Source: Datisca glomerata
Lineage: Eukaryota > Streptophyta > Magnoliopsida > Cucurbitales > Datiscaceae
Direction of reading: 5' to 3'
Length of the DNA: 64,000 nt
Assembly: GCA_003255025.1 (NCBI GenBank)
Contig: QANY01008782.1
Span: forward strand, 686,659 to 750,658
The notes below the pieces were generated by a model. That model ran no database searches and was not told where the DNA came from. It saw only the letters and a program-made list of their open reading frames with translations. Shown piece by piece: positions 1 to 64,000 of this stretch (its first letter is position 1; each line of letters begins with the position of its first letter). The position numbers and the translations under genes are program-made.

Positions 1-3000
1 AAGAACGCAGAGAAACACTAATGTCGACACATGTCAAAAGGTAGAGATATCTAGAATAGAATTCTTGACATTTAGGTTAAAGAAAAGAGGATTTTTTTAT
101 CTTCGAACTTGAAAATTGACTGAATTTAAAATTATCATGTGTCATTGACTAAGCAAAACAGCGTTTCTGCAGAAGTAGACAACTGAAAAATCTCATCTGT
201 TTAGTATCTAAGAAATTTAGCATTCGGTTCTCACCCAAACTTTTAGTAATAAGGTTTAAAAAAGACAATACTTTTTCTTTGGACAGTATATTACTAACAC
301 ACTTACCTGAATAGATATTTATAAGGAGTGCCTCAGGGTGATAAGCAGGTAGAGAACCACCTACCTTCTCAACCATATCCAACATGCTTATTAAACCAAA
401 CCGGCTAGCAAAACCAAACTTCATTTGAGCACTTGTTAAATACAAGCTGCAAAATGGGTAATCACTCTTCCTATCCAGGGGCCTCGACATGCATTCTCCA
501 CCACCATTTTGGTTTGATGATATTTTGAGATCGTGAATGTCAGTATCAGTAAAAAATCTAGAAAGAACATTGTCATCGCTTTTATTTTCTTTATCTACAA
601 GGAACAACCATGGATTAATTACGCAAAAGTAACTGTCGTGAACAATCACAGCTGTGGCCTTGGGACCCCAAATGAAGTCATGAATGAAACGCGAAGTATG
701 GGCGAACCCAATACAAATCCAAATTTCCAATTTTAAGTTTTGTCCAGATTTTAACAAAGTCTTATTCCCACAGCACCTCTGGGTATATACATACAATTCA
801 TTCTTCAAGCAGACTCCAAGTAATAATTTCCCGTTTCCTAAAGTTAACCAGCTTAAAGAAACAACATCACTTTTAAGGGATAATGTATCTTCTAACACAA
901 ACATCCCTTCATCAGCAATATGGACAGACTCCCATATGTGTACACTACTGATGTTATTTACTTGACTCTCCATGCATGTAGTTGCGATCTTCCCTCCCCA
1001 ATCAGTCAAACACAAGGCACTAATAGGACCTTGATGTGCAACAAACATGCCCACAAGCTCCCATGGTACGACTGGAGTTGATGGTCTACCAAGATTACTT
1101 CTCCAAAGTTTCAAACTACCATCAGAGCAGCCAGTGGCCATCACATATGCAGGATAGTTACTGCAGTCATCATAAGTGCAGGCTGTCTTTTGTTGTATAC
1201 CAGTCATTGTTCCTTCACAGACAACATCAAAACATGTAACCTCATCATGAATGTGAGGATCTGGCAGTTGTGATGAGCAAGGAATTACACCAATATCATA
1301 TTGTTTGCTTCCAAAGGTACTTCCAAACCTCCACATGTTGCATTCGCCTCCACTTTCACTGCCAACATTATAATCACATCGGCCTCCTGATAAATCATAA
1401 CAGGTCAATGTAAAATCCCATGATATCGCCTTAAACTCTTTCATCCATATCCCCAAGAGCAAAAACTTAGTGTACTTCTTTGTTTCATTACAGCGAGAAG
1501 GCAAAGGAATGGAAAAGATATGGGTCGGGCCAGTTTCAAAAGGACCATGACCAGTGAAAGGTACAGTGCACAAATAGTGACATTCAATATTTTCTTCTTC
1601 ATTTTGGGAAGTCCAAACCACAAAACAATCAATACCTCTAGCATGTCCAATGAGAAGAATTAGTTCTCCATCCAGTATTGATGATGCCCACTGCAAGCTT
1701 GTATATTTGGAACAAGAATCTCGCATTACAAGTTTTCCATTAAGTTTCCATGCGGGAATAAGAGTTGCAAGGCCTTGAACACATTTAGAAGTACTAGATA
1801 ATGACCAAAATAAAAGCAATCCATTGGAATCCAAAGAAGCCGCTAGTTCAACTTCACAGATGCGAGGATGCACAGCAATTTGTAAAACGCTCCCAGCATG
1901 ACCATTTAAATTCAAATATCCGGTGTACAAACCTGACAAAAAGTTTTCTGACCTGGAAGTGCTATGCAATGCTTCCTCTGTATGAGTTGATGTTTGAGTA
2001 TATAATGAAGACCATATCATGGAATTACAAGGTAATAACTGAATCAAAGAGCACATAATCGGGGGGCCAGACAAGTGGTTCCTCGAGATCACTACTTTGT
2101 TAAGAAGTATTATATTATTTGCGTCAGAAAATCTGCCCCTGTGAAATCCCTCACCAAAGCCATCGAGTTGCTGTTTCTTCCATAATGTGACTCGGGGATA
2201 TCTCAATGGAGAGAGGTTATCCAAATAACGGATGGCCCAAAATGTAACCAACATTTCTGCACCAAAGCCAATCAACCACTCACATCTACTAGCCTCATGA
2301 TGCTCAAATCCTTCTGTGGAGATAACTTGATCAGCTCCTCCACCAGTTCTTAAGAAACTTCCAATTTCTGATGCCCATGTCACATGGACATCCACCCCCA
2401 GAGTACCATTTAAGGATTGGTTTATCTCAATAACAGCAACAACAGAAAAACACATTTTCATTAACTTCTGATCATTTGTATCCTTGATATGCTTTCTGGC
2501 CTTTCCATTGTCCATTTCACTCCATAATCTCACAGTTCCATCTAAGCAGCACGTTAGTAGCACATGCTTTGTTACATGTTTTGCATCTTCATTTGATGGT
2601 TTTCCACTTGTTGGCCTCCACTGGATCATGGAAACAGGAAGAGGATGATGCAATTCAGTTTTTACATATTCAGATTTTCCAACGTCTTGACATACTAACA
2701 CACATTTATTTGAATTACTGATCAATGAGCCTTCTGTACATAGTTTTCTTGGAAAAGATGCTGTAGCGGAAGGTCCTTCAACATACCAGCTTGCAGAGAC
2801 AAGGGTTTGGGGTTGATCTGTTTTAAACTTCCAGGCAATTTCCCAGAACCTGTTACTCTTTCTCCACAAAACCACCTCAACTCCACCAGCAACTATTCCA
2901 TCCCCTGTGCCCGTCCATTTGATTGCCTCCACCTCCCGAGACTGTAGAAGAACTGCATTCTGCCTCCAACAAAAAGAACCTGAATATGAGTCAAACAATT

Positions 3001-4498
3001 TGAATTCGAAGCCATCCAAAGCAAAATTAGAGAACATGGAAATCAAAGTCAGGGCCAGTATTGGATATACTTTTTCTCCCCTTCTATTCAAGGAATAATT
3101 ATCAAGGGCACAAACATGTTTTAAAGAATCTAAATGTATAATATCCAACCGTTTAACCTTTTTTTCAACATTCCCACTGTAAACATGCATAGATATTTAG
3201 TTTTAGTTATTCCATTGTCCGGTAGATAAGAAAGAACAGCCATAAATATTAGAAATAAACTCAACACCATACCTACAAGGCGACTCTTTGGAAAATATCC
3301 ATGTCCTGTTATAATTTGAAACACTACATTTTCTATAACCACAAATATGAAGAGAATGAAAAAAACAAACGAACAACCACTGATGCAAGAACATCTGCCA
3401 CTTAAACAAATAAGCAACAGAGAGATGCATCTATAATCTATAGAAAAAGGAACAAAAACAACACTGCTTGGAAATACATAACATAATATGGATCCTAGCT
3501 ATAACAAACAAGTGGATACAATAACGCTTTCCATGCAAATTCCTAGTCTTTTAGAATTGCCAAATCTTCGTATTTTACAGAACATGAAAGATTAAACTAC
3601 ATATGTCTATCTGAAAGGAAAACCTGATTACATTAAAATGTCAATTCAGTATTCACAAAGGACAGATCCAAAGTTCTAATCGTCCTTTCTTCTCCTTCTG
3701 TGCTTGGAGGAAGTTACATTCTCATTGCCTGTAGTCCTGAATTGTTGAGATTCTACAATGATTAAGTATCAAAGTAGAACGACCCCTATCTTATCAAGTA
3801 TGGTTATAACAAAAGTTCATAATTATCGTCTTTATATTCAAGATGGATTCCCATGCCATCTTCTAAAGTTCAGAATAAGACGGTTAGTCCTTTGGATGAC
3901 TTTCGTTTCCTCAGCTTCCTCGGAAAGTAAACATAAGACTAAGTGTGCAAGTGCAACAGGTTCAGCAAACTGAATAAACTAAAAGCATGCCCATCCAAAT
4001 TCTCACTTTCCATTTACTTTCTTCCACTCAATATTCCCATCAAACAACAGAATGCATTAAACTAAACCGCAACGTACCTCGGGAGTTTTCCGAGTCATGA
4101 GAAAACACCCAGATAGAATTTCCTGATGCGGCAGCAAGCTCACCCTTGGATGGAAAAGCCGGAGACCAAGACACAGCGTTGACAATCGATGACTCGTCGC
4201 CGGGAAGCTCTAATACCTGCCGGAAAATGGGCCCGATCTTGGTTTCTTCGACAGATAGAGGAGAAGGGAAGTGAGAGATCGCCAAAAGAGAAGAAGCTCC
4301 GTAAGCTACCCATGAGTATCCGGCGAAGTTTGGGAGCCAATCAATGGAAGATCCAGGTGGCTCGGTTGGAGTAGGGGCCGGAGGAGTTAGTTCGGACCCG
4401 AGAAGAGGGAGAGGGAGGTGTGAAATTGGATCGACGATGCAGTTAGAGGCTTGGTGAGATGAGGCTTGGTGAGATGAGGCTGTGTCTCCCATCTGCAC
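1..4498 (-). CDS. Rav1/DmX-like WD40-repeat protein, 5' part of gene (runs off window)
   Basis: Plant homologue of yeast Rav1 and animal DmX/DMXL (Arabidopsis AT2G46560 type). Family members help assemble or regulate the vacuolar/endosomal V-ATPase. Exon 1 runs 4498 to 4078 (140 codons plus 1 nt) and ends CCCGAG|GTACG. Intron 1 is 4077-2980, with acceptor TATTCAG|GTTC. Exon 2 is 2979-307 and ends ATTCAG|GTAAGT. The spliced frame is open for about 1031 codons with no stop. The join gives ...NSRG-SFCW..., which fits family members as I remember them. WD-type blades are visible as CCLDGTVRLW (about 2522-2554), GHAGSVLQ...FWSL (about 1908-1797), GCSDGSLKLW (about 1145-1098) and SVHIW (about 930). 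The C-terminal Rav1p_C domain should lie left of the window. Bases 1-306 are intron 2. Start: ATG at 4498; a second in-frame ATG lies two codons in. The ATG at 3190 is intronic. Confidence 0.88.
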
Positions 4499-4600
4499 TC
4501 TGATCAGAGAGTGAGTGTGGAAATCCGGAACGTCAAGTTAGACTCGGGATTTTTGAGTATTTTACCGTATTTAAAAAAAATAATTAAAATACAGAACTTT
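4499..4600 (-). promoter_or_regulatory. Very short 5' flank of the DmX-like gene
   Basis: Only about 60-100 bp separates the ATG at 4498 from transposon-like sequence. The stretch holds the presumed 5' UTR and start-site region, and no clear TATA box. The core promoter is therefore either TATA-less in this strip or lies in the neighbouring element. This is inferred from position only. Confidence 0.35.
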
Positions 4601-4625
4601 TTAAATTAATTCTAAAAATAAGGTG
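4548..4625 (+). repeat. Direct repeat of about 75 bp, left copy
   Basis: GATTTTTGAGTATTTTA, then an AT-rich stretch and AAATTAATTCTAAAAATAAG. The partner is at 6923-7000. The pair brackets the PMD element. It is too long for a target-site duplication, so it may be the edges of related elements or a local duplication. Confidence 0.5.
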
Positions 4626-6835
4626 AAATGGTACATGTATGATGAAAAAACGTATTCGTGATAGCATGATTACAAATATGAGGCCACGTAGAATGTATCT
4701 TTATAAAAGACGTATAAAGGTGCATTCACAAAAAAAATTCTCAATCTTTCAAATCACTAGCAAGAACTTATCAAACCTAGATATATTTCTAATTCTTTTG
4801 ATCTCTTAAATTTGTTCTTCAAATCTTGAAATTATTCATTTTTTATGAAAGTTGTATGGATATATTCAATTTTATAATCTCTCGCAAACTTTAGATTTTC
4901 ATGTGTTTTGGGTTCTCAAATTTTAGATGCATTTTCTCAATTATGTGATGTTTAAACTCTTAATTTGTAAAATTTTATTTATGAATGGGTTGATATATTA
5001 TGAAATTGTAGTTATTAACTTTGAATTTGTAGATTAATTAGTATAATTTCTAGATCTAGTTCTGAAATTGTTGTGTATTGCTTGTAGTTATTAACTTTGA
5101 ATTTGTCGATTAATATTTGACTTGTCACATTTTTATGTAATTTAATGTAATATTTGACTTAGTATATTTTTATGTAATTCAATGTAATCATTATATTTCG
5201 AACGACTCTCATTTTCAGGATATCATAGAGCTTGGACCACAAGATAGTTCGATATTGTATTTACAAGATCAACATAGATCCCAACATATTTGGGACCAGG
5301 AGGATTCTCGTGCTTTACATTGTCGCTGACATACTGAAGTTGTTCTTCGAAACATGTCACTCCATAAACGTGGTAATACTATGTTTTTTATTTATAACAT
5401 AGGTAATATGCTTTTTATTTATAACACCATGCTTCATATGATTTATAATATGATTTTTATAGGTTATATAGCAATCTTATAATGATATTATTCATACACT
5501 TCCTGAATTCTGCATCATCCACGGAGATATATGTCTCTCCCATCATTTGCTTTCATATAGTGGAATGGCATCGACTGGATTGTGTTTTAAGACAATTCGA
5601 TATGATTCAACGTGTGCCTGAGCCATGTGATACCAAAAGACGGTTGCATGACATCAACTTAAGGGGGAGAAATGAACTAAATTGGGGCATCCAACACCAG
5701 GCATACATTGAGAGATGGGATGAGCGTAGGGCACACATTGCTGAGGAGCGCGTGGATGAACATGGATGTGACAGCTCATACATGTTATGGTATCAGAGAA
5801 TCACACGGCGATACATAACTTAACATGGAGCGTTATAGGATTTAATGGTAATTTTTTTATTAATTTATGTAATTAATAGGCTTATATGGTCATTTAATAA
5901 GTAACTTATATAATATTTTTTATATGTGCAGACGGAGAGTCTAGACAATATTGATAATTTGACATTTGATGATACTAAGTCATCTTGGATAATGCTTTAA
6001 ATCTGTAATGTGTGTGAGACAGCCGCACAAGCAATAAGATAAAGCGAATGCGACTTATCAAGCTCCTTTTGTCCCGAAGGCATGGAGTGCACAGCTCATC
6101 TCAAAGAAGTCAACAAGAATCACTTATGCCTTGAGACGAACCATTTATGTCTCAGCAAGAGCCATACACGTCGCCGATCTTTTATACATTTAGAGATGAG
6201 TCGGTGACTCGACTTGGTTCCACTTCTGAACCATTTCATCAACCTCGACGACGTAGAGGAGGACGAGCCGGTGCTCTCGGAGGAGGTGGTAGAAGACGTG
6301 CCCGAAACTCACCTATTGTGGAAGATGCTCCTATTGTGGAAGGTGCTCCTATTGTGGATGAATACCCACTGGAAGGAAGACCCTCCGCTTACTGTAAAGG
6401 AAGAAAGTGTAGCAGCTATTATGGAGGAAGGTTCATCGTCATAAGTAATTCAATTACAAATATATGAAAGACGTCCACAAAGAATAAGAAGATGACCACT
6501 GTGTGGAACGTGATGGATTTATATTTTTTGTATTTGGATTTTTGTAGAATAATATAAAATCTAAAGTCATAAAATTTGTTAAAAATGTATGTTGTTGATT
6601 GAGAATGTATGGTAAACTCATAAAATGTTCTGCAGGATGGATGATTTTTGTATACAGATTAGGTTGTTGATGATTTTTGTATGCAGATGTCAGCTTTTGC
6701 ACTGAAGGCGTCTTTTGTAAAGATGACTTTTGCCAACTGGAAGTCGTCTTTACGAAAGACTCATTTCAACGTGGCCAATACAACCTTAGTTTGGGAATTA
6801 GTTTCAAAACTACCTTATTTTTAAAGTTTTTTTAA
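4600..6835 (+). mobile_element. Non-autonomous MULE-like element carrying a PMD gene
   Basis: The ends resemble each other in inverted orientation. The left end reads AAAAATAAGGT, then GGCCACGT, then TCTTT...AAAGACG (4616-4710). The right end, read in reverse, gives the same succession (about 6820-6735). It encloses a decayed plant-mobile-domain gene, a cargo often found in Mutator-like elements. Exact ends and target duplication could not be fixed. A direct repeat of about 75 bp at 4548-4625 and 6923-7000 flanks it and complicates the boundaries. Confidence 0.5.
5215..6445 (+). pseudogene. Plant mobile domain (PMD, MAIN/MAIL-like) gene remnant
   Basis: The reading starts near 5220 with DIIELGPQDSSILYLQDQHR and an IWDQED block, typical of the N-terminal segment of MAIN-like or 'phosphatase 7 long form' proteins. 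It is broken by a stop near 5327. An intron-like gap (GTAATACT at about 5373 to about 5465) follows. Then 5482-5820 encodes VEWHRLDCVLRQF, LRGRNELNW and YMLWYQRITRRYI, the usual PMD C-terminal motifs. A basic tail (RRRRGGRAG) lies at 6147-6467 in another frame. Family role: PMD proteins are host silencing factors and transposon cargo. This copy cannot make an intact protein. Confidence 0.65.
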
Positions 6836-6922
6836 AAATCACATTAAACCCCAAAATTCCCCACGGGCTCGTGAGTGAGATTATAAGGTGTCGGGAAAAT
6901 GTCGAGCATCGGTCGGTTAACA

Positions 6923-7000
6923 GATTTTTAGAGTATTTTAATGTGTTTTTTAATATATATTTTTAAATAATTTATATTTGAAATTAATTCTAAAACTAAG
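6923..7000 (+). repeat. Direct repeat of about 75 bp, right copy
   Basis: GATTTTTAGAGTATTTTA through AAATTAATTCTAAAACTAAG matches 4548-4625 imperfectly. The sequence just downstream (7001-7088, resuming at 10669-10735 beyond the MULE) again carries GACGTGGC and CAAAGACG signatures. It may be a second small relative of the PMD element that was the target of the MULE. Confidence 0.45.
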
Positions 7001-7097
7001 ATAGATTTGGACACACCACCTAAAGTCACTTTTGCGCGGAGGACGTGGCTCTAGGTAGTTCTTGTTTTTGTCAAAGACGATTTCAGCTTTAAATCAA

Positions 7098-7600
7098 TGG
7101 TTAATTTCAAAGACACCCCTCAACTTTGACAATTTTTAAGTACCTATAAACTTTTAACTCCTCTCAATTTCTCCTTCAACTTTCAATCACACCCCTTTTG
7201 TCAAATTTTTCATCTTAAGCTCGTTAAGCAGGTCACGTGCACATCATGTGATCAACTTTTGGGCATTTTTCCCTCCCTCGGAAAAACGTCAAGTTTTGAT
7301 TATTAAAAAAATATAAAACGCGTGTTTTGTCTCTGTGGGATAAAATGCGCGTTTTGCCTCAAAATATTTCTCCTAACTCGAACTCCCTAAGAAAAATCTC
7401 CATTTCCATTTCGTAATTGAGGGGGTGTCCGAATCGGTGAATCACGATAGTGCTTCTTTTTCGCTGGTTAGCTTCGGTTCGCTAGGGATCTTCGTGAGTA
7501 GGGATTCGTAGGGCTTCTTCGTGATTTGCCGAGCTTCTTCGCGAGTGCTTCTTCTTCGTTAGGGTTCTTCACGATTCGCAGGTCATCTTCTCGTAGGTCA
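7098..7600 (+). repeat. MULE left terminal inverted repeat
   Basis: Pairs with 10190-10659 in reverse orientation. The outer 250 bp aligns clearly (CCCCTCAACTTTGA, CAACTTTCAATCACAC, GTGATCAACTTTT). The inner part is a looser cluster of CTTCTTCG motifs shared by both arms. Confidence 0.8.
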
Positions 7601-8058
7601 TCTTCTTCTTCGACTTCAAGCCAGACATCACTTTAAGAATAAATGTTCCTTTGTTAGTTTATGAACATTTTACGGTACTTTCTCAATTTAATTGTAATTT
7701 CTCAATAATTTTGTAATTTTTGATAGTTTTATCCTTTTTTAATTTAAGTTTTTGCACCAAAATCATTGACGATTAATTATAAGTTTTTGGGGAATAGAGA
7801 AATGATGATTTCGTTTCCCAGTTTGGGAAAGTGGGGTTTGGATAATGATGTAGATGGATCAACTTAATAAAATTAGACTTGAGTTTTGATTATCTGTTTT
7901 GTTGCTTTGAGTAATATTACTGTTAGCGTTACTAAGGTTACTGTTAACGTAAGATTACTTCTTCTATTTTATTGCTTTGAGTAAGATTACTGTTAGTGAG
8001 GTTGTGATGTTAATTGAGAGGTTAATTTTCATTTCTTTTGTCTCCTAGAATCCATTTT

Positions 8059-8481
8059 ATGGCTTCAACTTCTAGTGCTTCGTCTGAAATTAGAGGGAGA
8101 GTACCAATTAAGTATTGAAACTGTGGCATTAGGGCTCCATTAAAGATTTCTTCGACCAATGAGAATCCAGGACGTAGGTTCTTTAGGTGCGGCAAATTTG
8201 AGGTTTGAAAGTATGATTAAATTTGAGTTATTCAATTACTCTCTAATGACGTTATAAATGAATCTTAGTTTATTGTATAACCAATGTAGGAAGGCTACAT
8301 ATGTAATTATTTCAAATGGTTTGATCCTCCATCCGGTACTCATAAAGGCAAGAGGATCAGAACCATTGAAGAAGATATAAAACAGTTAAAGATAGAAACG
8401 CAAATGAACAATGCGAAGATTACAAGGTTGGAGAAGAACCAAACTTATGTTACTGTATTTTGGTCATTGTTAATTGTCTGA
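8059..8481 (+). pseudogene. GRF-type zinc-finger protein of the MULE (one stop)
   Basis: The ATG is at 8059. Exon 1 ends at 8202, an intron spans 8203-8289 (GT...TAG), and exon 2 runs to the TGA at 8479-8481. Visible motifs are a CG pair with IRAPLKISSTNENPGRRFF and RCGKF in exon 1, then CNYFKWFDPPSGTHKGKR in exon 2. This is the CX(1)CG...R.F..C...C..F.W pattern of zf-GRF. A short coiled-coil-like tail (EEDIKQLKIETQMNNAKITRL) and a hydrophobic end (VFWSLLIV) follow, as in plant GRF/transmembrane proteins. The codon for the first zinc-binding Cys is a TGA stop, so the gene is probably dead. GRF proteins are common companions of plant MULEs; their role in transposition is unclear. Confidence 0.65.
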
Positions 8482-9129
8482 GTATTTCCAATGTATTCTA
8501 CTAAAGAATTGACATTTTATCATGTAATGTTGGGAGTATATATTGACATTTTCTATTGTAATGCCGGGAGTATGTATTGACATTTGCCATTATAGTGTCG
8601 CGAGTATGTATTGGCATTTTCTCTTACACTTACTATAAAAAACTATTTATAATTCACATAAGTACTAACATAACATATATTTTAGAAATATTCACATATT
8701 GTTGACCGTTCACATTAAGAACCAAATCAAATAAGGTTAATACAAAAAGATGTTGGTCATCCATGTAAAGGTCAACATAAAAAATTCCCTGTAAATAAGG
8801 TCAATACAAAAAATCCTTGTTCAAAGGTTTCCAACATGTAAGTACGTAGATTAGATTATAAGAGTTTGAACTATAGAGTTATCCCTCCTTTTCCAGCCCA
8901 TCCTCCTCTTCCAGATGCTTGGGCAGATCTAGTTTGGACAAATTGTCCTCCTCTTCCAAAAGCTTGGGAAGCTTGGGAAATAGTCTAGCCAATAAGAAAA
9001 AAAGTGTCCATTAGCCAACATGAGTATATGCCAAAAATCAGTCCAGTAGCCAACATGAGTATATGCCAAAAATCAGTCCAGTAAGCATTATCAAATACAA
9101 AATTAAAGACAGAATTTAAGGACATAATT

Positions 9130-9713
9130 AATACCTTTTCTTTCGGTGAAATTTTTATATTCGAGTTACGTCGTTGCTTACAACACCCCATATTATGTCA
9201 TACCTTAGAGCAGTTTCCACACTTCATGATTCTGCCGATCTCATATACTTTGTTCAAGTTTGATCTTTCTCCTTCTTCTCGCCATCTTTTTTGTTTCTTG
9301 GGTCTACCCAGTTTCTTTATATACACCGGAGGTATGATAGATTGCTCGCGGTCCACTGTCACCCACTATTCAGATGATGGAACATGCTTGATTAGGTTCT
9401 CATACGCTTGTTCAAACTCCCCCTTGGTGTAAACCTCGTCGACATATAATTCTAGATCTTCCCTATTTTCATGGATACACGCAATAGCATGACAACAAGG
9501 AATTCCAGATATATCCCAGCCTCTGCATCCACGAGTCCGCTTTTCAAGGTCAACAACGAACCTTGCACAATACATGTGTTCAACCTCCCACAAGTGGTCC
9601 CCAGCCCAATGTGCAATGCATGAAAATGAATCCTTTTTTGTTTGATTCAATTTGGTCACAATTCTAGGATAAATTAACCCATAATATTGTCTAATGTCAT
9701 CTCTCTTCATTTG
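9130..9713 (-). pseudogene. MudrA-type transposase, C-terminal fragment with SWIM finger
   Basis: Starts near MKRDDIRQYYGLIYPRIV at 9710. It contains the SWIM-type zinc-finger segment (CRGWDISGIPCCHAIACI, about 9545-9480) that sits C-terminal to the DDE domain in MULE transposases. The frame then shifts into the usual basic tail (PPVYIKKLGRPKK, about 9340-9300) and a CX2CX4H zinc knuckle interrupted by a stop (CGNCSKV at about 9212). The DDE catalytic core is absent, so it cannot catalyse transposition. It converges with the GRF gene. Confidence 0.75.
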
Positions 9714-10189
9714 AAATCATTTCATCAATAATAAATACAATAATAAATAACCTTTTAGGGCTGTGAAATGGTCATCATGTCTAATAGTGAATAAATACAG
9801 CAATAAACAACTTTCTAGGGCTATAAAATGGACCCCATCTCTAACAGTGACTAAATAGAGTAATAAACAAGCACACAAAAATCTAGGGATGTGAAATGGT
9901 CCACACTAAAGCACAAACATACAAAAGTCTCAAAAGCATAAAAAAAATGCTCCACGCGGTCCTCCATACAGTATAAACAATGTCTCAAAGTATCAAAGAC
10001 TCAAAGTCACGCATAATAAAGCACAAAAAACATCTCATACCTTCGTGAATCAGACCTCCGCAAGCAATCCCTGTGTCGCAAAAAAGCTCTAGATTCAGAG
10101 AAATTTCATGAAGAACAAGAACCTATGCGCGAAGAAGACCTATATCGCTTACGTATTTATGTAAAATGGTCAGAGAAAAGCTTAGGGAT

Positions 10190-10659
10190 CGCACGAAGAA
10201 GAACCTGCTGCGTGTGAAGAAGCCCTAAATCGTGAATGATTTTGAAAGCCCTTCCTTCTTCACGACGAATGGTTCTTCGTAAGCTCTACGTCGAAGCTAA
10301 CCATCGAAGACCCTAATGAATCTAAGCTAATCAGCGAAGAAGAAGCACCCCCCCCCCCCCCNCCCCCCCCCCCCCCCCCGATTGTGAAATGAAAATAGGG
10401 GATTGCTTAGGAATTTCGAGTTTCAATTTAGTTTTTTTTATTATCAAAACTCGATGTTTCGCCAAGAGTGGGTAAAAATGTCTAAAAGTTGATCACGTGA
10501 TGTACACACGACCTACTTAATGGGTTTAGGATGGAAAATTTGACAGAAGGAGTGTGATTGAAAGTTGATGAAAGTTGAAGGGGAAATTGGGAGGAGTTTA
10601 AAGTTGAGAGGATCCTAAAAAACTGGTCAAAGTTGAGGGGGTGTTTTTGAAATTAACCC
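10190..10659 (-). repeat. MULE right terminal inverted repeat
   Basis: Reverse complement of 7098-7600 with moderate divergence. It contains a poly-C expansion (10348-10379) where the left arm has only a run of five G. Confidence 0.8.
10348..10379. repeat. Homopolymer C tract with one N
   Basis: About 31 C residues with an N at 10362. The equivalent spot of the left TIR has GAGGGGG only. It is either a real C/G expansion able to form quadruplex or i-motif structures, or a sequencing/assembly artefact. Confidence 0.9.
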
Positions 10660-10735
10660 TTAAATCAAAGTTGAAATCGTCTTTATTTGTTCAAAAAAAG
10701 TTGAAATTGTCTTTACAAAGACGATTAACTTAAAT

Positions 10736-11335
10736 GGTTATTTGGTTCGCGTAATTTAGAACAATTTTTACAATTCAATTGTTGATAATTCAATTGCTTG
10801 CAAAATATAATTATTATATTTGGTTGTGCATGATAATTTATGAAGTGATATGTAATAATTTATGATTGATATGTTTAGTATATCTCAATTTTTTTATAAA
10901 TCTGTGTAGATAACATAAAGTTACTGAAATACTTATTAGTTATATCTTATGTAGAAAATATTGACGTGTAATTTTAATATTAATTTTAGTTACTTTTTAT
11001 CAATGTTTAAATAAATTATTAATGTTAAACTTAATTTTAATAAAGTTAATTTTAATTAAATTAATCCAATGAAACAGAAAATAAAAGAAAAAATGGCTAT
11101 TGATTTGTTTCATATGATGGTACGAAAGTTTTTTCTTACAGTAGAAGTGCAATTGCATTGTAAGTTTAGATTGCTTCTATAATCTGTTGCAATTCAATTG
11201 CCTCAAAAGATTATAAACTATGATTATATGCAACTTAAAATTATAGCTTAATTTATTATTGCTCTAAACAAACATGGTAATTCAACTACAAGATCATTAT
11301 AATAGGAATACGAAGGATGGTAGCACGAACCAAAC
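10736..11335. mobile_element. Possible MITE (about 600 bp, AT-rich)
   Basis: ATTTGGTTCGCG near 10741 is mirrored by GCACGAACCAAACGAT near 11318. AT-rich, ORF-free sequence with several CAATT motifs lies between. TTTGGTTCG ends are common in small plant DNA elements. No target duplication was found. Confidence 0.35.
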
Positions 11336-13346
11336 GATTTCACTTGCGAGTTGTTTTAAACTCCCATTCCCCTATTACAAGCCAGTATCGTTTTAAACGC
11401 ATCTCTCTGTCTCTCTCTCTCTCGACCGATTCCCTTTATTCACCGGTGTTTCTCTCCATCTCACTTATAACCAAGCTCTCTCTAACTATTATCTAAATTT
11501 ATTTCTTTCACAAGCAAGCTCTCTATCTTTGTCATTATTGCACCTCTACTACAAAGCAAGCAAGCTCCATCTTTCAAACGTTAGATATATTTTCAAACGC
11601 ATTCAATCTCTTAAAATTTTTTATTGAACTTTTGAACTTTTTCATTTTTTTTTAAAAATTTAACATGTAGGGTCACATATATTAAATAAAATGTAAAATG
11701 GGTATGTGTTATATTTGAACAAGCCTAATTAAAGTTGTCTAATTAAGAAATTAAAGTTTTAAGGCTTATGGGTATAATTAGAGAGAGAGAGACAGAGTCA
11801 CGTAATAAGTACAATAATCGATCAAATTTTACCGAAACTTATTAGTGAGGATGAAATCGGAGGAGATGGATTAAAGGGAGGATAAAATATTTGGAGTAAA
11901 ATTTCACTCAAATTTGTTCCCAAATGTTAGAATAGAAGGAAAATTGTGAAAACATTAAAATATTTGAACTGTAAATTTGATTGAAAACACCCAAGAAACA
12001 TCCAGGTGGGAGTTGAAGAAGATAATTAACGTGGATAATGATTAAAGCCTCTTTTAGTTTTTATTTATTTTTTATAACAAAAAGTAGTTGTTAAAGGTAA
12101 AATAGTAACTTCAGTATGATTAAAAAAATCTTAAACCTAAATATGATTATTTTTACATGAGAGTCATTCTTGTTAGTTATTTCTAAAAACGACTCCGTTA
12201 CAATTTCTGAAGAAAAAACCACGTGGGCTCATTTACTTTTTGGCAGCGTGGGTTGGGTTGTAAGATTGGGTGGGATTAGGGGGTATCAGGGTCATTTCGT
12301 TGCGTTTAAGTGTTGACCGAGCATGGATTGTTAAATCTCTGCGATCTGAATCGTTGGTGTGTTTAATATTTGAGGGTTGGTGTGATTGAATATCGACCGT
12401 CTCTGTGGTTGTGGGATCATACCTCAGTCGTCCATGTACTCTAGGTTGCTGATCTGAGCCGTTGGTTATTATGGCCGACTGATTGCATGCCAAAGAGAGA
12501 GGGGTCTCGACACCGGCTGGAGTGTCTGTCAGGATGAGGGTGACGTCCGGCGACGAGTGCATGAGCATCGGTGCAGAATCTGTCGTCGTCAACGAAAACC
12601 CTATATCGAATGGTGCGGTTTAAAATTTGCGGCTATTTTCGATGGGGCTAGGGGGTAAGGATAATCTTTTTTTTATCCTTTTTCTTATGAATTTTCACCC
12701 AGATCAAACACCTGTACAGGCTAAATGCTTGTAGCTTCCTGTCGTGGTGGTGCCTGAAGAGCTGTCAAAACTGTTGAGCTTGTGAATACATGAGCACCCA
12801 TGTGCGTTCAAATGCTGGGTTCGAATTGCTTAGTTTCTCAGCAAATGGCGACTCACGTGCATTCAGATCCTGAGTCGTGTGCCTTCATGTTAGCCGCTGC
12901 ATATGGTTGTCCAAGGTAATGATGGTTGCCATGTCTTATTTGTTCAATCGATCAATATATATATGGTCTTTGACATTGAACGTTATGTTTAGCTATCTGT
13001 GTTTTTAGGTTAATTTTTCTTTTTGTATTTTGTTCGTTACATATATCGTTTGATGTTTGAAAAACAAGACGATTAATTCATCTTGTTTTTCTGGTTATTG
13101 ATTTTCATTATGTTGTTTATTAAACTTGGGTCTCAAATGATTTCAACGTTATCTCATCCTTCCCCAAAAGGGTTGTAGATTTGGATGCTTTATGATATAG
13201 AGTTGTAGTGGTTACTGGTTAGTCATGAATTCTATGATGTTAACAACTTAATGTATTGTGTAGTTAACCAATTAAATGAGAAAAGGAGCTAATTAGGACA
13301 GTTGTCCATGCTATACGATTAGATGAAAGCCATTTAAAGTTGCAAG
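11336..13346. other. Intergenic, no gene recognised
   Basis: Holds a CT-rich microsatellite (about 11399-11425), a smaller GA tract (about 11780-11795), and a moderately GC-rich island at 12220-12650. The island is open on minus for 119 codons but has no recognisable domain. A short TA run lies near 12955. Nothing else is supportable. Confidence 0.6.
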
Positions 13347-13560
13347 TGTTTACTGCTATTTCATTAACTTTACTAAAGGTACAAAGATGACTGTATATAG
13401 ACAAGCTAATATAGTTAGTTTCTGTTAATGACAGTAACTAACTTTCTAACTAAGTTACAACAGTGGTTAGTAAGCTGTTTAGCTTACTAACTGATATGAA
13501 CAGAAAGTAAGCCTCCTATCTATAAGTGAACTAAGTGATAGCACTAGGTGTTTCACTAAT
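13347..13560 (-). repeat. LTR of a small Copia element (3' LTR)
   Basis: Follows the RNase H end and a polypurine tract (TTGAGGGGGG on minus, about 13561-13570). It would start TATTAGTGAAAC (a mutated TGTTAG) and end near GCAGTAAACA at 13347. The length of about 214 bp is short, as in several small Copia lineages. No 5' LTR is visible, so the element is truncated. Confidence 0.55.
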
Positions 13561-13795
13561 ACCCCCCTCAAGCTGAAGGGTGCTTGAAAAACATGAAGCT
13601 TGTTCCTTAGTAGCTCGAACTTAGATTGAGAAAGAGGCTTAGTTAGAATATTAGCAGTCTGTGCATCAATGGGAATATGCTGTATTGTTAACTGCTTGTT
13701 CATAATTTTCTCTTAGGAAGTGTACATCCACTTCTATATGCTTTGTTCTTGAGTGAAACAGAGCAACGGCTTCATACTTTGTGAGGTTGACAATG
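13561..13795 (-). pseudogene. Copia RNase H C-terminal fragment
   Basis: Reads VALFHSRTKHIEVDVHFLRE (about 13786-13725), then, after a one-base shift, MNKQLTIQHIPIDAQTANIL and TKPLSQSKFELLRNKL. This is the conserved end of Ty1-Copia polyproteins, where KHIE.D.HF..E and the D..TK.L motif are diagnostic. It ends at a polypurine tract leading into the LTR. The 5' side stops abruptly near 13795. Confidence 0.85.
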
Positions 13796-14849
13796 AATAA
13801 GAATGAGAACTTATATCATCTTTTTTTTTATAGATAAAAAATTCTATCTTGGTCCCCATATAGCTGTGAAGTAATTTAAATAATGATTGGCTGGATAAAA
13901 TATTAAGACCTGGAAGGAGGGTCTTTATTCAATTTAAGGTAGGGAGGAAGGTAAATAACTTAAAATGTCAATTAGCGGCTTCTACTCTGGCATTAGTTTT
14001 CCTATACAGTTTTTGCTCACACAAGGGGTCTTGTTACTTATCTTTAGCATTACATCTGTTTTGAATTTTGTATAAGCATTTGAAAGTGTTGTGATCTCCA
14101 GTTAAAGCGTTATTTTTATTTAAGTCTGTGTAATCTTATTCTGGCAGTGTTCATTTGGTGGAGCTGTAAGGTAGCGGTGAGCTATATAAGGCAATGGTTA
14201 AGTGAGTAATGATGAATCGTAACAAAGTATGAACTAGGAACATATGGGTCTATGATTGGAATTCTATAGTATAATCGATGTTTTTAAGATGTACGTACAC
14301 CTTTAGTTGGTTGTATGAACAGGTTAAATGATCAATGCCTTTCTAAGACACCGAGAAAATTACTTGGAGTTTACAACTAAATAATCAAGTCTTTTTATCT
14401 TTCAAACAATAGAAGCTATAGATAAAACTAAGAACTGACATGTATAGTACAGAAACAACACCCAATAATATGCATAAGAAGCAGATTCTATCTCGAATTT
14501 GAGTGGTGTTAAGTTTTGTTTTGCAATAAGGAACTCCTTTTTTAATAAGAAAACATAGCCCTTCATTTATTTGGTAAAAAGCTTATAAAAGAGACAAGAA
14601 ATCCTCAATAAGGAACTCTTGTACTGTCAACCAAAGTGTGCAGTGGAGTGGGTTTATTTTACAATGTTGAGAAGGTTTGATACAATTTGTGAGGGACTTA
14701 ACAATTGTCTTTTTTTTTTCTTGGCATCAACGTTCGAGTATTCATGTGCTATTATAACTGTTGAACAGCTTCACTGATCTTGCATCGAACACTTCTGGAC
14801 CATTCATTTCTTCCCGCCTTGAGCTCATCATTTTCAGGTTAATCTTTGT
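13796..14849. other. Intergenic, no gene recognised
   Basis: AT-rich sequence with no ORF resembling a known protein, no inverted ends and no convincing repeat. Confidence 0.55.
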
Positions 14850-14857
14850 GCTTTAAC

Positions 14858-15758
14858 CAGTGTTTTCAAGGCTCAAGGCGCACTCCAAGGGGACAACCTT
14901 TTTGGTTGCCTGGAGGCCTCGGCGAGAGGCGATAGAATGGCGTTGCCTGATCGAAGAGAAGCGCAATTCGATATTGTGTAAAAAGATTTACGTTGCCTGA
15001 TCGAAGAGAAGCGCAATTCGATATTGTGTAAAAAGATTTATACTCACATCTAGGTACTACAACACTGAAAATCAGATTTTTTAACCAGAAGATTAAAATC
15101 AAAAATTAAAAAATAAAACTCAGAATAAAAAACTAATTAAAAAAAGATTGAGAAGCAAATTAAAAAAAAGTTTTTTTAATTAATTTAGTTATTAATGGAG
15201 CTACGCCCCTCTCTGTTCAGTGGAGCAAAAACAGAGCTTACCCTTGTTAAGTTGGACAGAGTTTCCCTTAGGGGAAGTTTGTTCAACTGGACTGTCCTAA
15301 GCTTAACGGTTCTCTGTCCCATCGGACAGAATTTCCCTTTGGGAAGAGGATTGAAAAAAAACCGAAAAGAAAGATGGAGGAAGATAAGAAAAATGAAAAA
15401 GAAGATGAATAGGAAAAAGAAGAAAAATAAACAAGAAAAACTGTAACTTTGGCACTCTTTCCTTGCATGTCATATTTTCTTTCCATATTTTTTCGATCTA
15501 TTAATTGTAGACTTCAACACAAACTTTTCTTTCCTGATATCAAAAATTTCTTTCCTATTTATCATATTTTCTTTTAAATATTTATGTTTATGTACAGACT
15601 TCGTTTAGGCAATCGCCTGGGTAAAATGGCAAGCGGCAAAAGCGCACAAATGGTGAGAGAAGTGCGTGCCTCGCCTCAAATGGTAGAGAAGCGAGACCAG
15701 GGCAGCTCGCCTCGCCTCTCGCCACCGGCGAGAGTCTGGTATTGCCTTGAAAACACTG
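14858..15758. mobile_element. Non-autonomous hAT-type element, 901 bp, 8-bp TSD
   Basis: Starts CAGTGTTTTCAAGGC and ends GCCTTGAAAACACTG, a near-perfect inverted pair with CAGTG hAT termini. It is flanked by the perfect 8-bp duplication GCTTTAAC (14850-14857 and 15759-15766). Subterminal regions are rich in GGCG/CGCC motifs (GGCGAGAGGCG on the left, CTCGCCTCTCGCC on the right). No transposase is encoded; the longest ORFs look accidental. Confidence 0.88.
14941..15040. repeat. Exact tandem duplication, 2 x 50 bp, inside the hAT element
   Basis: CGTTGCCTGATCGAAGAGAA begins both 14941-14990 and 14991-15040. The two 50-bp units are identical, so the duplication is recent or an assembly effect. 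Confidence 0.95.
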
Positions 15759-15954
15759 GCTTTAACCTCCGGAGTATTTTATATGCACGTACATGAAAAT
15801 ACTTTTGGTTGTCAATGTTGAATTACATTTAAAAACCAGAGGTAGTCTGGTATTGCCTTGAAAACACTGGCTTTAACCTCCGGAGTATTTTATATGCACG
15901 TACATGAAAATACTTTTTGTTGTCAATGTTGAATTACATTTAAAAACCAGAGGC
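15733..15954. repeat. Tandem duplication, 2 x 111 bp, spanning the hAT right end
   Basis: Units 15733-15843 and 15844-15954 differ by about one base. Each holds the last 26 bp of the hAT element, the right copy of the TSD and about 77 bp of flank. The duplication must therefore postdate the insertion. Confidence 0.93.
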
Positions 15955-18019
15955 AAAAGTGTCGATGAAGGTTGATTTTATTGATATGTTACAGTCAACA
16001 TTGTATACTTATGCCATTATGTCTCTTTTTTTTCAGACTACGTTTGTTTGTTAACGGACTTTACCGTAGTGGAGAGAGTTGTTTGCATTGCTCGACAAGT
16101 AGCCATTGAAAATGTTTAAAGAGGAATGTGCTAGGCATTTCTATTTCTTTTTATATATATTCCACACTTTTTGGCCACTTCGGTCCAAAGGCAGAGGATA
16201 CGATGAGTCGTCTTCTATTTTGCTTTAACCAGGGTTCGAATAAATGATTTTGAGGGATTAAGCTAAGCCCCGAGGCGTCTCCCTAATCTTTTGACATATA
16301 TTATAATAATTCTTGCCTAAGGAAAAAAGTTGTATCTAAGAAAAGACCTTGACCTGTGTTTCTGACTGGCATTTCTTATATTGTTCCATAACATCATCTT
16401 GTCATCCTAACTACATTGCAACTTCGATCTTAATTTTTACCCATCTTGAGGTTTTATGTTGCAGAAATTGTCATTGAGTTGAAATACCCTTCAAGGGCCG
16501 TTTGGTACGAGCTTTCTCTTTGGTAAAGTTGGTGATAAATTTATTTTTAACAATTTCTCATGTTTGTTACACGTATTTTAATTTGGCATGCTAAAATTAT
16601 TTAACTTGGTTAAATAACAACCCCACATTAATTTCCCTACCACATTCTCTCAAAAATCTAATTTATCAAATCACTTTCCCAACTCACTTACCCATTTTAC
16701 ACATTTTTCAAAGTAACTTTTACTTTCTCAAATACTCATAAAAATATCATTATTTATTTCAATTATTTATACTTAATTTTGATATTTATTTTTCAATATC
16801 AAAGTCTCACAAAAGTGTCGTAAAATATCCTGATCTTGGTATCCCGTCATATCCTCTTCCAGTCATGGTGGAGTCAAACCGGTCTCAATACCGAGTTTTG
16901 AGATTTTTTTTCGTCCCTTCCATCCTTTGTCTCGAAAAGCACATCCGCAAACTCGCCTCGGACTGCAAGATATGTACGTTAATTGTAATTAATGAAATAA
17001 AATATTATGTTTGAATTAATGATAGATAAGCTCTTCATATATGCATAATATTATATTTAAATGATTAAAATAATTGTTAATAATATCAAATATTTTTCAA
17101 AATTAAAAATTATTTCCTTCCCTAAAATAAATATTATTCATAAACTATCAATGTTTAAAAATAATAAATTATAAAAAGGAGAATATAACTGTATTGTTTA
17201 TCACATATCATTTTTGTATGGAGGATTGGACCTGTGAGATGGAGCCACGATGGGTTTTTCTCAATCATTTATTATCAGTTTTAGATTGTATTTACATCCC
17301 TATTCTGTTTTGTTCTTGTGCTAGAACGATAATATTTTGTCTGTTCTAGTCGGAGCGGAAGGAAATTGATAACCATAATATACATATCTACTAAAAATAT
17401 AATATTAAATATTTTAATGTGTTAATATAAATGACGGTTATTTATATCAGATTTATTTTTTATATAAAATTTTATGTAATAATTAATTTATAATATCTGA
17501 GAAATTTTAATCAAACACGACATAAATTATTAAGATTTTTTTACAGTTGTATACAATTTTGCTACGTGATTTTGAACAATTTGTCATTGAATTTATTTGT
17601 ACGGTGAGAAAAAAATTATTTTAGTTTTCGGCATAGTAAAAAGAAAAATAGTTAATTTAATTTTATTAGTGGAGTTAATAAAATAATTAATTAATTAGTG
17701 CGTAAATATATATGTCACTCTCATATAAAATTTATTGTGCGTCTTAAATTTACTATAAGGATCCTTGATGAAAAATGAGTTGGGTTCTTGCTGCTTTCAA
17801 AATGGAGAGTTTGCAGAAAACTTGCAGTAGTAATTTACTAGTTTGCACATCTATGACACTAGCTTGTATTTAACAAAAATTTAAAAGTAATATATAGTAC
17901 AAGGATAAGAAACTTGAAAGAAGTAACCATTATATTTCATAAGAACTGAAAACATGGTCTTTTTTTCTCACTAGATTTACATACATCTAATGAATATATG
18001 CAAAAATAAAATGATAGGG
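15955..18019. other. Intergenic, AT-rich, MITE-like pieces
   Basis: No gene recognised. GGGCCGTTTGGTACGAG at 16496 resembles the end of a small DNA element but no partner end was found. A block at about 17610-17690 (TAGTAAAAAGAAAAATAG, TTTAATTTTATTAGTGG) recurs at about 38555-38610 and about 62515-62575, so it is part of a dispersed family. Confidence 0.5.
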
Positions 18020-18024
18020 TAAAT

Positions 18025-19796
18025 TATTGGGGGTTATGCCCTCAAAGTATGCATATTGATATTTTGATGTGAAATTTAAAGATGATTATATTTTTCTTAT
18101 AATTATTCTTTTAAATTATTGTTGAATAATTTATATAAATATATGAAAATTCCATATTCATTAATGAGACTATGATATTGTATTAGTACGAGAGAATTAA
18201 GATGATAGATAATGAATAAAATTATCAGCAACATATTAAAATATAGAATTTTTAATGAATGGTTGCTAGTACGGTTGACTAAGCATTATGAACGCGTGAA
18301 ATTAATATACGGATCATTGATGTAGATTGATATCTTAGTGAATGTACTTTATATAATAAGATTATATATGACATGGCCGATGTGAACTAATATATTTATT
18401 AACATGCCGTTTATCATAAAGATTTAATACACATCAATACGGTGATCATATATAGATCAGTCTGAATCTTGAGTAGTCATGAACTCCTATGCATGTCTAC
18501 TGGATCTTTTGATTCACTCGTTAAGGTCTGTTAGTTAATCAGACCAGTGACTTTTATTTTGAAGATTCAATGATGTGGATGACGGGAGACATGAATCTAT
18601 AAAATTTGGAATTTAAGCTTTCCTAACGGATCGTATATTGGTTCCCTTAAGTATAAATTCTAGAACTGAATGGTTATTGAGCTCAAATTTATAATAAAAT
18701 TATAAATTAACTATTCACTAGTGGATTAATGGTACTTAAGGATCAAGAGGTAATTAGAAGGGTAAAATGATAATTTTGACCAGCTCTAATTTACGAACCA
18801 ATAATTGGAGGAGAAAATTACATGAAATGATTATGTCAGTGGACTATATGAGAATACTCTGTAAATACATTTTATAATCTATAAGAATGTAATTCCATGT
18901 TTCTAGTGGAGTAATAATAGAATTAATAAATAAGATTATTTAATTAAAAAGTTTAATTAATAATCTGATTTATTAGAACTTAGGATTATCAGTCCATGGG
19001 TCCCAAGTCACCTCTATACTGCATTGTCTAGGGTGTGAATATTTCTGAACATGAGAAAAAGATTGACTTGCAATTTTTTTATTATGGGAGAAGTACATAA
19101 TTATGTGTGATCAATCAATTAAATTATTTATATATCTAATAATTTTTAGAAATTATATATATAATTATCGATTTTTTTAATTATCGATAAGTGAGACAGA
19201 ATATCTAATTTTTGAAACTAGATAATTAAATTATATTAGATAATAATTTAAATCAACTAAATCTATTATTTATGAAATAACAAATAAGTTAGTTGATAGG
19301 GATAATTAGATATGTTAATTTTGAATTAATTTATATATAGATAATTATCTGATTAAAATAAATATCTAATTCACAATAATTGTCACGTGTCAATCCCTGA
19401 TAGGGTATCAGAAATTGACATGAACTACTGTGGCACTACAGTAGTGAGTGTGCAACACTGCGCTGACTCACGACACACTGTAGTGCCGTGTGGCACTGCA
19501 ATTATGCACAATTACACTGGGTCCCACTGCAATTGATAATTTTACAATTAAATATTTTTTCAGTTTATCTTTAAAAATTCGATATGCCATTATCTAGAAT
19601 ATATACATTTATTATTCTAATAGCTTAGGTTGTTGAAAGAAGAAGAGGGAATAAGTTGATCAGATCATCAGTTGGTCAATCAAGAGTTCAATTGAAAACA
19701 CAATTGATGTCAGAGAGATTTTATTTTGTGATTAAATGTTAATCGAATCTCTGAAAGAATAATCATCACGCTCTTTTAGATCTCATGTGTTGAGAA
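18025..19796 (+). repeat. Copia-1 5' LTR, first part
   Basis: Aligns colinearly with the 3' LTR starting at 35260: the ...GGGTTATGC(C/T)CTCAAAGTATG start, then TACGAGAG, GACCGATGTGA-like and TTGTTGAAAGAAGAAGAG blocks. The flank TAAAT (18020-18024) pairs with TAAAC after the 3' LTR as a 5-bp target duplication. The LTR breaks off at 19796, where viral sequence begins, and resumes at 28992. The total of about 2.2 kb matches the intact 3' LTR. Confidence 0.88.
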
Positions 19797-19831
19797 ATAA
19801 TGAATGAACAGTATTATCCCCACCAGGTTTT

Positions 19832-19843
19832 CCTCTGATACCA
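19832..19843 (-). other. Caulimovirid primer-binding site, copy 1
   Basis: TGGTATCAGAGG on minus is complementary to the 3' end of initiator tRNA-Met, the minus-strand DNA primer of Caulimoviridae. By convention it marks position 1 of the circular genome. Only 35 bp of viral sequence follows before the LTR resumes. Confidence 0.75.
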
Positions 19844-20153
19844 AAATGCGCGGAATTAAACAGTAATTAGAGAAGAGGTATTGGCATGCAAGAAGATAAA
19901 CAGTAAAAGTTGTATTAACAAACAATAATTACAAAAGCTGTATTATAGTGTAAGATTAAAAATTTACACAAACATAGTTTATTGGCAACAATAAATTAGT
20001 GCTCCCGCTCACTAATTCACATTGGAGAAAAAAGAAGAAAAGATTTACAAAAGAGGAGAAGAAGAAGAAGAAAGCTTTGTTTCACAAAACAAGTTTTAGC
20101 TCTCAAATAGTAAGAGTTGTAAAAACGAGTTCTGCTTCACAAATGAGAGATAC

Positions 20154-20163
20154 CTATTTATAG
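20154..20163 (-). promoter_or_regulatory. Probable pregenomic-RNA promoter TATA box, copy 1
   Basis: GCTATAAATAGG on minus lies about 310 bp upstream of the primer-binding site, where caulimovirids carry their pregenomic RNA promoter. The matching segment is deleted in copy 2. Confidence 0.5.
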
Positions 20164-20514
20164 CTAAAGAAAGTGAAGTTCACCGGGAACCCATCACTTT
20201 CCTGAACTATTCTATTCTACAAAAGTAAAAACGTTTTACACTACTTTTGACTAAGAATAGTAAAAAGCATAAATAATTGTCTGATTATTCGACAACCAGT
20301 ATAATGATTATAAAGTGACAAATTACAAGGAATCTTGATAATTGAAATCTTGATCTTCATGTCTGAAAATGATTGAGACTGCCGTTACTTTGATGGAGCC
20401 ACCGTTTTCTTTGATAATTGTTATCTTAGATTTCTATGTCTTCATTGGTTGTGTTGCATTACTTTGTACTATTTGTTGGCATTTTGCCAAGGGAGAAATA
20501 TTCGTGTTTTGATC

Positions 20515-21894
20515 TTATTCATCACTGCTTAAATTGGTACTGTCGAATGGATCTTGTGAGTCCTGAAATGCGTCATGGACCCATTGGGGTAAGACGCGGG
20601 CTTTCAAATTTTGACTGTCTGTCAATTGTTGATGGAGAGTCTTGGATGTTTGGCATTTCTGAAATTTTGGTTTTATTGGGTGATTTGACTCAACTGAAGA
20701 TCTAGAGTCAGAATCGTCATTGTCTTCTAGCAGGAGAAGCAACTTTTGGACCAATTCCTACTTTGATTTAGATTTTGGTTTTGTGGTCTTAGATTTACCC
20801 TTTAAGAAGGGTCGTGATTCCGGTTTTGAATTAGGTCTGGATTCTTTTAATGAATTGGATGATTTTGATTGTGGTTCTGGCCTAGTAGGTTCATTTATTC
20901 TCAATGCAGCCTGGGTAAACGGATTGACCAGCTTCAGGCTAGGGTAATTTTTTGCAAACTCTTGATTGGTGGATGTATTTATTTTTTGGGTATTGAACTA
21001 GTCCCACCATTCCAAATAATACTGTCTGGTGAGAACTTCATTTTCTATTGAGTATTGCCACTTGAGAATCCATGGTAATTTAAATTTATTTATGAAGCAA
21101 AGTAATTGAAGAAAAGAAGCCTCAATTGGTGAGGGTCTATAATATTTTAAAAATAAATCAAAACTCTGCTGTAAATCGATTGGGAGAAGTTCTAAGAGAG
21201 GACCGTGAACGGACCACCACCTTAAGAACCATTTTGAAAAATTAGTTTTAAAATTCTTGTCGAAATTTAAAAACCACGAGTGGGAGAAATTACTGTCTTG
21301 ATGCAGGAAAATTGTATGCGAAGCATCAATGTAGTCAAAATAATTATATTATTTTTATTCAAAAGATTTTTTTTGTCCTGAAGGATGGGCCTTCCACTCC
21401 TCTAATGTGAGAATTTTGAGAATGTAAAAGGAGTGATAGATGATTCTTCTTTCCCCATTCTTGATTGGGCTGATATTTACAGATTTAGTTTCTAAAAGAA
21501 TGTCCCTATAGAAACTGAGATTTTTGTCTCTGTGTCTAGGGATAAAATGAAAATCATGAAGAAAATGTGCTTTTGCTATTTCAGCAGGATTTTTCAGATG
21601 ATTGAATGAGAGTTCAATATGAAAAAGATTCTTACTTGGTTTTTTATGAAGAGGACAAGATTTTCTGTATTTTGTAATTGACTGATTTGCTAATTGAGCA
21701 TCAAAGGGTTAAGAAATTGCAAATGAGTCAAATTGGTTGACTAGGGCTAATTGATAGTTGGGTCTGATGGACCGAAGTACTGTCATTTGGTTAGGAGTAG
21801 AGGACTCCTCTTTAATCTGGGCCTTAAGGGCCAATTGTGGGACTAAAAGTTTCCCTTTAGTTCCGTGCTTTGAAGCATGGGGCCTAGACCCCAT
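20515..21894 (-). pseudogene. Conserved ORF of unknown function downstream of RNase H, copy 1
   Basis: Begins around LALKAQIKEESS (about 21840). After frame changes it continues through a W-rich segment (HSWFLNFDKNF, SKWFLRWWSVHG, about 21280-21195), a hydrophobic stretch (FLQLLCFINKFKLPWI) and a basic SKSK/KPES region. It ends in an acidic tail (DDSDSRSSVE, FDSTNLSSDE) at 20515. Copy 2 keeps only the first half. I do not recognise the family. The W-rich core and charged C-terminus suggest a structural or assembly role, but this is a guess. Confidence 0.55.
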
Positions 21895-21924
21895 CGTGCA
21901 GGAATTGAATTATTAATTCCTTTA

Positions 21925-22560
21925 ATAAATTCAATATCGAATTAAAAAATACTAAGTATGGACTGCCATCTAGCAAAAATCTGTTTGGAGGCTATATTTT
22001 TAACATCATTTTCTAGAACATGCTTAGCAGATTTACAATCAATTTTTAACAAAAAATTATGATTCAACAAGTCATCTTGAAATTTCTATATGCATAATAC
22101 AACAGACAAGATTTCCTTCTTAATTGTACTGTAATTAACTTGTGTTTGAGACCATATTTCAGATGTAAACCTAACAATTTGTTCAGGTGATTCAGGGAAA
22201 TGTTTTTGGAACAAGATACCTCCATATCCAATTTCAGAGACGTCACTTTGACTATTTTAAAAGAATTATTAGTAGGAATGCCAAGACAAGGAAGTGTCTT
22301 AACATGAGCCTTAATTCTTTTGATCAAATCAGTATGGACAACTGTTCATGGCGGAGGATTCTTTTTAAGCCTGTCAAAGAGAGGCTTACAGTCAATTCTC
22401 ATTTTATCGTAAAAGTCAGATATATAATTTAAAGATCCTAGAAATTTTTGCAACTGTGTTTTATCTAGAATTTCATTGGGGAATTCGTCAGCAGATTGTA
22501 TTACTCTATCAATTAACTTGATTATAGAATTGTGTATTTTCAAATCCTAAGAATCTAACC
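21925..22560 (-). pseudogene. Caulimovirid RNase H and RT connection, copy 1
   Basis: 22543-22346 carries the RT thumb/connection (LDKTQLQKFLGSLNYISDF). The RNase H start follows in a shifted frame (DVSEIGYGGILF at about 22245, where DAS is usual). It continues through VNYSTIKKEIL and ends near ARWQSILSIF (about 21950) and a polyprotein end (FIKGINNSIP). At least two frame changes separate the parts. Confidence 0.75.
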
Positions 22561-22599
22561 TTAGATTGAAATAATTTAGTTTTGCTTGCAGAGATGACT

Positions 22600-23130
22600 A
22601 AACCATTTTATTTTATTATCCTAATAAATGATTCAAGATGTCTCCAATGTTGCTCTATTGTTTTTGAGAAAATGAGTACATCATCAATGTAAACAATTGA
22701 GAAATAAGTAAATTAGTTAAAAATTTCATTCATTATCTTTTGAAATTCACTAGGAACATTTTTAAGACCAAAAGACATTACATTCCGCTCATAATGGTCA
22801 AATAGAGTTACAAATGCTGTTTTATATTTATCACTTTCATTTATCTGAATTTGCCAAAATTCAGATTTCATATCAAATTTAGAAAATATCACTACATCTC
22901 CAAGTCTATTTATTATATCTCTTTTGTTTGGTATTGGATATCTTATCCATTCCAAAACATTATTACGGGGCTTATAATTTATTACTAAACGAGAAACTCC
23001 TCGTTCAATTTCACTGGCCTTCTGGACATAAAAGGCCGAGCAGGACCAAGAAGATTTGCTCCTTCTAATGATATTCTTATTGAGAAGTTCTGTAACTTCC
23101 TTTTTACAAAACTCAGCATTTCAGAATTCA
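22600..23130 (-). pseudogene. Caulimovirid reverse transcriptase, copy 1
   Basis: Shows KKEVTELLNKNIIRRSKSSW, SRLVINYKP, KRDIINRLGD, FSKFDMKSEFWQIQ and MSFGLKNVPSEFQKIM. The catalytic motif YIDD is at 22691-22680. This order is that of the Caulimoviridae/Metaviridae RT. Several stops interrupt it, for example after IMNEIFN, but the catalytic aspartates are still encoded. Confidence 0.85.
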
Positions 23131-23328
23131 TCTGAATATGACTTGCCTTTGTTGGGATATTCTTTTAATCAAATCCCTTAATATAAGGAACACTAACAAT
23201 ATGTTGCTTTCTGTGCGAGAAAGCAATGAGAATATCAGAACATAATTCTTTATAAATTTTTTGTTCAAATATTTTAATTTTATTTTGAAGAATAGGACTC
23301 TGAGGATGTTCTTCAATTCTATTGAATT

Positions 23329-23790
23329 TTAATTCATTTTGTAAAAAACACAATTGTTTTTCTTTACAAAAATGAGATTTATTGAATTAGAAATGGATTT
23401 TTCTTTTAGAGTTTTTAATTTTTCATTATGAGGAAAAGAAAGAAATTTAAATTTTATAGGTTTATTCATGACATAGGTAATTATTCCATCATACTCTGTT
23501 GAAAACGGATATAACAGAGCAATGAATGGTAAACCTATGATAATTTTTTCAGTCATATTTTTTACAAGACAAATGATATTTTGAGACATACATTGCTTGG
23601 CCAATATAGACTGTACGTATTTCATAATTGATGTGCATACGGGTACCATCACCAGAAGACATAGACTCTTTTGTCTTCTTAAAGTACTTGGTTGGAACTA
23701 GTCCTTATTACGTACAATTCAAATCTGCTCCTGAATCCACAAGAGCCATTGTTGTGAAATAAAATTCTTGAATAATTATTCTGACTATTA
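23329..23790 (-). pseudogene. Caulimovirid aspartic protease region, copy 1
   Basis: TMALVDSGADLNC, with the DSGA catalytic motif at 23737-23723, is followed by a stop (about 23711). A linker then runs from 23652 to 23329 (IGLPFIALLYPFSTEYDGI). Retroviral-type proteases of this fold dimerise to process the polyprotein. Copy 2 reads DSEV at the same place. Confidence 0.7.
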
Positions 23791-23859
23791 TGTGTCATTT
23801 TTTTTGTTTTGACGTGATTAAATATTTGGAAGAAATGTCCATTGTCTTGACAGTTAATA

Positions 23860-24178
23860 GATTCTTCAACCTCATTATTAGAAAATAATAATTTACTTGG
23901 TTCACTAAATTCTTATTTGCTGATTAGGTTCTCTATTTTTAAAAGATTTAATTCTTCTTTTATTTTAGTGTTTGAATTCCGCAAGTCTTTTATTTCAATT
24001 TTAATATCTTTAATTTCCTTTTAAAGTTCCTGTAAGGTAACTTCATTTTCATTCCTTTTTACCATATTGAATTTTTCAAGAGTTTGTGAAAGACTTGCAG
24101 TATTATTGTTATTAGATTTTAAATTTTTTTTTCTTTAGAATTACTTTTTTAAGTTTTTCAAGGTATTCTTGTTTTAAA
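23860..24178 (-). pseudogene. Coiled-coil-like linker before the protease, copy 1 start
   Basis: SLSQTLEKFNMVKRN, VTLQEL and heptad-like K/E/L-rich residues on minus match 25755-25990 of copy 2. The homology stops near 24178, which is the head-to-head junction with copy 2. Confidence 0.6.
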
Positions 24179-24179
24179 A

Positions 24180-25485
24180 AGATTGATAAAATGATTCATG
24201 AATTAAAAAAGAAATCTATTGAATCGTCTTCCTCTGTTAATGTTGTCAACCAAGACAATAGTTCAAAATTTAAAACTAAGTCTGAAAAGATTGGTGAAAT
24301 AATTTAAGAATTGAAAGTAATTAACCAAAATGATAATTCAGATTCAGATAACCATAGGTCAGAATCGATCTATGAATCATCTACAATAAGTCAATTTTCA
24401 AATATTAACAATATTGAAAAGAAATTTAAAAATTTAAAAATTAATAAGTTAGAAAGGAAATGGCATAAGAAACCCATGCCTCCTGATATTCAAATTACTG
24501 AATCTTCTATTGTTAATCAATTTTCTGTATCTGCAGAAAAATTATATGAATAAAATATTGATGGTCTTTCTTAACAAGAAGCCCTCAATAAATTACAACA
24601 CATGGCAATGGTAGTTAACAACTACATTACCTCTCATAATTTACTTCATGAATAAGTAATAAATCTTCTAGTTATAGGATTCACATGAATGCTCCATTCC
24701 TGGTGGAAAAAACATCTCATTGAAAAATCTAAAATTGCCATTCTTTCAGTAGTAAAGATTGATGCTGAAGGATACCCAATTATGGGAGAAAAGCAGAAAA
24801 TAATACCTGATGGAATAAATGCACTCCTTTATACAATAATTGAAAATTTCATTGGTATGCGAAATGATATTACTTCGCGTATTCATGATCAATTAACAAA
24901 TCTTAGGTGTTCAACCTTAAGTGATTTTAATTGCCATAAGAATATATTCTTATCGAGAGTAATGTCAAGGGACGATAGTAATCAACCCTTTTGGAAGGAA
25001 AAATTCATTAATGGATTAACCAATCTCTTTGAGCATAAAATAACGACAGTCCTTAGTAATAACCTAGGAAATATAGACTATGATTGTCAAACCTATAGAA
25101 CAATAAGTACTATAATACAAAAAAAGAATTAAAAATATGTGTTGATATGAAAATCAACAAACAAATTAAAATAGAAAGCAAAACTGCTAAATATGAGTTA
25201 TGTAATTTTTGTGAGCAATACGGTTTACCCTCTATTGACCATTCTCAGAAAAATAGGAAAAAATCTCACTTAAAAACCCTAGAAGGTCTCACAGGTCTTA
25301 TAGAAAAAACTACCACAAATATAAGAATAAAAGTTTTGACCAAAACTTTTCTAAGAATAAAAATTTCTCTAGGAATAAAAATTATTCTAGAAAAAGGTTT
25401 AATAAAAAATTTGATGAAAGCAATATTACATGTTTTAAATGTGGTTAGAAATGTCATCTTTCTAACACTTGTCAAGTTAAAATAA
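24180..25485 (+). pseudogene. Caulimovirid capsid protein, copy 2
   Basis: An acidic/Ser-rich N-terminal part (24311-24553) is followed by the capsid core at 24689-25129 (MLHSWWKKHLIEKSKIAI, FWKEKFINGLTNLFEHKI) and a basic K/R-rich stretch. A CCHC zinc knuckle CX2CX4HX4C follows at 25431-25472 with a TAG stop inside it. This arrangement (acidic, core, basic, single CCHC) is diagnostic of Caulimoviridae capsids. No upstream movement protein is present; copy 2 begins truncated at about 24180. Confidence 0.75.
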
Positions 25486-26090
25486 AATTAATCAATTAAA
25501 AATTTCTGAAGAAGATAAACATGGATTATTTAGAATCTTAGAAACAATAGATTATTATGAAAATGACAATAAAGATTTAGGAGAATATGAAACTCCTGAA
25601 TCCTCTGACACTAAATTCTCAAGTTCTGACAGTGATTCTCCTAACATCACTATAGGGTGTAGGGATAGTTGTTGTAAAAAAGTTAATGTCTTAAATAAAA
25701 ATGAAGAACAAGAAACAATCTTGTTAGATTAAATTTGTAAAATTGAAAATTCAGAATTAAAACAAGAATACATTGAAAGACTTAAAAAGATAATTCTGAA
25801 GAAAGAAAATACTAAGTCTAATAATAATACCGCAAGTCTTTCACAAACCCTTGAAAAATTCAATAGGGTAAAAGAGAAAGAAAAGGAAGTTACCTTACAG
25901 GAACTTCAAAAGTAAATTAAAGATATTAAAATTGAAATAAAAGATTTGAAGAATTCAAACACTGAAATAAAAGAAGAATTAAATCTTTTAAAAATAAAAA
26001 ATTTAATTAATAAACAAGAATTTAGTGAACCCAGTAAATTACTAATTTCTGATAATGAGGTTGCAGAACCTATTAACTGTCAAGACGATT
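25486..26090 (+). pseudogene. Post-capsid acidic and coiled-coil linker, copy 2
   Basis: An acidic segment (ETPESSDTKFSSSDSDSPN, about 25590-25650) and K/E/L-rich heptad-like sequence containing ASLSQTLEKFNR match the copy 1 linker. Several in-frame stops. Confidence 0.5.
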
Positions 26091-26159
26091 AACATTTCAT
26101 CCAAATACTTAATCACATCAAAATAAAAAAATAGCACATAATGATCAGAATAATTATTT

Positions 26160-26590
26160 AAGATTTTGATTTCACAACAATGACTCTTGTGGATTCAGAA
26201 GTAGATTTGATTGTATACAGGAATGACTAGTCTCTCCGAAGTACTTCAAGAAGACGAAAGAGTCTTTTTCTTCTACAAATCGTACCCAAATGCATATTAA
26301 TTATGAAATCCCCAAAGTTCATATTTTTCCAGATAATGTATATTTTAAAACATTATTTTTCTTAATAAAAAATATGACAGATAAAAATAATTTTGGGCTT
26401 ACCATTCATTTATTTGTTATATATTTTCACAACAGAGTATGAATGGATAATACTTATCCAATGGAAGAACCTGTCAAATTCAAAACATATTTATATTTTC
26501 AAATCCATAAATACAATCTCTTGTAAAGAGAAACAATTGGGGGTTTTACAAGAAAAAATAAAACTGGAAAAAATTGAAGCACAACTTTAG
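26160..26590 (+). pseudogene. Caulimovirid protease region, copy 2 (active site changed)
   Basis: FTTMTLVDSEVDLIVYR (26170-26220) aligns with the copy 1 protease, but the DSGA motif reads DSEV. The downstream linker (MGLPFIYLLYIFTTEYEW) matches copy 1. Confidence 0.6.
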
Positions 26591-27040
26591 AAGCTTGATC
26601 TTCATGTTCAAATTAAAATTTTTAAACAAGGAATTCATCGTCTAGTGATTAATTATAAGCCTTTTAACAATATTGTAGGATTGATAAAATATTCAATACT
26701 AAACAAAAGAGACTTAATCAACAGACTTAGAAATGCTGATATATCCTCTAAGTTTACCATAGAAACCGGATGTTGGCAAAACTAGACAAATAAGATCGAG
26801 AAATACAAGATTATATTTTATCATTATAATTGAAAAAATAATGCCGTTTGATCTTAGATTTGCTCCAAGTAAAATTCAGAATATAATAATAGAATTCTTT
26901 AATCAATTTGCTGATTTCTCGATTGTCTGAATTAATAACATTCTTATTAAAGAATAGTGGTTAAGTTTCTTGATTGTTTACAATTGTAAATGTGTTAAAT
27001 AATACTGGAACTATTTTAAATTATTTACCAGAATAATAAA
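26591..27040 (+). pseudogene. Caulimovirid reverse transcriptase, copy 2 (catalytic site lost)
   Basis: HRLVINYKPFNNIVGLIKYS, NKRDLINRL, SSKFTIE and an FFNQFADFSIV stretch follow the copy 1 order. The YIDD site has become stop-INN (26928-26939). Part of the palm is deleted or scrambled. Confidence 0.7.
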
Positions 27041-27370
27041 ACAAAATATTTTAGTTATCTCTGCAAATAGAACCAAACTATTTCAGAATAGATTTCCAAG
27101 ACTTGAAATTTATTATTTCATTAATCAAATCATGCCATTTGCTTTGATTAAAAAATGTCTTTTAAAAATTAATTGCAAGTCTGCAAAATGTATTTCGAAT
27201 GGAAACATATTACTTCCACACAAATTCTTCCCAAGTAGCAGCCTATTTTTAGTACTTTTAATTTCAATGTCCAATTTATTAATAATCCAAATCCTGACCT
27301 TCTTTCTTATAATTTATGCATGGAATCATTTTAAGATTCTACAATGGATGAATTTGAGAATTCTGGCCAA
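27041..27370 (+). pseudogene. RT thumb/RNase H remnant, copy 2
   Basis: A SANRTKLFQ-like segment (27060) jumps directly to INCKSAKCISNGN (27165) and a shifted frame (KWQPIFSTF). The central part of RNase H, including its D/E/D residues, is deleted. Confidence 0.6.
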
Positions 27371-27434
27371 CTAGAATACTAAAAGGTAGAACTTAGAATA
27401 CTCAATCAAAATTTTTTTAAAATCAAGAAGCTCA

Positions 27435-27850
27435 ATGGCAAAGCAGCCGCTTTTTGTTCAAAATCCCTATTTAAATTATGGTCATAATGGATCTGAATAT
27501 CCAAGAAATGACTGGATTAATGAATTGGATAAACTTTTAGATTATGTTGGATTGAAGGATGACTTCAATGCATCATTAATTCATTGGTATGAAAAAGGTG
27601 GAAAATAGGATTTCACAAAGATAATGAAATCTTTTATGATAACAGTAAAATTTTAACCGTAAACCTTTTGGGACAAGCAATATTTAAAATTGAATTTTCA
27701 AATAAATCAATAGAAGAATTTCCGATTCCGAAAGGAACTTTCTTCATCACGCCTAACAGATTTCAAAAGAGTAATATGCATGTAGTAGAATCCTTAACTG
27801 AAAGAATCAGTATTACTTTCAGAAATCATGTGAGAATGATGAATGGTTAA
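27435..27850 (+). pseudogene. AlkB-like 2-oxoglutarate/Fe(II) dioxygenase domain within the viral copy
   Basis: The first ORF starts MAKQPLFVQNPYL (ATG 27435) and stops at 27606 after NASLIHWYEKGGK. A one-base frame slip continues with IGFHKDNEIFYD. The HxD metal-binding pair is H 27614-27616 and D 27620-27622. SKILTVNLLGQAIFKIEF follows, then the distal His in SNMHVVES (27779-27781) and RISITFR, the Rx5R that binds 2-oxoglutarate (Arg codons 27803 and 27821). HxD...H...Rx5R with ILTVNL is the pattern of AlkB domains, best known in plants from Alphaflexiviridae and Betaflexiviridae. Known members demethylate alkylated or methylated RNA/DNA. The domain lies between RNase H and the conserved unknown ORF, and copy 1 lacks it. 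Confidence 0.72.
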
Positions 27851-27869
27851 ATAATAAAAGAGTCTTTGA

Positions 27870-28450
27870 CTGAACAATTGGCCCTTAAGGCCTAAATCAA
27901 AGAGGACTCTTCGTCTTGTAACCAAACCCAATCAACAACACTTAGGTGCAACAAACTCAATGACCAATCAACCCTGATAAACCAATTTGACCCATTCCCA
28001 ATATCCTTTGATGCCTAATCAATCTCAAAATACAAGAAGTCATCATTTGATTTTCAAAAAAAGGTCAATGAAAATCTCTTTCATATTGAGCCTCCATTTA
28101 CTCATTTGAATGATCCTACTCAAATTGCCGAAGCCCATTTCATTTCTAAATTCCACTATGTTCCTGGACATAATAAAAAAACCTTAGTTTCTATAGAGAC
28201 ACTCTCTTAGAAACAGAATCTATAAAAATTAGCCCAATCATAAATTCTGAGGAAAGAATCATTTACCATTATTTCTCTATCCTTAGAATCATAACTGTGG
28301 AAGATTGGAGAATCCATCCTTCAAGTTTCAAAATAATTTAAAATAAAAAATAATATAATTATTTTTGACTATATTGATGCATGACACAATATTTTCTTGC
28401 ATCAAAATAGTGATTTCTTTCACTTTTGGTTTTTAAATTTTGATAACACT
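27870..28450 (+). pseudogene. Conserved unknown ORF, truncated, copy 2
   Basis: LALKA, LINQFDPFPIS, FHIEPPFTHLNDPTQIAEAH and HFWFLNFDNTF...FLKWWSIHG match copy 1 (21840-21195) block by block. After WWSIHG the sequence jumps to the leader, losing the second half of the ORF and the TATA region. Confidence 0.6.
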
Positions 28451-28782
28451 TTCGATCCAAGTTGGTTCTTAAAATGGTGGTCCATTCATGGTTTTACCTT
28501 AAAACTCATTTTACAACTCTTACTATTTGAAAGCTAAAACCTGTTTTGTGAAACAAAGCATTCTTCTTCTACTCCTATTTTGTAAATCTTTTCTTTTTTC
28601 TTCAACATAAATTAGTGAGCGGGAGCACTAATTTGTTGTTGCTGATAAACTTGTTTGTGTAAGTATTTAATTTTACACCAAAATACAATCTTTGTAACTA
28701 CTGTTTGTTAATGCAATTTTTACTATTTATCTTCTCTCATCTTAATACCCCATCTCTAATTACTGTTTAATTTCGTGCCTTT

Positions 28783-28991
28783 TGGTAGCAGAGCCAAAAC
28801 CTGATGGGGTTAATACTATTTATTCACTATTTCTACTTCAAATATCTGCATAATTAACCTGGCTGGTTATTGATATTATTGTTTACTTATTTACTTATAT
28901 TAATAATTACTTATATCTAATCTCACTCTTCAGTCACTTGGGCGGATATTGATTTACAAACTGGCTGGTTATTGATTTACAAACTTAAATT
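28783..28991 (+). other. Caulimovirid primer-binding site and post-PBS leader, copy 2
   Basis: TGGTAGCAGAGC at 28783-28794 is a one-mismatch tRNA-Met PBS, followed by CAAAACCTGATGGGG as in copy 1. The remaining 180 bp are AT-rich and contain a repeated CTGGCTGGTTATTGAT motif (about 28858 and about 28963). The LTR resumes at 28992. Confidence 0.7.
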
Positions 28992-29417
28992 GTCTCACTA
29001 AAGTCCTTCTTAATAAATCTCTAGATCTAATGTGTTGAGAACATCTAGAGACAGAAAAATGTCTTGTAATATTCTACGTGTCCACACACGTCCTAGTGCG
29101 TTGAGGATTGACTTGAAAGATTTTGGTGTGGATTTCGGAGTCTACTGATCGTTTGGAGGATCAATTAATTTTTGCAATGACACTTGATATAGAATACAAA
29201 ATATATATGATTCCTAACCTTTAATGTTGTAAATTTAACTTATAACCATATAATGAATCATGACTCATTGAAAAATGACTTTCAATAATTTTTTTATTTA
29301 GTTTCGTGGCGTTGCGCAAGTTTTGTTTCATTAAAAGATTCATTTTTATTAAAAGTTTATTTTTAAAAGGCAACGCGCCTCCACGCTTCCGCCACGCACG
29401 CGCTGCGACGACCAACA
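28992..29417 (+). repeat. Copia-1 5' LTR, second part
   Basis: Matches 37008-37432 of the 3' LTR (TCTCACTAAAGTCCTTC, GTTCTAGTGCGTTGAGGATTG-like, CCTCCACGCTTCCGCC) and ends CGACGACCAACA. It overlaps the first LTR part: the AGATCT(C/A)ATGTGTTGAGAA segment is present on both sides of the viral block. Confidence 0.88.
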
Positions 29418-29419
29418 AG

Positions 29420-29433
29420 TGATATCAGAGCGG
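29420..29433 (+). other. Copia-1 primer-binding site
   Basis: TGATATCAGAGCGG directly after the LTR end differs by one base from the tRNA-iMet-complementary TGGTATCAGAGC used by most plant Copia elements. Confidence 0.75.
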
Positions 29434-31368
29434 TCTTTATATATTTATATGTTAAATGATGTGTGAGTTTTTTTGCATTATTCATATAATATGAGATATG
29501 TATGATGATGGATGGTAATATTTTTTGAATGTATGAAAAATAATGGATCGTTAATTGTATGGTGGTTATTGGGTTGGACTTTGTTTTAATTTTCCTAGAT
29601 CTTGTGTAAGCCGATATGAGGCATAGAAATTTTTATAATTTTATTTTGAATATTATTATAATTATTATGAATACGAGAAGATGAAGAACGCACGAGAAGA
29701 ACGGCAGAAATTTAATGTTCACACGAACACACGGTTCATCCACGAAACCACTATTCATCAATGGAAACACTATTCACGCCAGAAATTTACTGTTCTGGTG
29801 GAGGTGAATAGTGCCGGCAGTGAACAATGACTGTCCGAAGCAGCAGGGGGCTGGCGACAGTGAGACGGGCAGCGGTGGTGATGGGCGGCGATCAGAGAGT
29901 CTTATCGTCGGTGACAATTGTTGTCACGTTTTAAGAAAGTTTTCAACAAACCATGCAATCAACTCTATCACCTAAGTATTTCATTAAATCCCAAACTCTT
30001 TTAATTATCCATTTAAAATTTGAAATTAATGTATTTTTAAAATTTATTATTAATTTTTTATTTTATGAAAATTAAAAATTAATAGGTTGATTGGGTTTGA
30101 CTCAAGTTTGACCAAACCGAATAAAGTTATTTGACTAAATCAAAGTCAACTATATTAAAAGGGATAATTATAGAAATTATTTTAATTAAGAAAAATAGTT
30201 TTTCTAATTAAAAAGGGTTTTGTTCAAAATTTGAAGATTATAAAGATGGACATCAGGAGGAGAATGCAATATTTGGGAAATATGTATTCTTGAAGTCCAC
30301 TTTGTAATTTTTTTTATTTCAAAGGTTGTAATTTAAAAATACCCAATAGTCACTCGGTCTATTACTATTTTATTTCATCGTTAAATAATTGTTTAATTGT
30401 TATGTTTGATAACATGTTCATGCATTAGTCGATCAAATGTCATATATGAAAATATCACACAATGTTATTTGATCATGAATCTCATATGTAGAAACATGAT
30501 TTATTAGGATTGTCTTAATATGTTTATAAGTATTATTTTATAAAATCAATTGCATGTAAACTGTTATGTTTTAACTAGTTAAAATTTGATAATCACACCA
30601 CACTAAAGGGTATAATAACCTTTAGGTTAACAAACTTTAATAAAATAGTTTTATTAAAGTTGGATGAATATAATTAATTTGTTAATTAGGTGCTTCAGAA
30701 AGTTAAATGAACTTAGACCAATGAGATTGGATTAACTGATAATTAAATATTCATAGGTTTATTATTTTAACTAGTAATTAATTTAGAATTAATTGATTAG
30801 TTAAAATTGAAACACATTATCCTAAAAGGGAGAAGGTTGACATGTCAATATAACTTATAGTCTCCATCATTAATACAACACCATGAGGTGCAGTGAGGGA
30901 CTCGAGATGACTTTGTTTTGATGGGTAAGGTTTCGAATTGTACCAATACCAAGGTTGGACTTCTTAAGAAGATAAGAGGAAGTGATGTAGTTTAGTTTTA
31001 ACCAACTATAAGATGACATATTCTAAATGAAGTCATGAAATCTGAAATGATGGGTTACACTCTCAAAATCACAATTAAGCTTTCATGTGGATAGTTGTGA
31101 CTTAACCGAACAAGCGATACCTTATTCTTAAAAGAGAAAACATGAGATATTTTAAGCTTTAATTAATAAGGATGAGAATGTCTCATAGACAATATGATGT
31201 TAATCTGACCGACCCTAAGGCAGCACATTAATTGTTGGGTTATTTTATCGCGATTAATAAATGCTAAATTTATGTGTTTATTATGATTGCATTCATGCAT
31301 CACGTTTATCTTTTGAATTCTAGATATTTATCAATTATATTAAATCATGTATGTTAGTTATCAATATT
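29434..31368 (+). other. Copia-1 untranslated leader
   Basis: About 1.9 kb between PBS and gag. A GC-rich island (about 29690-29910, with CACGAACACACGG, GGCAGCGGTGGTG and GGGCGGCG) is followed by AT-rich sequence. No ORF of note. Leaders of the second Copia family (about 55 kb and 61.6 kb) have a similar GC island. Confidence 0.6.
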
Positions 31369-32215
31369 ATGTCTATCATGGGTAACCCTGTTGATCTTTT
31401 ACTCGCTCTTGAGAAATTGGATGGTGATAATTTCATACGTTAAAAATCAAATATGAACTTAATGCTGATTTGTGAGAACTGTAAGTTCATTCTTACTGAG
31501 GAATGTCCTGAGGAGCCCGCTGTTAACCCCTCTAAGAATGTTAGGGACAAATATGATGATTGGATCATATCAAACAACAAGGTGAAATGCCATGCTTGTG
31601 AGCATGAATGATGTTCTGAGAACCAAGCATGAAAGCATGGAGGCTGTCTATGAGATTTTAGAATCTTTACAGGTAATGTTTGGGCAACAGTCTGATCAAA
31701 GTCGTCATCAGGCCACTAGGAGCTATATGACAACTAAGATGAGGAAGGGTACTTCTGTTCGAGAACATGTTTTGAACATGATTAACATAATGCACAAGGC
31801 AAAAGTACACGGGGCGACCATTGATGAACGGACTCAAATTAGCATCATAGTAGAGTCGCTCACACCAGCTTTTTCTACGTTCATGACCAATTATGTGATG
31901 AACAAGTTGAAATTCAACATGACCTACTTGTTGAATGAACTGCAAACTTTTGAGTCACTCAACCTTAGAATGACCAAATAGGGCGAGACAAATATTGTGG
32001 AGAAAAATACTTCTTCCAATATTGTTAAGAACAAGAAAAAGAAGAAGAACAATGGTAAGGACAAGAGTAAGAATAAAAGAGTAAAGAAAGCCAAGACATC
32101 GCTGAAAGCCAACAAGAAAGACAGTAAGCCCAAAGGAAAATGCTTTCACCTTGGGGTTGAAGGTCATTGGAAGAGAAACTATAACAAGTATCTCTATGAG
32201 TTGAACATGAAAATT
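31369..32215 (+). pseudogene. Copia-1 gag
   Basis: Starts MSIMGNPVDLLLALEKLDGD, then WKSN-like with a stop, and KFILTEECPEEPAV. A frame shift follows near 31590, then the UBN2-type gag core (VYEILESLQVMFG, RKGTSVREHVLNMINIM). A Lys-rich region and a zinc knuckle that has lost two cysteines (CFHLGVEGHWKRNYNK, about 32140-32190) complete it. Gag would form the virus-like particle. Confidence 0.85.
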
Positions 32216-35200
32216 AAATATGATTTACTTGTACTTGAAGTTTGTTTAGTGGAATATGATTTGTTATCCTGGATACTTGATTTAGGAGCCAATAGCCATG
32301 TATGTTCTTCTTTACAGCTACTTGATTCGTCAAGGGAGCTGGCTGATGGCGAGGTCGTTTTGAGAGTTGACAGTGGTGCGCTTGTGTCAGGTAAAGCATT
32401 AGGGACAATCTGTTTACTTTTTGAATATAATTACTTAGTTTTGAACGATATTTATTATATTTCTAATTTTTCAAGGAATTTCTTTCATTTTTGCAAGAAT
32501 AGTTATTCGAAGTTTCTTTCATTAAAAAAAGAGTTTATTATTTCTAAGAATGGATTTGATATCTGTCATGCTAAAATTATAAATGGACTGTATCTGCTTA
32601 AACTGACTAAACGCACGTTAAATAATTCTGAATTATTTAAAATGGCAAAACTTAAAAATAACAAACGACAAAGAGTTTTTCATGATGATAACATATATTT
32701 ATGACATCATAGGTTGAGACATATTAATCTAGATAGGTTAAATAGGTAAACAAAGAATGATGCTTTGAGAGAGCTAAAAGTTAGAACTCTTCCTGTTTGT
32801 GAATCTCATTTAGAGGATAAAATGACCAAGAAACCTTTCACAAGAAAGAGCCAAGGTACTACTTGAGTTGGTACATAGTGATGTGTGTAGACCAGTCAAT
32901 GTACAATCTAGAGGTGGGTATGAGTATTTTGTCACTTTCATTAACGACTACTCAAGGTATGTTTATAGTTACCTACTGCATTGAAAGTCTGAAACTTTTG
33001 GAAATTTTAAAGACTTCAAGGCTGTAGCTAAAAAACATTTGGGTAAATCATTGAAAACTCTTCGATCCGATCGAGGTGGTGAATACTTTAATTTAGAATT
33101 CAAGGATTATTTGCTAGAGTTTGAAATCCTATCCCAATTTACAGCACCTGAAACACCACAGCAAAATGATGTTGCAGAGAGGAGAAACCAAACCTTATTG
33201 TATATGCTTACGTCGATGTTAAGCTAGTCATAATTGTCACTTACATTTTGGGGATATGCACTACACACGACAACTTACATTTTAAATGTGGTGCCCTCTA
33301 AGTCTGTATGCAAGACGCCTTTAGAGTTATGGAATGGCTCCAAACCTAGTTTACATCATTTCCGTATATGGGGGTGTCCAACTCACATTTTTAGACCGAA
33401 GATCGGAAAGTTAGTCTCAAGGTCTGAGGTATGCATATTCGTTGGCTATTCTCTAAAGACTAGATGTGAGTACTTTTATAGCCATAATGATCAGAATGTG
33501 TTTGTGTCAATAAATGCAACCTTTTTTTAGCATGACTATATGCTAAACTACAAACCTCGTAGCAAAAGTAGTTCTCGAGGAATTATCGACTGATGAGATC
33601 AGACCATCTTCAATTTCTACTAATAAACGATAGACCAGAGAAACCATAGTTCCTGCAAAGGAAACCTCGATACAACGTCGTAGTGGGAGGGTTGTGAGAA
33701 AACTGGTTTGCTACGAACTAGATGCACATGTCCTAGTGTCAGACACTAATAAAGATGATCCATTATCTTATGAAGAAGCAAGGATGATCCTGAAATGGAG
33801 AAATGACAAGATGCCATGAACTAGGAAATGAAATCTATGTATTCCAAATCCATCTAGAAACTTGAAGATCCGCCTAAAGATGCCAGTCCCATTGGATGTA
33901 AATGGATCTTCAAGAAGAAAAGAAGTATATATGGGAAAGTAGAGACTTTAAAGGCAAGGTTAATGGTCAAGATCTATACATAAAGAGATGGAGTCGATTA
34001 TGAAGAGACATTCTCCCATGTGGCCATGCTAAAATTCATTCGCATCATTTTGTCCATAGCCACTAGTTTTGACTATGAGATATGGAAAATGGACGTCAAG
34101 ACAACTTTTCTGAATGAGTCTTTTGAAGAAAGCATCTATATGATGCAACCAGAAGAGTTCGTACAAAATGGGAAGATAAAAAAATATTCAAGTTGCTTAA
34201 ATCTATTTATGGATTAAAGCAAACATTTAGATATTGGAATCTTACATTTGATGAGAATATAGAGTGTTATGGATTTGAGCAAAATGTTGACGAAGCATGT
34301 GTTTATAAATACACCAAAGATAAGATAATGGTTTTCTTAGTTTTTTATGTTGATGATATTCAAGTCATTGGGAATGATGTAGAAACTTTGTCAAAAGTAA
34401 AGAAGAAGTTAGCTGAGAAATTTTAAATGAAAGATTTGGGAGATGCAAGCTATGTTCTAAGCATCCAAATCCTAAGGGATAGAAAGAAAAAGTTCTTGAC
34501 ACTTTCTCAGGCATCTTATGTTGATAAGGTACTAGAGAGATTCTCTATAGAGAATTTCAAGAAAGGTCAACAACCGACTAGAAATGGAATTGTCTTCTTC
34601 AAGGAACAATGTCCTAAGACACATCATAAGGAAGAGGATATGAGAAAGGTTTCCCATGCTTCAACAGTTGGAAGTCTTATATATACCATGTTGTGTACGA
34701 GACCAGACATCTGTTATGCAATGGAGTTTGTCAGTCGTTATCTATCGAATCCATGTTTGGAACACTGGATTGTAGTAAAGCACATTCTCAAGTATCTTAA
34801 GAGAATGAGAAACTATATGCTTGTTTATTCAGGTGGAGACCTCAACCCTACTGGATATACTGATTCTGATTTTCAATCAAACAGAGACAGTCGAAAGTCG
34901 ACATATGGATCAGTATTCACCTTAGATGGAGGAGCTGTAGTCTAGAGTAGTATTAAACAATATAGCATAGCAGATTCCACTACGGAAGTCGAATATGTAG
35001 CGGCTTGTGAAGCTGTGAAAGAGGCGGTAGCAAATTCCAAGGAACCGAGGAGTCCTAAGAGGGGCAAGCATACAAAGAGAAAATATCATCTTGTAAGGGA
35101 GATCGTGCATCGATGTGATGCGACTATTATGAAGATAGCATCGGAATAGAACCCGACTGATCCTTGCACAAAGTCCCTTCCTGCGAAGTCACTTGAGGGT

Positions 35201-35240
35201 CACGCGCGTCACATGGGATTAAGAGAGATATCACATTTGA
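32216..35240 (+). pseudogene. Copia-1 pol: protease, integrase, RT, RNase H
   Basis: Order: protease (WILDLGANSHVC at about 32270, catalytic DSG changed to DLG); integrase zinc region (HRLRHINLDRL at about 32707); integrase core (GGYEYFVTFINDYSRY, LRSDRGGEY, ETPQQNDVAERRNQTL at about 32910-33200, and WGCPTHIFRPK); RT (NEKWMDVK-like at about 34085, FYVDDIQVIGND at 34345-34380 with intact YVDD); and RNase H (RPDICYAMEFVSRYL, YTDSDFQSNRDSRKS, about 34700-34900). The order PR-IN-RT-RH defines Ty1-Copia. Frameshifts and stops throughout make it inactive. Confidence 0.9.
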
Positions 35241-35243
35241 TTT

Positions 35244-35259
35244 AGGGTAAGTGGGAGAT
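35244..35259 (+). other. Copia-1 polypurine tract
   Basis: AGGGTAAGTGGGAGAT immediately precedes the 3' LTR start TGTTGAGGG; plus-strand DNA priming site. Confidence 0.8.
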
Positions 35260-37432
35260 TGTTGAGGGTTATGCTCTCAAAGTATGTGTATTGGCATTTT
35301 GATATGAAATTTAAAAAGGATTATATTTTTCTTATAATCGTTATTTTAAATTATTGTTAAATAATTTATATAAATATCCGAAAATTTCATATTCATTAAT
35401 GGGACTATGATCTTGTATTGGTACGAGAGGAATAAGATCATAGATAATGAATAAAATTGTTAGCAATATATTAAAGTATAAAATCTTTAATGCATGGTTG
35501 CGAGTATGGTTCACTAAACATTATGAATGCGTGTGATTTAGATCTGGATCATTGATAAAGATAGACATTTTAGTGAATGTACTTTATATAATAAGATTAT
35601 ATATAACATGACCGATGTGAGTTAATATCTTTATTAACGTGCCATTTATCATAAAGGTTTAATACACATCAATTCGATGATCATATGTAGATAAGTGTGA
35701 ATCCTGAGTAGTCATGAACTCCTATGCATGTCTACTGGATCATTTGATTCACTCGTTAAGGTTTGTTTATTAATCAGGCTAATGACTTTTATTTTGGAGA
35801 TTCAGTCATGTGGATGGCAGTGGACATGATCTTACAAAGTTTGGAATCTAAGCTTTTCTAATGGATCGTATATTGGTTCCCTTAAGTATTAATTCTAGAA
35901 CTGAATGATTATTGAACTCAAATTTATAATATTATAAATTAGCCATTCACTAGTAGATTAATGGTACTTAATGATCAATAGGTAATTAGAAGGGTAAAAT
36001 GATAATTTTGACCAGTTTTAATCTACGAACAAATAATTGGAGGACAAAACTGCACGAAATGATTATGTCAGTGGACTACATGAGAACACTCTGTAAATAC
36101 ATTCTATAATATTTAATAGTGAAATTTCATATTTATAGTGGAGTAATAATGAAATTAATAAATAAGATTATTTAATTAATAATCTAGTTTATTGGAGCTT
36201 AAGATTATAGGTCTGTGGTCTCCAAGTCATCTCTATACTACGCTATCTAGGGTGTGAATATTTGAGGACATGAGAAAATGACTGACTTACCATTGTTTTT
36301 TTATTTTTGGGCAAGTACATAATTATGATTCAATTATGTGTGATTAATTAATTAATAATTAATTAGTTGAATTATTTATATATTTAAATATAACTTTCAA
36401 ATATATATATATATAATTATCAGTTTTTTTAATTATCGATAAGTGAGACATAATATTTTATTTATGAAATTAGATAATTAAATTATTATTAGGTAATAAT
36501 TTAAATCAACTAAATTTGTTATTTATGAAATAACTTATGAGTAAATTGATAGGGATAATCAGGTATGTTAATTTTGAATTAACTGATATCTAGTTAATTA
36601 TTTAATTAAAATAAATATTTAATCCACAGTAATTGCTACGCGTCAATCACTAATAAGGTATCAGATGTTGACATAGACCATTGTGGTTCCATGTGGCACT
36701 ACAGTAGTGTGTGTGCAACACTGTAGTGCACAGTTGCAGTGGGTGTCACTGCGATTGGTAATTTTATAATTAAATATTATTTCAATTTATCCCTAAAAAT
36801 CTAATACACCGTTATATAAGAATGTATACATATATTTTTCTAATGGCCTAGGTTGTTGAAAGAAGAAGAGAGAACCAGTTGATTAGATCATCAGTTGGTC
36901 TATCAAAAGTTGAATTGAGAACGTGATTGGTGTCGGAGGGATTTTCTTATGTGATTAAACGTTAATCAAATCACTAAAAGAATAATCATCATGTTCTTTT
37001 AGAGAATCGTCTCACTAAAGTCCTTCAGTAAATCTCTAGATCTCATGTGTTGAGAACATCTAGAGATAGAAAAAGTGTCTTGTAATATTTTACGTGCTCA
37101 TACACGTTCTAGTGCATTGAGGATTGACTTGGAAGATCTTGAAGACTACTAATCGTTGAAATGATTTTGTGGGAACGGATGATCGATCAATTTTTGTAAG
37201 GACACTTGATATAGACTACAAGAGGTATATGATTCCTAACATTGTATGTTGTAGATTTAACTTATAAATATATAATGGATCTTGACTGATTGAAAAAGAT
37301 TTTTCAATAAAAATTTTAATTTGGTAATTGTGGCATTGCACAAGTTTTGTTTTATAAAAAGGTTCATTTTCATTAAAAGTTTAATTTTTTAAAAGGTCAC
37401 GTGCCTCCACGCTTCCGCCGTGACGACCAGCA
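35260..37432 (+). repeat. Copia-1 3' LTR (2173 bp)
   Basis: Starts TGTTGAGGGTTATGC and ends CGACGACCAGCA. It is followed by TAAAC, which pairs with TAAAT before the 5' LTR. It contains a cluster of short palindromes around CACTACAGTAGTG (about 36690-36745) shared with the other LTR copies. Confidence 0.9.
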
Positions 37433-37437
37433 TAAAC

Positions 37438-37505
37438 TTCATTTGCTTTTTAGAGGGCAACATTTGATGAATATTTGCAAAAATAAAATGATAGGGTAAA
37501 CTTCA
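37438..37505 (+). repeat. Duplicated flank at the Copia-1 insertion site
   Basis: GCAAAAATAAAATGATAGGG with its surroundings (37468-37503) repeats the sequence just left of the 5' LTR (17989-18023) with a few mismatches, and TAAACTTCAT occurs at both ends of this stretch. The insertion therefore landed in a local tandem repeat with a unit of about 65 bp. Confidence 0.7.
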
Positions 37506-39872
37506 TAATATGATCTATCATGTGAAATTAAGAAATATACAATCTTTTTCCTTCACACTCTTTTACAGAGAGAGATAGCAGAAAGAGAGAGAGATAAGCA
37601 TGTAAGTATAAACAAACTGTATGCGAAATTAATAAATATACAATGTTGGGAATTACAGTAAAACCTAATTGAATAGACTAAAATACCACTTCAACAATTC
37701 ATTCATTCACCCAAACTGCTTGATCTGGTAAATATAAACGAACTGCTTGCTTAAACACTTTCAATTTCTTGATACGGTAAATATAAATCCAACCATTCAA
37801 ATTTTTTTGATAAGGAAAGAAAACTACAGTTCCGTAAATCAATCAGAATACCATCACTTAACAAAGAAAAAAAAATCAAAACTAAGAAATCTATCAACTA
37901 AATGTTACAATAACACAATATTTTTAGATGAAATCAAGGACCAGGCCCAGCTTATGACTTTTGAAGAAGAAGACTCGACAGAGAAAATAGAGTTTCTTCC
38001 AATTTCTCAGAAAAATGATCAAAACTCAAATTTAAACACAAAATTCAGAGTTTAAACCCAAGAAAGAAAGAATAGGGTTTCATTTCAAAGCTCTGATTCA
38101 CAGTTTCAAACGATTCTTCTCTGCAACTCTGTTTTGAGTAGGAGTATTCTGAAGAGAAGACCCGACTGAGGGAAGAGTGAGAGTGAGAAGACTATAGTAG
38201 ATAAATGTTTTCTGCAACTTTGATTCTAGTAACTGATTGCTTCTAAAAAACAGAGAGAGAGAGAGGATGAACCTGCATGAAGTTGAAGAAGTGTAGATGT
38301 ACTGGCCGGACGAGCTCAGACGAGCTGAAAGGAAATCCAAATTTTTCTTCTATTTTGAGGAGACAGAGGCTTCGGTTTGGTAAAGTGAGAGAGTAAATTT
38401 GAGATACAAAAAACAAAGAGAGAGAGATGGATACATACATTTTTTTGTCTGAAAGTGGGGAAGATATTTTAGAGGTGTGTGTATTTTTTATCTTTTATTT
38501 AACTATGTCGAATTGATTTTTACAATTTAAGCAAAAAGATTATTTTATTTTTGGTGTAGTAAAAGAAAAATAGTAGATTTAATTTTATTTGTGACGGTAA
38601 TATAATAGCTAATTTTTGATATCGTCTTGTATTAGAATATATAAATAATACTTGCTAAAAATAATAAATATTTATCAATCTAATTACTCTCAATATTCTA
38701 TATAACTTTTCAAACAACTTTATTTAATTTTCTCAACAACTTTCTCAAGTCTCATACTATACCAAACAATGTAATCTTACTTTTCCAGTAACTTTTTAAA
38801 TTAATGTGTTACCAAACATGACTATCTCAAAAACTTTCCATCTAACTTACCATTAAAATTTTCCCAACAACTTAACTTTTTTAACATTTTTATTTAACCC
38901 ACACCAAACGACCCCTCACTATTTAGGCAATCTGATCATTGAAAGATTCCTTTATCTGGCTTAATCACAAATACACTTATACATGTCATTATGTTTGTTT
39001 GCTCTTCTTATCTAGCTTTGTTAAATAACATCATTACCTTATATGCATATTTTTCTCAAGTATAATATATGTCATTCCAAATATTAGAAAAGTACTCTAA
39101 CATCGTGTGTGGCGTGGATCAAATGTCATAATTATTGTATGCAATTATTTTTTAGGCTCAAATCTGTTTCTTTTCTCTCTGACACATGAATTGTTTATCG
39201 AGACCTAAAGCCTGAAAATATTTTACTCTAGAAGGCTCAATTTTCTTTTCAAATAGATTATTGCAACATACATGCAGTTTAGATGATATCTTTAAAGATA
39301 AATCAAAGTCGGCTAAAACAATATGATCATTTGAAATTTAAATAAAAAAATATTATGTGCTATGAAGAGAACTGTAATGATTTTTTATTGCCTTCATAGA
39401 GATATTTGTAAAGAGTTAGAACTTTTCATAGTTCATAAAATGTAATTTCGAATATGTAACGGTGTACTAAAAATGTAATTTGATAGTTATCATTCGTAAA
39501 ATTATCTTTTAGATTTGTAAAGCTGTATTATGTGCTAAGAAGAGAGTCTGAAATGAATTTTTATTGTCTTCATAAAGATTATCTTAAAAAATTGTAACTT
39601 AAGAAACTTAATTAATTAACATTTATAAATTAAATGAAATTTCTAAATTAAATAATTTTGCTAAATATTTATAGATCAATTAATTAACAGTTGTTTGTTC
39701 TAAAAAAATTAATTAATTGATTAAAATTATAAATTAACTAATTTTACAACCTACCAAATCTGTAAAGTTGTATCAAACATGTATAATTTGACGGTTGTCA
39801 CCTGTAACATGTTATTTTAGATTTATATAGTTGTATTAAATAGATGTAATCTAAAGGTTGTCATATTGAAAT
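37506..39872. other. Intergenic with a 5'-UTR-like strip and MITE-like sequence
   Basis: No coding gene recognised. 38040-38440 on minus is CT-rich, contains CATGCAG|GTTCATCC and ends near an ATG (about 38087). It looks like a detached promoter/5' UTR, but no coding sequence follows. 38460-38935 includes the dispersed AT-rich block also seen at 17.6 and 62.5 kb, and ends ACACCAAACGACCCCTC, a typical small-element terminus. Confidence 0.4.
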
Positions 39873-40450
39873 TAGGGGTGTTCAAAAATCATCTAGACCG
39901 TTTAGTCCGAACCGGTCTTATCTAAAATTGATCGGTCTGGACGATTTTTTTATTGTTAATGGTCGGTTCGGTCCTTCTTTTAAAGAGGACCGAAAATTTG
40001 GACCGGTCCAGAATTTTTGTTAATCCTGGATCGATCTGACCGGATCGACCGTATAGATACTATATATATAATTTTTTTAGGGTTAGGTTATTTCTCAGTC
40101 TAGCACCAGACCTAGCCCCTCTCCTTGAAGTTTGAATATGTTTGAATGTTAGATATCAGTACTTTGAACTTTGGATATTTTTAAATGTTGAATATTAGTA
40201 TTTTGAAGTTTTGATATGTTAGATATGGTAAACTCCTAGTCAAAATTTTTCGTTATTGTTAAATAATATATTTATTATAAAATAGGTATTTAGTCCGTTA
40301 AGTCCGTCCGAACTGACCGTTGAATTTCGGTCTGGATTTTTTTTTTCAGATTTTTGATCCATTCGGTCCTCCGTTTAGGAGTACCATGATTTTCGATCTG
40401 GTCTTATCTTCCTCCGAAAGTCCGACCAGAACCACCGTTGAACACCCCTA
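39873..40450. mobile_element. hAT-like non-autonomous element, 578 bp, 8-bp TSD
   Basis: Starts TAGGGGTGTTCAA and ends TTGAACACCCCTA, perfect over 13 bp. It is flanked by ATTGAAAT on both sides (39865-39872, 40451-40458). The interior is rich in GGTC(C/G)GGTC motifs in both orientations (ACCGGTC, CGGTCTGGAC). No coding capacity. Confidence 0.88.
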
Positions 40451-42000
40451 ATTGAAATTGTGCATCGTTTCCATGTAATAGAAATGACATGACTATTTAG
40501 TTTATGATTCACAATTAATAATTAATTAGAATTTGACACATGTCAAGTTGAAGGGAAATTCAGAATTAATAATTAATTGGGTTGATACACATGAGAAGTT
40601 GAAAGGTAATTTAAGAAAAACAATTGATGTAGAAAGACTAAATGGGTAAATAAATTTTTTTCTGTGATTGTTCCTTTTAGTTTTTTGGGACTTTATATAT
40701 ATTAGTTATATAACTAATGATGAGATATGTTTGTTCCCAACTTTACACGTATATGTAAATGTATATGTGTGTATATATAATAATTATATGAAATGTCTAA
40801 AATTATCAAATAATATACTTTTTCCCATTCATTTTACATATATATTACATCTATTGACTGTCCCCTTTAAATTTATAAAACTACCAAATTGGATAATATT
40901 TAATCCCTTCAAAATCATAAAGTAATCAAATTATATTCTATTTGTTTTATTCAATTTTTTTAAATTTTAAAATTGTAGAATTTGTTTTTATTTAATATAA
41001 TGTAAAAAAAAACATGAGGTTTAAAAAACATTTGCGCTCCTCTTTTATCAAAGTCTAGCATCGTCTCTGTTGATATATCTCGTCCCAACAATACATATAT
41101 TATTTCCTAAAAAATAGATATTTTACTCGTAAAGATACAAGTATTAAGTAAAAACAAATTATGTATTAACCTCTCTCTACTATAGTAAACCAAACCCTAT
41201 CTTTTATCCTTAGGGCGCCGCTGTCACGACGAGAGCCCTTTAACTCGCCCCGTGATCCATCCCCTCTCCCCCTCATCTCCCTGCCCTAATCTTCTCCTCA
41301 TTTCGATCTTTTCTCCCTCACCATAAATTGTTTTTTTTCCTTTTTGGTCCCCTCCTTTTCTCCTCCTCCTCTTTAGTCCCTCTCCTTCTCTGGGTTTTCT
41401 TCTTTTCTCAGTCAGATACACATAGTTCTTCTTCCATTTTGGAAGATTTAGTTCCACCGGTTGCGTAAATTTTATTCCACTAAGTCTTCAGTCCTTGGTG
41501 GTTTTCCTACTCTCATAACTAGTTTCTATGGAGCCTTTTAGGTGATATTTATGTTCGACACAACCTTAGGTATCCAAATCTGTTATGGATTGTGCCGATC
41601 TTCATGCAAATATGCATTTTCAGTATCTGATGGTTAAGCCAAGTTTGGATAGTGGAGAATTTTTAGAACGAGTCCATTCTTGAACACTACTTTTATGTGT
41701 TGTTTATATGTACATATTATTTCTAACATAATTCTACCCCTAGACATGAGTATGTTTATTGGTTTTACCTGGCAATCGTTTAACAATTTTTTGTTTCCAG
41801 ATAATGGTGTTAGTTGTGACCATGGTATTTGAATGAAGATATTATGTTTTTCTTGGAAAAAAGACATTAAGTTAGAAATAATATTTTAAGCAAGAAAAAA
41901 CTATCATATAGATTATTAAATTTAGGTCATATTCAAAAGTAGGGGCGTGCCAGTGTCTTGAATTACATGTCCTTTTGAGAAATCATCTCAAACGGGACGG
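40451..42000. other. Intergenic, no gene recognised
   Basis: AT-rich with a CT-rich strip at 41210-41440 whose minus-strand reading is a purine-rich, low-complexity ORF. Nothing else supported. Confidence 0.5.
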
Positions 42001-42972
42001 TAGGGGTGTTCAACAGTCGGTCTGATTAGATTTTGGAGGGAAATTAGATCAGATAAAAATCATGGTCCTTCATATAGGAGTACCGAACCAACCAATAAAC
42101 TGCAAAAAATATGAACCGACCAGACCGAACTTCAACGGTCGGTCTGGTCAGATTTTACGGTCTAAGGTTTCATTCACACTTTTTCTCAGTAACCAGGACA
42201 CTAAAACTAAGAAACTTCTGTGATAAGGAAAAACCATAAGGAAAGAACGATAATTGAATACCCACTGGTGATATTGGGAATATATAGGTAGACATAGAGC
42301 TTTGTTGGCCTCGGCAAAGACTTTTTGTCCATTACAGCTTCTCTAGAAGTTCAAAATCAATTCAGTTACTGCAAACAAACAAAACTCCTAAATTAGTACG
42401 ACATCAGTACATTAATTAAAAATATGTAATTATACAAATTGAACATGAATATCTTTGAACCCTGTAAACCAGATTAAGGATGAGTTGGGGGGATTGGATT
42501 GGAAGAGAAAGTAATTATTTAGGGAAACAAAGAAGAAGTGTGAAGGAAACCTGAGGAAAGTAATTATGAAGTGAAACCAGAGGCGTTGTGTGAGGAAGAC
42601 TGGACGTCAGACGAGGCCACAGAGACGACACGAGAGGGAGAGGGAGATTGGAAGGCAGAGGCGTCGGGAGAGCAGAGGTGCTCTGTTGAATTCGTTTAAC
42701 CTAAAAGAGAAGAGTCTTAACCTAAAAAAATAATTCGCATAACCTAAAATAGAAAGAATTATATATATATATATATATATACGTTTTACGATCGGTTCGG
42801 TCTGTTCGATCCAAAATTGGTTGAAATGTTGGACCAAACCTAACCAAAAGTTTGGTCATCTCTAAAATGAGGACCGAATAGCCAAAAAATAAGAAAATGA
42901 CCATCCAGACCGATCAACTTCAGTTCGGTCCGGATGGGATTTTACGGTCTGGACCATTTTTGAACACCCCTA
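42001..42972. mobile_element. Second hAT-like element of the same family, 972 bp
   Basis: TAGGGGTGTTCAA...TTGAACACCCCTA ends match 39873-40450. The flanks CGGGACGG and CGCGACAG agree at 6 of 8 positions, an aged target duplication. The extra length is an internal stretch (about 42175-42780) without the GGTC motifs, ending in a TA microsatellite (about 42760-42782). It may be a nested insertion. Confidence 0.8.
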
Positions 42973-44025
42973 CGCGACAGAACAAGATTCTCACTCTTGA
43001 CGGGAGGGAACGTGAAAAAAATTTTCGTCCCTTGTAGGATGGGAGGGGACACGGGACAACTTTGGAAAAACTGACTTGTCTAATCTGTCCCGATTACTTA
43101 ATAAATAGCCTAAGTTTTTTTATATTTTAATTTTGGGCTTTAATCTTTTGAACTTTAAACATTTGTTACTTTTAGGCTTTAACATTTAGCCTATTTTCAC
43201 AGCTTTGCTTTATTTTATTTAGTAATAGCCCATTCCATCTCCTCTCTCTACTCCCTCTCTCGACACATCTACGACTACTAAAGGTGTATAAAATGTTACA
43301 GAACCGACCAAACTGAATAAAAATGGCCGATTTAGTCAGTTTTCTAAGACCCCACAGTTCTGTTTGGTTCAATATTACTGTCAAACCAAAGTTTCAATTC
43401 AGTTTGAAAATTATTGAGTTTTCGAATCAAATCAGATAGAATTGGAACTTATATATCAAAACGACGTCGTTTGGGGGCCCTTTGCAATTTCTCATCCAAC
43501 ATACTCAATACACTGTCGTTTTTCCATCTACCCTTACTATATATGCTGAAATGAGAGTAGGGTGCGGGTTGCTCCCCATTGGGTTGTTTTGTAAGACTAT
43601 ACATCAAGAAAAAGAATTTTACAAAATTATATTCTTTCACTAATTTGTGCACTCTCTAACCTTTGGCCCACCTCATCTCCAAAAGTAGTTGATGAAGTTA
43701 CCAAATAGACCCTGCGTGAATTCCAAACGATGGCTTAAAAAAGTAATCATTACACATTTTCGAAACTCACCCCTACACGAAACCCACCCCTTCGTGTACC
43801 TCTTCACCATTTTCAAACTTTCCTCTTGGATTTTCTTAATTTTTCTCTCTTACAGTTACTATATCTTTCTCACGAAGTCGAAGCATCTCACTCTCTCTCT
43901 AGGAAGCTTTTAGGTTTCTGAGTTTTTTCTCTAGGTTTCTGAGTCTCTAATTTTTGTAAGTTTCTGGGTTTCTTGGTAGTTTCTCTAAGGTTTAAATGGG
44001 GTTCTCTGTTTTCTTCTCTAACACG
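42973..44025. other. Intergenic, upstream of DUF1985 gene
   Basis: No gene recognised. CT-rich tracts at 43235-43262 and 43880-43905. 43680-44020 may be the promoter and 5' UTR of the DUF1985 gene or the terminal region of its host element. Confidence 0.45.
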
Positions 44026-44308
44026 ATTGGCTACACGATAAGTCGTGTAGTCCTCTTATACGCTACACGATGACTATACTTTGGTTGTGTACCCTATCGT
44101 GTAGTGTAAATGATGACTATATTGTCATCTTCGAAGACATCATGTGCACTACACGATGGGGTACACGATGCTCGTGTATTCATCGTGTAGTGTACAAGAG
44201 GATTACAGGGTCATCGTGTACCCCTCTTGTACATTACACGATGGGTACACGAGCATCATGTACCCACCCTGTAGTCTACATGATAGTTACACGAGCATCG
44301 TGTACACT
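44026..44308. repeat. Palindromic minisatellite of ACACGAT/ATCGTGT motifs
   Basis: About a dozen occurrences in both orientations, including TACACGATAAGTCGTGTA, GGGTACACGATG, CATCGTGTAGTGTAC and GGGTACACGAGCATC. They are spaced irregularly and interleaved as inverted pairs. The block lies just upstream of the ATG at 44373. Confidence 0.75.
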
Positions 44309-44372
44309 TTAATTCTTTGATCTTATGTCTTCCTTGAATTTTCTATAGGTTAGGGCTTCATTATCAATTGTT

Positions 44373-44957
44373 ATGGCTTCATCAATGAAACTACGATACA
44401 TCCATGATGTTACAAGAATTTCCAAGGCCAGGGAAAATGCAAAGTGCAATACGCGCGTGATAGATGTTATCAAGAGCAAGTTGATAGCTCTTCAACTCTC
44501 CTTTTTAGGGAGACATGCTTTGGCCATCTCCTGGATCTCCTATCTTTGAAGTTTTCAGCCATTGTCTGCCGCCAGGTGCCGCCTAGGGAGGCCGAATATG
44601 TCGACAACACTCCATCTGAGTAGGAAATCTTATTTCTTGTCAATGATGAGCCACTGTGCTTTTCAAAGAAGGAGTCCTCACTAATGACTAGACTGAAGTT
44701 CGATGAAGCCCGATATGAGAAGAAGACCCGTGTTCCAAATAGACTCGTTGATCTGTACATTCCCAAAGCCAAGGGTATAACCATGGCTGAGTTGGAGGAT
44801 AAGTTCAAGAGCAGTACCTTTAAGGATGATACTGATGCTGTTAAGATGACTCTTATTAATTTATTGGAGGATTTCTTTTTGGGGAAGGAGAGCCGAACCC
44901 AAATTGAGAAGAAATGGTTGGTTTTAGTTGACGACCTAGAAGCCTTCAATTAATATC
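44373..44957 (+). pseudogene. DUF1985-domain gene fragment
   Basis: The ATG at 44373 begins MASSMKLRYIHDVTRISKAR. After a one-base frame slip near 44500 it reads CFGHLLDLLSLKFSAIVCRQ, a stop near 44621, FSKKESSLMTRLKFDEARYE, KTRVPNRLVDLYIPKAKG and KKWLVLVDDLEAFN. This block order is that of DUF1985 proteins, plant transposon-associated proteins often fused to Ulp1-like proteases in Kaonashi-type MULEs. It is cut at 44958 by the LTR fragment, so any Ulp1 part is missing. Function unknown. Confidence 0.7.
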
Positions 44958-44958
44958 C

Positions 44959-46827
44959 TGTTGGAAAACGGAACGCTCGCTCGACGGAGGCGTGGTGGCT
45001 TTTAAAAATTTATTAAAAATGAATCTTTTTCAATGAAAGAAAATAAGCGCGAACGCAACTGTTTCCACAATAAAAATTTTGTTGAAAACTATTTTCAATC
45101 AGGATTCATTATATATTTATACATTAAATCTAAGACATACATGGATAGAAATCATATACCACTTGTAATCTATATTAAGCATCATCGCATACCAACGATC
45201 ATGCGTTCCCACGAACAACAGATTTCGAGATCCACACCAAGACCTCCCTAGTCAATCCTCAAACGCACTAGGACGTGTGTGGGCACGTAAAATAATCAAA
45301 GACACATTTTCTGTCTCTAAATGTACTCAACACATGAGATCTAGAGATTTATTGAGAATGATTAATTTTTGTGAGACAATCCTTTGAGAGAATATGATGA
45401 TAATTCTTTCAGAGCTTTTTTTATTAACTTTTTAATCACAGAGAAAATTCACCCTGATAGCAATTATGTGCAAAAATTATAGTGAGTCCCACTGCAATGG
45501 AAATTTTGAAATTAAATTTTATTTTCAGTTTATCTCTAAAAATATGATATGTCATTATCTAGAAAATATATAGATATCATTCTATTGGCACGACACTGCA
45601 GTTGCCGTGAGTTATTACAGTGCCTCACGACATTGTGTGCCACTACACTATCGTAGTGTCGTGTGTCACTACAATATTTCACCCCCACTACTACAGTGCC
45701 ACGTGGCACTATAGTAGTTCATGTCACTCTCTGATTCCTAATCAGTGATTGACACATGAAAATTATTGCGTAAATATTTATTTTAATCAGATAAATATAT
45801 AGATATCAGTTAATTCAAAATTAACATATATGATCATTCCTATCAACTAACTTATCCGTTAGTTCACAAATAACAGATTTAATTGATTCAAATTATTATC
45901 TAATAATAATTTATAATTATCTAATTTTCACAATATAGATATTCTGTCTGACTTATCGATAATTAAAAAATTAATCGATAAAATTATTTATATGTAATTT
46001 CCGAAATTTAAATATAAATAATTTAATTATTTAATTTTTAATTAATTAATCACACATAATTATCATTTACTTACGTACTTGTCCTAGAATAAAAATTCAT
46101 TTTGCAAGTTAGTCATATTTTCATGTTCTGAAATATTCACACCCTAAACTGAGTAGCACAGAGGTCACTTGGAGACCATGGACCAATAATCTTAAGCTCT
46201 AATAAACTAAATTATTAATTAAACTCTTTATTTAAATAATCTTATTTATTAATTCAATTATTACTCTACTATAAATATAAAATTACATTGTTAGAGATTA
46301 TATAATGTATTTATAGAGTAATCTCGTGTACTCCATTGATATAATCATTTTATATAGTTTTGTCCTCTAACTATTGATTCATAAATTAGAGCTCGTCAAA
46401 ATTATCATTTTACCTTTATAATTATCTCTTGATCATTAACTACCATTAATTCACTAGTGAATAGCTAATTTATAATCTTATTATAAATATGAGCTCAATA
46501 ACCGTTCAGTTTCAGAATTAACACTTAAGGGAATCAATATATGATTTCTAGGAAAACTTGGATTCCAAATCTTGTAAGATTATGTTCCCAGTCATCCATA
46601 TCACTGAATCTCCAAAATAAAAGTCATTAGCTTGTTTTACAAATGAACCTTAACGAGTGAATCAAAAGATCCAGTAGACATGTATAGGAGTTCATGACTA
46701 CTCAAGATTCAGGCTGATCTTCCTATGATCATCAGATTGATGTGTATGAATTTTTTTATGATAAACGGTACGTTAATGAACATATTAATTCACATCGGTC
46801 ATGTCATATATAATATTATTATATAAA
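44959..46827 (-). repeat. Copia-1-family LTR fragment (minus)
   Basis: Reverse-orientation homologue of the Copia-1 LTR. TGTTGG at 44959 is its 3' end. TCTAGAGATTTATTGA, CACTGCAGTTGCCG, CATGTATAGGAGTTCATGAC and GACCGATGTGAA (on minus) match in order. The first 350 bp or so of the LTR are missing where the CACTA element begins at 46828. No internal Copia sequence adjoins it. Confidence 0.8.
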
Positions 46828-46935
46828 CACTACAAGAAAAATGATTTTCCTTGGCGGTGGTTATGCCAACCGCCGGTAAAAAAAATCATCACAACCGCCG
46901 CTTTACGTGTAGTGGCGGTTTTTACGAAATTTTGT

Positions 46936-47150
46936 GACGGTTTTAAAACCACCGCTACAAACATTTTAAATCCCTAATTTTCACTTTCGTCCAAACTAGC
47001 GCGATTGCCCTCTCCCTCTCTCTCCATCGGTGTAGCGACGATTTTTATGGCATTTGACGACAGTTTTAAAACTGCCGCTAAAAACCATTTGAAAATCCCT
47101 AATTTTCCCTTTCGCCCAAACCCGCGCGATCCCCCCTCTCTCTCTGCAAG
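46936..47150 (+). repeat. CACTA subterminal tandem repeat (2 x about 122 bp)
   Basis: GACGGTTTTAAAACC...AATCCCTAATTTTC...GCGCGAT...CTCTCTCTC (from 46936) is repeated from 47058 as GACAGTTTTAAAACTG...AATCCCTAATTTTC...GCGCGAT...CTCTCTCTC. Such subterminal arrays bind CACTA transposase. Confidence 0.75.
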
Positions 47151-48084
47151 AGGCGACACGAACCTCCACCATGATTTTCTACCATAAGCTCCTCCACCGC
47201 AAGCTCCCCCATCGCGAGCTCCTTCACGATCTATAGGTACATACTCGATTCTCACCTCTCTTTCTGCAATCTTCCTCTTCGTCTCTCTACAAACAAGCGT
47301 TTCTCTCTTCCCCTCTTCCCTCTCTCTCTCCAATCTCCATCTGTCTCTCTCTATCTGCAATAAGATTTGTACTTCCCCTCTTCACTATGAACTTTTTTCA
47401 ATAGATTTTGGCACATTATTAGTTACTATTTTATTATAAATTTATATAAAATTCTCAACATGTTGATTGGAGTATTTAGATAGGGAGAGACAAAGTAAAT
47501 TTTATTATAGATTTAATTAGGTTTACACAGAACAACACACTTGGTATGTGATTCTCATCTATATATTTCTATTCTAAATACCAAAGGCAATGCTTGATTC
47601 TCCACTTGCAAATTTTAATACCAAATTTTCAAAGAGAATAAAAGTAAGATCATACTCACATATACTACCCTGTGTGTATACTCTTTGCACCATGAAAAGT
47701 TGTTAATATTAATTCATTATACTTTGCTACGTTATTTAAAATTCTCAACATGTTGATTGGTGCTTTTTGTTCATTTATGCCAAAGTCAGAATATGGTTAG
47801 TTGAATATAGTTAATTGTTTATTGTCATTTTCCTAATTTTTAGTTTATTTAATTTAATAGTCAAATAGCTAGAATATGGGTAGCTAATTTAATAGAATAG
47901 TTAGAATATGGGTAGCTGATTTGTTTAGTTAATTGTTTATTGTAATTCTCCTAATTTTTTAATTTATTTAATTCTTGTAGTGATTGCAACTTGTTTGTCT
48001 CTGTTCTGTACCTCAATTTGTGACTCTGATTTCATTGTGAGTTTGATTTTTATTGTATTGAACTATATCTTATAATGTGTTTAG

Positions 48085-48582
48085 ATTGATTTTAATATTG
48101 ATAAAAGTTGGATTGAAAAATCTCGAGTTAGTCAAGATTAACTTAATAGAGTTGAGGAGTTTCTTGATTTTATTTTTGAAAGAGTTTCTGTAGAGGGTAA
48201 GATTTTGTGTCCATGTAAACGTTGTGTGAATACGCTGGGGATGAATAGGGAGAGTGTGCATGGGCACTTGGTGTGTAATGAGTTTTGGATTGGTTATACA
48301 CGTGGTTTTTTCATGGTGAATCCATATTATAAAATTCAAATGGAGAAGAATTTAATGAAGGAAATGTGAACCATACATCTGTGTATGAAGCTTGTGCATG
48401 ACTTGTTGCGTGATGCATTCGGAGTTGTGGATAATGAGAGAGGAATAGATGATTTACAAACAGAACCAATTGCTAATAATATGAGTGAACAACTAAATGA
48501 TGCTCAACACGCAGATGTGAAAGATTTCCCTAACTTAATTAGAGATAGTAATGAACCTTTATATCTTCCTCTTTTTTGGTAG
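48085..48582 (+). pseudogene. CACTA TNP2 transposase, N-terminal (Transpos_assoc) fragment
   Basis: DKSWIEKSRVSQD, VEEFLDFIFERVSVEGKILC, CPCKRCVNTLG and VHGHLVCNEFWIGYTRGF form the Transpos_assoc domain that precedes TNP2. Then LVHDLLRDAFGVVDNERG and LIRDSNEPLYLP match the following linker. Stops occur at the ends of segments and the sequence ends before the catalytic region. Confidence 0.75.
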
Positions 48583-49238
48583 ATTTTAACTTAAAATCAT
48601 GAACTTCAAGAGGAGGTTTGATATTGATTGGTTGAAGGTTAAGAGGTTTAGCTTTCTTTGGACCTTTGTCTCGTTGCCCTTCAATTTTATCATGTATATT
48701 GTCTACCTGTTCCTCAATACGAGTAAGTTGGTTACCTACGGTTTGGAGGAAAAAGTTAGTATAATTTATTATGTTTGATTAAAGGTACAATATCTTTGAC
48801 CTTTAGGGTTTCTTGTCGATTGGGTTGTTCGAAAATCTCAACATAAGGAGAGATGACTAACAGTTTAGTACTCTCATTACTTGGAGCAAGCTCTAAGGAT
48901 AATGGTGGAGGATGAATAGCCTGGAAAAGCTTGACAGTTATTGTTATCCAATTCTTTTGAATTCATGTTAAGACTTTTATCTTATCTCTATCAAGAATGG
49001 ATACTTTGTCAGTAAAGTCGCAATACCATTCTGGGAAGGATCTAATAGTTTGGTTTTTCCAGATATGGTAATAGTACTGGTCTTTGAGAGTTTTTAACTA
49101 CTGAGGAGTATGGGATTTAAAATACCATAATCAGAATTCTTGGTATTTATCTTGCATAAAATCCTGGTTTAAGTGCTTGTGCAATTCACTATTGGGTGTA
49201 AAATTCTTCGATCTTCAAATCCAAGAACTTCAATTAAG
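48583..49238 (-). pseudogene. Orphan retroelement/pararetroviral-like ORF, not identified
   Basis: On minus: NFTPNSELHKHLNQDFMQDK, LKTLKDQYYYHIWKNQTIRS, FPEWYCDFTDKVSILDRDK, FQAIHPPPLSLELAPS, FFLQTVGNQLTRIEEQVDNI and PKKAKPLNLQPINIKPPLE. It has a W/Y-rich core, a coiled-coil-like segment and a basic tail, a layout like the unknown ORF of the caulimovirid block, but no shared motif is certain. It lies between the broken CACTA and the broken Copia RT. I do not recognise it. Confidence 0.4.
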
Positions 49239-51410
49239 ATTGCCATTCAGAAAAACAGTCTTGACGTCCATATGCCAGATTTCATAATCGAGGGCAGCAG
49301 CAATGGATAGGTGGATCGAATGGATTTAGGCATGGCTACCGACGAGAACGTATCCTCATAGTCTATACATTCCTTTTGGGTGTAGCCATTGGCTACAAGC
49401 CTAGCTTTGAATGTCTCTACATTTCCATTCAGACTTCTCTTTTTCTTATACATCCATTTACACCCTACTGGTTTTACACCTTCAAGAGGATCTACAAGTT
49501 TCCAAACTCCATTCGAGTACATTGATTGTATATCAACGTTCATGGCTTCTTGCTATAGATTTGCTTTAGGACTGGCCATGGCCTGTGAGCATGAGACATG
49601 TTCATCATGATCATTATGTGATTTAGGACTACTGTTAAGGCATCTCCGTAAGACATGTACCTATCAGGCTGTCTCACAACCCTCCCACTACGTCCAGGCT
49701 CCATAGGCTCTCGCCCCAGCTGTGGTTCTTCCATTATTGAATCAAAAATAGTTCTTGATTGGGGGTTCAATGTCCTCCAACTCAATAATTCCTCTAGTAT
49801 AAGAGTGCTTCTCAGTTTCAAACTTCTTACATAGTCTTCTTCCAAAAAATGAGCATTCGTGCTAACGAATGTTTTCTTGTCAGTTGGATTATAAAAGACA
49901 CATCCCTTCGTTCCTTTGGGATATCTCACAAACATGCATAATTCTGATCGACTAACCAACTTTCCTGTCTTCTGTTTCAGAACATGTGCTTGACACCCCC
50001 ATATTGTAAAGTGGTTGATGGATGACTTTCGTCCATTCCATCTTTCATATGACGTGCCAGGCACCATCTTTGACGGAACATAATTCTGAATGTATACTAC
50101 TGTTTCCAAGGCATATCCGCAGAATGAATCTAGGAGGAATAAATAACTCATCATTGATCTAACCATATCCATCAGAGTTTGATTTCTTCTCTCTAACACA
50201 CCATTTTGTTCTAGAGTGCTAGGTGTTGTAAAATGACACAGAATACATTATTTCTTAAGAAAGTCTTCAAACTCTTTTAGCAAGTGCTCTCCACCACGAT
50301 CAGATCGTAGTGTTTTAATTTATTTCTCTAATTTATTCTCAACCATACTCTTATACTCTTTGAACTTTATAAAGGTTTCAGACTTTTGGTGCATTAGATA
50401 AACATGTGCAAAACGTGAGTAATCATCAGAAGTTTACAAAGTATTCATAACCTCCTTTTGCTTGGATATTTAATGGCGCACATACATCACTATGTGCGAG
50501 TTCAAGGTATTGAGTGGCTCTTTCACCCTTCGCTGAAAAGGATCTCTTTGTCATTTTGCCTTCTATGCAGGATTTATATTTGGGTAGTGATCCCACACTT
50601 AAAGTTGGCAATGGACCATCATATGCAAGTCTTTTAATCCTGTCCAGGCTAACATGGCCAATATATAAGTTGCCACAAATATGTTAGATCGATTGAGTCA
50701 GACTTCAACATTTTACTATCCCTTTGTGAAGCGACATTCATTTCATTGGAACATATTATTGGCACTATTGGTTTTACATAAAACAATTTATTTATCAAAT
50801 GTGTTGTAGTGATCAAGCAGTCATTTCTAAAAATACCAATATCTTTATCAATGAAATTCAAATTGAATACTTTCTCAATTAAACTAGCTATTGAAATAAG
50901 GTTCTTCCTAAAAATCAGGATACAACAAACATCACGTAAAACCATAAAACTATTATCAAATGACAATTTAATAGTTCTCATAGATACAACCGATATTTTT
51001 TGCTCCATTTCTTTAATAGAAGCTGAACTCGCCCTCGTCAAGCTTCTAATTTCAAGTCGGCTTTTTAGCTTTCTTCAGACCTTTCTTATGTTTCCTTTTG
51101 GCGCCAGAGGTGGAAGGCTTACTTTCAGTAAAGTTTGCATCTCCAGTGTTCTTCTTGCCCTTCAGAAATAGGGTCTCAGCAGCTTACCGTTCCTTTATCA
51201 GCTCAGGAAGTGAGTACCTCAACTTATTCATCGAATAGTTAAGTTTGAAGTTTTTAAAAGTGTCAGGCAGAGTCTCAAGGATCATATCAAATTGTGTCTC
51301 ACTATCTACCTCAGCACCTATGATCTCCATCTCATTCAGATAACTATTGATAAGCATCATATTTTCTCTACCATGAGTTCCAAGTTTCATCTTGCAGTTC
51401 ATGAAGTTTT
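49239..51410 (-). pseudogene. Copia-2: 3' part of gag, pre-integrase, integrase, RT start
   Basis: Read from 51402: gag core (GAEVDSETQFDMILETLP, MNKLRYSLPELI) and a Lys-rich tail. The zinc knuckle and protease are deleted near 51045. A pre-integrase block follows (KNLISIASLIEK, IFRNDCLITTTHL, 51041-50649), then integrase (CAPLNIQAKGGYEYFVNF, ERRNQTLMDMVRSMMS, WGCQAHVLKQKTGKLV) and the start of the RT ([30 protein letters not shown]), ending at the DVKT.FLNG motif near 49240. The remaining RT and RNase H are missing. Confidence 0.85.
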
Positions 51411-53261
51411 TGTTAGAATATGTCCATAAAGTAGCATGTCATAACTATTTATTTGTATTTAGTTATTTCTTAGACATTAGTATTATTGAATTCTTATGAA
51501 TTAATTGAAAGTTTTATTAAAGTATGTTTATAAATTATTCAAGTCCTGAAACGTTCATCGATGAATGAAGAGTGAAGATAGAGGCGTCTCCAGACGAACT
51601 CTTTTGAAAAAGTTCAGAACGATATTCATAGTCTTATGATCGAATGGACAATCGAATCTGATTACAACTGTTAGGTTCAATCAATGAATGCCAGTCTTGG
51701 GGCATGAGAGTGAAGACTCAAACGGTTAATCTAGATATGTTATGATCTTGTTGAATAGATCGATAACAAATTAGTTTAGAGCCCAAAACGGTTTACTTAG
51801 CTCTAAATCTAATTGTTACACTTTTAAGGTTATTTTCATAATTGCTTTAATCCGGAGGTGAATACGTAGCTTGACTTAGTTAGTTGAAATCTTTGATATG
51901 TCAAATGAATGATTTCAAATTCGCGGGCAATACCTTGGTTGTTGGGATTGTAATTCAATTAAGTTGGAGTTACGTGATTCACAGATATGAAAATTCGTTG
52001 TTAGATTACGAAAGCAACAATATCACCTCATACATTATTGATGGGTGTGTGAATAAATTAACCTGGTCAGGTATTCAATGAATTGAGTCATTGATTAAGA
52101 CTTGTGAATTGTACGAGACAATTCACTATTATGTCTTTCTTATTCACAGTCAATAAAAGCTACTGATATTTAGATGGGTGTTATGTTAAAATATTTTGTG
52201 GACCGTGAAAATAAAAAGGATTTATTTACACCAACAGAAAATGTAGCGCACATGAATTGAGAGTTGATTCGACATCGAACCTCTAGTGGAGTCGTACGAT
52301 TTCATGATTAAATATGTTGAGAATTTATGGAGATAAATTCGTCAGGTATTTGAATCCTTAATTTTATTTATGTGGGTCCATTCGGTCTGAGAAATAGCTC
52401 ATGAGAACATGAATAAAGAAACGAAGTAAATTGGATCAAAGTGTGTTTTGGTGCCAATGCATATTTCCTACACCTATATATGATGGGTGATGTCACTTAA
52501 TTAGTAGTGTGATAATATGTATTCAAATTAATTAGTATATTATTTTCTAATTATTAGATAATTAGTAAATAAAAATAAATAAATTAACTAATTGATAATA
52601 ATCAATTAAATCTATCAATTAGATTGATGAATTTCGATACAACTCAAACTCTATGAAATATTACAATTTTCAGCAATTATGAATATATGAGTATATTTGT
52701 AAATATAAAAAATCACATTTTATCAATATCTAATAGCAATCTGATTGCAGGATGGTTATTGGATGAGATATAGTTGCTTGTTAACAAAGTAAAAGAGAAA
52801 AACATTTTCCTCTCCCTCACTGTTACCGCTGAAAATTATATTGAAGGAGAAATTTTTTGATTTTTCTTCATCGATCATTTTGAGAGCCCACACTCAAATT
52901 TCTTCACAAAATTCTTGGGAGATATTTTTTGAAATTAACGGGTGGTTGTTGGTGGATAAAATTCACAAATCGTTCTTGGAGTTCAATTGCGTGATTCGGA
53001 TCTCGAAGCCTGAAGAACACGAAGAACGCTCGAAGGAATTTTGTAAGTTCAGAAATTTTTCGATACAAGGTATAGGTGAAAAATTGTTTCTAACATTATC
53101 TTATCGTTTAATGTCGTATATGCATAATCGCACAGTGTTTAGTTTTAAGTTTTTTAATTTAATTAAATAAGTTAATTGGAAATTTTTTTGATATTCCACC
53201 CATGAACCGTTCGCGGTTCAAACTTATTTTTAATTAATTTTAAAACCAATTGGTCCCAACA
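51411..53261 (+). repeat. Copia-3 family LTR A (1851 bp)
   Basis: TGTTAGAATATGTCC...GGTCCCAACA, aligned along its length with 58032-59834. It sits in the minus-strand gag of Copia-2, with GTTTT before and GTTTC after (5-bp target duplication, one mismatch). Confidence 0.85.
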
Positions 53262-53611
53262 GTTTCGCACAACATCTTGTTTGGCTTGACGACCCTTGTT
53301 TCAAACATTCGGTGGTGTTCAACATCATATCAGTGGCGGTTTCCATGTTTTGATGCTGTTGTTTGCAACACATTGTTAATAGAAGTGAAGATGTATCATC
53401 TGGCGATCTAATTAGAACGCAGCCAAAAAGCATAATCATCATTTTTCTCTTGAGTCGATTCAACAATAGGCTCGATGGGACAAAGGGTGGTGAGCTCGAA
53501 CTTGTGCTTTTCTACTATTAGTACGATATCAAGATTACGTTTCCAATCCACGTAATTTTCACCAGTAAGTTTGTTCGTGTTTAAGATAGTTGAGAGTGGG
53601 GTTATCGACAT
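53262..53611 (-). pseudogene. Copia gag N-terminal part (minus)
   Basis: ATG at 53611: MSITPLSTILNTNKLTGEN, YVDWKRNLDIVLIVEKHKF, then FWLRSN. After frame slips it ends at the QxxVRN position where the LTR joins. It would continue as 51410-51184 if the LTR were absent. About 85% similar by eye to 59835-60185. Confidence 0.8.
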
Positions 53612-55120
53612 GATTATTGAAAAGAATAAATAAAGTGGAGTAAATAAATGCTCAATCATTTAGGAAAGTATGATGTGTAATACAAATACTTAAATATTTA
53701 AAAATCTGAAAAAAATATCTCTTCCATGATGTTACGATCAACAACGATAGCTTGTCTCATCTAAGGGAAACATCCAAGCTACCTCCTATCGCATCGAGAC
53801 TCCTCTCGTTTGGTTAATGCATCTCAAGATGTGACTACATCTAGCTTAACCAATCACCAATGGTTTTGATCACCTTAACCCCATTGACTAGCCCTTATGA
53901 GGGATTCCAATGTGCTTCGGTCTAAGTATTTAATCAACGCATCGGCTTTAAAGGTTGCCATAAAGTTACAGTCCGTCTAGGGATGGTCCTACCTCACCAC
54001 TCCTTTACAAGCTTTAGCTTTTTAAGCAACTCGCTGACTCAAAGTGACACGATTCTTAAGTTTCTCTCACTGACGAAAGAACTGCTAGGGCACCTTTAAA
54101 TAATTCCTCGTGCCACGATCAAGTTTACGTTGGAGATCTTGGGAATGTTTCAACGTAAACGACACTCCCACTTAGTTTTTGAAAAAATAATTTTTTGTTT
54201 TTTTCAAAAATTATAACTCTTTATTAATTTGGAAAAAACAAGTTTCGAAAATTATAAACTTTTATAAAATTTAAATCACAATTTAAAACTTATAACTTTT
54301 ATAAACTTCACATTGTATTTTAATTATAACGTATTATAAATTAAACCAAAATGATGCATGCACATGCTACATGGCATTTTGATATTGGCATATCTCATAT
54401 TTCTATATGACATGTTATACGATGATCCGAGATTAATAATAAATCATCCATTAAAAATTAACTTCTCTATTGACTAATTTCTAATTACAACCCATAAAAG
54501 ATTTATAAATAAATAATAAATAATTTAATCACTAGTCTTTATGACGTCTGTAATTATCTCATTATCCTTCACGAAGCACCACCAAATTTTATAACTCTTT
54601 ACAATAGTACAGTCCCACTTTAAATTTTGATCAAAACCTTTTAATAAGGAAAACTATTTTTCTAATTAAATAATCCCTTTAAAATATTTTTAAAATTTAA
54701 AATTTAAAAGATAAAAAGATAAATGGATAATTATATTTTATATTTAAAACTCAAAAGATAAAATAGATAAAAAAATATAACTATCCGTTTTGAATTCAAA
54801 ATCCAAAAGATAAAAGGATAAAATAGATAATTATTTTTTAAAATCAAATTTCAAAAGATAAAATACATAAATGGAGGATAATTATCTTTTAAATATCTTA
54901 TATTATATATTTTGAACTTTAATTATCTTTTATTTGTTAAAAATCTAAAATTCAAAATTTGAAAATTTAAAGATAAAAGATGAGATTAGGGTTTTTTGCA
55001 AAACATTATAGGGTTTTCTAAACGCTAAATGTTATCACTTAGGGTTTCACAAACCATAGTCACCATATAGGGCACTTTAGCAGACAACATGAGGAGGTGT
55101 GGCATGGCGGTGGGCGGCGA
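53612..55120 (-). other. Copia untranslated leader (minus), arm 1
   Basis: Homologous to 60186-61705 (same orientation) and, inverted, to 55205-56547. Landmarks: ATGATGTTACGATCAACAA, CGTCTAGGGATGGTCC-like, many AAAAGATAAAATAGATAA repeats (54700-54900) and TTAGGGTTT near 54985. Confidence 0.75.
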
Positions 55121-55204
55121 CAGCGTGACCGGTGACCAGCGATGGCACTGGCCAGTGGTACTGTTCTGGCGCCTGTCACCGCCACTATCCGCTATTGTAT
55201 TCAA

Positions 55205-56547
55205 CATGGTTACTAGGGTTTGTGAAATCCTATGAGATAACAATTAGGGTTTAGGAAACCCTGTGATATTTCGCGATAACCCTTATCCTATTTTTTGATA
55301 TTTTAAATTTTAAACGGATAAAAGATGATTTTGATATCAAAGTTAATTATCTATTTTATCTTTATATCTTATGAATTTTGAATTCAAAAGATAATTATCA
55401 ATGCTATCTTTTTATCTTTTATTTTTTTTTAAAAGGAGGATAATTAATCAGATTATTTAATTAGAAAAATAGTTTTCCTTAATCAAAGGGTTTTAATCAA
55501 AATTTAAATTTTGAATTTTTGAAATTTGAAATTTGAAATTTGAATTTGAAATTTGATTTTATAATAGGAATGGTCATTTGTAAAGAGTTACAAAGTTGTG
55601 GGACAACTTGAATGACATATAGACAATTACTGACGTCATGAAGATTTATTTATAAATAAATAAATAAATTTATTTATTTTTTTGGGTTGTAATTAAAAAT
55701 GAGCCGATAAGGAGGTTAATTTTAAAAGTATAATTTAATTTTAATCACGCACATCATATATCATGTCATATAGAACTAGGGATATACCAATATTAAATTA
55801 CCATGTAGCATGTACATGCAACATTGTAGATTAATTATAATGGTTATAATTTAATTACAATGTAAAATTTGTAATAGTTATGATTTAAAATTAAATAAAG
55901 GATTTATAAATTTCATCACGTTTTTCAAATTAATAAAAGTTATGTTTTGAAAAACAACAAAAAATCCAAAGTTTTTTACAAACTAAGTGGGAGGGACGTT
56001 TACGTTGAAATGTTTCCAATGTCTCCAACGCAAACTTGATTGTGACACGTATAATGATTTAGAACCTCCCATAGCGATCCTCTCTTCAATAGGAGAAACT
56101 TCAGTGTCGTGTCACTTTGAGTCATCAAATTACTTGAGAAGCTAAGACTTTTAAAGGAAGTGGTGTGGTAGGACTGTCCCATAGACGGACTGTTAGTCCA
56201 TTGCAACTTTTAAGAGTCAATGTGTTGGTTAAACACTTAGATTGAAGTACATTGGAATCTCCATTTAGGGGCTAGTCAATGGGGCCAAGGTGACCAAAAT
56301 CATTGGTGATTGGTTAAGCTAGATGTGGACACATTTAAGCATTAACCAAATGAGAAGAGTCTCGATATGATAGGAGATAGTTTAGACTTCATCCCTCGAT
56401 GAGACAAGCTATCATTTTTTATCATAACATAATGGAGGAAATAGTTTAATGGTTTTTTTAAATATTTAAGTAGTTGCATCATACATCATACTTCCCTAAA
56501 CAATTGATCATTTATTTACACTGCTTTATTTATTCTTCTCAAAAATC
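55205..56547 (+). other. Copia untranslated leader (plus), arm 2
   Basis: Inverted copy of arm 1; the two meet head to head across a GC-rich spacer of about 85-120 bp (55110-55205). It runs straight into the gag ATG at 56548. Confidence 0.75.
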
Positions 56548-58025
56548 ATGTCAATATCCACTCTCTTAAGTATTCTTAACACGAACAAATTTACTGCTGA
56601 AAATTTTGTTGATTGAGAAAAAAATCTTGATATCGTGATGACGGTAGAAAAATACAAGTTCGTGCTCACTACTCCTTATCCCCTTGAACCTATTGTTGAA
56701 TCGACTCAAGAGAAAAATGATGCTTATGCTTTTTGGCTGCGTTCTGATGAGACCGTCAAATGTTACATCTTGGCAGTTATAAGCAATGTGTTGCAACAAC
56801 AGCATCAAAAATTTAAGACCATCGCTGATATGATGTTGAACATCACCGAAATGTTCAGATATCAGGGTCGTCAAGCCAGATAGATAGTTGTACGTAACTT
56901 CATGAACTGCATAATGGAACCTGGAACCTCTGTCAGAGAATATAGGATGTTGATCATAAGTAATCTGAATGAGATGGAGATCATGTGTGCCGAGGTTAAT
57001 GGTGAGACTTAAGTGGATATGATCCTAGAGACTTTGCCTAGTACATTTAAGAACTTCATGCTTAATTATTCGATGAATAAGCTGAAGCACTCACTTCCTG
57101 AGTTCAGGAAGGAGCTGTAAGCTGTTAAGACTCTGTTTCTGAAGGGCAAGACGAAGTCTAGAGAGGCTAACTTTACTGAAAGAAAGCCTTCCACCGCTGG
57201 CTCTAAAAGAAAACATAGATGAGGTCTTAGGAAAGCGAAGAAGCAGAAGCCAAGAGCTGCCAAAGGTAAGAACACCGCGATAATAGGTAAGTCAAAAGAC
57301 AAATGTCATCATTATGGAGCTGCTGGTCATTAAAAATGCAACTGCCCAAAGTAACTCAAAAGGTAGAGATCTAAAGGCATAGTAATGGTTACTGAGGTAT
57401 GTTATGTATCTGACTCTACTTTTTCTTGGATTGTAGACTTTGCAGCTGCTAACTATATCTGTTGCTCCTTTTAGAGGTTCAAGGAAGTCAAAAGGCTTGA
57501 CGAGGGCAAGTACAACTTCTGTTGGGGTAATGAAGCACTAATATCGGTCGTATCTGTGAAAAATTTTAAATTATATTTTGAGAAACATTTATTATTTTAC
57601 GTGATGTTTATTATATCCCATTTTTTTAGAAGAATCTTATTTCTATTGGTGCATTAATTGATCAAGGATTTGATCTTAAATTCATTAAGAAAGATATTAA
57701 TATTTTTAGAAATGAATGCCTAATTACTATTGCACGCATGTTTAATAAATTATTTCGCGTAAAACCAATAGTTCCAATGATATTTGACAGTAAAGTGAAT
57801 AATGATTCATAAACAGATAGTATAAGGTTGAAGTATGACTCAACCAATCTAACCTATTTGTGGCACTTACGCCTTGGGCATATAAGCCTGGACAGGATTT
57901 AAAGACTTGTGAATGATAGTCCTTTATAAACTTTAAGTGTGAGATCACTACCCACATGCGAATCCTGTATTGATGGCAAAATGACCAAGGATAAGAGATT
58001 GTACACGCCTACTTTAGTCCAAGTT
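56548..58025 (+). pseudogene. Copia-3 gag, zinc knuckle, protease and pre-integrase; rest of pol deleted
   Basis: MSISTLLSILNTNKFTAEN, KCYILAVISNVLQQQHQ, EPGTSVREYRMLIISNLNEM, KCHHYGAAGH with a stop in the zinc knuckle, SWIVDFAAANYICC (protease, DSG lost), IFRNECLITIARMFNKLF and LTYLWHLRLGHISLDRI (zinc-binding pre-integrase). It ends at CTCVESCIDGKMTK-like sequence and joins a polypurine-like CCAAGTTGGAGAT before LTR B. Integrase core, RT and RNase H are missing. Many stops. Confidence 0.82.
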
Positions 58026-58031
58026 GGAGAT

Positions 58032-59834
58032 TGTTGGAATATGTCCATAAAGTAGCGTGTAATAACCACTTATTTATATTTAGTTATTTCTCATATATTA
58101 ATATTATTGAATTCTTATGAATAAATTAAAAATTTTATTAAAGTGTGTTTATAAATTTCTCAAGTCTTGGAACTTTCATCAACGAACGAAGAGTAAAGAT
58201 AAATGCATCTTCAGACGAACTCTTCTGAAAAAGTTCAGAATGATATTCGCAGTCTTAGGATTGACTGAGTAGTTGAATTCGATTATGACTGTTAGGTTGA
58301 ACCAATGAATTCCAAGCTTGGGGCATGAGAGTGGAGACTCAAACGGTTAACCTAAACATGTTATGATCATGTTGAATAGACCGATAATAAATTAGTTTAG
58401 AGCGCAAAACCATTTACTTAACTCTAAATCTAATTGTTACATCTTAAGTGTATTTTCATAATTACCTTAATCCTGAGGTGAATATGTAGCTTGACTTTGT
58501 TAGTTACAATCTTTGATATATCAAATGAATGAGTTCGAATTGGCGGATAACACCTAAGCTGTTAGGATTGTAATTCAATGAAGTTGGAGTTACGTGAGTC
58601 ACAAATATGAAAATTTGTGGTTAGATTACGAAAGTAACAATATCACCTTATGCTTATTGATATGTGTGTGAATAAATTAACCTGGTCATGTATTCAATAA
58701 ATTGAGTCATTGTTTAAGATTTGTAAATTGTACAAGACGATTCACTATTATGTCTTTCTTATTTACAGTCAATAAAAGAATTAGGAAAATAATAACAAGA
58801 TGGGTAAAACGGTAATTTTATATTCCACTCTTGTTACTGATATTCACGATGGATATTATGTTAAAATATTCTGTAGACCGTGAATATAAAAAAGGTTTAT
58901 TTACACCAACATAAAACGTAGCGCGCGTGAATCGAGAGTTGATTTTGCATCGAACTTGTAGTGGAGTCGTACAATGTCAGGATTAAATAGGTCAAGAATT
59001 TATGGAGATAAATTCACTGGGTATTTGAATCTTTAGCTTTGTTTATGTGAGTTTCTTCGGTCTCAGAAATAGCTCATGAGAACCAGAATAGAGAAACGAA
59101 ATAAATGAGATCAAAATATGTTTTGGTGCCAAGACATATTTCTTACACCTCTATGTGATGGGTGATATCAGTTAATTAGTAGTGTGATAATATGTATTAA
59201 AATTAATTAATTTATTATTTTTTAATTATTATATAATTAGTAAATAAAATAAATAAATAAATTAATTGANGATATATTTGTAAATATCAAAAATCATATT
59301 TTATCAATATCTAATAGGAATCTGATTACAGATAGATAATAGATGAGATACAATTGCTTGTCAACAAAGCAAAAGAGAATAACATTTTCCTCTCCCTCCC
59401 TGTTGCTGCCGAAAATTATATTAAAGGGAAAAATTTTAATTTTTCTTCATCAATCGTTTTGAGAGCCCACACTCAAATTTCTACACAAAATTCTCGTGAG
59501 ATATATTTCTAAAATTAACGAGTGGTCGTTGGTGGATGAAATTCACAAATCGTTCTTGGAGTTCAAGTGCGTGATTCAGATCCCGAAACTTGAAGAACAC
59601 AAAGAATGCTCAAAGGAATTCAACTAGTTCAGAAATTCTCTGATACAAGATAAGGTGAAAAAATTGTTTCTAACCTTATCTTTTTGTTTAATGTCGTATA
59701 TACATAATCGCACGTTGTTTGGTTTTAAGTTATTTAATTTGATTAAATAAGTTAATTGAATTTTTTATATTTCACCCACGAATCGTTCGTGTTCAAACTT
59801 GTTTTAATTAATTTTAAACCAACCGGTCCCAACA
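58032..59834 (+). repeat. Copia-3 family LTR B (1803 bp)
   Basis: TGTTGGAATATGTCCATAAAG...CCGGTCCCAACA. An N at 59270 lies where about 120 bp present in LTR A (about 52600-52710) is absent. It is followed by GTTTC and minus-strand gag, exactly as LTR A is. Confidence 0.85.
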
Positions 59835-60185
59835 GTTTCGCGCAGCAGCCTGTTTAGCTTGACGACCCTGATCTTCAAACACTTCGATGATGTTCAACAT
59901 CATATCAGCGACAATTTCCATGTTTTGATGCTATTGTTGCAACACATTGCTAACAGAAGCCAAGATGTAACATCTGGCAATCTCTTCAGAACGCAACCAA
60001 GATGCATAATCATCATTTTCCTCTTGAGTCAATTTAGTAATATGCTTAAGGGGACAAGGGGTGGTGAGCACGAATTTGTGCTTTTCTACCGTTAGTACGA
60101 TATCAAGATTATGTTTCTAATCCAAGTAATTTTCACCAGCAAGTTTGTTCGCATTTAAGATAGTTGAGAGTGGGGATATCGACAT
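59835..60185 (-). pseudogene. Copia gag N-terminal part (minus), second copy
   Basis: ATG at 60185. Same reading as 53611-53262, with independent stops and frame slips. It stops at the identical gag codon at the LTR border. Confidence 0.78.
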
Positions 60186-61705
60186 GATTTAGGAAGTAAA
60201 TGCTTAATCATTTAGGAAGTATGATGCATGATGCAAATACTTAAATATTTAAAAATCCAATAAAAAATATTTCTTCCATGATGTTACGATCAACAATGAT
60301 AGCTTGTCTCATCTAAGAACAACGTCCAAGCTATCTCCTATCACATCGAGACTTCTATCATTTGGTTAACGCTTCTTAAGATGACACTATATCTAGCTTA
60401 ACCAATCGCCAATAGTTTTGGCCAACTTAACCCCATTGGCTAACGCCATATGAGAGATTCTAACGTGCTTCGGTCTAAGCGTTTAACCAACGCATCGACT
60501 TTAAAGGTTTCCATGAACTAACAGTCCGTCTAGGGACAATCCTGCCTCACCACTTTCTTTACAAGCTTTAGCTTCTTAAGCAATTCGATGACTCAAAGTG
60601 GAACGATTTTCAAGTTTCTTCCCCCAAAAGAAAGGATCGTTAGGGCGAATCTAAACAATTTCTCGTGCCACGATCAAGTTTGCGTTGGAGATCTTGAGAA
60701 CGTTTCAATGTAAACAACCATCCCACTTAGCTTTTGGAAAAATAGATTTTTTGTTGATTTTTTTCAAACATTATAACTATTTATTAATTTAGAAAAAATA
60801 AGCTAATTTTTTTTAAACTTTTTGTAAAATTTTAAATCTCAATCTTAAATTTATAACTTTTATAATATTCACATTGTATTTAAATTATAACCTATTATAA
60901 ATTAAACTACAATTATGCATGTACATGCTATATGGCATTATGATATTGACATATCTCTATTTTTATATGACATGTTATACGATGATGCGAGATTAATAAT
61001 AAATCATCTATTCAAAATTAACCTTCCTATTGTCTTATTTTTCTAATTACAACTCATAAAAGATTAATAAATAAATTATAATTAATTTAAATACTAGTCT
61101 TTATGGTGTCTGTTATTGTCTCATTGTCCTTCAGGAAGTACAACCAAATTTTGTAACCCTTTATAATTGTGTCGTCCTACTTTAAATTTTGATCAAAACC
61201 TTTTAATTAAGGAAAATTATTTTTATAATTAAATAATCCCTTCAAAATCTTTTTAAAATTTAAAATTCAAAAGATAAAAAGATAAATGGATAATTATCTT
61301 TTAAATTCAAAATTCAAAAGATAAAATAGATAAAAAGGTCAATTATGCTTTTGAATTCAAAATCCAAAAATAAAAGGATAAAATAGATAATTATTTTTTA
61401 AAATCAAAATTTCAAAACATAAAATAGATAAAATGGAGGATAATTATCTTTTAAATATCTTAAACCATATCTTTTGAACTTTAATTATCTTTTATCCGTT
61501 TAAAATCTAAAATTCAAAATTCAAAATTTTAAAGATAAAAGATGAGATTAGGATTTTTGCGAAACATCATAGCGCCCTACGTGGTGACTAGTGTTTCCTA
61601 AACCCTAATTGTTATCACTTAAGGTATCACAAATCCTAGTCACCATGTAGGGCGCTGCAGCAGACAACAGGAGGAGGTTCGGCACGACGGTGGGCGACGG
61701 TAGGT
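60186..61705 (-). other. Copia untranslated leader (minus), arm 3
   Basis: Colinear with arm 1 through the AAAAGATAAAATAGATAA region and the GC island (CGACGGTGGGCGACGG, about 61685), after which similarity ends. No PBS or 5' LTR beyond it. Confidence 0.72.
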
Positions 61706-64000
61706 TCAAGTACGTTACTTCTACTTCTACAGAACTTATAGATTTAACTAATAAAATCATTGTTTCTTAATTCATTAATATTTATTGATGTGTTTTAATT
61801 GGAGCATATTGACAAATTTGAGTTTTTGACAAGTATTCAGCTTCAATATGTTTTTTTATGATAAGTGAGGTCAGTTAAATGGTTTAGGTTATTCTACTAT
61901 TTTCTTAGAGAATGAACGATAGTAGCTGTAACTTTTCATTCTGGTTTATTGATGTAACTTCAACAAAAAGAAGGATATGGCATTCTTATCATATTTTCTC
62001 TTTCCTCTCATTTCATTTGATCTCACATCCTATATCTCTCCTCTGTGAATTAACAGGGAAGATAATATAGGATTTCTTGATACATTTAGCCCGTGTTCAT
62101 GTACATATCCCTATCATAATAAGAAAACAGTCACACTATGATCAAGTTATGGTTTATTAATGAGGGTTCAGAAGAAATCTTGCTTACTTTCTGAAAACGA
62201 GATTGATGTAATTCGTAATCTAGGTGATAATTACATGATTATATCACCACCTACATATCTAAAACTAATAATTCATGGAGTATTGAGTTTTTAGTACTCT
62301 TACATATTATTTATTGGCTTAATTACATATAGGACCAAAAGTTTTATATATTAATTAGATGATATCAGAGAAAATGGTCTATATACATTTTGGTTGACAA
62401 ACAGATTATACTCATTTTATTTTGTAAATTTTGAACAATCTCTCGTTTAATTATTTGTATATTTGTTTCAAAAAAATATTAATACATTGCAAGTAAAATT
62501 GATTTTTCCTTTTGACGTAGAAAAAAAGTAATAGATTTAATTTGATTATTAGTAGAGTTAATAAAATAGTTAAAATACATGTTTGGTTTATTCTATAAAT
62601 AATATCACTCTTGAAAAACTACAATCTTTACCAACAATCTCCTTAAGTAGGGATATTATCGTTTAGTTTGTGTTTATTTTCCCCAATTTCCCTTGATGAA
62701 TGAGGGTCATTCTTTGATTAGCTTTTATTTGATTTCATATTTTAATTAGTTATTATTTCCGTAATGAATAAACTTTCTGGTTTGCTTTAAAACTCTTTTA
62801 ACTTTTCTAACTCTTTATGTATAATGTATAAGACATAATTCATATATATATATATATAACAATGATAGAAAGCATGATAGTGATATACTTTAATCATGTA
62901 TTTGATTTCACATCATAAGACTAAAATTTTATGATCCAATAGTTCTATGACATTAAAATTAAGTATACAACACACACCTCATCTGAACCAACCATTCCAA
63001 TAAGTTAAATGGAATGATACTGTATTTACTTTCATTATTTTTTAATTGACACTTAATTAAATAAATGATTATTCCAAAATTTTGGTAAAACTCAACAAAG
63101 AAACAAGTAAGAATAAATTATAATTCATCAAAGATAGTTATCAAAATATTTAATTGGTATCCAATGAAAATCATAATTTTCTTAAAGAAATTGTGATTTG
63201 GAATGTTATTATTTAATATCTCAAAATTTTATAAGAAGGAGCCATAAAAATAAATTCAAGTAAACTTTGATTGTGTAAACCTTCAATGAATACATATATG
63301 CTATTAAAAGAGAAACTTAGACATAAGTATTTAATCAATTGCCGTAAGTATTCTTTTATTTATTTTTATTTCTCCTTCTTCGCATATTGCCAAGTTCCTT
63401 CAATATACAAGTACATGGAGTGTATTTTTTTAATCAACATCTCAATCAACTATAATAGATTTTGAATTTCATCCAAGAATAAAAATCAATTGCATAAGTT
63501 CTTGTCTAATAATACACAAATATGATTATGACATTCGCAAAGTTATGAGCCACATGTATTTTTCTTTTAAATATGAAAAGATTATCTATCGATATAATAT
63601 TAAATAATCAATTAATTATAAATCAAAAATAACTTTCATACTTGAAAATATGAAAATATATGAACTATAATCATATATCATGCGTGATATATGTTGATTA
63701 AAAGATTACTTTTGAAAAGCTTTGATGTTAGAAATAATAGAATAATTCTATTATTATTTTTATTCACATCCACATATGATTTATATGAACATATTTAACT
63801 TCAAAGAATGTATATGAAATAAATAGCTTCTTATTTTACAAATACATACTCCTGATAAGATGTTTTCAAAAGATAATTTTTTTAATATCTCTACAAAAAG
63901 AAGAAATAGAAATTAGGCATATTATAATTTAACCAAACTCCACATAGATTTTCTACTTTATATATATTGTACACATGAGAAAATGCTCTAAAAAGTCAAC
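61706..64000. other. Intergenic, AT-rich, no gene recognised
   Basis: Includes the dispersed block TAATAGATTTAATTTGATTA with TAGAGTTAATAAAATAG (62530-62575), a TA microsatellite (about 62838-62858) and otherwise featureless AT-rich DNA on both strands. Confidence 0.55.

What the first reader, a model, noticed from the sequence alone, without database searches (positions are those of the whole stretch)
27435..27850. AlkB-type dioxygenase domain inside an endogenous caulimovirid
The block between RNase H and the conserved downstream ORF of viral copy 2 reads HKD, then ILTVNL, then a distal His, then RISITFR. These are the HxD...H...Rx5R residues of AlkB 2OG/Fe(II) oxygenases, in the arrangement known from plant flexivirus replicases. 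AlkB domains are established in RNA viruses of plants; I know of none as a standard part of a Caulimoviridae genome. A reverse-transcribing virus carrying a nucleic-acid demethylase would suggest protection of its RNA or DNA from host methylation, but the function is inference. Copy 1 lacks the block while keeping both neighbours, so the domain was gained or lost between related viruses. One frame slip at 27606 breaks this copy.
Basis: partly seen in the sequence, partly recalled or inferred. Interest (0 to 1): 0.88.

Follow-up and report, generated by a model that had tools for sequence, protein, structure and literature searches.

The report
AlkB-type oxygenase gene in fossil pararetrovirus
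A broken virus copy in what is likely a plant genome holds, between its RNase H and its next gene, the catalytic half of an AlkB-type oxygenase; it was likely a gene of that virus, predicted to strip methyl groups from viral RNA, and no paper we found describes one in this family of reverse-transcribing plant viruses.

Summary
The 85-aa frame 27593-27847 carries HxD, a distal His and RxxxxxR in AlkB order. It passes Pfam's cut-off for 2OG-FeII_Oxy (24.8 vs 23 bits), and with an independent profile of 33 phage and metagenome AlkBs it ranks first of 1005 six-frame ORFs of the window (E 4.3e-6; next 3.8). It lies in a degenerate endogenous caulimovirid, between the RNase H tail and a conserved ORF.

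Weak points: one broken copy; its 57-aa front half matches no AlkB; no relative in any collection reached; the source genome did not complete (20 requests). Copy 1's lack of the block is not clean evidence of gain or loss, because its junction also clips the end of RNase H.

Best reading: likely an accessory AlkB gene of an undescribed caulimovirid, predicted to demethylate viral RNA. None of the papers opened reports this; a 2024 table of 47 AlkB-bearing viruses lists no caulimovirid. Nearest precedent: an ALKBH5-like ORF in orchid Ty3/gypsy elements. A stray AlkB piece inserted into the fossil remains the main rival.

The parts
27435..27605 (+). Front half of the block: ATG to the codon before a stop, 57 aa; AlkB assignment by position only
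   Evidence: no Pfam match, no hhalign match to the AlkB profile, segment test unremarkable, rank 8 of 1005
27593..27847 (+). AlkB-type catalytic core, 85 aa, stop at 27848-27850; same reading frame as ORF2 downstream
   Evidence: PF03171 2.8e-5; PHROG 21963 0.0028; AlkB profile E 4.3e-6, first of 1005 ORFs; hhalign probability 89.9
27614..27622 (+). HxD (HKD), predicted iron ligands
   Evidence: Invariant in the alignment of 34 sequences
27779..27781 (+). Distal His, predicted third iron ligand
   Evidence: Invariant in the alignment of 34
27803..27823 (+). RxxxxxR (RISITFR), predicted 2-oxoglutarate and substrate contacts
   Evidence: Both Arg invariant in the alignment of 34; roles as given in PMC544882 (passages)
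27144..27331 (+). RNase H tail of copy 2, immediate upstream viral neighbour; aligned to copy 1 up to 27282, then read by eye to the stop at 27332
27866..28506 (+).
   Evidence: 72.5 and 73.6% DNA identity to copy 1 in its two halves; no Pfam match for the pieces tested
24689..25129 (+). Coat-protein-like frame of copy 2
   Evidence: PF22909 Caulimovir_coat_dom 5.2e-4, 20.8 bits, below the cut-off of 27
28783..28795 (+). tRNA-Met primer-site-like sequence of copy 2, one mismatch
   Evidence: counterpart of copy 1 at 19831-19843, two mismatches; the two places align to each other. Four such matches in the window, 0.74 expected
19793..24177 (-). Copy 1, related caulimovirid copy without the block
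   Evidence: RVT_1 8.7e-12 at 22716-23120
21838..21923 (-). Copy 1 junction: RNase H reading stops and meets ORF2 through a short unmatched stretch
   Evidence: stretch not found elsewhere in the window except for 10-12 base matches

Best explanation
The block holds the broken remnant of an AlkB-type 2OG/Fe(II) oxygenase core that was likely an accessory gene of an undescribed caulimovirid, lying between the RNase H end and ORF2, and was predicted to demethylate the virus's own RNA. Shown: the core with the iron and 2-oxoglutarate residues, its place between two viral genes, an ATG and a stop around it. Inferred: the virus made it as a small separate protein, or as a front part of the ORF2 protein, from its polycistronic RNA; with Fe(II), O2 and 2-oxoglutarate it oxidised N-methyl groups on bases, which then leave as formaldehyde. 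The likely target is the pregenomic RNA, made by host polymerase II and afterwards translated and copied by reverse transcriptase. Removing m6A would spare it from m6A readers and decay; removing m1A or m3C would clear lesions that stop reverse transcriptase. Which mark it acted on is not known. The copy then integrated into the host chromosome and decayed.
For: AlkB core. Viral neighbours on both sides that align to the other copy. The unaligned stretch is about one small ORF long (592 bases in copy 2 against 85 in copy 1), with an ATG at 27435 and a stop at 27848, and nothing recognised as replicase or host exon beside it. Precedent for a reverse-transcribing plant element keeping an active demethylase: orchid Ty3/gypsy ORF2 (PMC9289625, passages and Discussion).
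Against: One copy only, frame-broken. No relative of the core: 0 candidates in the protein collection in which the RT piece of copy 1 had 525, though that search needs shared exact words. None in viral or prokaryote contigs. Front half unrecognised. Copy 1 gives no clean support. Base composition does not tell viral from host DNA here (0.29-0.32 against 0.32 for the window). Substrate and role are untested.
Confidence: 0.55

Rival explanations
1. A stray AlkB piece, from an endogenised RNA virus or from a host ALKBH transcript, was inserted into the fossil copy after integration; it was never a gene of the caulimovirid.
For: One copy only; no relative in the protein collection; plant genomes hold endogenous pieces of RNA viruses, and the cucumber case is mapped on a replicase that has an AlkB domain (PMC3136472, figure-legend passage). 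The locus is rearranged, with two copies head to head.
Against: The block is about one ORF long, sits at an ORF boundary, has its own ATG and stop and is in frame with ORF2; no replicase or exon flank was recognised.
Confidence: 0.3
2. The AlkB core was the front domain of the ORF2 protein (or the tail of the polyprotein) and not a separate gene.
For: The core frame 27593-27847 and the ORF2 frame are the same, and no clear start codon of ORF2 was seen in copy 2.
Against: A stop lies between them at 27848-27850; the front piece is in another frame; copy 1's ORF2 frame opens with an ATG of its own.
Confidence: 0.1
3. The resemblance is chance, or the domain is another 2OG oxygenase or cupin and not AlkB.
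Against: First of 1005 ORFs with an AlkB-only profile that finds solved AlkB, ALKBH1, ALKBH2 and ALKBH3; the last Arg, which PMC544882 takes as likely AlkB-specific, is present.
Confidence: 0.05

Closest known systems
ALKBH5-like ORF2 of a Phalaenopsis Ty3/gypsy family (PMC9289625)
   Same: An AlkB-type enzyme as an extra ORF in a plant reverse-transcribing element, apart from the polyprotein ORF
   Different: A retrotransposon, in several subfamilies, intact, with shown m6A demethylase activity in vitro; here a caulimovirid, one broken copy, activity untested
AlkB domains of plant RNA viruses (Alpha- and Betaflexiviridae, Closteroviridae, Potyviridae, Black raspberry necrosis virus; PMC11784248 Table 2, PMC544882)
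   Same: HxD, distal His, RxxxxxR in an AlkB-type core of a plant virus
   Different: There the domain lies in the replicase or, in potyviruses, P1 of RNA viruses; here between RNase H and ORF2 of a reverse-transcribing virus. Sequence affinity not tested
Phage and bacterial AlkB (for example Caulobacter phage CcrColossus gp229)
   Same: 26% identity over the core, motifs in register
   Different: Those carry a full-length domain of about 200 aa; here the front piece is short and unrecognised
Florendoviruses and other endogenous caulimovirids (PMC4241990, PMC10377300, PMC9794742, PMC13308828)
   Same: Polyprotein genes followed by an ORF of unknown function, tRNA-Met primer site
   Different: No AlkB ORF appears in the passages read; genus of the window's copies not assigned

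Membership tests
AlkB family of 2OG/Fe(II) oxygenases | HxD and distal His (iron ligands) | tested here: met
   H8, D10, H63 of the core invariant among 34 aligned sequences
AlkB family of 2OG/Fe(II) oxygenases | RxxxxxR, the last Arg being the AlkB-specific one (PMC544882) | tested here: met
   R71 and R77 invariant
AlkB family of 2OG/Fe(II) oxygenases | Significant match to family profiles | tested here: met
   PF03171 above cut-off; AlkB profile made here E 4.3e-6, first of 1005. Against: PF13532 below cut-off
AlkB family of 2OG/Fe(II) oxygenases | Complete domain including the N-terminal half | tested here: inconclusive
   57-aa front piece matches nothing
AlkB family of 2OG/Fe(II) oxygenases | Jelly-roll fold | tested here: inconclusive
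   Model of the core with AlkB rows, pLDDT 76.3, compatible with AlkB and with cupins; the rows bias it
AlkB family of 2OG/Fe(II) oxygenases | Oxidative demethylation activity | not testable with these tools
   Needs an assay
Caulimoviridae (the element that carries the block) | Caulimovirid reverse transcriptase | tested here: inconclusive
   RVT_1 8.7e-12 on copy 1; 522 relatives, those with names being from plants (120 listed); no named caulimovirid RT could be fetched for a tree
Caulimoviridae (the element that carries the block) | Caulimovirid coat domain | tested here: inconclusive
   PF22909 5.2e-4, 20.8 bits, below the cut-off of 27
Caulimoviridae (the element that carries the block) | tRNA-Met primer site | tested here: met
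   28783 (+), one mismatch, and 19831 (-), two, at places that align to each other
Caulimoviridae (the element that carries the block) | Movement protein; no integrase | not tested
   No dedicated search; none was seen in the frames scanned between 20 and 29 kb
Florendovirus | Genus-typical ORF2 and RT clade | not testable with these tools
   No reference sequence could be fetched
Replicase-embedded AlkB of flexiviruses | Domain inside a replicase between methyltransferase and helicase | tested here: not met
   Neighbours are the RNase H tail and ORF2

The most novel reading that the evidence does not exclude
A lineage of reverse-transcribing plant DNA viruses, known so far only from this fossil, captured an AlkB demethylase as an accessory gene behind RNase H and used it to clear methyl marks or lesions from its pregenomic RNA: the first eraser enzyme in Caulimoviridae, gained in parallel with plant RNA viruses and an orchid retrotransposon.
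Probability: 0.5. Interest if true: 0.8.

Novelty: new variant of a known kind. Interest (0 to 1): 0.62.

Why it matters
A 2024 review lists 47 AlkB-bearing viruses, none a caulimovirid. One in a caulimovirid would mean that RNA methylation also weighs on viruses whose genome is DNA but whose replication passes through one long RNA. It would make testable whether m6A, or lesions that stop reverse transcriptase, limit pararetroviruses, and it would add a further kind of plant element, beside RNA viruses and a Ty3/gypsy family, that picked up the same enzyme.

Tried and rejected
Relatives of the core: protein collection, no candidate shares three words; viral contigs, 15 stretches matched a pattern, none confirmed; prokaryote contigs, 50 stretches, none confirmed; phages, 11 records, all weak (E 3 to 8), the best-covering one an annotated AlkB at 23.6% identity and E 8. 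RT and ORF2 pieces of copy 1 in viral contigs: 5 and 17 stretches, none confirmed. A general RT motif found 0 in viral contigs, so that set may hold no such virus and its silence says little. A degenerate AlkB pattern gave one match, in a 77-aa frame without HxD, taken as chance.

Structure: core alone, pLDDT 55.6; 72 viral and 20 PDB matches at E 10 or less, none at 0.001 or less. With 33 AlkB rows, pLDDT 76.3: 1372 PDB matches, none at 0.001 or less, AlkBs and cupins mixed at the top; second look the same. The rows chosen favour AlkB, so this is not independent.

NCBIfam gave nothing for the core; its one match for the front piece (17.3 bits, cut-off 180) was taken as chance. No solved chain matched the core by sequence except one unrelated at E 1.2. 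Open-frame length as evidence of coding rejected (258 of 1000 shuffles). Composition did not discriminate. The gain-or-loss reading of copy 1 was not accepted. Origin from host ALKBH or from RNA viruses was not decided: no such sequence could be fetched. Finding intact copies in the source genome failed: the genome search gave no answer in 20 requests.

Full report
WHAT IS THERE. The window is likely plant DNA (inference from its elements): a WD40 frame at 152-3196, minus (PF00400 9.4e-9), copia-type retrotransposon frames at 31586-32701 and 49543-50247, and between 19.8 and 28.8 kb two degenerate caulimovirid copies head to head. Copy 1 runs on the minus strand from 24177 to 19793. Copy 2 runs on the plus strand; its coat-like frame is at 24689-25129 and its last aligned base at 28834. 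Identity as caulimovirid rests on RVT_1 at 8.7e-12 in copy 1; on 522 RT relatives of which 120 were listed, those named coming from Prunus, Punica, Cajanus, Acer and Nicotiana; on a sub-threshold coat match; and on primer-site-like sequences at 28783 (+) and 19831 (-), places that align to each other. The genus was not assigned: no named caulimovirid sequence could be fetched.

THE BLOCK. Copy 2 has 592 bases, 27283 to 27873, where copy 1 has about 85. Upstream is the RNase H tail, aligned to 27282 and by eye readable to a stop at 27332. Then come an ATG at 27435 with a 57-codon frame to a stop at 27606, and an overlapping frame 27593-27847 with HKD, ILTVNL, a distal His and RISITFR, then a stop. 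ORF2 similarity begins at about 27866, in the same frame as the core.

IS IT ALKB. Pfam: PF03171 2.8e-5, 24.8 bits against 23; PF13532 0.068, below its cut-off. PHROG 21963 'alkylated DNA repair' 0.0028 over residues 2-80. From a phage AlkB I collected homologues (463 found, 120 listed) and aligned 33. That profile finds 33 distinct solved chains, all AlkB, ALKBH1, ALKBH2 or ALKBH3. Against all 1005 stop-to-stop ORFs of 30 aa or more in six frames of the window, the core is first at E 4.3e-6 and the next is 3.8. hhalign: probability 89.9, E 1.7e-6. HxD, the distal His and both Arg are invariant in the 34 aligned; PMC544882 names these as the conserved set (passages). The front piece matches nothing; a segment test put its best place at rank 8 of 1005 and not where an AlkB would need it. 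So the catalytic half is AlkB-type, and the front half is assigned by position only.

WHOSE GENE. Both flanks align to the other viral copy, the block is about the length of one small ORF with an ATG and a stop, and no replicase or exon was recognised beside it. That favours a viral gene. Against it: there is no second copy. The protein collection that gave 525 candidates for the RT piece gave none for the core; it needs exact shared words, so divergence may explain this. The source genome did not answer in 20 requests. Insertion of a stray AlkB piece remains possible; pieces of an RNA virus whose replicase has AlkB are known in a plant genome (PMC3136472, figure-legend passage).

COPY 1. It lacks the block, but its RNase H reading goes '...INNSIP' and then into unmatched sequence before ORF2, whereas copy 2 goes on '...NPDLLSYNL...'. 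By recalled family consensus, a conserved tail should follow that Pro; it is missing in copy 1. Its lack of AlkB may thus be a local deletion and does not by itself show gain or loss between viruses. Copy 2 in turn lacks about 440 bases of RNase H region and about 1060 of ORF2 relative to copy 1.

MECHANISM (inferred). Made from the polycistronic viral RNA, the enzyme would oxidise N-methyl groups on viral RNA with Fe(II), O2 and 2-oxoglutarate. Removal of m6A would spare the pregenomic RNA from reader-driven decay; removal of m1A or m3C would clear lesions that stop reverse transcription (the lesion effect is recalled). The orchid Ty3/gypsy ORF shows that a reverse-transcribing plant element can keep an active demethylase (PMC9289625, passages and Discussion).

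WHAT IS KNOWN. Search listings: AlkB with Caulimoviridae, 8 papers; with endogenous and pararetrovirus, 10; with badnavirus, 4; with reverse-transcribing and plant virus, 3; with endogenous viral element and plant genome, 2; Caulimoviridae with demethylase and domain, 9, and with dioxygenase, 8. Broader searches were seen only in their top rows. Of the 8 papers I opened passages in 6, and elsewhere passages in PMC11963269 and PMC3136472; none reports AlkB in a caulimovirid. Most of the other listed papers were judged by title and start of abstract alone. Passages of four works on endogenous caulimovirids speak of ORFs of unknown function but show no AlkB. Table 2 of PMC11784248 lists 47 AlkB-bearing viruses, none a caulimovirid (section read). 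The library holds only open-licence papers, and van den Born 2008 was not held.

VERDICT. A real AlkB-type core in a place where we found none described, likely a viral accessory gene, on one broken copy. Odds: AlkB-type core about 0.95; gene of the caulimovirid about 0.65; viral RNA as the target is inference.

Noticed in passing
25757-28834 (+) against 19793-24177 (-): The two copies are a mosaic: 87% identical in the part before RT (397 of 454) and in the 3' noncoding stretch to the primer site (283 of 325), but only 67-74% in the protease linker, RT, RNase H tail and ORF2. This resembles the shared noncoding regions of partner pararetroviruses in grasses (PMC5491270, passages).
   Followed up: partly
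27086-27143 and 28506-28509: Copy 2 lacks about 440 bases of RNase H region and about 1060 bases of ORF2 that copy 1 has; it may be a defective or component-type genome, or decayed after integration.
   Followed up: partly
24125-24177 / 25757-25809 and other inverted arms: The two copies form a large head-to-head inverted arrangement, 12 inverted arm pairs between 19.8 and 28.8 kb, a possible source of double-stranded RNA.
   Followed up: no
28988-29393, 37005-37419, 44986-45380: A repeat of about 400 bases in three copies, 75-81% identical to the first, not viral by position; not identified.
   Followed up: no
9369-9716 (-): SWIM zinc-finger frame (PF04434 6.6e-5); by recall often a remnant of MULE transposases.
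   Followed up: no
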